From positions 1 through 22,526 of IMG/VR virus record IMGVR_UViG_3300032334_001181: a stretch of 22,526 nucleotides of DNA, one strand, 5' to 3'. Shown here in pieces: positions 1 through 22,526 of the stretch. Both the position numbers and the translations under genes were made by a program. The stretch is from a virus. The notes beneath the pieces were generated by a model that was given only the letters and a program-made list of their open reading frames with translations, did not search any database and had not been told where the DNA came from. How positions within the stretch are numbered: the stretch's first letter is position 1; the number at the start of each line of letters is the position of its first letter.

Positions 1-51
1 AGTATCGCACTTTTAATGCGAGAGTCATAGGTTCGAACCCTATCGGGCGCA
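1..51 (+). tRNA. tRNA-Lys(UUU), 3' part only
   Basis: The window opens inside a tRNA. The anticodon stem TCGCA/TGCGA (5-9/17-21) closes a 7-nt loop CTTTTAA with anticodon TTT at 12-14. A 5-nt variable region (22-26) follows, then a T arm with stem ATAGG/CCTAT and loop TTCGAAC (27-43), the acceptor 3' strand CGGGCGC (44-50) and discriminator A51. CCA is not encoded. The acceptor 5' strand and most of the D arm lie upstream of the window. Confidence 0.85.
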
Positions 52-73
52 CAAACTGTTTAATGAAATGGTC

Positions 74-92
74 TGTTCAGGTACACTGAACA
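74..92 (+). other. 7-bp hairpin between tRNA genes
   Basis: TGTTCAG (74-80) and CTGAACA (86-92) form a perfect 7-bp stem with a 5-nt loop. A second copy of the 3' arm, CTGAACA, lies at 103-109 and could pair with the same 5' arm. There is no T-run, so it is not a terminator. It could be a processing signal between the tRNAs; the function is unknown. Confidence 0.35.
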
Positions 93-114
93 TTCAATTT
101 TACTGAACACAACT

Positions 115-190
115 GCGCCTGAAGCTCATGTGGACGGGCTTCCCGCTTTTAACGGGAAGGTAGAGGGTTCGAGGCCCTCCAGGCGCACCA
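115..190 (+). tRNA. tRNA-Lys(UUU)
   Basis: This is a complete cloverleaf. The acceptor stem GCGCCTG/CAGGCGC (115-121/180-186) is followed by discriminator A187 and an encoded CCA (188-190). The D arm is near 124-140. The anticodon stem TCCCG/CGGGA (141-145/153-157) closes loop CTTTTAA with anticodon TTT at 148-150. The T arm is GAGGG-TTCGAGG-CCCTC. It repeats the specificity of the tRNA just upstream but differs in sequence, so it is not a recent duplicate. Confidence 0.93.
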
Positions 191-194
191 ATTT

Positions 195-282
195 GGATGT
201 GTATCCGTAGCTAGGCGAACGGTCCAGACTCTTAATCTGATGAGATATCTCTCCACCGTGGGTTCGATTCCCACCACATCCA
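195..282 (+). tRNA. tRNA with Lys(CUU) anticodon and a long variable arm
   Basis: The acceptor stem GGATGTG/CACATCC (195-201/275-281) ends in discriminator A282; CCA is not encoded. The anticodon stem CCAGA/TCTGA (224-228/236-240, outer pair mismatched) closes loop CTCTTAA, giving anticodon CTT at 231-233. The T arm is GTGGG-TTCGATT-CCCAC. Between anticodon and T stems lie 17 nt containing the palindrome GAGATATCTC (242-251). That makes the molecule 88 nt, as in class II tRNAs (Leu, Ser, Tyr), which is unusual for lysine. The tRNA call is firm; the amino-acid identity is less so. Confidence 0.8.
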
Positions 283-301
283 CTAACCCAATATAATAAT
301 T

Positions 302-550
302 ATGGAAAATTTAACGGTATTATTTTTGCACACACAACATCGTGCGCAATCACATCAATTTGTAGTTGGTGAAGATGGTTTGGTGGAATATCATTCTGAT
401 AGAATTACACCTAGAGAATGTTTTGATAGATTCTTGGTGGATTATCCAATGTTTAATGTTTTGAGAGCTGAGGTATGTCAAAGAATTTCTACCCCAGATG
501 CTTTAAAAGACTACATGTGGGTAGAAATTGAAAAATACAAAGGGGGATAA
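302..550 (+). CDS. Hypothetical protein, 82 aa
   Basis: I do not recognise this small protein. It has no membrane segment or signal peptide and reads as a compact mixed alpha/beta polypeptide (N-terminal strand LTVLFLH, later FDRFLVDYPMF). The ATG lies 19 nt after the last tRNA, without a clear promoter, so it may be read together with the tRNA genes. Its TAA stop (548-550) directly abuts the stop of the reverse-strand endonuclease at 551, leaving no room for a terminator between them. Confidence 0.75.
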   Translation: MENLTVLFLHTQHRAQSHQFVVGEDGLVEYHSDRITPRECFDRFLVDYPMFNVLRAEVCQRISTPDALKDYMWVEIEKYKGG

Positions 551-560
551 TTACCTACCT
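551..560. repeat. 10-bp direct repeat, copy 1 (left edge of endonuclease cassette)
   Basis: TTACCTACCT here is repeated exactly at 1432-1441. The two copies bracket the ribbon-helix-helix plus GIY-YIG gene pair. Each copy also encodes the last codons Gly-Arg-stop of a reverse-strand gene. This copy is also part of an inverted repeat, TTACCTA-CC-TAGGTAA (551-566). Confidence 0.45.
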
Positions 561-1222
561 AGGTAAGTCCAACCACATTTAGTTTGTTTTTGTCTACCAT
601 TTTTTAAATGATTAAATACACCAATACTTAAATTGCAATATTCGGACATCTTAGTTAAAGACAATTCAACTATTTCATTGGTTTTAATATTTAACCATTT
701 TATTTTATTTTTTTCATTTTTGGTATTACTCATCAATTGTTTTGATTTTTCACTTTGTTTATTACCACCTTTAGCCATATTACCGTTTATTTTACGAGTT
801 TCAGCAGCTATTTTACCGTATTTACTTCTTTCTTCTGTTGTTATTTTATTAGTCCATGGGTTTAGTTTGTAATATTCTTTTAATGATAGACTTATTTTTA
901 TTTTAGTTTCATCACTTTGAATACCACCATTACCACCTTCAGTTAAATTATAACCATTTGGTGTAATCGAATTTAATGTTTTAATATAATATATTTCCAT
1001 ATTACAACACTCTTCAATATTGGTACAAGTATGTAACACCTCCCACTTAAAATTATCTATACCATATTTTCTAATTGCATCTAAAAATATATAATGATAA
1101 TGTTTACCTTTTTTATACCTAGATTTATAAACGTGGCCTCTAATTCTTTCAGCTAATGTTCTTGTTGTATAACCAATATATACCTTATCATTAATTAAGT
1201 TAGTTACTTTATAGACTAACAT
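551..1222 (-). CDS. GIY-YIG homing endonuclease, free-standing
   Basis: A 223-aa homing-type nuclease that would cut DNA and promote its own spread. The GIY-YIG module is at residues 3-90: VYKVTNLINDKVYIGYT at 3-19, an arginine-containing AERIRGH near 24-30, and a candidate metal-binding Glu in MEIYYI (about 76). A Gly-rich GYNLTEGGNGG (90-100) leads into a NUMOD3-like basic helical segment, and the C-terminus (CNLSIGVFNHLKNGR...CGWTYL) resembles a NUMOD1/HTH DNA-binding unit. This is the usual architecture of phage homing endonucleases. It starts inside the last codons of the ribbon-helix-helix gene (14-nt overlap), implying translational coupling. It opposes the surrounding + strand genes, which fits a mobile insertion. 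Confidence 0.9.
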   Translation of the reverse strand: MLVYKVTNLINDKVYIGYTTRTLAERIRGHVYKSRYKKGKHYHYIFLDAIRKYGIDNFKWEVLHTCTNIEECCNMEIYYIKTLNSITPNGYNLTEGGNGGIQSDETKIKISLSLKEYYKLNPWTNKITTEERSKYGKIAAETRKINGNMAKGGNKQSEKSKQLMSNTKNEKNKIKWLNIKTNEIVELSLTKMSEYCNLSIGVFNHLKNGRQKQTKCGWTYLGR

Positions 1223-1361
1223 TTCCCATATCTTTATTAATTAATATTCTAATTCTTTTAGATAAAGAATATCCATTTTTTAAACAATGCACCTTATACC
1301 CCTCAATAATATCTTTTTCAATTCTAATATTGATTAAGACTTTTTTTTCTTTTTCCTTCAT
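1209..1361 (-). CDS. Ribbon-helix-helix DNA-binding protein, 50 aa
   Basis: This small gene has a complete reading frame from ATG at 1361 to TAA at 1209-1211. The protein begins MKEKEKKVLINIRIEKD and ends SLSKRIRILINKDMGNVSL. The pattern is that of a CopG/Arc-type ribbon-helix-helix repressor: a strand with alternating residues (VLINIRI, 8-14), helix 1 (about 15-30), a turn with NGYS, and helix 2 (SLSKRIRILINKDM). Such proteins dimerise and bind short inverted repeats through the strand. A perfect inverted repeat touches its start codon (1362-1385), suggesting self-repression. Its 3' end overlaps the endonuclease start by 14 nt, so it probably controls that gene too. The function is inferred from pattern only. 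Confidence 0.75.
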   Translation of the reverse strand: MKEKEKKVLINIRIEKDIIEGYKVHCLKNGYSLSKRIRILINKDMGNVSL

Positions 1362-1385
1362 ATTGTAAATCTTTTGCTTTACAAT
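1362..1385 (-). promoter_or_regulatory. Candidate operator: perfect 8-bp inverted repeat before the RHH gene
   Basis: ATTGTAAA (1362-1369) and TTTACAAT (1378-1385) form a perfect inverted repeat with an 8-nt spacer, immediately upstream of the RHH start codon at 1361. The half-site ATTGTAAA recurs at 1417-1424 and its core TGTAAA at 1393-1398. On the minus strand an ATATTTAT stretch (1384-1391) overlaps the outer arm, so a bound repressor could block transcription or translation start. Confidence 0.5.
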
Positions 1386-1431
1386 AAATATATGTAAAAT
1401 GTATAAAAGACTAATAATTGTAAAAATAAAT

Positions 1432-1441
1432 TTACCTACCT
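1432..1441. repeat. 10-bp direct repeat, copy 2 (right edge of endonuclease cassette)
   Basis: This is an exact copy of TTACCTACCT at 551-560. It covers the stop codon and final Gly-Arg codons of the 48-aa basic protein. Joining the two copies would put the stop of the 302-550 gene directly against the stop of the basic-protein gene. Confidence 0.45.
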
Positions 1442-1578
1442 TGCGACTTGTATTGCTTCTTGTAATTTTTAGAAGTTTTGTTTTTAGATGTTCCTTTTTT
1501 AGAATGAATACCTGGTCTTTTTGTTGTTGTTTTTTTTAAAACAGAAGTTCCACTCCCACCTTTACTACCTTTTGCCAT
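1432..1578 (-). CDS. Small basic protein with Gly/Ser-rich N-terminus and QGR C-terminus, 48 aa
   Basis: A short reading frame from ATG at 1578 to TAA at 1432-1434. It begins MAKGSKGGSGTSVLKKTT and ends KNYKKQYKSQGR, with many Lys, Ser and Thr residues and the central motif TKRPGIHSKKGTSKNK. From memory, similar short Lys-rich proteins ending in YKxQGR with an RPGxHxK motif occur in Bacteroidota and their phages; their role is unknown and I could not check this. The composition suggests nucleic-acid contact or disorder. An ATATTTAT element lies 16 nt upstream of its start (minus strand, 1595-1602). It is the first gene of the leftward set. Confidence 0.75.
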   Translation of the reverse strand: MAKGSKGGSGTSVLKKTTTKRPGIHSKKGTSKNKTSKNYKKQYKSQGR

Positions 1579-1594
1579 AACTATAAATTTATTT

Positions 1595-1602
1595 ATAAAT
1601 AT
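1595..1602 (-). promoter_or_regulatory. ATATTTAT element upstream of the small basic protein
   Basis: On the minus strand ATATTTAT ends 16 nt before the ATG at 1578. This is close to the 15-nt spacing of the same octamer before the genes at 7963, 8643 and 15139. The octamer is expected several times by chance in DNA this AT-rich, so this copy alone is weak. Confidence 0.3.
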
Positions 1603-1641
1603 AATAACAAATATTAAACACTATATTTATTTAAAAATATT

Positions 1642-1672
1642 AATCAATCGAAAGGTTGATTTTTTGGTTTTT
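1642..1672 (+). terminator. Hairpin with GAAA tetraloop and T-run
   Basis: AATCAATC (1642-1649), loop GAAA, GGTTGATT (1654-1661) form an 8-bp stem followed by T-rich sequence interrupted by GG. No + strand gene ends nearby: the closest is at 550, with the reverse-strand cassette between. It may stop read-through from the tRNA side, or act as a structured element at the promoter, because its 3' arm holds the -33-like box of the next gene. Confidence 0.6.
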
Positions 1673-1686
1673 TAATTGTATATTTG
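1655..1686 (+). promoter_or_regulatory. Bacteroidota-type promoter for the 1692 gene (leaderless)
   Basis: GTTGA (1655-1659), 19 nt, then TATATTTG (1679-1686), matching the -33/-7 arrangement of Bacteroidota primary-sigma promoters. Only 5 nt separate the -7 box from the ATG at 1692, so the transcript should start at or next to the start codon. Confidence 0.7.
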
Positions 1687-1691
1687 TGATT

Positions 1692-1961
1692 ATGAAAAAC
1701 ATGATATTTTTAGATTATGATTCAGAGCGAGAAGGGAATGAAATTAGAATTGGTAAACCAAACCAAGAGGCCCCAACAGACAAAGCTATTGAATTAGAGA
1801 TATTAACTTCAGATGTTGATTTATTAACAGATGGGTTGATTAAATTAATTAGTGAGGCCCATAAAATGGGTTATTGGGATAAATCAACAATATTAACAGA
1901 AGTTGTTGACAAATTATTAAAAGAGAAATATGACAAATCAGGAGAAAGCATTAATGTATGA
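1692..1961 (+). CDS. Hypothetical protein, 89 aa
   Basis: I chose the ATG at 1692 (MKNMIFLDYDSERE) because an upstream TTG extension would run through the promoter. The protein is acidic, with a likely alpha-helical C-terminal half (DLLTDGLIKLISEAHKMG...LTEVVDKLLKEKYDK). No family is recognised. The next gene starts 32 nt before this stop, in another frame, so the two are probably translationally coupled. Confidence 0.75.
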   Translation: MKNMIFLDYDSEREGNEIRIGKPNQEAPTDKAIELEILTSDVDLLTDGLIKLISEAHKMGYWDKSTILTEVVDKLLKEKYDKSGESINV

Positions 1962-2121
1962 AGCGATTGTTGCTGAAGGTGACAAATTAAATAGAGAAAA
2001 ATCTAGATTAAAAGCTGAAAACGCTGGCATAAATATGTCACCAGAAAGACAAAAAGAAGTTGCAGATATCGATAGAAGGTTATTAATTTTAGAAGCTAGG
2101 TTGAACGAATTGATTAGATAA
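1930..2121 (+). CDS. Small coiled-coil hypothetical protein, 63 aa
   Basis: Largely one predicted coiled coil: heptad-like Leu/Ile spacing in KLNREKSRLKAEN and in RRLLILEARLNELIR, with a short break around INMSPERQ. A second in-frame ATG at 1954, preceded by GGAGAAAG, could be the real start and would shorten it to 55 aa. No function is recognised; such small coiled coils often bind partner proteins. Confidence 0.65.
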   Translation: MTNQEKALMYEAIVAEGDKLNREKSRLKAENAGINMSPERQKEVADIDRRLLILEARLNELIR

Positions 2122-2124
2122 GTT

Positions 2125-2427
2125 ATGGCTAAGGTTAGGGCTAAAGTTAAAACGGAACCACAAACACAAAACGTGGAACCAACTAAAGTTAGGTCAGTTG
2201 CTAAACAACCAACTAAAAAAGTTGAAGCACAACCCAAAGTAGTTGAAAAGAAAGTTGATGATAAAAAATCAACATCAGATAGTCGATTTGAAAGACATAA
2301 AGCTTCTGGTGATTTAATCAAACGTGCTGAAATATCTGAAAAAGTTAAACAAGGTTTACTTAGGTGGGCATTCTATGGGATAGAAAATGACAATGGGTAT
2401 CAGTATTATTTAAAAATCAAAAAATAG
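2125..2427 (+). CDS. Lys-rich hypothetical protein with disordered N-terminal half, 100 aa
   Basis: Residues 1-55 are low-complexity and rich in Lys, Val, Pro, Gln and Thr (repeats of the type KVEAQPKVVEKKV), probably disordered. Residues 56-100 look folded (DSRFERHKASGDLIKRAEIS..., then LLRWAFYGIENDNGYQYYL). It starts 3 nt after the previous stop. No family is recognised; the basic linker suggests nucleic-acid or multi-partner binding, which is inference. Confidence 0.7.
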   Translation: MAKVRAKVKTEPQTQNVEPTKVRSVAKQPTKKVEAQPKVVEKKVDDKKSTSDSRFERHKASGDLIKRAEISEKVKQGLLRWAFYGIENDNGYQYYLKIKK

Positions 2428-2431
2428 TTAT

Positions 2432-2860
2432 ATGGAACTACAAAAACAAATCAGTGCAGATTTAGTTGCTGCAATGAAAGCAAAAGACACAACAACATTA
2501 AATGTGTTAAGAGTATTAAAAGGTGAAATTCAAAGGGGTGAACAATCATCAAACGGTAAGATTGAATTATCAGATGCTGATATTGTTAAGTTGGTTAAAA
2601 AATCGATTGATGGTATCAATGAAACTGGTGGTGACCAAGCTGAAGTTGCTATACTTGAAAAGTATATGCCAAAACAAATGACCGAACTTGAAATTCAATT
2701 ATCGGTAACATCATTAATATTAGGTAATAACTATAATTCACCTAAAGATATGGGTAAAATTATGGGTTATTTTAATCAAAACTACGCTGGTCAATATGAT
2801 GGTAAGGTACTATCTGAAGTTGTTAAGAACTTATTAACGAACACTGATTCAATTGTGTAA
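2432..2860 (+). CDS. GatB/YqeY domain protein
   Basis: This 142-aa protein matches the YqeY family across its length: an N-terminal helical unit (ISADLVAAMKAKDTTTLNVLRVLKGEIQR) and a C-terminal part with YMPKQMTELEI and the hallmark KDMGKIMGYF. YqeY domains resemble the tRNA-binding tail of the amidotransferase subunit GatB. Their role is not settled but is thought to involve tRNA or aminoacyl-tRNA, which fits a genome carrying tRNA genes. The normal family length is about 145-150 aa, so it is complete. It is one base out of frame-coupled contact with the next small gene (TAATG). Confidence 0.88.
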   Translation: MELQKQISADLVAAMKAKDTTTLNVLRVLKGEIQRGEQSSNGKIELSDADIVKLVKKSIDGINETGGDQAEVAILEKYMPKQMTELEIQLSVTSLILGNNYNSPKDMGKIMGYFNQNYAGQYDGKVLSEVVKNLLTNTDSIV

Positions 2861-3012
2861 TGGATAGTAACGAAAGATTAATCGAGGATATTAAAAAGTT
2901 AATCAAATTCTATGAGGGGATACCACAAAGTACCCCTCAATTAGAATTATACGTTAAAAAACTTCATCAGCAATTAGATGAACTAACAAACGAACAAAAT
3001 AATCAAAAATGA
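2860..3012 (+). CDS. Small helical hypothetical protein, 50 aa
   Basis: A short gene linked on both sides: its ATG shares the last A of the yqeY-like stop (TAATG) and its TGA overlaps the next ATG (ATGA). It begins MDSNERLIEDIKKLIKFYEG and continues with a short loop (IPQSTPQLE) and a second helix (LYVKKLHQQLDELTNEQNNQK), suggesting a helical hairpin. The double overlap and absence of stops support a real gene. No function is recognised. Confidence 0.65.
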   Translation: MDSNERLIEDIKKLIKFYEGIPQSTPQLELYVKKLHQQLDELTNEQNNQK

Positions 3013-3212
3013 GTAAATCTGTTTTAGTAGCTGTGGCTAATGATGGCCAACAAAGTATGCCATTAGATGTTGTTAGTAAATGGGACCCAGATAAGATGTC
3101 ATTCTTTGGTGACACAGTTTTTTTTAAAGTTGAAGATACATATTTTTCGATGAAAAAATTAGATTTTTGCAATATTTTCACAGAAAAGTGTGCATTTATA
3201 AAATATAAATAA
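3009..3212 (+). CDS. Hypothetical protein, 67 aa
   Basis: The start ATG overlaps the upstream stop (ATGA). It reads as a small beta-rich protein (SVLVAVANDG, then MSFFGDTVFFKVEDTYFSMKKLDF) with no signal peptide or membrane segment. No family is recognised. The -33-like part of the next promoter lies within its last codons. Confidence 0.65.
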   Translation: MSKSVLVAVANDGQQSMPLDVVSKWDPDKMSFFGDTVFFKVEDTYFSMKKLDFCNIFTEKCAFIKYK

Positions 3213-3220
3213 TATATTTG
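3189..3220 (+). promoter_or_regulatory. Bacteroidota-type promoter for the 3224 gene (leaderless)
   Basis: TGTGC (3189-3193), 19 nt, TATATTTG (3213-3220). The ATG at 3224 follows after only 3 nt, the shortest gap in the window, so the transcript would start at the start codon or inside it. Confidence 0.6.
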
Positions 3221-3223
3221 CGT

Positions 3224-3607
3224 ATGGCATTATTAAAATTTGAATTAAAAGAAGACCACATAAAGTTATTAAAACAACTTAGATGGTCTATAAAATCAGA
3301 CCAGATTATATCTAAAGGTGATGATAATGAAGAATATGGTGATTCACCATTTGGTGGTGATGATTTGGTTGAAGATATGTGTATCATATTAAACGGTAGA
3401 CCGAGTGATTTTGACCCCCTTGATGATGAACAACTTGTTTCTGAAGTGTCTGATGAAGAAAAAACTAAATTGTTGGAATTGTTCAATGAATTACCAACAG
3501 CATTAGATATTATACTATACACTAGTTCATTTGAACTTGGACACTATAAGAGTAAATGGTATGATAGAAACTGGATTAAATATGAACCTAAAATTAAATT
3601 AGTATGA
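3224..3607 (+). CDS. Acidic hypothetical protein, 127 aa
   Basis: The start is ATG 3224 (MALLKFELKEDHIKLLKQL), since a TTG two codons upstream belongs to the -7 box. The middle is acidic (DDNEEYGDSPFGGDDLVED) and the C-terminal part has SFELGHYKSKWYDRNWIKYEPK, rich in aromatic residues. No known domain is recognised. The next gene overlaps the stop (ATGA). Confidence 0.72.
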   Translation: MALLKFELKEDHIKLLKQLRWSIKSDQIISKGDDNEEYGDSPFGGDDLVEDMCIILNGRPSDFDPLDDEQLVSEVSDEEKTKLLELFNELPTALDIILYTSSFELGHYKSKWYDRNWIKYEPKIKLV

Positions 3608-3798
3608 GTAGATTTGAAGAAGCATACATGATTGTTAAAGTTTTAACAAAAAAAGGTGGTAAACCACAACATGTATTCCTTGTTGATAGCAATAATGAAG
3701 TTTTGGAATTTGATACTGAAGATGAAGCTAAAAATATAGCTGAATTATTTGAAACAAATTCTGAAAATGGTTGGATGTATTATGTTAAAAAGGTTTAA
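3604..3798 (+). CDS. Hypothetical protein, 64 aa
   Basis: ATGA overlap with the preceding gene. It reads as a small alpha/beta protein: YMIVKVLTKKG and HVFLVDSNNEVLEFDT as strands, then a helix (EDEAKNIAELFETNSE) and a final strand (WMYYVKKV). No known family; probably co-expressed with its neighbours. Confidence 0.68.
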   Translation: MSRFEEAYMIVKVLTKKGGKPQHVFLVDSNNEVLEFDTEDEAKNIAELFETNSENGWMYYVKKV

Positions 3799-3800
3799 CT

Positions 3801-4412
3801 ATGAATAATACTACATTCAATTTTAAATTATTACCACATAATAAAGTTTGGTTTACATCAGACCCACATTTTGGTCATGCTAATATTATCAAGTATTGTA
3901 AAAGACCATTTGAAAATGTTGATGATATGAATCAAATATTAATTGATAATTGGAATATGGTTGTTGACCATGATGATTTAATCATATGTGGTGGTGATTT
4001 TGCGTTGGGTAATTCAAAAAGTACTATTTCGGTACTTAATCAACTAAATGGGAATAAAATATTAATCAAAGGTAATCATGAAAAATCTGTACTTAGTAAC
4101 AAAGAAGCTAGGTCATTTTTCAATGGTGGTATATACGATATTTTGGAAATTACAATACTGGACGAAGAAGTATCAGATGGGTTCCAGGATATAATATTAT
4201 GTCATTATCCAATGGTTACTTGGGATAAATCACATAGAGGTTCCTGGCAGCTATTTGGTCATGTTCATGGTATGTTAGATGGTGATAAAAGATTATCACC
4301 GAATCAAATGGATATTGGTGTTGATTCTAATGGGTTTAGACCTATTTCATACCAAGAAGTGAAAGAAATCATTACAGTACAAAACTTAGATAGAATTAAA
4401 AATGGAAAATAA
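3801..4412 (+). CDS. Calcineurin-like metallophosphoesterase
   Basis: This 203-aa protein carries the full set of metallophosphoesterase metal ligands: D-x-H in SDPHFGH (20-26), GGDF (64-67), GNHE (91-94), the histidine in ILCHYPM and GHVHG near the C-terminus. It therefore should bind two metal ions and hydrolyse a phosphoester; the substrate (nucleotide, cyclic nucleotide or nucleic acid end) cannot be read from sequence. The length fits small phage and bacterial single-domain members. It starts 2 nt after the previous stop and overlaps the following HAD-like gene by 11 nt. Confidence 0.88.
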   Translation: MNNTTFNFKLLPHNKVWFTSDPHFGHANIIKYCKRPFENVDDMNQILIDNWNMVVDHDDLIICGGDFALGNSKSTISVLNQLNGNKILIKGNHEKSVLSNKEARSFFNGGIYDILEITILDEEVSDGFQDIILCHYPMVTWDKSHRGSWQLFGHVHGMLDGDKRLSPNQMDIGVDSNGFRPISYQEVKEIITVQNLDRIKNGK

Positions 4413-4878
4413 TTTAACAGACCCATACATCAATGACCTAAGATGTATTAAGCGGTTAATCAGTGAGTGGGTTAAACACAAATCATTAATAATCGCTTAT
4501 GATTATGATAACACTGTTTTTGATTACCATAATCTTGGTTATGAATTTAATGGTTTAATAAAATTATTAAGAGAGTGTAAAAAATATGGTGGTAAATTTA
4601 TCGTTTATAGTTGTTCACCACTTGATAGACATTATGAGATGAAATCTTATTTAAATGGTAATGATATTCCATTTGATACTATTAATGAAAACATTGTGGA
4701 GTTACATGGTGGTGGTGGTAAACTATTTTATAATATATTTTTAGATGATAGAGCTGGTCTTAAATCAGCATATTCTGTATTGCATGCAGCACTAAACGTT
4801 ATGAAAGAAGAACCAAGTGATGAAAAAGAAGCATTTGAAATATTAAAAACAATATATGGAAATCGAGCCACTTATTAA
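4402..4878 (+). CDS. HAD-like hydrolase, 158 aa
   Basis: A HAD-fold signature is visible: motif I AYDYDNTV (residues 32-39, nucleophile Asp34 and Asp36), a motif II-like Ser in IVYSCSP, and motif III acid residues in IFLDDRAG. The FNGLIKLLRECKKYGG helix after motif I is typical of small phage HAD proteins. It probably removes phosphate from a small molecule or nucleic acid; no substrate can be named. The order is MPE, HAD, sigma with 11- and 23-nt overlaps, a translationally coupled run. Confidence 0.78.
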   Translation: MENNLTDPYINDLRCIKRLISEWVKHKSLIIAYDYDNTVFDYHNLGYEFNGLIKLLRECKKYGGKFIVYSCSPLDRHYEMKSYLNGNDIPFDTINENIVELHGGGGKLFYNIFLDDRAGLKSAYSVLHAALNVMKEEPSDEKEAFEILKTIYGNRATY

Positions 4879-5440
4879 TAATGATGAAGACCTCAATGCG
4901 TTATTAATTGGTTGTAAAAACAACGAATTAAAGTATCAAGCAAAGTTTTATTCTAAATATTATTTTATAGTATATAATACATGTAAAAAATATGTTAAAG
5001 TCTCGTGTGATGCTGAAGATATAACTCAAGAAGTATTCATAAAATTAATGAATAAGTTACATACATTTAATGGTAAATCACCAGGTCAATTTGTTAACTG
5101 GTTAAAAATGGTTAGTAAAAACAATACTGTAGATATTCTTAGAACAAAAAAAACATTCATTAATATTGATGATGTATCATTAGATATTGGATTTGATAGT
5201 ATTGATTTAAACATTATTGATGGTCCTGATAATAAAATGGAATGTGATATAAAAAACTCAATATCTAAATTAAGTCCACAATTCAAACGAGTTTTTGAAT
5301 TATACTATTTGGATAATTACACTCACCAAGAAATTGCTGATGAATTAAATATCAATGTCGGCACATCAAAATCAAATCTATTTAAAGCTAAAATGAAACT
5401 AGCGCAATTGCTTAAGCAATATAATAATAATTTTAATTAA
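4856..5440 (+). CDS. ECF-type RNA polymerase sigma factor
   Basis: A 194-aa two-domain sigma factor. Region 2 is at about residues 25-100, with CDAEDITQEVFIKLMNKLHTF and the -10-reading segment FVNWLKMVSKNNTVDILRTKK. Region 4 is at about 133-187, with SPQFKRVFELYYLDNYTHQEIADEL and HTH NVGTSKSNLFKAKMKL. Size and motifs match Bacteroidota ECF sigma factors; region 3 is absent. It would redirect host RNA polymerase to phage or host genes. Its start lies 23 nt inside the HAD-like gene. No anti-sigma factor gene is seen beside it. A second, RpoD-like sigma is at 14180. Confidence 0.9.
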   Translation: MEIEPLINNDEDLNALLIGCKNNELKYQAKFYSKYYFIVYNTCKKYVKVSCDAEDITQEVFIKLMNKLHTFNGKSPGQFVNWLKMVSKNNTVDILRTKKTFINIDDVSLDIGFDSIDLNIIDGPDNKMECDIKNSISKLSPQFKRVFELYYLDNYTHQEIADELNINVGTSKSNLFKAKMKLAQLLKQYNNNFN

Positions 5441-5445
5441 AATTT

Positions 5446-7026
5446 ATGAAATTTAAAGATTTAACAGAAGCGGATAAGGAGTATGCTTATGGCATTTATA
5501 CAAACAAGGACTTATCTTGGGATGATAGAATGTCTAAACTTGTGGAATTTTTCGGAAAATCAGAAAGAACAGTTAGAAAATGGTGTTCAGAGAAACTAAA
5601 CTTCAAAGAAAAGGTTGATATTGAACCAGAACAATATGTAAAAGCCAAAGAAAGAAAACACGATAAATCTAAAAAAAGGTTTATCATAACTTGGGCCCAA
5701 AATAATACACCAGTTCACACTAATTTCTTGAAAAACATTGAAGCTTATGGTGATTACATTGGTGCTGATATTCACATAATCGCTGGTAGATATAAGAACC
5801 CAACATCAGTATGGACTCAAGGGCAAGAAGATAATGAATTTTGGGATAAATCAGTATTAGATTATTTAGATGCTAATAGACATGATGTACATAAATTCGT
5901 TTCTATATTATCCGACATTAAAGTACACCCAACGGCAGTTAATCCATTAACTGGATTACATAGCATTAGCGGTGTTAATTCTTGTGTTGTAGGTTCACCT
6001 AAGGTACAGATGGAGATGATTCCAGTATTGGAAGGAAATCGACCTAAAATGATGTTGACTACTGGTGCTATTACTATGCAGAACTACACTGATTCAAAAT
6101 CAGGTAAGGTAGGTGAGTTTCACCATACATTTGGTTTCGTAATTGTTGAAATTAAAGATGGTGAAGTATTCTTTGCTAGACAAGTAACAGCTAGTGATAA
6201 GAATGGTAGTTTTACTGATTTATTCTACAATGTGAATAAAGGTATTGTAACTAAAATTAATCAGATTGAAGGTATTGTATTAGGTGATTTACATATTGGT
6301 CACCATGATGAAGATGTATTAAATACGACATTTGAATTAATGGATGAACTAAAACCTAAACACGTTATTTTACATGATGTTTTTGATGGTGATTCAATTA
6401 GTCACCACCAAATGAAAGACCCGTTCGTTCAATACGGTAAAGAAGTACAAGGGACTAATGATTTAGGTAGGGAAATTGATGACATGTTGGAGCAATTAAA
6501 TCGTTTTGCTAAATTTGATAATGTTGTTATCGTAAGAAGTAATCACGATGATTTTGTTGACCGATGGTTAAAGAATGAGGATTGGAAGAAACAACCCACA
6601 TTCAAGAATGCACCATTATATATGGATTTAAGTGCTAGATTACTTAGACAATATGCAAATGGGTTTGAAGATGTTAAAGGTGTTATTCCAGAATTGATTA
6701 ACGATAGATTCCCTAAGTTTATCACATTAGGTAGAAGCGCATCATATAAGATTAAAGATTGGGAGTGTGGCCAACATGGTGACATTGGTAGTAATGGTTC
6801 TAGAGGTTCTTTATTACAGTATAGAAAATTAAATACTAAAATAATAGTAGGACATTATCATTCACCAGGTCGTAAAGATGGTGCAATTGCAGTTGGTACT
6901 TCAACTAAATTAAGAGTTGGTTATAATCAAGGGGCCAGCACTTGGTTGCAATCACATGTGATTATACATTCTGATGGAAGAGCGCAACATATTAATTTTA
7001 TAAATGGTGAATATACAACATTGTAA
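5446..7026 (+). CDS. HTH plus metallophosphoesterase protein (possible T5 A1-like nuclease)
   Basis: A 526-aa multidomain protein. Residues 20-52 resemble a helix-turn-helix (LSWDDRMSKLVEFFGKSERTVRKWCSEKL). Residues 75-270 form a middle domain that I cannot name. Residues 275-480 hold metallophosphoesterase motifs: GDLHIGHH (280-287), HDVFDG (310-315), RSNHDD (364-369), GQHGD (442-446) and GHYHSPG (469-475), so metal-dependent phosphodiester cleavage is likely. The FDG...SHHQMKDP arrangement and total size recall, from memory, the A1 pre-early DNase of phage T5 and related phage proteins; this would need checking. If right, it may degrade or nick DNA. It begins 5 nt after the ECF sigma gene and its stop overlaps the next start (TAATG). 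Confidence 0.8.
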   Translation: MKFKDLTEADKEYAYGIYTNKDLSWDDRMSKLVEFFGKSERTVRKWCSEKLNFKEKVDIEPEQYVKAKERKHDKSKKRFIITWAQNNTPVHTNFLKNIEAYGDYIGADIHIIAGRYKNPTSVWTQGQEDNEFWDKSVLDYLDANRHDVHKFVSILSDIKVHPTAVNPLTGLHSISGVNSCVVGSPKVQMEMIPVLEGNRPKMMLTTGAITMQNYTDSKSGKVGEFHHTFGFVIVEIKDGEVFFARQVTASDKNGSFTDLFYNVNKGIVTKINQIEGIVLGDLHIGHHDEDVLNTTFELMDELKPKHVILHDVFDGDSISHHQMKDPFVQYGKEVQGTNDLGREIDDMLEQLNRFAKFDNVVIVRSNHDDFVDRWLKNEDWKKQPTFKNAPLYMDLSARLLRQYANGFEDVKGVIPELINDRFPKFITLGRSASYKIKDWECGQHGDIGSNGSRGSLLQYRKLNTKIIVGHYHSPGRKDGAIAVGTSTKLRVGYNQGASTWLQSHVIIHSDGRAQHINFINGEYTTL

Positions 7027-7373
7027 TGAGAAACAAATACGATAAACTGGAAACTGAAATCCAAGAACTTTGGAAAAAAAAGATGTTAACTAGTGATGAA
7101 ATTGTTAACATCTTTAAGAAGTATGAGGAATCAAATTTAAATAAAATTAAAAAATTAAACAAACGTAGGTCATTTGAGCATAATAGGATACGTGGTGGGT
7201 TGAAACAAACTATAAATGCTCACGGCCCAATAGATATGAAATTAATTGGTAGTGCAACCAAAAGAATATCTGGGTCGTTAATAACGGATGAAAATATAAT
7301 ACCAAAAGGTAATTTTAATAGCTTTGTTTGGGGTGTAATTATAGGTTCATTAATGATATTATTATTAGTATGA
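7026..7373 (+). CDS. Tail-anchored coiled-coil membrane protein, 115 aa
   Basis: The N-terminal half is charged and helical (KYDKLETEIQELWKKKMLTSDEIVNIFKKYEES...), the middle is basic, and the final 17 residues (FVWGVIIGSLMILLLV) form one membrane span ending at the C-terminus, so the body should face the cytoplasm. No family is recognised. It is coupled at both ends: TAATG with the upstream gene and ATGA with the 2H phosphoesterase gene. Confidence 0.72.
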   Translation: MRNKYDKLETEIQELWKKKMLTSDEIVNIFKKYEESNLNKIKKLNKRRSFEHNRIRGGLKQTINAHGPIDMKLIGSATKRISGSLITDENIIPKGNFNSFVWGVIIGSLMILLLV

Positions 7374-7939
7374 AAGATTTAATTAGAACATTATTTAGGA
7401 AAAAAATAAATGAAGGTAAACACACTGACAAATTTGAATATGGCTGTGTTATGGTTTACTTAGATGTTAATAAGGATGATTGGGATTCTTTAGAAACAAT
7501 GGTTGATAAGGAAGATTTATATCTTGGTAAAGATGGTGATAGGGGTTATGGTTTTGAAACCGAACCACATGTTACAGTCCTTTATGGATTACATGGTGAT
7601 ATTCCATTAGGAGATATTGAGGAAGTTATAAACAAATTGAAAAGACCCGTATTGAAGATGCAAAAAGTTTCTTCATTCGACAATCCACAATTCGGTGTAT
7701 TAAAATTTGATGTTGAAAGTAAGGATTTGCATAAAGAAAATAAAAAATTTACAGAATTCCCACATACAACATCATATCCAGACTACCACCCACATTGCAC
7801 AATAGCATACATCAAACCAGATAAGATTGATGAGTATGTGAAAAAATTCAAAAGCATTGAACCAATCAATGTTGTTGTTGAAAAAATAGTTTACTCGATG
7901 GCTGATGGAACAAAAAAGGAATATTCCTTTGCTGATTAA
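7370..7939 (+). CDS. 2H phosphoesterase (2'-5' RNA ligase-like); possible packaged RNA-repair or anti-CBASS enzyme
   Basis: The start is ATG 7370, overlapping the upstream stop (ATGA), giving 189 aa. Two H-x-T motifs define the 2H family: EPHVTVLYG (His67, Thr69) and HPHCTIAYI (His142, Thr144). Such enzymes hydrolyse 2',3'-cyclic phosphates or 2'-5' bonds; phage members include Acb1, which destroys CBASS cyclic nucleotides. The sequence cannot tell RNA repair from anti-CBASS. The first 15 residues (MKDLIRTLFRKKINE, then GK) look like an added basic leader ending in I-N-E/G, comparable to T4 capsid-targeting peptides cut by the prohead protease. The HAD phosphatase downstream has a similar leader, suggesting a pair acting together. 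Confidence 0.85.
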   Translation: MKDLIRTLFRKKINEGKHTDKFEYGCVMVYLDVNKDDWDSLETMVDKEDLYLGKDGDRGYGFETEPHVTVLYGLHGDIPLGDIEEVINKLKRPVLKMQKVSSFDNPQFGVLKFDVESKDLHKENKKFTEFPHTTSYPDYHPHCTIAYIKPDKIDEYVKKFKSIEPINVVVEKIVYSMADGTKKEYSFAD

Positions 7940-7958
7940 ATATTTATTCGTATATTTG
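7928..7958 (+). promoter_or_regulatory. Bacteroidota-type promoter for the HAD phosphatase (leaderless)
   Basis: TTTG (7928-7931), 19 nt, TATATTTG (7951-7958), then CAAA and the ATG at 7963. The 4-nt gap predicts a leaderless transcript. The -33-like box lies in the last codons of the 2H gene. Confidence 0.65.
7940..7947 (+). promoter_or_regulatory. ATATTTAT element 15 nt before the HAD phosphatase start
   Basis: ATATTTAT begins on the last base of the 2H gene's stop codon and ends 15 nt before the ATG at 7963. The same octamer sits at exactly this distance before the genes at 8643 and 15139. Here it lies just upstream of a host-type -7 box, so this gene may have two promoter types. Confidence 0.4.
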
Positions 7959-7962
7959 CAAA

Positions 7963-8580
7963 ATGAAAGATAAAATTAGAATGATATTAAGAGAAGGTGT
8001 TGTTGATGATGTCATCAAAAGAATAGCTATATTTGATTTTGATGGTACATTAATTGACACTGATACCCCAGAAAGTGGCAAAACATTATGGGAAGATGAA
8101 TTTGGGTTTGAATGGCCATTTAAAGGTTGGTGGGGCAGACCTGAGAGTTTGGATAGTAGAATCTATTTTGAAAAAAATAAAGATAAATTATCATCAGATG
8201 TTTATGGGAAAGGTATATCTAAAAATATATTTGAAAACAACCCAATTTTAAAAACGTTACAAGCTTATAGAGAGCAATCAAGTAAGCCAGACACTATAGT
8301 GATACTATTAACTGGTAGACATTCTGGTGTTGGTAACTTGGTTACAGAGATACTAAATAGTAAAGGATTAAAATTTGATGATTACATTTATAAAACTGGT
8401 AATTTAGATACTGCTGATTTTAAAGTTGAAGTTTTAAATAAACTAGTTAGCAATAATCCAGGTTTACGAGAAATTGAAATATGGGAAGATAGGGACGACC
8501 ACTTACCAATATTCCAAGCATGGGCCAACAACCAACACTTTAAGGTTTTAGTTCATCACATAACAGATGCAACAAAGTAA
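7963..8580 (+). CDS. HAD phosphatase of the Swiss Army Knife RNA-repair type, with leader peptide
   Basis: A 205-aa protein with HAD motif I FDFDGTL (24-30, nucleophile Asp25, acid Asp27), motif II LTGRH (116-120), a candidate lysine at 154, and motif III EIWEDRDDH (172-180). The stretch GTLIDTDTPESGKTLW...FKGWWGRPESLD matches my recollection of the HAD_SAK family, found with nucleic-acid end-healing enzymes. It may remove 2'- or 3'-phosphates from RNA ends. The first 11 residues (MKDKIRMILRE, then GV) form a basic leader ending in L-R-E/G, like the leader of the 2H enzyme upstream. Together they could open a 2',3'-cyclic phosphate and remove the remaining phosphate. No RNA ligase is in this window. 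Confidence 0.83.
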   Translation: MKDKIRMILREGVVDDVIKRIAIFDFDGTLIDTDTPESGKTLWEDEFGFEWPFKGWWGRPESLDSRIYFEKNKDKLSSDVYGKGISKNIFENNPILKTLQAYREQSSKPDTIVILLTGRHSGVGNLVTEILNSKGLKFDDYIYKTGNLDTADFKVEVLNKLVSNNPGLREIEIWEDRDDHLPIFQAWANNQHFKVLVHHITDATK

Positions 8581-8608
8581 AAAAAGGGAGCCAATAGGTT
8601 CCCTTTTT
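8581..8608. terminator. Rho-independent terminator after the HAD gene
   Basis: AAAAAGGGAGCC (8581-8592), loop AATA, GGTTCCCTTTTT (8597-8608): a 12-bp stem with one G-U pair and flanking A and T runs, so it can work on both strands. It begins on the base after the HAD stop codon and isolates the lysis genes from the upstream run. Confidence 0.9.
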
Positions 8609-8619
8609 AATTTTCATTT

Positions 8620-8636
8620 ATATTTATCATTAAACG
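8620..8636 (+). promoter_or_regulatory. Candidate phage (late) promoter element of the endolysin gene
   Basis: ATATTTAT-C-ATTAAACG lies 15 nt (octamer end) before the ATG at 8643. The segment from the octamer through ATGAA is nearly identical to 15116-15143 upstream of another gene, with the same spacing. No TAnnTTTG box is present, so a different sigma factor may read it. Alternatively ATTAAACG could be a shared 5' leader or ribosome-contact sequence. Confidence 0.5.
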
Positions 8637-8642
8637 TTTAAA

Positions 8643-9101
8643 ATGAAAATTACAAAGACTAGTGATGAAGGTATTGATTTAATTAAATCATTCGAAGGTT
8701 TTAGTTCAAAACCATACCTATGCCCAGCAAAAATACCAACAATTGGCTACGGCGCAACTTTTTATCCTGACGGTAAAAAAGTTACCATGAAAGACGCATC
8801 TATTACGGAAGAAGAAGGTGTTAAATTATTAAAAAGTATGTTGGTTAAGTTTGAACAATATGTTGATTCATATTGTATTGATACAGTTAATCAAAATCAA
8901 TTTGACGCTTTAGTTTCATTCTGTTATAATTTAGGTCCAGCTAATTTAAAATCTAGCACTTTACTTAAAAAAGTTAATACTAATCCAAATGACCCAACAA
9001 TTGAAGCAGAATTTATGAAATGGACTAAAGCTGGTGGTAAAACACTTAAAGGTTTAGTTAGAAGAAGAGAAGCTGAATCTGAATTATATTTTAATAAATA
9101 A
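8643..9101 (+). CDS. Endolysin: GH24 lysozyme (muramidase)
   Basis: A 152-aa phage lysozyme that would cut the MurNAc-GlcNAc bond of peptidoglycan. The catalytic spacing E-8aa-[D/C]-5aa-T is visible with Glu18 (KSFEG), Cys27 and Thr33 (PTIGYG), so it belongs to the E-C-T subgroup. Further family marks are NQFDALVSFCYNLG and LKGLVRRREAESELY. There is no signal peptide, so release to the wall needs a holin or another route; no clear holin is adjacent. It sits between terminators at 8581 and 9715 and shares a two-gene unit with the YkuD-like protein 6 nt downstream. Unlike the reverse-strand lysozyme it has no N-terminal extension. Confidence 0.95.
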   Translation: MKITKTSDEGIDLIKSFEGFSSKPYLCPAKIPTIGYGATFYPDGKKVTMKDASITEEEGVKLLKSMLVKFEQYVDSYCIDTVNQNQFDALVSFCYNLGPANLKSSTLLKKVNTNPNDPTIEAEFMKWTKAGGKTLKGLVRRREAESELYFNK

Positions 9102-9107
9102 TAAAAA

Positions 9108-9713
9108 ATGAGTTATACAAAAGAACAAATTGAAACAGCTGTAAAAGCTAAAGGATATAAATGGTTTGAAGATGACGCTAACAAAGGTTTTGATGTAAAC
9201 ATTGTTGGTGTTAGAAATAATGCAGCAAGTGTTGCAGATAAAGTAACAAATGTATTTGATGATTTCTTAACTATATCATTTAAAGAAAATGGTGTTTGGA
9301 AATTTTATTGTTGGAATGCAACTACTGACCCAGGTAAAAAAGGTGTTATGCAATTCCATAATAATAAAGGTGTTGCTAGATTAGTACCAGGACAATATAG
9401 AAGTGTTTGGTCAATCGATAAACACCAAGGTAAATACGATGCACTTTGCCAAAGAAATGGTGATGTTAAAGTTTGGAGAGATGCTAATAGAAATTTAACA
9501 TTTGAAGAAGTTGTAACTGACACTGGTATGTTCGGTATCAATATACATAAAGCTGGTCAAGATTCTACATGGGTAGAAAATTGGAGTGAAGGTTGCCAAG
9601 TATTCAAAAGAGTTAAAGACTTTGATGAATTCATGCAGATTTGTAAGAAAGCAGCAAAAATACATGGTAACAAATTTAGTTATTCATTATTAGAAAGCAC
9701 TGACATAATTTAA
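9108..9713 (+). CDS. YkuD-like (L,D-transpeptidase fold) cell-wall enzyme
   Basis: A 201-aa protein whose C-terminal half carries GINIHKAG followed by WSEGCQVF, matching the H-x-x-G ... S-x-G-C catalytic pattern of L,D-transpeptidase (YkuD) folds with a cysteine nucleophile. From memory, similar proteins beginning KGYKWF and containing IDKHQGKYDALCQR are common in phages. In this setting, directly after a lysozyme, cleavage of peptidoglycan peptides is more likely than cross-linking; the reaction is inferred. There is no signal peptide. It ends at a strong terminator. Confidence 0.75.
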   Translation: MSYTKEQIETAVKAKGYKWFEDDANKGFDVNIVGVRNNAASVADKVTNVFDDFLTISFKENGVWKFYCWNATTDPGKKGVMQFHNNKGVARLVPGQYRSVWSIDKHQGKYDALCQRNGDVKVWRDANRNLTFEEVVTDTGMFGINIHKAGQDSTWVENWSEGCQVFKRVKDFDEFMQICKKAAKIHGNKFSYSLLESTDII

Positions 9714-9714
9714 A

Positions 9715-9742
9715 AAAAAAGCCAAAGAAATTTGGCTTTTTT
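9715..9742 (+). terminator. Rho-independent terminator of the lysis genes
   Basis: An A-run, GCCAAA (9721-9726), loop GAAA, TTTGGC (9731-9736), then six T. The A and T runs can extend the stem. It begins 1 nt after the stop codon at 9713. Its 3' arm also contains the TTTGG box of the next promoter. Confidence 0.92.
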
Positions 9743-9763
9743 CATTTATTATAAGTATCTTTG
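9731..9763 (+). promoter_or_regulatory. Bacteroidota-type promoter for the RNase R gene
   Basis: TTTGG (9731-9735), 20 nt, TATCTTTG (9756-9763); the ATG at 9784 follows after 20 nt, so this transcript has a short leader. The TTTGG box is the 3' arm of the upstream terminator hairpin. Confidence 0.75.
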
Positions 9764-9783
9764 TAAAAAACTATAATAAATTG

Positions 9784-11322
9784 ATGTTTAAAAAAGGAGA
9801 TATTGTAACTGGTGAAATAGGCCTTACTGGATTTGGTTCTGGTTATGTTACAAATGAACATATAAAACGAGGGATATATGTTAATAAAAATAATGCAAAT
9901 AAAGCATTGCATTTAGATAAGGTTAATGTTGAATTAACTAAAGTTGAGGGTGGACAATTTGAGGGTAAAGTTGTAGAAATAATAGAAAGATTCAAAACTG
10001 AGTTTGTTGGTACGATGCAAATATCTGTTAAACATGCTTTCTTTATTCCAGACAACAAAAGAATGAATATTGATTTTTTCATACCATTAAATAAATTATC
10101 TGGCGCATCTGATGGTGACAAAGTTGTTGCAAAGTTAACAACTTGGGGTGAGAATCAAAAGAACCCAAATGGTGAAGTAATTAGAGTTCTTGGTAAATCT
10201 GGTAACAATGATGTTGAAATACACAGTATACTTGAAGAATATAATTTACCATATGAATTCAAACAGAATGTAATCAACGAATCCGAATTAATATCTGACG
10301 TTATTTCTGAAAAAGAAATTACTAAGAGATTGGATATGCGTGATATATTAACATTTACTATTGATGGTGAAACTGCCAAAGATTTGGACGATGCATTATC
10401 TGTTCAATGGGTTGACGGTAACATTCAAGTTGGTGTTCATATTGCCGATGTATCTTATTACGTTAAACCTAATAGTGCAATTGATGATGAAGCATATAAA
10501 CGTGGGACATCAGTATATTTAGTCGATAGGGTTGTTCCTATGTTACCTGAGAAATTAAGTAACAATCTTTGTTCGCTTAACCCACATACTGATAAATTAG
10601 TTTACTCATTTATTTTTACACTTGACCGAAATGGTAAAGTAATTAATGAAAAGTTTTGTCGTGGAATTATCAATTCTAATTATCGATTAACCTACACTGA
10701 AGTTCAAAAAGTAATTGAAGGTGGTAATACACATAATATAGAATTGAAAAATGCTATATTAGATTTGCATAAGTATGCCAGTAAAATTAGAAAAGTTAGA
10801 AGCAGCAAAGATTCATTAAAATTTAGGGGAACTGAAGTTAAATTTGATTTAGATGGTGATGGTAAACCAGTTGGTGTTTATTTTACTGAACAAAAAGAAT
10901 CTAATTGGTTGATTGAGGAATTCATGGTACTTACAAATAGACAAGTTTGTGAATATGTAACTAAAAAATCAGTACCAACATTACATAGAACACATGATGA
11001 ACCAGACCCAACTAAATTAGAGTCTTTAAAAACTTTCGTAGAATCGGTTGGTTATAAATTAGACTTATCCGATGATAGGAAAATTAAAGATAAACTGAAT
11101 GGTTTGTTAGCTGAAGTTAGTGGTTCACCAGAAGAAAATATTATTAGCAACTTAGTTGTTAGGTGTATGGCCAAAGCCAATTACCAAACTAAGAATATAG
11201 GTCACTATGGGTTGGGGGTTAAGTATTATATGCATACAACTAGTCCAATTAGAAGATATCCAGATTTAATATTCCACAGAATAATTAGTGATGTGTTGGG
11301 TAAAGATGGTTATTTAATGTAA
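9784..11322 (+). CDS. rnr: RNase R, catalytic part (N-terminal piece of a split gene)
   Basis: A 512-aa 3'-to-5' exoribonuclease. The cold-shock-like domains cover about residues 1-130. The RNB catalytic domain follows, with the four active-site Asp in TIDGETAKDLDD (194, 200, 202, 203), then VGVHIADVSYYV, GTSVYLVDRVVPMLPE with LCSLNP, and the late TTSPIRRYPDL (485-495). It stops right after FHRIISDVLGKDGYLM, where normal RNase R continues into a helix and an S1 domain. That missing part is encoded at 12396-12779, beyond a reverse-strand lysozyme gene whose stop overlaps this one by 9 nt. The N-terminal helical domain of large host RNase R is also absent. I chose ATG 9784 over the TTG one codon upstream. 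Confidence 0.93.
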   Translation: MFKKGDIVTGEIGLTGFGSGYVTNEHIKRGIYVNKNNANKALHLDKVNVELTKVEGGQFEGKVVEIIERFKTEFVGTMQISVKHAFFIPDNKRMNIDFFIPLNKLSGASDGDKVVAKLTTWGENQKNPNGEVIRVLGKSGNNDVEIHSILEEYNLPYEFKQNVINESELISDVISEKEITKRLDMRDILTFTIDGETAKDLDDALSVQWVDGNIQVGVHIADVSYYVKPNSAIDDEAYKRGTSVYLVDRVVPMLPEKLSNNLCSLNPHTDKLVYSFIFTLDRNGKVINEKFCRGIINSNYRLTYTEVQKVIEGGNTHNIELKNAILDLHKYASKIRKVRSSKDSLKFRGTEVKFDLDGDGKPVGVYFTEQKESNWLIEEFMVLTNRQVCEYVTKKSVPTLHRTHDEPDPTKLESLKTFVESVGYKLDLSDDRKIKDKLNGLLAEVSGSPEENIISNLVVRCMAKANYQTKNIGHYGLGVKYYMHTTSPIRRYPDLIFHRIISDVLGKDGYLM

Positions 11323-12330
11323 CCCACTTTTGAATAATTTTGATTCTCTAGCTCTTCTAGTTTCTAGACCTGGATATTTATTAAACATTTGGCTGCTGGT
11401 GCTTTTTATTGCTTCAGCAGCTTCATTAAATTTATTACGTTTAACAAATTGTATAAATTCACTTTGTCTAAAATTATCGATTCCCATATTATAAATCATT
11501 GAAACCATTGCATCATACATTGGCTGCGTGATATTTGGTTTAATACCATCACCTCTCCATTCATTTAATACCCTATCTAAACCATTTGCTGCTAATTGCA
11601 TATCATCTTTTAATAAGATTTCTGCTTGTTCTTGAGTTATAGTAGTTTTTCCTGGTGTTATTTCATTATACTTTGGTAAGAAATCATATTTACCACCATT
11701 ATCACCTCTACTTGGGTCCTTAAATACGGCATGACCATATCCAATTGTATATGCACCATCACCTAAATCATATGCGGTTAGAACTGGTTTACCAGCAATA
11801 CCTTCTTCTTGTTTTAATGATTGAACTAAATTATTTGAAAATGACAACTTAGTAGGCGCTACTTTTAGTTTTTGTTCCTTCTTACTTATTTCTTTACCCA
11901 ATAATTGAGTAATCATAATACCTTCCGTAGATTTAGCGTCTACAGTATTTTCAACACTAACTAATTGATTATAACCCATAGTCAAAGCCATTGATGCAAT
12001 TGCAATTTTAATGAAACGAGATTTTAATTTGTCTGGTAGTTCAGCAACTTTAGCGACCAAACTTTTAACGAAATCAATTCCTTGTTCAGCAGTTCTAACA
12101 TATGATGCTGATTTTTTAATGTCAGATTCAATACCATTTATTCTATCATAGAATTTATTATTAATTAAATCCCACTCATAATGCGCTGAATCAGTATCAT
12201 CAGATTCCAATAATAATGAAGTAACTTCTGGGTATGATTCAACCAGCAATCTTGATTCATTTATTGCCTTATTTAAGTAATAAGCACTACTTAATCTATT
12301 AATATTATCAAATGTTATAATTTTCATCAT
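11314..12330 (-). CDS. GH24 lysozyme with long N-terminal extension, possibly packaged in the virion; interrupts rnr
   Basis: This 338-aa protein has a C-terminal GH24 domain from about residue 165: KQEEG (candidate catalytic Glu175/176), AYDLGDGAYTIGYGH with Asp188/191 and Thr195, then MYDAMVSMIYNMG and LETRRARESKLF. Spacing between Glu and Thr is longer than in T4 lysozyme. Residues 1-160 are an extension with a hydrophobic stretch (IKIAIASMALTMG, 107-119). The first 43 residues contain three [I/L]-x-E sites followed by Ser (after 25, 31 and 42), resembling prohead-protease sites, so it may be a virion enzyme used at entry. Its last two codons (His, stop) are read from the reverse complement of the end of the RNase R catalytic piece. 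Confidence 0.87.
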   Translation of the reverse strand: MMKIITFDNINRLSSAYYLNKAINESRLLVESYPEVTSLLLESDDTDSAHYEWDLINNKFYDRINGIESDIKKSASYVRTAEQGIDFVKSLVAKVAELPDKLKSRFIKIAIASMALTMGYNQLVSVENTVDAKSTEGIMITQLLGKEISKKEQKLKVAPTKLSFSNNLVQSLKQEEGIAGKPVLTAYDLGDGAYTIGYGHAVFKDPSRGDNGGKYDFLPKYNEITPGKTTITQEQAEILLKDDMQLAANGLDRVLNEWRGDGIKPNITQPMYDAMVSMIYNMGIDNFRQSEFIQFVKRNKFNEAAEAIKSTSSQMFNKYPGLETRRARESKLFKSGLH

Positions 12331-12332
12331 AT

Positions 12333-12340
12333 ATAAATAT
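12333..12340 (-). promoter_or_regulatory. ATATTTAT element upstream of the reverse-strand lysozyme
   Basis: On the minus strand GGATATTTAT lies 2 nt before the first ATG (12330) and 5 nt before the second (12327). It matches the octamer seen before the genes at 7963, 8643 and 15139, but at a much shorter distance. No TAnnTTTG box is found upstream of this gene. Confidence 0.3.
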
Positions 12341-12359
12341 CCTTTTTTAAGACAAAAAT

Positions 12360-12391
12360 GTTGATATTTTAATTATAAATTAGTATATTTG
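12360..12391 (+). promoter_or_regulatory. Bacteroidota-type promoter for the RNase R S1 piece (leaderless)
   Basis: GTTGA (12360-12364), 19 nt, TATATTTG (12384-12391), then TTAA and the ATG at 12396. The 4-nt gap predicts a leaderless mRNA. It gives the separated C-terminal RNase R part its own transcription start. Confidence 0.75.
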
Positions 12392-12395
12392 TTAA

Positions 12396-12779
12396 ATGAA
12401 GTATAAAGTTGACGAATTAGATAAAATGGCAATGCATTTATCGCAGAGGGAGAGGGTTGCTCAAAAAGCAAGTAGAGATAGTATTAAGTATAAACAATGT
12501 CAATACCTCATGGACAAACTTGGTAAAATATACGATGGTGTGATTACATCAGTTCAAGATTATGGAATGTTCATTGAAATACCTGAAAATGGTTGTGAAG
12601 GACTTGTTAAAACTAGTGATATTGGTTTTAGAAGTTGGTCATCAGATGTTAAAAATCATTGTTTTATTGAAGAAATTACTGGTAGAAAAATGAGACTTGG
12701 TGATGAAATTAAAGTAATAATTAAATCGATAGATTTAGAAAAAAAAGAAATTAATATGACTGTCCTCGATATTTATTAA
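12396..12779 (+). CDS. rnr: RNase R C-terminal piece: linker helix plus S1 RNA-binding domain
   Basis: A 127-aa protein that reads as the missing end of RNase R. Residues 7-38 (LDKMAMHLSQRERVAQKASRD then SIKYKQCQYLMDKLG) match the conserved helix after the RNB domain, where ERDSIKYKQ-type sequence is typical of Bacteroidota RNase R. Residues 41-125 form an S1 domain (GKIYDGVITSVQDYGMFIEI, ENGCEGLV, LGDEIKVIIKSID). Joined to the catalytic piece the order would be continuous, without obvious loss. It has its own leaderless promoter and start codon, so it may be made separately and act in trans, or be a decaying fragment. The intact frame over its full length argues for a functional protein. Confidence 0.88.
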   Translation: MKYKVDELDKMAMHLSQRERVAQKASRDSIKYKQCQYLMDKLGKIYDGVITSVQDYGMFIEIPENGCEGLVKTSDIGFRSWSSDVKNHCFIEEITGRKMRLGDEIKVIIKSIDLEKKEINMTVLDIY

Positions 12780-12780
12780 T

Positions 12781-12954
12781 ATGAGGAAACCAATTATAAA
12801 AGATATAGATTTTGGAGAATATATGGTATCGATTATTTATTACGGTAATGGTAAAATAGATGTTAGTGTTTTAGATGAACTTGGAAATGAAATTGAAGGT
12901 ATCTATATTACAAATGCTGATGATAATAATGGGTTTGATTTTAATTTAAATTAG
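12781..12954 (+). CDS. Hypothetical protein, 57 aa
   Basis: A short reading frame starting 1 nt after the S1 gene stop and ending in a TAG whose G is the first base of the next GTG start. It begins MRKPIIKDIDFGEYMVSIIY and has a likely small beta-sheet (IDVSVLDELGNEIEGIYIT) and an acidic end (NADDNNGFDFNLN). No family is recognised. The tight junctions on both sides support it. Confidence 0.62.
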   Translation: MRKPIIKDIDFGEYMVSIIYYGNGKIDVSVLDELGNEIEGIYITNADDNNGFDFNLN

Positions 12955-13238
12955 TGGCAATAAATTTAGAATTCGATAGCTATGAAGATATTTTAGCATT
13001 TCTTTTTAACCAAAAAAGAATGTTATTCATTGAGACATTTAATGAAATCAAAGAGTGTATTAAGAATGGTAGTGACGTTGCAAATGCCGCTAATTTTTAT
13101 ATTAATGAAAGTGCTGTTATAATAAATGTTGAACGAGAAGATTGGCCCACACATCTTGAAACATCTTTAGTATTCTTTGAGAATGTTGAAGAATATGAAA
13201 TCTGTCTAGAAATTAAAGAGTTATTAAATACTTTATGA
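12954..13238 (+). CDS. Hypothetical protein, 94 aa (GTG start)
   Basis: The frame opens with GTG at 12954, overlapping the previous stop (TAGTG); the next in-frame ATG (13021) would remove 22 residues of plausible sequence (INLEFDSYEDILAFLFNQK). The protein is acidic and helical, ending VEEYEICLEIKELLNTL. No family is recognised. The next gene overlaps its stop (ATGA). Confidence 0.65.
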   Translation: MAINLEFDSYEDILAFLFNQKRMLFIETFNEIKECIKNGSDVANAANFYINESAVIINVEREDWPTHLETSLVFFENVEEYEICLEIKELLNTL

Positions 13239-13669
13239 GTGATTCTGAATTTGTATTGTGGTATGTTAATAAACATTACCTCTTTACTGGGTTAAAATTT
13301 AAATATAAATACCATATTAAAGATAATCATATTACCTTTGGTCAATTATGTGACAATGTATCTAATTCAACCGCAATTAATAAAATAGAAGATAAAACAT
13401 TACATGGTTTCCTACTTAAATGGTACAATAATAAACAAATTGAAGCCAAATTAGATGCACTAGATTTCATCAAATACAAATACAAAGTAACTTTAGGACC
13501 AAGAAGTTGGGAAATTGCTAAATTATCTGGTAAATTAGTAAAAAAAGATGACATAGTTAAAGATTTAAATAAAAAATATGATTCTGATTTTATCATAAAT
13601 TTAATAGACGAGTGGTTTGATACTGAGATGGTTAGAATCACCGAAACCTCAACACTACATTTTAAGTAA
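13235..13669 (+). CDS. Hypothetical protein, 144 aa
   Basis: Starts in an ATGA overlap. Basic and rich in aromatic residues, with helical stretches (KIEDKTLHGFLLKWYNNKQIEAKLDALDF and KDDIVKDLNKKYDSDFIINLIDEWF). No known domain is recognised. It ends the small-gene run after the RNase R S1 piece, 57 nt before smpB, with the smpB promoter in between. Confidence 0.68.
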   Translation: MSDSEFVLWYVNKHYLFTGLKFKYKYHIKDNHITFGQLCDNVSNSTAINKIEDKTLHGFLLKWYNNKQIEAKLDALDFIKYKYKVTLGPRSWEIAKLSGKLVKKDDIVKDLNKKYDSDFIINLIDEWFDTEMVRITETSTLHFK

Positions 13670-13687
13670 AAAAAATATTTAAAAAAA

Positions 13688-13719
13688 TTTGGATAATACA
13701 CATATTGTCCTTATCTTTG
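13688..13719 (+). promoter_or_regulatory. Bacteroidota-type promoter for smpB (near-leaderless)
   Basis: TTTGG (13688-13692), 19 nt, TATCTTTG (13712-13719), then 7 nt to the ATG at 13727. The string AAATTTGGATAAT around the -33 box is repeated at the promoter of the 16343 gene. Confidence 0.8.
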
Positions 13720-13726
13720 TAAAACG

Positions 13727-14167
13727 ATGGAAGTAATAGTTAAAAATAAAAAATCATCATATGAATATGAGTTTATTGATAAGTTCACTGCTGGAATTAA
13801 ATTAATTGGTAGTGAAGTTAAGTCAATAAGGAATCATAAGGTATCAATATCTGAGGCATATTGTTACATTAAAGATGGTGAAGTGTATATTAAGGGTATG
13901 AACATATCTGAATACAAAGAAAGTGGTATTCACACAAATCATGACCCAATCAGATTAAGGAAATTATTGTTAAACAAAAAAGAAATAATAAAACTAGATG
14001 AAGAAATTCAACAAAAGGGCTTGACAATAGTACCCATTAGTCTTATCATTAATGACAAGGGTCTAATTAAACTTGAGATAGCATTATCTAAAGGTAAAAA
14101 ACTTCACGACAAACGTGATTCGATTAAAAAACGAGATTTAGAAAGAGAGTTAAACATTAAATTTTAA
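13727..14167 (+). CDS. smpB: SsrA (tmRNA)-binding protein SmpB
   Basis: A 146-aa protein matching SmpB over its whole length. Marks are NKKSSYEYEF, FTAGIKLIGSEVKSIRNHKVSISEAYCYI, GEVYIKGMNISEY, NHDPIRLRKLLLNKKEI, KGLTIVPISLI and SKGKKLHDKRDSIKKRDLERE. SmpB binds tmRNA and carries it to stalled ribosomes; its basic tail enters the empty mRNA channel. The tail here is short (RELNIKF). A phage copy is unusual, and RNase R, which degrades the non-stop mRNA after rescue, is encoded just upstream. I found no tmRNA gene in the window, so it would have to work with host tmRNA or one encoded elsewhere. It is followed 12 nt later by the RpoD-like sigma gene, probably on the same transcript. Confidence 0.95.
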   Translation: MEVIVKNKKSSYEYEFIDKFTAGIKLIGSEVKSIRNHKVSISEAYCYIKDGEVYIKGMNISEYKESGIHTNHDPIRLRKLLLNKKEIIKLDEEIQQKGLTIVPISLIINDKGLIKLEIALSKGKKLHDKRDSIKKRDLERELNIKF

Positions 14168-14179
14168 ACATAAGTATAT

Positions 14180-15067
14180 ATGAGACAATTAAAAATCAAT
14201 CAGAAAATTACAAACAGAAATTCAAGTAAATCATTTGAAAAGTATTTATCAGATGTTAGAAGTATCAAATCATTTGAAACTCCAGATGCAGAATACCAAT
14301 GTGCATTAAAAGCATATAATGGTGATAAAAATGCTATCAATGAATTAGTTGAAAGAAACTTAAAGTTTGTAATTAGTGTTGCTAAACAATATGCTTGTTC
14401 ATTAGCACCACTTGAAGAATTGGTTAATGAGGGTAATTATGGGTTGATTGAAGCTGCTGAAAAGTTTGAACCATCTCGTGGATTTAAATTCATATCATAT
14501 GCTGTTTGGTATATTAGAAAAAATATAACAGATTATATGAATAGACATTCTAGGTCAATTAGAATACCTATCAATAAAATAACTGAGTTGAATAAATTGA
14601 AAAAAGAAATTGAAAAACTTGAACAAACAAATGAAAGACCAGTATCATCAATTGATTTGGTTGGACTTGAGGGTTCGGATTTAAATTTCGATAACATTAA
14701 TATGTTATTAAGTTTGGATTCAATGTCAGTTTCATCATTAGATGCACCTTTCACTTCAGATGGTGATAGTGGTTCAATGATTGATGTTATTGAAAATACT
14801 AATTCATTAAGTTCAGACCACTTAGTTAATGAAAATGATTTTTTTAAAGTAATGGAATCTGCATTATCTGGTTTAACAAATAGACAAAGAGAAATCATAA
14901 CATTGACATATGGTTTGAATGGTCAAGAGCCACTTAGTTTGATTGAAATTGGTGAAAGAGTTGAAATGAGTCGTGAAGGTGTTAGACAATTAAGAAAGAA
15001 AGCACTTAAGATTCTAAAAATAAACATGACTCGTAACGGGGTTAAAATAGAAATGTTTAATAATTAA
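14180..15067 (+). CDS. RpoD-like (sigma-70 group 1/2) RNA polymerase sigma factor
   Basis: A 295-aa sigma factor resembling the Bacteroidota primary sigma, whose N-terminus is also of the type MRQLKI..ITNR. Region 2 spans about 55-128 (LKFVISVAKQYA, EELVNEGNYGLIEAAEKF, GFKFISYAVWYIRKNITDYMN), then IRIPINKI. Region 4 spans about 225-282 (LTNRQREIITLTYGL and the HTH SLIEIGERVEMSREGVRQLRKKAL). Region 2.4 carries changes (YIRKNITDYMNRHSRS) relative to what I recall of host RpoD, so it may read a different -10 element; the ATATTTAT sites are candidates. It follows smpB by 12 nt and ends at a strong terminator. Confidence 0.93.
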   Translation: MRQLKINQKITNRNSSKSFEKYLSDVRSIKSFETPDAEYQCALKAYNGDKNAINELVERNLKFVISVAKQYACSLAPLEELVNEGNYGLIEAAEKFEPSRGFKFISYAVWYIRKNITDYMNRHSRSIRIPINKITELNKLKKEIEKLEQTNERPVSSIDLVGLEGSDLNFDNINMLLSLDSMSVSSLDAPFTSDGDSGSMIDVIENTNSLSSDHLVNENDFFKVMESALSGLTNRQREIITLTYGLNGQEPLSLIEIGERVEMSREGVRQLRKKALKILKINMTRNGVKIEMFNN

Positions 15068-15070
15068 TAT

Positions 15071-15091
15071 AACCCCTAAAGGGGTTTTTTT
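15071..15091 (+). terminator. Rho-independent terminator after the RpoD-like gene
   Basis: AACCCC (15071-15076), loop TAAA, GGGGTT (15081-15086), then a T-run, 3 nt after the stop codon. It ends the smpB-sigma unit. Confidence 0.93.
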
Positions 15092-15115
15092 ATTTGCATT
15101 TTTAATAAATTACAG

Positions 15116-15132
15116 ATATTTATTATTAAACG
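15116..15132 (+). promoter_or_regulatory. Candidate phage (late) promoter element, second strong copy
   Basis: ATATTTAT-T-ATTAAACG, with the octamer ending 15 nt before the ATG at 15139. It closely matches 8620-8636 in sequence and spacing. The gene lies alone between two terminators, so this must be its own promoter or leader region, and no TAnnTTTG box is present. Confidence 0.5.
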
Positions 15133-15138
15133 CTAAAA

Positions 15139-15477
15139 ATGAATAGAGACGACATTAAATATAAACTTAGAGAATCACTAACTGGGTTATTTGAAGATTC
15201 TGATAAAGAGGAAAAAGAAAAAGAAGATTCTAAAAAAGAAAGTGGAATCAAAAAAGATTATTCAGATGTTCAAATCGCTTTAGATAAAGACAGAGACCCA
15301 ACAGCACCATCACAAGTTGGTGTTATGAAAAAAATGGGTATACCTGATGATGAGAATGGAGTTAATAGGTCTTTATTCGGTAAAAAATTACACCAAGAAA
15401 AAAATGATGATGGTTCATTATATCAATTTGATGATAAGGAACTATCGAAATTGCGAGGCGTGATAGACGCTAGATAA
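15139..15477 (+). CDS. Charged hypothetical protein with capsid-targeting-like N-terminus, 112 aa
   Basis: The start MNRDDIKYKLRE followed by S resembles the leaders of the 2H and HAD proteins: a basic helix ending L-R-E. Residues 18-40 are a run of Asp, Glu and Lys (probably disordered), followed by a folded part with IALDKDRDPTAPSQVG, MKKMGIPDDENGVNRSLF and GKKLHQEKNDDGSLYQFD. No enzyme motif is seen. It is a single-gene unit with its own terminator and a candidate late promoter, which suits a virion or internal-head protein; that is inference. Confidence 0.75.
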   Translation: MNRDDIKYKLRESLTGLFEDSDKEEKEKEDSKKESGIKKDYSDVQIALDKDRDPTAPSQVGVMKKMGIPDDENGVNRSLFGKKLHQEKNDDGSLYQFDDKELSKLRGVIDAR

Positions 15478-15481
15478 TATT

Positions 15482-15507
15482 AAATCCACGAAAGTGGATT
15501 TTTTTTT
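15482..15507 (+). terminator. Rho-independent terminator after the 112-aa gene
   Basis: AAATCCAC (15482-15489), loop GAAA, GTGGATTT (15494-15501), then T to 15507. It is the third hairpin in the window with a GAAA tetraloop. Confidence 0.93.
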
Positions 15508-15516
15508 GTCAAATAA

Positions 15517-15548
15517 TTTGGAAATATCATTTATTTGTTTTATCTTTG
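15517..15548 (+). promoter_or_regulatory. Bacteroidota-type promoter for the 15568 membrane protein
   Basis: TTTGG (15517-15521), 19 nt, TATCTTTG (15541-15548), both boxes close to the Bacteroidota consensus. The ATG at 15568 follows after 19 nt. Confidence 0.82.
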
Positions 15549-15567
15549 TTTTATAAATTTAAAGAAC

Positions 15568-16287
15568 ATGGAAAATAACGGAATGAAATTTTATCAAGTA
15601 TTTGGGTTCGGTGGAACCATCGCAGTAAATGGGTTAACTTTTAGTGAATTAATTATGGTTAATGGTGGTACTCTAATTTTTATGATATTACTATTAGGTG
15701 TACTCGCATCCATATTCCCAATTTTAATGCTATTTGCATACGCTATGGTGGTCATGGCTGGTAATTGGGAACAAATGCAATTAGACCGAGTTAGAGTCAA
15801 TATATTCGCCCTCGTTGGTTATGTATATTTTATGTTTGACTACCATTTTGGATTTGTGGGTTGGATATTCTTCCACACAATGTTTGGTGCGGAATTTGTT
15901 GACAAATTATGTTACATCAATACTGCATTATTTCTATTGAATATACTATTAATGTTTTTCGGTAATAGGATTTTCAATCAAATTGATAATGGATTAGTTA
16001 GGTTAGCAGCATTTGGTGTTATACTATTCCTATCAAGTAAAGTGTTATTACCTATAGGTAAAGCAATAAGTCCAGCAATTACAACACAATATGTACCTAA
16101 ACCTGGTGAAGTCATAAATGAAAATGGTGAAGAAATTAATGAAGAATCCACTGAAGAAGAAGAAGTTGATGGTTTAGATAGACAAATTGAACAATTTGAA
16201 CGTGGTAGAGGTAATTACAATTATAACTATACCACACCAGAATCAAATGATAGTGATGAAGAAAAAATTGAACATTACGGTTGTTAA
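15568..16287 (+). CDS. Polytopic membrane protein with acidic C-terminal tail, 239 aa
   Basis: The ATG 15568 is the first start after the promoter (MENNGMKFYQ; a second ATG follows at 15583). Hydrophobic stretches at about 34-64, 79-103, 115-132 and 143-162 suggest four or five membrane spans. The tail (about 175-239) is hydrophilic and acidic (NEESTEEEEVD), then Arg/Tyr/Asn-rich (ERGRGNYNYNYTTP), probably disordered. No family is recognised. It is transcribed alone, between a terminator and the next promoter. Confidence 0.8.
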   Translation: MENNGMKFYQVFGFGGTIAVNGLTFSELIMVNGGTLIFMILLLGVLASIFPILMLFAYAMVVMAGNWEQMQLDRVRVNIFALVGYVYFMFDYHFGFVGWIFFHTMFGAEFVDKLCYINTALFLLNILLMFFGNRIFNQIDNGLVRLAAFGVILFLSSKVLLPIGKAISPAITTQYVPKPGEVINENGEEINEESTEEEEVDGLDRQIEQFERGRGNYNYNYTTPESNDSDEEKIEHYGC

Positions 16288-16288
16288 A

Positions 16289-16320
16289 TTTGGATAATTA
16301 AAAAATAATTAGTATCTTTG
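16289..16320 (+). promoter_or_regulatory. Bacteroidota-type promoter for the 16343 gene
   Basis: TTTGG (16289-16293), 19 nt, TATCTTTG (16313-16320); ATG at 16343 after 22 nt. It shares AAATTTGGATAAT with the smpB promoter. Confidence 0.82.
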
Positions 16321-16342
16321 TATAAACATTAAAACATTATTT

Positions 16343-16549
16343 ATGTATACGTTCGTAAATCCAGAATTGAGAAAAGAAGCCAACAAATTAATTTCTAAAG
16401 GTTGGAACCCAAGTAAAGGTAAAGTTAGTGGTAATTCAATTGAGTTTGATGAGGATTGTTCATCATACCTTTATTATGGTAATGCAGTAGGTAGAGATTC
16501 AGATTTATCTGAATTAGTAAAAATGTTAAACGAAAAATTGGTTAATTAA
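16343..16549 (+). CDS. Hypothetical protein, 68 aa
   Basis: A small soluble protein (VNPELRKEANKLISKGWNP..., ending DSDLSELVKMLNEKLVN) with one N-terminal and one C-terminal helix around a beta-like centre. No family is recognised. It has its own promoter, and the -33-like box of the next promoter lies in its last codons. Confidence 0.7.
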   Translation: MYTFVNPELRKEANKLISKGWNPSKGKVSGNSIEFDEDCSSYLYYGNAVGRDSDLSELVKMLNEKLVN

Positions 16550-16568
16550 TAAATTATTACTATATTTG
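16537..16568 (+). promoter_or_regulatory. Bacteroidota-type promoter for the 16573 gene (leaderless)
   Basis: ATTGG (16537-16541), 19 nt, TATATTTG (16561-16568), then TACT and the ATG at 16573. The 4-nt gap predicts a leaderless transcript. Confidence 0.72.
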
Positions 16569-16572
16569 TACT

Positions 16573-16809
16573 ATGGATTATTTAACCGAAGTTGAAAGGA
16601 AACAAAGAGTCATGGATGATTTTGATGGTTTCACATTTGAATACACAAGAGATTTATCGGGTGAGGTTTTAATACACCCACCAAAAGAATACACCAATGA
16701 AATGCTTTGTGTTGCAGTATCTCAATTAATTGGTATGTTTATGTTGACAACGCATAATAAATTAAACGGATTCTCAGGATTCGGTAATGTTAACTTTAAA
16801 ATTAATTAA
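16573..16809 (+). CDS. Hypothetical protein, 78 aa
   Basis: Begins MDYLTEVERKQRVMDDF; a moderately hydrophobic stretch (MLCVAVSQLIGMFMLTT, about 49-65) could be a buried helix or a single membrane span. No family is recognised. It leads a run of overlapping genes to 18540. Confidence 0.68.
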   Translation: MDYLTEVERKQRVMDDFDGFTFEYTRDLSGEVLIHPPKEYTNEMLCVAVSQLIGMFMLTTHNKLNGFSGFGNVNFKIN

Positions 16810-16811
16810 AA

Positions 16812-17051
16812 ATGGCAAGAAGTGATTTTAAAATGTTTGATTCAGTTATTGGATTTGAACACATGGATTCAGAAACTCAGATTGTTGAATCAGATGGTAC
16901 AATTAGAATGTACAAAGGTGGAGTTAGTTCAACATATTTTTGTGGTGAACGAAAACAAATTACACCAAAAGAATGTAACCCAAAGTGGTTTACAAATTTC
17001 AACCAGGCATTGCTTGATAAAATAAGAGATTACCATAAAAACAATTTATAA
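16812..17051 (+). CDS. Hypothetical protein, 79 aa
   Basis: Starts 2 nt after the previous stop and shares its stop with the next start (TAATG). A small protein with FKMFDSVIGFEHMD, STYFCGERKQITPKECNP and a helical end (FNQALLDKIRDYHKNN). The two Cys are too far apart for a simple zinc knuckle. No family is recognised. Confidence 0.68.
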   Translation: MARSDFKMFDSVIGFEHMDSETQIVESDGTIRMYKGGVSSTYFCGERKQITPKECNPKWFTNFNQALLDKIRDYHKNNL

Positions 17052-17584
17052 TGTGGAGATTTAAAGAATTAAAAAGAAGTATTAAAAACCTATGGAAATG
17101 GTTACCGATAATCTGGAAAGATAGAGATTGGGACCATTTCTATATCTATGAAATCATAGAGTTCAAATTAAGAAAACAAGCTAATTATATTAGCACAATG
17201 GATAGACATACTAGAGCGCAAGAAGATGCTAGAGATATGTTAATCTGCGCTGAACTAATCAATAAGGTTAAAGATGGTTACTATGATGGTGAATATATGG
17301 ATTACCATGAATCTGAATTTGAATTTTTACCAATTGAAGATAAACCAGGGTTTAGTGAATTGGAAATCAATGTGATAAGTGAAGATTTTGATTCATACTT
17401 TAAAAAGTACCCAAGTTGGCACAGAAGAGCTATTAATTATATCAAAGAAAATCAAAAAAGATATACTAGTGACCATAATGATAAAAAATTGGTGGCAATG
17501 GTTATGGGTGACTTAAGAGAAGTAAAAGCAAAGGAATTAATATTTAAAATAATGTCCGACAAAATTAATGGTTGGTGGGATTAA
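17051..17584 (+). CDS. Phage hypothetical protein of the WKDRDWDH type, 177 aa
   Basis: The N-terminus (SIKNLWKWLPIIWKDRDWDH then FYIYEIIEFKLRKQANYI) matches, from memory, a helical protein family seen in many large phages; no function is known to me. The rest is helical and charged, with YIKENQKRYTSDHNDKKLVAMVMGD and AKELIFKIMSDKINGWWD at the end. Trp-rich and mildly basic at the start. The first base is shared with the upstream stop. Confidence 0.75.
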   Translation: MWRFKELKRSIKNLWKWLPIIWKDRDWDHFYIYEIIEFKLRKQANYISTMDRHTRAQEDARDMLICAELINKVKDGYYDGEYMDYHESEFEFLPIEDKPGFSELEINVISEDFDSYFKKYPSWHRRAINYIKENQKRYTSDHNDKKLVAMVMGDLREVKAKELIFKIMSDKINGWWD

Positions 17585-17595
17585 AAAATAAGCTT

Positions 17596-17892
17596 ATGAA
17601 TTTAACTAGTGAAATGATTAAAAACCTTTCTGATGAAAAATTAATCAGAATTGCAAATGTACTTAACCAACATGAAGATTGGCAAGTAAGTAAAAAATAC
17701 ACTGAAGACCAAGAAGTCTATGAAACACTTGTTGATGGTGGAGAGGGTCAATATATTGCAATTGTACAATTTTTATTTGGTGATTATGGTTTAGAACCAG
17801 AAGATTTCATAAGACATTTTGATGAGGACTTTATTGAAAGTTCACCAACTTGTGATGAATGGGTATTGATAATGGAAATAATTAACGAATGA
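17596..17892 (+). CDS. Acidic hypothetical protein, 98 aa
   Basis: I chose ATG 17596 (MNLTSEMIKNLSDEKL); a TTG start at 17572 would lie inside the previous gene. Strongly acidic C-terminal half (GDYGLEPEDFIRHFDEDFIESSP). No family is recognised. The next gene overlaps its stop (ATGA). Confidence 0.68.
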   Translation: MNLTSEMIKNLSDEKLIRIANVLNQHEDWQVSKKYTEDQEVYETLVDGGEGQYIAIVQFLFGDYGLEPEDFIRHFDEDFIESSPTCDEWVLIMEIINE

Positions 17893-18152
17893 AAGATTCA
17901 GACTGGAGTGTAGTTGCCGATGGTGATGAATGTGTCCACATAATAATAAATGATGATGTGGATATAACTAATATGGAATTGATGTTACTGAGTGACACTA
18001 GAAGTTCCATAATTAAAATGAAATTAAATATGCGTGATATTCACATTTGTACGCATACGAATAAACCAATGTTCGCACAAATTGGTCATTCAGTAAAATA
18101 CGTTAAAAATTCAGGTGCTGAATACTACGAAAATGAAAAGATTATTCCTTGA
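17889..18152 (+). CDS. Hypothetical protein, 87 aa
   Basis: ATGA overlap with the preceding gene. Beta-rich reading (WSVVADGDECVHIIINDDVDI, then SSIIKMKLNMRDIHICTHTN). No family is recognised. The cREC gene starts 20 nt before this stop in another frame. Confidence 0.65.
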   Translation: MKDSDWSVVADGDECVHIIINDDVDITNMELMLLSDTRSSIIKMKLNMRDIHICTHTNKPMFAQIGHSVKYVKNSGAEYYENEKIIP

Positions 18153-18540
18153 TGATTTAAGAATACCAACCGATTGTCCTACTGCGCAGTACATGTCTTA
18201 TAGGAAAATTGATTTAAGAACATACCATGAAGAATGGGATATTGTTAGGTCCCATGGTCAATTTGTTAATTGGATTGAACAGAATGGTTTACCAGATTTA
18301 ATATCATTTGACCATGACTTGGGTGATGATACCAACTTAAAAGGTGTATTACCAATTGAAGAATGGTTTGATATTGATAACAATAGAGAATACAATGGTA
18401 TGGACTCAGCTAAATGGTTGGTTGACTATTGTATTGATAATGATTTAAAATTACCAGATTTTGCAGTACATTCAGCTAACCCATCTGGGTATGAAAATAT
18501 AAAAGGTTTATTGGATTCATTCAAAAAACATGGGAATTAG
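18133..18540 (+). CDS. Cyclic-phosphate processing receiver (cREC) domain protein
   Basis: The start ATG 18133 gives MKRLFLDDLRIPTDCP, the expected beginning of this family. The 135-aa protein has the receiver-like acidic patch LFLDDLR (4-10), the conserved ISFDHDLGD (57-65), AKWLVDYCIDNDLKLPDFAVHSANPSGYENI (within 93-123) and a C-terminal helix. These match the cREC domain, a receiver-like fold predicted by comparative genomics to act in 2',3'-cyclic phosphate and RNA-repair contexts; the biochemical activity is not, to my knowledge, firmly shown. Its presence links with the 2H and SAK-type HAD enzymes at 7370-8580. Confidence 0.85.
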   Translation: MKRLFLDDLRIPTDCPTAQYMSYRKIDLRTYHEEWDIVRSHGQFVNWIEQNGLPDLISFDHDLGDDTNLKGVLPIEEWFDIDNNREYNGMDSAKWLVDYCIDNDLKLPDFAVHSANPSGYENIKGLLDSFKKHGN

Positions 18541-18675
18541 TGGTTATTTAAATTATTAAATAGTACATTTGCTAAAATAAATTTATAAAAAAGTTAATAA
18601 ACAAGAAATTGCAACGATAAACAAGGTAAGTTTAGTGAGCATTTTTTTGTTTAGTGAATTAAAAATCAAATAGTT
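18540..18675 (+). promoter_or_regulatory. Promoter and ~100-nt leader with a 9-bp tandem repeat
   Basis: TACATTTG (18564-18571) fits the -7 box, with a poor -33 box (GTGGT, 18540-18544) 19 nt upstream. The start codon is 104 nt further on, the longest leader in the window. GTTTAGTGA occurs twice (18630-18638, 18649-18657) with GCATTTTTTT between the copies. I see no open frame or clear hairpin; the repeat may bind a regulator. Confidence 0.45.
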
Positions 18676-18933
18676 ATGACAGAAAGAGAACTAGAAATAC
18701 TAAGATTTGAAAAAGTTGAAGTACCTATTGAAGAAAGTGGTGATAAACCATATTATTATTACACACACGATGTGGTAAGGGGTTTATCACTTATATCAAA
18801 TGGTAGTGATGAAGTTGAAGATGGTGAATGGTTTGTTGAGTTTTTTAATACTGACGTACCAGTTAGATTTAATGACATGGCCCAAGTATTGGGATTGATA
18901 AACATATTGAATAAGGCTATTGTTTATGAATAA
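18676..18933 (+). CDS. Acidic hypothetical protein, 85 aa
   Basis: Begins MTERELEILRFEKVEVPIEE and contains KPYYYYTHDVVRGLSLISN and DGEWFVEFFNTDVPVRF. From the pattern it looks like a small alpha/beta phage protein; no family is recognised. It overlaps the next gene by 8 nt. Confidence 0.7.
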   Translation: MTERELEILRFEKVEVPIEESGDKPYYYYTHDVVRGLSLISNGSDEVEDGEWFVEFFNTDVPVRFNDMAQVLGLINILNKAIVYE

Positions 18934-19318
18934 TAATAAACTATATTGTACCAATTGTAAAAAAGTGACAAAACATAGACCGAAGCTATCAGCGTTGATG
19001 GGCGGTTCAATGGTGTGTGATAAATGTTCAAAAATGAATGGTTTTTGTTCATTACTTAAAGTTGGTGATGAATCATTCCAAAAACATTCTAGAGATGTGC
19101 GTTGGGTTGAATTTGATGAGGATAGTAAAGGTAAAAGTTTACATGAAAAACCTATGGTTGGTTATAGTTTAATTATGAGTCCATTTAATTTTACGTTCAC
19201 CTGGATGACAACTACCATTGTGGAGATTATTGAAGAAAGTAATAATTATCTACACTTCAAAACTGAAAATAGTGAGTATAAATTATATTATAATCCACAA
19301 GATGTTCAAGAAAGCTAG
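18926..19318 (+). CDS. Zinc-ribbon protein, 130 aa
   Basis: The start is ATG 18926 (an upstream TTG at 18920 is less likely). Four cysteines, C8-x2-C11 (YCTNCKK) and C31-x2-C34 (VCDKCSK), form a zinc ribbon. The C-terminal part (FTFTWMTTTIVEIIEESNNYLHFKTENSEYKLYY) is beta-rich. It could bind nucleic acid or protein; no more can be said. It overlaps genes on both sides (8 and 17 nt). Confidence 0.75.
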   Translation: MNNNKLYCTNCKKVTKHRPKLSALMGGSMVCDKCSKMNGFCSLLKVGDESFQKHSRDVRWVEFDEDSKGKSLHEKPMVGYSLIMSPFNFTFTWMTTTIVEIIEESNNYLHFKTENSEYKLYYNPQDVQES

Positions 19319-19751
19319 TAAAGAAGATGTTGATAAATTCATGTCTAAGGCAATTTTAAATGATAATATTTATCCGTATTTATCAACTAATAAATATTTT
19401 GGTACATTTGAAGTACCAGATGATGATTGGAGTAGTTTACTAATTACTAATGATTCAAATACATTTATATTTAAGGTAACACTTCGTAGAGCAGATGAGG
19501 TTGGTATGTCAATTTCATTATATGCTACATCATCATTTTCGGCTGGTAGAGCGTTAATTGCGATTAATGAAGTTATTAGAAGATATAAACCTAGGTATGT
19601 TGATACCACAGTACATTCTAGTAATACTAAATCAATAAAGTTAAATAGCAAATTACTGGGTGAACCTTGGGGTGTTGAACCAAAAGGTGCTTGGAATGCA
19701 AAATTGGGTGAATATGAAGATTTAGTTTATTTTAAAAAATTATTTGCATAA
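19302..19751 (+). CDS. GNAT-like acetyltransferase, probable
   Basis: I chose ATG 19302 (MFKKASKEDVDKFMSKAIL), overlapping the zinc-ribbon gene by 17 nt; a longer frame would lie entirely inside that gene. The 149-aa protein has a GNAT-like order: a central strand (TFIFKVTLRR), strand plus AGRA loop and helix (SSFSAGRALIAINEVIRRYKP), and VHSSNTKSIKLNSKLLG near the end, resembling the Asn and helix of the GNAT C-terminal half. The Q/R-x-x-G-x-G/A acetyl-CoA loop is not classical, so the enzyme activity is uncertain. It is the last gene before the AAA+ promoter. Confidence 0.62.
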   Translation: MFKKASKEDVDKFMSKAILNDNIYPYLSTNKYFGTFEVPDDDWSSLLITNDSNTFIFKVTLRRADEVGMSISLYATSSFSAGRALIAINEVIRRYKPRYVDTTVHSSNTKSIKLNSKLLGEPWGVEPKGAWNAKLGEYEDLVYFKKLFA

Positions 19752-19774
19752 TTAAAAAATTATTATTATATTTG
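19743..19774 (+). promoter_or_regulatory. Bacteroidota-type promoter for the AAA+ gene
   Basis: TTTGC (19743-19747), 19 nt, TATATTTG (19767-19774); ATG at 19793 after 18 nt. The -33 box lies in the last codons of the GNAT-like gene. Confidence 0.75.
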
Positions 19775-19792
19775 TATTATTAAAACTAAAAT

Positions 19793-20629
19793 ATGGAAAC
19801 AACGAGTTTAAAATCATTTAATTATTTGGAAAATGGTGAAATTACATTTTCAACAATTGATACAGTTAAAACAGAAAAGAAGTTAGATGCTGGTGTTTAT
19901 AACCTACATTACTTCAATTATCCAAAGAATATATGTATTTTGAATAAAGTTTCAAACGAAAGAATACATGAAATACATAATTTTACTGATAAAGATAAAA
20001 TAGATTTATTTTTTAATCAGTTTTTTTCTAAAAAAATGTATGAAAAAATAGATAATCTAGGTTTTATACATAAAGTTGGGTTATTATTTTACGGAAAAGA
20101 AGGTACTGGTAAAACATCTATCGCAAAACATTACTATAATATAGCAATAAAAGAACATGATGCGGTTGTTTTTTATGTAAATCAATATAATGAAGATTTT
20201 ATAAAATGTTGGGAGTTTATTTCTGACATAAGAAAAATACAAAATAATCCAATATTTGTAATTTTTGAAGAGTTTGATGGTTTTTTAGAAAGAAATGTTA
20301 ATCAATTAAAATCAATATTGGATGGTAACTTATCAATATCAAATTGTGTGTTTTTTGCATCAACAAATTATATTGAAAAAATACCAGATGCTATTAAAAA
20401 TAGGGAAAGTAGATTTAAGTTTGTTATTAACATTGAAGGTATACAAAACAAATCTGATGTGTTTAATATTATGACTAAAATGCTTCAAGGTATATCTACT
20501 GAAGAAGAAATAACTAAATATTCAGAAGACCTTTGTGGTAAAACTCTTGATGAAATTAAACAGTTTTGTTTAAATAAAATTATGACATTACCAGTATATG
20601 AAAAAAAGAGAAGTAAAATTGGATTTTAA
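19793..20629 (+). CDS. AAA+ ATPase
   Basis: A 278-aa single AAA+ module. Walker A is GKEGTGKTS (101-109), Walker B is NPIFVIFEEFD (Glu-Glu where Asp-Glu is usual), sensor 1 is ASTN (189-192), and candidate arginine fingers are in NRESRF (203-208). An N-terminal part of about 90 residues (beta-like, then FTDKDKIDLFFNQFFSKKMYEKIDNLG) could handle substrate. The layout resembles the Bcs1/proteasome-ATPase branch of ATPases that remodel or unfold proteins. Substrate unknown. A TTAATTTG sequence 4 nt before the next start resembles a weak leaderless promoter. Confidence 0.88.
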   Translation: METTSLKSFNYLENGEITFSTIDTVKTEKKLDAGVYNLHYFNYPKNICILNKVSNERIHEIHNFTDKDKIDLFFNQFFSKKMYEKIDNLGFIHKVGLLFYGKEGTGKTSIAKHYYNIAIKEHDAVVFYVNQYNEDFIKCWEFISDIRKIQNNPIFVIFEEFDGFLERNVNQLKSILDGNLSISNCVFFASTNYIEKIPDAIKNRESRFKFVINIEGIQNKSDVFNIMTKMLQGISTEEEITKYSEDLCGKTLDEIKQFCLNKIMTLPVYEKKRSKIGF

Positions 20630-20637
20630 TTTGTATT

Positions 20638-21090
20638 ATGAAAGGAGTATTAGATTTAAATCGTGATAATGAGTGGATTGTTCGATATAGGGCAGAAGAT
20701 AATGATTTGTTAATTCATAAGTCATTACCATTATCCAGATTCAATAAAATTATGTATAAAACTCAATTAGAAGTTGATACTGAAATTGAATTTAGAATAG
20801 TAAAAGAGAATAACGTTATATCACATTGTACATGCACAAATGAACAATATGATAATTGTGAGTTTTTTGTTAGGTCTGGTATTAATGAATGCATCAATTT
20901 TGATAATATTGAGGTTGAAGTTGCTAAGATAGAATCAATAACTCCAAAAAGACACCAAACATTTGATAGAGAGGTAGTTAAAAATTTATTAATAGAAGTT
21001 AAAAATAGATTTGCTGTAATGAGCAATGATAACTATAATTCAGACCTGGATGTTATTGAATGGTTTGAAAGAAATTTCCCAAATAAATAA
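20638..21090 (+). CDS. Hypothetical protein, 150 aa
   Basis: Begins MKGVLDLNRDNEWIVRYR and has an internal CTCTNEQYDNCEF (three Cys) that might bind a metal but lacks a partner pair. The C-terminal third is helical (DREVVKNLLIEVKNRFAV...DLDVIEWFERNFPNK). The ending DVIEWFERNFP is common among small hypothetical phage proteins. No function is recognised. Confidence 0.72.
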   Translation: MKGVLDLNRDNEWIVRYRAEDNDLLIHKSLPLSRFNKIMYKTQLEVDTEIEFRIVKENNVISHCTCTNEQYDNCEFFVRSGINECINFDNIEVEVAKIESITPKRHQTFDREVVKNLLIEVKNRFAVMSNDNYNSDLDVIEWFERNFPNK

Positions 21091-21093
21091 AAT

Positions 21094-21219
21094 ATGAAAA
21101 ATAGAATTGAAAATTTATGGATATTACAACTAGCACTTATAGCTGGTATTGTATATTTAGCATCCCAAGATATAGATGGTTGGGGTTGGTTAACCTTTGC
21201 TTTATTTTGTACACTATAA
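21094..21219 (+). CDS. Small membrane protein, 41 aa
   Basis: A short frame starting 3 nt after the previous stop. It begins MKNRIENLWILQLALIAG and has one clear membrane span (LWILQLALIAGIVYLA, about 8-23), a polar turn (SQDIDGWGW) and a second hydrophobic stretch (LTFALFCTL). It lies 9 nt before the RlpA-like gene. Two-span small proteins of this kind can be holins or membrane regulators, but nothing specific identifies it. Confidence 0.6.
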   Translation: MKNRIENLWILQLALIAGIVYLASQDIDGWGWLTFALFCTL

Positions 21220-21228
21220 TTTTTTTAT

Positions 21229-21582
21229 ATGAAAAAGTTTATTTTAAAATTATTCACATTAGTATTTTTAATATCTTTGTTATCATTTACAAAAAGTGAT
21301 ATAACTGAATGTGTTGCAACTTGGTATGATAGACACGGTGCATCAACCGCATCTGGTATAAAAATGCATAAAGATTCATCAACAGCGGCATATAATTCAG
21401 TACCATTGCACACTAAATTAAAGATTGTTAACCCAGCTAATAATAAGTCTTGCATTGTAACTGTGACTGATAGAATGGCCAATAAAACACCAAATAGAAT
21501 TGATTTGAGTTACAAAGCTTTTGGTGAAGTCGCCAATCGTAGTCAAGGTAGAATAAACGTAATTGTAATTAAAATAAAATGA
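21229..21582 (+). CDS. Secreted RlpA-like double-psi beta-barrel protein
   Basis: A 117-aa protein with an N-terminal signal peptide (MKKFILKLFTLVFLISLLSF, about 1-22) and a mature RlpA-like barrel: CVATWYDRHGASTASGIKM, TAAYNSVPLHTKLKIVN, VTVTDRM (Asp81) and RIDLSYKAFGEVAN. RlpA proteins are septal lytic transglycosylases acting on peptidoglycan without stem peptides. A periplasmic phage copy could weaken the wall at lysis or remodel the host envelope. There is no SPOR domain. The lysine-hydrophobic signal lacks an obvious lipobox cysteine (C28 follows TE). It overlaps the next gene (ATGA). Confidence 0.85.
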   Translation: MKKFILKLFTLVFLISLLSFTKSDITECVATWYDRHGASTASGIKMHKDSSTAAYNSVPLHTKLKIVNPANNKSCIVTVTDRMANKTPNRIDLSYKAFGEVANRSQGRINVIVIKIK

Positions 21583-21773
21583 GTTTTTTAAAATACCTTA
21601 TTGTCTGGATATCCCAAAACTTATCAATACCATTTTGGATGGTTGGTCATGTTCATTTAATGACTACAGTATATGCTGATATTCACGAAATTATAATGTC
21701 AATTGGTATGAACATAATAGTGGCCGCTGGATTTATAATAGATTATAAAGAACAAAATAAAAATAAAATATGA
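21579..21773 (+). CDS. Small membrane protein, 64 aa
   Basis: ATGA overlap with the RlpA-like gene. Hydrophobic stretches at about 4-25 (LKYLIVWISQNLSIPFWMVG) and 39-54 (IIMSIGMNIIVAAGFII), joined by a His-containing loop, and a basic tail (DYKEQNKNKI). Its place next to a secreted wall-active protein makes a holin-like role possible, but this is inference. Confidence 0.65.
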   Translation: MSFLKYLIVWISQNLSIPFWMVGHVHLMTTVYADIHEIIMSIGMNIIVAAGFIIDYKEQNKNKI

Positions 21774-22039
21774 GTAAAGCAATTTTAAAATTTGATTTAT
21801 CTGACCCAGATGATTTAATAGATTTCAAAAGAGCAGTAAAAGCTGGTGATATGGCTTTTACGTTGTTTGAAATATTCAGGAATACAAAGAAAGGTTTAGA
21901 GTGGGATATTGCTGCTAAAATTTCAGAAGCAAAAGATAAAGGTGAAGAATTTTCAGCTTTTGATGCATTATATTTAATCTACGACACATTGTTTGAAAAA
22001 TTAAATGAAAATGATATTAATATAGATGATTTAGTATGA
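21770..22039 (+). CDS. Phage hypothetical protein, 89 aa
   Basis: ATGA overlaps at both ends. It begins MSKAILKFDLSDPDDLIDFKRAVKAGDMAF and ends LYLIYDTLFEKLNENDINID. From memory, proteins with the layout KA-L-F-DL-DP-D-F-A and a C-terminal helix are widespread in phages of many hosts and have no assigned role. Confidence 0.75.
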   Translation: MSKAILKFDLSDPDDLIDFKRAVKAGDMAFTLFEIFRNTKKGLEWDIAAKISEAKDKGEEFSAFDALYLIYDTLFEKLNENDINIDDLV

Positions 22040-22431
22040 CAGATGAACAAATGAATGAATTCCTCCAATCAATTGGTGGATTAGAAAATGGTTTCTACAC
22101 GAATAGGGAAGCAATTACAGATTGTGGTTTCTTTGACGTTGATAATGGTTGGTTCCCACTTATAAAAGAATTAATTGAAGACTTAATTGCTTTGGGTTGG
22201 GATAAACAAACGTGTCAAGTAAAAGAAAAATTTGGTGGCTTAAGGTTTTATATAAACGCTGGTAGTGATGAGATATTCGATAGAATTTCTAAAGCTGAAA
22301 GTGATAGCTACGAGACTTGTGAAACTTGTGGTGAAAAGGGTGAGTTAAGAAAGGATTTAGGTTGGTTGTTTACCTTATGTGATGAACACCACCAAGAAAG
22401 ATTAGATAAAAAGAATGCGAAACAAAATTAA
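22036..22431 (+). CDS. Phage hypothetical protein with C-terminal zinc-binding motif, 131 aa
   Basis: Starts in an ATGA overlap. It contains VKEKFGGLRFYI, typical of a phage hypothetical family I recall, and a C-terminal ETCETCGEKGELRKDLGWLFTLCDEHH, where CxxC and CxxHH could bind zinc. Function unknown. The last 17 nt overlap the next start. Confidence 0.78.
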   Translation: MTDEQMNEFLQSIGGLENGFYTNREAITDCGFFDVDNGWFPLIKELIEDLIALGWDKQTCQVKEKFGGLRFYINAGSDEIFDRISKAESDSYETCETCGEKGELRKDLGWLFTLCDEHHQERLDKKNAKQN

Positions 22432-22526
22432 AAATTATGGAAATGGTGCATTAATCGGTATGGTTGGTGAATACCTTTACCGTGTCGAGTTTTCAATAAT
22501 ACCATTTAGTATTTTAATATTGTTGG
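22415..22526 (+). CDS. Start of a membrane protein gene (cut by the window end)
   Basis: An open frame begins at ATG 22415 (MRNKIKNYGNGALIGMVGE) and stays open to the window end with hydrophobic content (YLYRVEFSIIPFSILILL). It overlaps the preceding gene by 17 nt. Only 37 codons are visible, so no family can be assigned. Confidence 0.55.
   Translation, partial: MRNKIKNYGNGALIGMVGEYLYRVEFSIIPFSILILL

Follow-up and report, generated by a model that had tools for sequence, protein, structure and literature searches.

Three proteins encoded in a 22.5-kb stretch of viral DNA (the window, which is the whole stretch analysed) begin with a basic amphipathic leader of 10-20 residues that ends in [I/L]xE, and these leaders are very probably capsid-targeting propeptides of the T4 type. 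The three proteins are a 2H phosphoesterase, a HAD phosphatase and a protein of 112 amino acids (Table 1). The original prediction counted four unrelated proteins with a basic leader followed by this motif, and it quoted these three leaders correctly, namely MKDLIRTLFRKKINE/G, MKDKIRMILRE/G and MNRDDIKYKLRE/S (a slash marks the predicted cut). For these three of the four, the capsid-targeting interpretation is well supported. The fourth, the lysozyme, fits only in part. Its motifs INE/S, LVE/S and LLE/S, at residues 25, 31 and 42, lie in a longer and non-basic N-terminus that is conserved in close relatives, and they differ in kind from the other leaders; the lysozyme is a possible further head protein, with a weak case. 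Every computational prediction that could be tested came out in favour of the capsid-targeting reading, from which we infer packaging, cleavage, injection and a benefit on entry.

Table 1. Position of the leaders, protein domains and upstream elements in the window.
Feature	Position	Strand	Remark
Leader MKDLIRTLFRKKINE of the 2H protein	7370..7414	+	Predicted cut before G16; leader of the long form, IRxxxRxxINE
2H phosphoesterase domain	7415..7936	+	Two HxT motifs in a LigT/Usb1/Acb1 fold
ATATTTAT element aatatttatt ahead of the HAD gene	7939..7948	+	
TATATTTG, Bacteroidota-type -7 box	7951..7958	+	4 nt ahead of the HAD ATG
Leader MKDKIRMILRE of the HAD phosphatase	7963..7995	+	Predicted cut before G12
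HAD_SAK_1 phosphatase domain, RNA-repair type	7996..8577	+	PF10307 4.5e-19
Lysozyme	11317..12330	-	PF00959 7e-20 at residues 183-329
ATATTTAT element gatatttatat	12331..12341	-	Immediately before the lysozyme start codon
ATATTTAT element gatatttatt ahead of the 112-aa gene	15115..15124	+	
Leader MNRDDIKYKLRE of the 112-aa protein	15139..15174	+	Predicted cut before S13
Body of the 112-aa protein	15175..15474	+	Charged linker and conserved C-terminal domain

A leader profile of 10 columns, trained on the relatives without the window and used with a cut-off of 9, ranks these same proteins as the top three of the 48 open reading frames of the window, with scores of 18.1 (the HAD leader), 13.2 and 11.5, the next reaching 8.2. 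In the lineage, represented by related contigs between 60 and 369 kb long, the cut-off is passed by 68 N-termini, a count that keeps some circularity; shuffling of the same N-termini gives 8.0 ± 3.0, and 5.6 are expected from internal windows. With a stricter cut-off the numbers are 44 for the real N-termini versus 0.5 for the shuffled ones. In a hold-out where the profile was trained on G006, G003, G008 and the window, the counts were 8 versus 0.16 in G013 and, at the strict cut-off, 4 versus 0.28 in G015. The enrichment in G015 on its own is modest. Profiles untrained on T4 give scores of 13.8 and 14.0 to the verified T4 substrates MKTYQEFIAE/A (IPII/IPIII) and MAKINELLRE/S (gp24). Among the control genomes, no clear leader excess was seen in the AT-rich crAss001 or in part of RM378. 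The bare [ILVF]xE motif is frequent, at about 2% of positions; plain counts of it are weakly informative for the lineage and the profile is required. Some gp21-like sites are chance occurrences, and a few of the 68 are false positives, such as the endolysin at 8643. This endolysin had been described as having no such leader, with which the sequence agrees, and it is rejected as a leader protein because its score falls below the cut-off with a profile trained without the window.

The leader is separable from the mature domain and common to unrelated proteins. An N-terminus forming part of a folded domain would have spoken against capsid targeting, and this is not what is found: both the HAD and the 2H proteins have leaderless homologues, and residues 1-19 of the 2H protein are disordered in the AlphaFold2 model (pLDDT<50). 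The HAD phosphatase has the DxDGT motif in the form FDFDGT, and six orthologues (G003, G006, G008, G013, G015 and LR745206) begin at the domain; the window clade adds the leader. In the 2H protein, which matches PF23474 (Acb1, 1e-07) and PF13563 (3e-07), H67/T69 and H142/T144 are invariant, and the structures closest to the model are Usb1 (4h7w) and Acb1 (7t26). The motif [ILVMF]xE stands ahead of the domain in 60 of the 61 distinct 2H homologues with a readable N-terminus, versus 26 ± 3.5 in shuffles. Some 2H homologues have unrelated leaders or none. Those of LR745206 and LR756502 carry the LR745206-type leader style, and those of Molly, LR756508 and LR756504, which are phages with S77 matches, are leaderless. 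The relatives of the 112-aa protein retain the leader, the linker that follows it is variable, and the C-terminal domain conserves DYSDVQ...NRSLF...YQFDD; searches of the protein with Pfam and PHROG profiles gave no match.

The ATATTTAT element precedes 13 of 31 leader genes versus 26 of 532 other genes (P=9e-9), and a 9-mer that contains it is enriched before the genes of the virion region when the leader genes are left out. This element may be a late promoter. Over half of the leader genes lack it, among them the 2H gene, both in the window and in most relatives.

The original prediction had also proposed a whole-genome search for the leader and for a gp21-like protease. Leaders were found lineage-wide, and the protease is present in syntenic relatives of the window. 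A search for the S77 protease in the window contig, a fragment of 22.5 kb, gave no match, but the control of this search was also without match anywhere, and the result does not demonstrate absence. The first seven relatives among viral contigs, fragments not exceeding about 160 kb, gave no match either. Of nine contigs longer than 200 kb and encoding a 2H relative, eight have the protease. The syntenic relatives G013 and G015 have a complete head module of the T4 type, with S77 (PF03420, 1.2e-24), Gp23 (2.7e-70) and a T4-type portal and terminase, and the GELxHP and GVSSRG segments of the lineage protease align with T4 gp21, including the catalytic residues. In these relatives the propeptide of the capsid protein ends near residue 60 in STLLTE followed by S or N, as FLTE/A in T4, and it would be cleaved at LLTE. 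Two leader proteins, MKHTIKKLLRE/S and MKEFIQKLLRE/S, adjoin the capsid gene in relatives. Flavobacterium phage immuto, an isolated phage for which a search of open papers found no virion data, encodes S77 and Gp23 and has leaders of which MKKSQLRQIIKE/A is an example, and in this phage the leader MKKQILSEQF[KR]RMQ[FK]LAGIITE/S is common to two proteins.

The number of leader-bearing N-termini per huge phage goes from 36 (LR745206) to 60 (LR756508). The cargo includes a polynucleotide kinase/CPDase (AAA_33 and tRNA_lig_CPD), a CCA-adding enzyme, GNAT and GP88 proteins, an ART-PolyVal ADP-ribosyltransferase, a NUDIX protein and NAMPT. Other huge phages have each their own leader style, which the 2H protein follows in two of them, being leaderless in others. 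In the mechanism that we propose, the leader proteins would be produced while the head assembles and would bind to the prohead core through the basic amphipathic leader, which the gp21-like prohead protease S77 would then cut off after [I/L]xE as with the capsid protein. The trimmed enzymes would remain in the head and pass into the next cell together with the DNA. This cargo would act mainly in RNA-end repair and in nucleotide and NAD chemistry and, therefore, could mend damage or block host defence before phage gene expression. This suggests that a cell infected by these phages receives finished enzymes for RNA repair and anti-defence at the onset of infection. We lean slightly towards a broader view, in which giant phages use the head as a general vehicle for delivery. 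Every lineage would place its own leader style on dozens of different proteins, a tRNA and RNA-end repair set (kinase/CPDase, 2H, HAD phosphatase and CCA-adding enzyme) would enter with the DNA along with NAD and ADP-ribosyl enzymes, and new cargo would be recruited by gaining a leader, as the HAD phosphatase in the window clade.

The three strongest leader proteins need not all be packaged. It is conceivable, if rather unlikely, that only some leader proteins are packaged, the 2H enzyme and others being ordinary enzymes of the cytoplasm whose leader is degenerate or inherited. This would fit the missing ATATTTAT before most 2H genes, and the leaderless 2H homologues in phages with S77 matches mean that packaging is dispensable for this enzyme. 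Drift would, however, erode a leader without function, whereas the leader is kept by nearly all readable 2H homologues despite strong divergence and follows the LR745206-type style in LR745206 and LR756502. The leaders could also be localisation or docking helices for a target other than the head (membrane, replication compartment or scaffold), with the final E in the helix and no cleavage. We regard this as improbable: the leader is indeed basic, amphipathic and helix-like, the stretch after it is often charged, and the 2H gene lacks ATATTTAT and may, therefore, be expressed early, but the E is retained despite a shift of four residues in leader length, the same motif closes the capsid propeptide and the T4 substrates, some leader genes belong to the head gene cluster, and ATATTTAT is common to leader and virion genes.

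That Lys/Ile-rich N-termini of an AT-rich genome met [IL]xE by chance is scarcely credible. The genome has about 30% G+C and the bare motif is frequent, yet the shuffled N-termini fall far below the real ones at both cut-offs, and the shuffles, the control genomes and the hold-out all contradict chance or composition as the cause.

If the leaders are capsid-targeting propeptides, a signal readable from sequence alone flags which of the many unknown huge-phage proteins are likely injected at infection. RNA repair would then be something that phages carry in and do not first produce in the cell, in keeping with defences whose tRNA cleavage comes early, and the leaders would serve as natural tags by which proteins could be loaded into heads of very large size.

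Capsid targeting as such is known from T4, whose internal proteins carry N-terminal capsid-targeting sequences that are cut by gp21 at [L/I]-x-E. In IPI, IPII, IPIII and Alt, as here, a short leader ending in hydrophobic-x-E precedes unrelated bodies; both systems have an S77 protease and a capsid protein with the cut, here predicted, at the same motif as the leaders; and Alt is an ADP-ribosyltransferase, as ART-PolyVal is among the cargo here. The leader itself differs, being IKxxLRE in the window lineage and YQEFIAE in T4, and the predicted cargo here consists of RNA-repair and NAD enzymes. None of the open-access papers searched describes capsid targeting of RNA-repair enzymes by huge phages. 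For IPIII, the 10-residue leader alone is enough for packaging (PMC9026906). The gp24 propeptide, a known gp21 substrate, is almost identical to the window-lineage leader, but gp24 is a capsid vertex protein, whereas the cargo here would be injected enzymes. The 2H protein shares its fold and HxT motifs with the anti-CBASS nuclease Acb1, encoded by T4 57B, which adjoins ipI, and its PF23474 match is above the cut-off. T4 57B has no leader, whereas the window 2H protein does; PF13563 (2'-5' RNA ligase) scores about equally and the Usb1 structure is equally close, and for this reason the substrate of the 2H enzyme is not fixed to that of Acb1. The giant phages phiKZ and SPN3US also have head propeptides processed at x-x-E by a related protease, and MANFVKSKLARESVE is an N-terminus common to two diverged paralogues (PMC5694885). 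Those propeptides differ from the leaders described here in that they mostly exceed 100 residues, are carried by the vRNAP and inner-head proteins, and end mainly in A/S-x-E.

All four N-termini quoted in the original prediction, those of the 2H phosphoesterase, the HAD phosphatase, the 112-aa protein and the reverse-strand lysozyme, were found as written in the window, which covers a viral contig record of 22,526 bases in full. Family profile searches matched the 2H protein to Acb1 (PF23474, 1e-07) and 2'-5' RNA ligase (PF13563, 3e-07), and the HAD protein to HAD_SAK_1, a family of RNA-repair proteins (4.5e-19); they assigned no family to the 112-aa protein. The reverse-strand protein and the endolysin are phage lysozymes.

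The 2H protein search reached 80 viral contigs. Among them, the related contigs G003, G006, G008, G013 and G015 have gene content and order in common with the window, and the 526-aa protein is 68-76% identical between the window and its syntenic relatives. In nearly all 2H homologues a short leader ending in hydrophobic residue-x-E lies directly before the domain. Of the 61 distinct sequences whose N-terminus can be read, 60 have the motif (26.0 +/- 3.5 in shuffled segments), a count that gives no probability, the sequences being mutually related; the sole exception is interrupted by the contig end. Homologues without a leader occur in Maribacter phage Molly and the huge-phage genomes LR756508 and LR756504. 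The HAD orthologues of the five related contigs and of LR745206 start a few residues ahead of the domain's first strand, and all six lack the extra MKDKIRMILRE↓GVVDDV (arrow, predicted cut) of the window clade. The alternative that would refute the original prediction, a leader forming part of a folded domain, does not hold for the 2H protein, because residues 1-19 are disordered in its AlphaFold2 model (mean pLDDT 89) and the model is confident beyond them.

Chance was weighed with a 10-column leader profile, which matches 68 N-termini in the lineage. The expectation from internal windows is 5.6, and shuffling each N-terminus leaves 8.0 (at the stricter cut-off, 44 versus 0.5 in shuffled N-termini). 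Given that this profile was refined on the same lineage set in which it was counted, two non-circular tests were run. With the window excluded from training, the 2H, HAD and 112-aa proteins ranked first to third among 48 window ORFs, and no other ORF passed the cut-off; that training set contained no leader-bearing orthologue of the HAD protein. A profile trained only on G006, G003, G008 and the window gave, at the strict cut-off, 8 matches versus 0.16 in G013 and 4 versus 0.28 in G015; crAss001 and part of RM378 showed no clear leader excess with this hold-out profile, and the parts of T4 that were fetched gave one match above 12. The T4 sequence fitting the leader profile is gp24. The consensus is I-K-x-x-L-R-E↓[A/S/G], or a variant that is longer by one helical turn and ends in LxE or INE. 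Leaders are also carried by a polynucleotide kinase/CPDase (AAA_33 and tRNA_lig_CPD), a CCA-adding enzyme, a GNAT acetyltransferase, GP88 proteins, an ART-PolyVal ADP-ribosyltransferase, a NUDIX protein with a possible zinc ribbon, a nicotinamide phosphoribosyltransferase and many uncharacterised proteins.

Positions of the features discussed
Genome	Position	Feature
Window	5446	526-aa protein
Window	7370	2H phosphoesterase
Window	7951-7958	TAnnTTTG box
Window	7963	HAD phosphatase
Window	8643	Endolysin
Window	9784-11322, 11314-12330 (-), 12396-12779	Split RNase R; RNB and S1 parts are separate genes on either side of the reverse-strand lysozyme gene
Window	15139	112-aa protein
G013	49490, 211721	Second leader type, M[RK][KR]xDKKLNIxKxN[IL]L[AS]E↓QRYL; bodies differ
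G015	233277	Second leader type, as in G013
LR756508 (L018/L023)	156480-158204	S77 prohead protease with intein-like insertion after GELDHPDC
LR745206	198546-200669	Prohead protease with long C-terminus of repeated YSEYLAENLDKNI units, a possible cleavage motif in each; long YLAENLDKNI repeats in the protease, many fitting the motif
T4 NC_000866	73591-74410	Acb1 gene (57B) adjoins ipI; 57B itself has no leader

The search for a gp21-like protease, proposed with the original prediction, found none on the 22,526-base fragment itself and succeeded in related contigs, where 22 of the 48 with a 2H relative, and 8 of the 9 of those above 200 kb, have a match to the S77 family. The gene order in G015 is terminase, T4-type portal (PF07230, 7.5e-72), S77 protease (PF03420, 1.2e-24), scaffold-like protein and the major capsid protein Gp23 (PF07068, 2.7e-70). 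Aligned to T4 gp21, the protease matches at GELxHP and GVSSRG. In G015 and G013 the capsid protein carries STLLTE↓S or ↓N around residue 60, the counterpart of FLTE↓A near 65 in T4 gp23, and immediately next to the capsid gene a leader protein is encoded, with MKHTIKKLLRE↓S in G015 and MKEFIQKLLRE↓S in G013.

An element, [GAT]ATATTTAT[AT], was seen upstream of leader genes; ATATTTAT precedes 13 of 31 leader genes versus 26 of 532 others in the window, G003, G006 and G008 (P=9e-9). In the window it precedes the genes for the HAD protein, endolysin, lysozyme, 112-aa protein and three small ORFs, and is absent upstream of the 2H gene. In a control on G015, with leader genes excluded from the virion-region set, TATTTATA is the top-enriched 8-mer before virion-region genes (17/104 versus 8/423, P=9e-8). 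Judged from sequence, the ATATTTAT element probably serves as a late promoter. A second box, the Bacteroidota -7 sequence TAnnTTTG, sits 3-5 nt upstream of start codons, before the HAD gene and other genes of the window and in G006, G013 and G015; so near the start codon it would yield leaderless mRNAs. Its count over the whole window is not above chance. Given these promoter-like boxes, and with Flavobacterium and Maribacter phages among the relatives, the phages with these leaders most likely infect Bacteroidota.

The lysozyme, the fourth protein of the original prediction, fits in part. Its three [I/L]-x-E sites are present, comparable sites are kept in close relatives, and the ATATTTAT element lies right at its start codon; unlike the others, its N-terminus is not basic and amphipathic, and its leader score is not above the cut-off. 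It is a candidate head protein on balance slightly doubtful. Its gene sits between the RNB and S1 genes, as also in G001; RNB and S1 form one ~650-aa protein in G003, G006, G008, G013 and G015.

Leader style differs between phages: IKxxLRE in the window lineage, KKYxxFIKE in LR745206 and LRKIVKE in LR756508. In profiles whose training set contained no 2H protein, the LR745206 2H leader scored 22.7 with its own profile versus 11.2 with that of the window lineage, that of LR756502 20.2 with the LR745206 profile versus 0.9, and that of G015 20.1 with the window-lineage profile versus 3.8 with that of LR745206. G003 and G013 show that the rule of one style per phage is imperfect: the 2H leaders of these two window-lineage contigs fall under the cut-off. 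In T4, IPII and IPIII begin MKTYQEFIAE↓A and gp24 begins MAKINELLRE↓S; the LR745206 profile gave IPIII a score of 13.8, and the window-lineage profile gave gp24 14.0.

In T4 IPIII, the ten N-terminal residues suffice for a foreign protein to enter the prohead; positions 4 and 7 are important for targeting, positions 8 and 10 for processing (PMC9026906). Counted back from E, T4 positions 4, 8 and 10 line up with the I, L and E that are conserved in the window-lineage profile, and by this analogy the leaders are probably capsid-targeting propeptides. On this reading these giant phages would use T4-type capsid targeting for RNA-repair enzymes and related ones, with packaging, trimming and injection as predicted steps.

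Follow-up and report, generated by a model that had tools for sequence, protein, structure and literature searches.

An RNase R gene of a large phage divided between its RNB and S1 parts, with an antisense lysozyme gene in the break: a likely two-chain exoribonuclease

In a fragment of viral DNA, RNase R is encoded not by one gene but by two, and a complete lysozyme gene on the opposite strand lies between them. This locus raises the question of whether the two RNase R pieces still make up one enzyme, have become two proteins with separate functions, or are the remains of a gene that is being lost. The window, i.e., the whole stretch of DNA that was analyzed, is a 22.5-kb fragment of an IMG/VR virus record. 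The following features of the window were considered:

about 9720-9742: terminator-like hairpin ahead of the TATCTTTG element of the catalytic gene
9756-9763, + strand: TATCTTTG, a promoter-like element 20 nt upstream of the catalytic ATG
9784-11322, + strand: catalytic piece of RNase R, 512 aa; two cold-shock/OB domains and the RNB domain, ending in a loop after the helix ...FHRIISDVLG
11314-12330, - strand: phage lysozyme with a long N-terminal extension (PF00959, E 7e-20)
12361-12391, + strand: leaderless promoter of the S1 gene, TTG-N20-TATATTTG, followed 4 nt later by the ATG
12396-12779, + strand: S1 piece of RNase R, 127 aa; the last RNB helix (RERVAQKASRDSIKYKQ) and the S1 barrel
13727-14167, + strand: SmpB (PF01668, E 1.4e-52), the syntenic partner of RNase R in relatives
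14180-15067, + strand: sigma-70 family factor (phrog_351, E 1.4e-55), adjoining SmpB in a conserved neighbourhood

The catalytic and S1 pieces are two + strand ORFs separated by 1073 bases, with the antisense gene inside this interval; a sequence-only reading of the window, made without database searches, had placed all three genes in the same way, and its coordinates were borne out. The RNB domain (PF00773) was found in the catalytic piece with full coverage of the model (E 6.3e-110), together with the N-terminal CSD2 and OB_RNB domains (E 2e-33 and 2.4e-16, respectively), and the catalytic aspartates D194, D200, D202, and D203 were invariant across the alignment. The catalytic ORF begins at CSD1 and is devoid of the N-terminal HTH domain, typical of RNase R as opposed to RNase II. 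The S1 piece contained the S1 domain (PF00575, E 1.6e-10); the C-terminal S1 domain is thus carried by a separate chain, which ends directly after the barrel, without the C-terminal K/R-rich tail. Despite the missing HTH domain and K/R tail, the best sequence and fold matches were still to RNase R and not to RNase II. The closest solved structure to the catalytic piece by sequence was RNase R of B. subtilis (8cdu), and the solved structures best matching a structural model of the window S1 piece (pLDDT 82, with lower values in the free helix; helices 5-27 and 30-39 plus the barrel) were RNase R chains. Among cellular proteins, the 80 closest to the S1 pieces all belonged to Bacteroidota. The gene is that of an RNase R-type exoribonuclease of a large phage, probably of Bacteroidota.

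The two pieces match consecutive parts of one protein family. In phrog_13933 (677 positions), the catalytic piece corresponds to positions 39-545 and the S1 piece to positions 555-675; since these ranges are consecutive, almost nothing is missing at the break. In B. subtilis RNase R (8cdu), they align to residues 68-575 and 591-703, respectively, also consecutively. No conserved residues have been lost at the break, and the assignment of the 12396-12779 product to the C-terminal part of RNase R, made earlier from the letters of the sequence, is confirmed by these alignments.

Searching viral contigs with the catalytic protein as the query yielded ten loci (loci are denoted here by L numbers). 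In every locus reaching far enough, the catalytic piece was followed by the antisense lysozyme, the S1 piece, two small genes, SmpB, and the sigma factor, in that order. Five further full-length loci, each distinct in sequence, had the window-type split; identities among the window-type loci were 82-96% for the catalytic piece, 69-95% for the S1 piece, and 52-91% for the lysozyme. One relative, L105 (44 kb), had the same neighbours as the window in the order p9108 - lysozyme (-) - g13235 - SmpB - sigma factor. Neither an RNB nor an S1 domain was found on its 44-kb contig, which is incomplete, so that a copy elsewhere in the genome is possible. The arrangement in L105 is accounted for most simply by two deletions flanking the lysozyme, and the joint loss of both pieces fits a joint function.

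Phage RNase R loci were further gathered by a profile scan and by scans around two further split relatives. Among the 107 distinct RNB sequences, 90 had the S1 domain in the same ORF, 15 were split, and 2 ran off the contig; a few of the 90 intact sequences, originating from human faecal records, look like host genes rather than phage genes. Related phages with an unbroken rnr gene and no lysozyme at that place were thus found, and the proposed fission of an ancestral single RNase R gene between its RNB and S1 parts, with both parts kept, was upheld. Intact RNase R of huge phages (LR745206, LR756502, IMG/VR L025-L041, L063, and L096) shares with the window about 44-55% identity in the catalytic part and the same domain order. 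In the intact jumbo-phage relatives, RNase R is followed by SmpB and the sigma factor, as in the window, but is one gene without an insert; the window locus is therefore the ancestral site. All 80 bacterial RNase R loci were single ORFs (80/80), and for this reason the idea that RNase R of Bacteroidota is generally split was rejected.

According to the RNB tree (a quick maximum-likelihood tree with support by SH-aLRT only), the split label needs four changes, four of which are forced by well-supported branches; on this tree, the split arose at least four times. The four split groups are the window clade (lysozyme), L084, L251/L252, and L090 with L269-L273. In the poorly resolved S1-only tree, the window S1 pieces grouped with the same jumbo relatives as in the catalytic tree, and those of L084 and L252 stood beside their own intact sisters. 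This agreement of the two trees indicates that each S1 piece descends from the tail of its own gene.

Judging from the sequences, the three groups other than the window clade have an antisense homing-endonuclease gene as the splitter. The loci L084, L252, L269, L271, L273, and L090 each contain an antisense gene that overlaps the catalytic ORF at its 3' end. The inserts of L084 and L090 matched the homing-endonuclease families phrog_559, phrog_681, and phrog_9084, and those of L084 and L271 contained treble-clef repeats; the remaining inserts of this set were called endonucleases by eye, from similar sequence. The endonuclease gene is in two frames in L252 and stop-interrupted in L090. The S1 pieces of endonuclease-split loci have their own start. 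L251 is counted among the splits as a putative case: an endonuclease-like gene lies downstream, past one further gene, and no S1 piece is reached before the end of the contig. Compared with the window, the loci L084, L251/L252, and L090/L269/L271/L273 are split at the same joint, whereas their insert is an endonuclease, intact or decayed, and their origins are independent. The RNase R genes of L270 and L272 abut, stop beside start, without an insert, which was either lost or never there.

The last ~113 RNB residues before the insert of L084 and L252 were 40-70% identical to close intact sisters, while most of the upstream part was ~93-97% identical to the same sisters; in the control pair L045/L071, no identity drop was observed before the joint. 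Co-conversion of flanking sequence is known for T4-type endonucleases (PMC2988022), and by analogy the drop in L084 and L252 fits co-conversion of the flanks during homing, faster evolution there being a possible alternative.

The window insert is a lysozyme (PF00959) and not a homing endonuclease. Its 3' end shares 9 bp with the catalytic ORF, so that the lysozyme stop lies inside the last catalytic codons, and the distance from its start to the S1 start was 65 bp in all lysozyme-split members except for L008 (70 bp). Its NG86 dN/dS values were 0.08-0.40, mostly 0.2-0.4. In the intact relative L038, a homologue of the window lysozyme was located ~22 kb from the unbroken RNase R, and no homologue was found in most other intact relatives searched; hence, the lysozyme probably moved into the joint, either by itself, with the help of an endonuclease, or by replacing one. 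Residence of the lysozyme at this place in the ancestor was rejected because of the distant position of the L038 copy and because none of the 12 phage records with more distant lysozyme homologues contained an RNB domain. At the lysozyme-filled break, neither a boundary repeat nor an endonuclease remnant nor an intron is left. The strings TTAATG and TTAAATG at the end of the first piece and the start of the second, which had been read as a hint of the insertion point, were missing in relatives (L002, TTTAAAATAA / GCAAAATG; L003, GTTGGGTAA / GCAAAATG); a target-site duplication was rejected on this ground and on the lack of repeats at the insert boundaries.

Every split is located in the same linker, between the penultimate and the last RNB helices. 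In the AlphaFold model of the intact L096 protein (RNase R fold, mean pLDDT 88), this linker is a 7-residue loop (515-521) between helices 501-514 and 522-558, the latter being long and leading into the S1 barrel. Because the break is in this loop, the S1 piece carries the whole last RNB helix. We consider it likely that insertional fission at a permissive joint gave rise to a two-chain RNase R, reassembling via the terminal RNB helix on the S1 piece. The ancestral single gene was broken in the loop between the penultimate and the last RNB helices, in sister lineages by homing-endonuclease genes, and the lysozyme now fills the break in the window; the break would be tolerated because the joint is a surface loop. 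Both proteins would be made simultaneously, their promoters being of one type, and the S1 piece would dock on the catalytic piece through the last RNB helix, thus rebuilding the RNA entry funnel. The heterodimer would then work as an ordinary RNase R in the 3'-5' decay of structured and non-stop RNA. We infer this two-chain reassembly from selection, helix conservation, and the co-retention and co-loss of the pieces; the main structural argument that the S1 piece may still dock on the catalytic piece is the conserved last RNB helix.

The sequence TTG-N20-TATATTTG is a promoter of the Bacteroidota type, and the TATATTTG element was conserved in all members examined (L002, L003, L005, and L008). 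Of 13 TAT[AC]TTTG sites on the + strand of the window, 9 were followed by a start codon within 25 nt (P 6e-10), and the - strand of the window had no such site. An own leaderless promoter of the S1 piece, which the sequence-only reading had suggested, is well supported by this conservation and enrichment, and the catalytic and S1 genes seem, from their elements, to use one promoter class. The sequence TATAAATA ahead of the S1 piece was also considered as a T4-like late promoter; it looked conserved by eye, was unenriched in the window (5 seen, 7.6 expected), and was rejected.

Instead of forming one enzyme, the pieces could have separated functions, the catalytic piece being a lone RNase II/RNB-type nuclease and the S1 piece an independent RNA-binding protein or SmpB/ribosome adaptor with its own promoter. 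The separate leaderless promoter of the S1 gene is in favour of this reading, as are data on E. coli RNase R: its S1 and K/R regions contact SmpB (PMC12320835; PMC3949413), and removal of S1 reportedly stabilised the enzyme and little altered its RNase activity (PMC12320835). By analogy, the catalytic piece might do without a partner, and it probably keeps basic nuclease activity by itself. The S1 piece of L008 also diverges a little faster: its identity with the window S1 piece was 0.65, the value expected from intact pairs at equal RNB identity being 0.69-0.89 (5-95%), and some relaxation is possible there. However, the last RNB helix, expected to matter only for docking, ranks across independent splits with the best-conserved stretches of the S1 pieces, and split pairs resemble intact pairs in their identity over this helix. 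Moreover, no split locus with only one RNase R piece was found where the flanks suffice, both pieces are missing in L105, and the genes of L270 and L272 abut, as one functional unit would. We therefore regard separated functions as unlikely. The chances are slim for a further proposal, in which the S1 split would be adaptive and repeatedly selected in huge phages and the S1 chain would be an exchangeable, separately timed specificity subunit (e.g., a SmpB/tmRNA or ribosome recruiter), switching the nuclease between RNase II-like and RNase R-like states during infection.

It is very unlikely that RNase R is dispensable for these phages and that the split represents recent pseudogenisation, as the absence of both pieces from L105 might suggest, because both pieces are under purifying selection while split. 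The NG86 dN/dS values of the catalytic piece were 0.07-0.15 among the window-type loci (0.03 in one near-identical pair), and those of the S1 piece were 0.08-0.16 in all pairs except for this same near-identical pair (0.47, few changes); dS reached about 1 or more in the farthest pairs, where dN/dS is rough. The catalytic residues are kept as well, and the promoter and start of the S1 gene are conserved.

Many interruptions of phage genes are introns or inteins, and a neighbour gene in L105 has a Hint-like insert (below the Pfam cut-off). Nevertheless, rejoining of the pieces at the RNA or protein level (intron, intein, or trans-splicing) into a normal single chain is hardly credible: no intron family was matched in the interval between the pieces, even at a permissive threshold, and no Hint domain or intein half was found at either end in the RNase R pieces of the window, and intron or intein joining was rejected for want of such matches. 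In addition, a complete antisense gene with a reading frame of its own makes up the insert, all members have a stop and a start codon at the break, and lineages with abutting stop/start genes exist. An assembly chimera or sequencing artefact, conceivable as the contig is metagenomic, has a negligible probability, since the same arrangement recurs in several independent contigs from different metagenomes with lysozyme identities as low as 52%, and the sequencing error envisaged earlier is thereby ruled out.

The RNase R of the window belongs to a known class of insertion-split phage enzymes, including nrdA of Aeromonas phage Aeh1 (mobE insertion), gene 43A/43B of Aeromonas phages, and T4 topoisomerase 60/39 (mobA) (PMC2988022); for the split nrdA and gp43, the enzyme is active or its parts co-purify (PMC2988022). 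As in these cases, a phage enzyme gene has been cut into two ORFs by an inserted gene, and intact homologues exist in relatives. Unlike them, the enzyme is RNase R, the window insert is not a homing endonuclease but an antisense lysozyme, independent events have struck the joint at least four times, and insert-free abutting split genes exist. With bacterial RNase R (5xgu, 7dic, and 8cdu), the phage enzyme shares the CSD1-CSD2-RNB-S1 order, the catalytic aspartates, and the best sequence and fold matches, and smpB is in the neighbourhood as in the rnr-smpB-ssrA operon of B. subtilis (PMC12320835); it differs in consisting of two chains and in lacking the N-terminal HTH domain and the C-terminal K/R-rich tail. 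No description of a split RNase R was found in the literature searched, most subscription journals being outside its reach. The loci form a series in which a single loop of a conserved enzyme has undergone fission at least four times independently, with the states intact, live endonuclease, decayed endonuclease, lysozyme, abutting and insert-free, and both parts lost. With this series, the conversion of one-chain into two-subunit enzymes by selfish insertion becomes open to testing, and a natural two-part RNase R can help to learn what S1 does in RNA entry, SmpB recruitment, and stability.

The SmpB gene of the window is located 950 bp downstream of the RNase R genes. In E. coli, RNase R deals with non-stop mRNAs together with SmpB-tmRNA, and its S1 domain aids in the degradation of structured substrates (PMC12320835; PMC3949413). 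Since the HTH domain and K/R tail are missing from the phage enzyme, its link with SmpB need not follow that of E. coli. No tmRNA was found on the 22.5-kb window fragment; tmRNA above the Rfam cut-off was detected in six near-complete relatives of 306-508 kb, in one of them with an ARAGORN tag peptide, and the window phage probably encodes its own tmRNA. With SmpB downstream and tmRNA in the six relatives, the role of the locus, by analogy, is most likely ordinary RNase R work carried out by a two-chain enzyme in a phage rescue/decay module, which points to phage-carried RNase R-SmpB-tmRNA modules.

Among related viral loci of other huge phages, the RNase R joint, a seven-residue loop before the last RNB helix, is a shared insertion place, occupied by antisense homing-endonuclease-like genes:

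L084, 8474-9574 (-)
L090, 7999-9270 (-)
L252, 5815-6769 (-)
L269, L271 and L273, likewise antisense homing-endonuclease-like genes

The RNB tail flanking the insert in L084 and L252 looks foreign, in the manner of co-conversion. Two further loci encoded RNase R as two abutting genes with no insert, which is fission without a mobile element:

L270, 6535-6906
L272, 2022-2402

Insertions were also found elsewhere. One relative, the lysozyme-split L008, has a patatin-like phospholipase gene (2380-3351; PF01734, E 5e-24) inserted immediately upstream of its RNase R catalytic gene. In L105, a 44-kb relative keeping the lysozyme, the homologue of window 5446-7026 (1372-3942) carried an in-frame insert of about 320 aa; given a weak, below-cut-off Hint match (PF01079, E 2.5e-5), this insert is possibly an intein.

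The following genes were also encoded in the window:

551-1222 (-), free-standing GIY-YIG/NUMOD3 homing-endonuclease-type gene
2432-2860, phage-encoded YqeY family protein (PF09424, E 1.3e-26)
4856-5440, ECF-like sigma factor
7328-7939, 2H phosphoesterase-like protein (PF23474, Acb1; E 1.2e-7, above the Pfam cut-off)
13727-15067, SmpB followed directly by a sigma-70 family factor (the latter at 14180-15067)

Two distinct sigma factors, ECF-like and sigma-70-like, are encoded in this 22-kb fragment. The SmpB-sigma-70 order, along with RNase R, was kept in jumbo relatives, six of which possess tmRNA; the predicted tag of one of these, G018, was AKSKTTATQVEELEIA.

Acb1 is an anti-CBASS protein, and the 7328-7939 gene could play a counter-defence role. 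The window encodes four probable cell-wall enzymes (8643-9101, 9108-9713, 11314-12330 and 21229-21582): two lysozymes, an endolysin-like protein and a DPBB lytic-transglycosylase-like protein.
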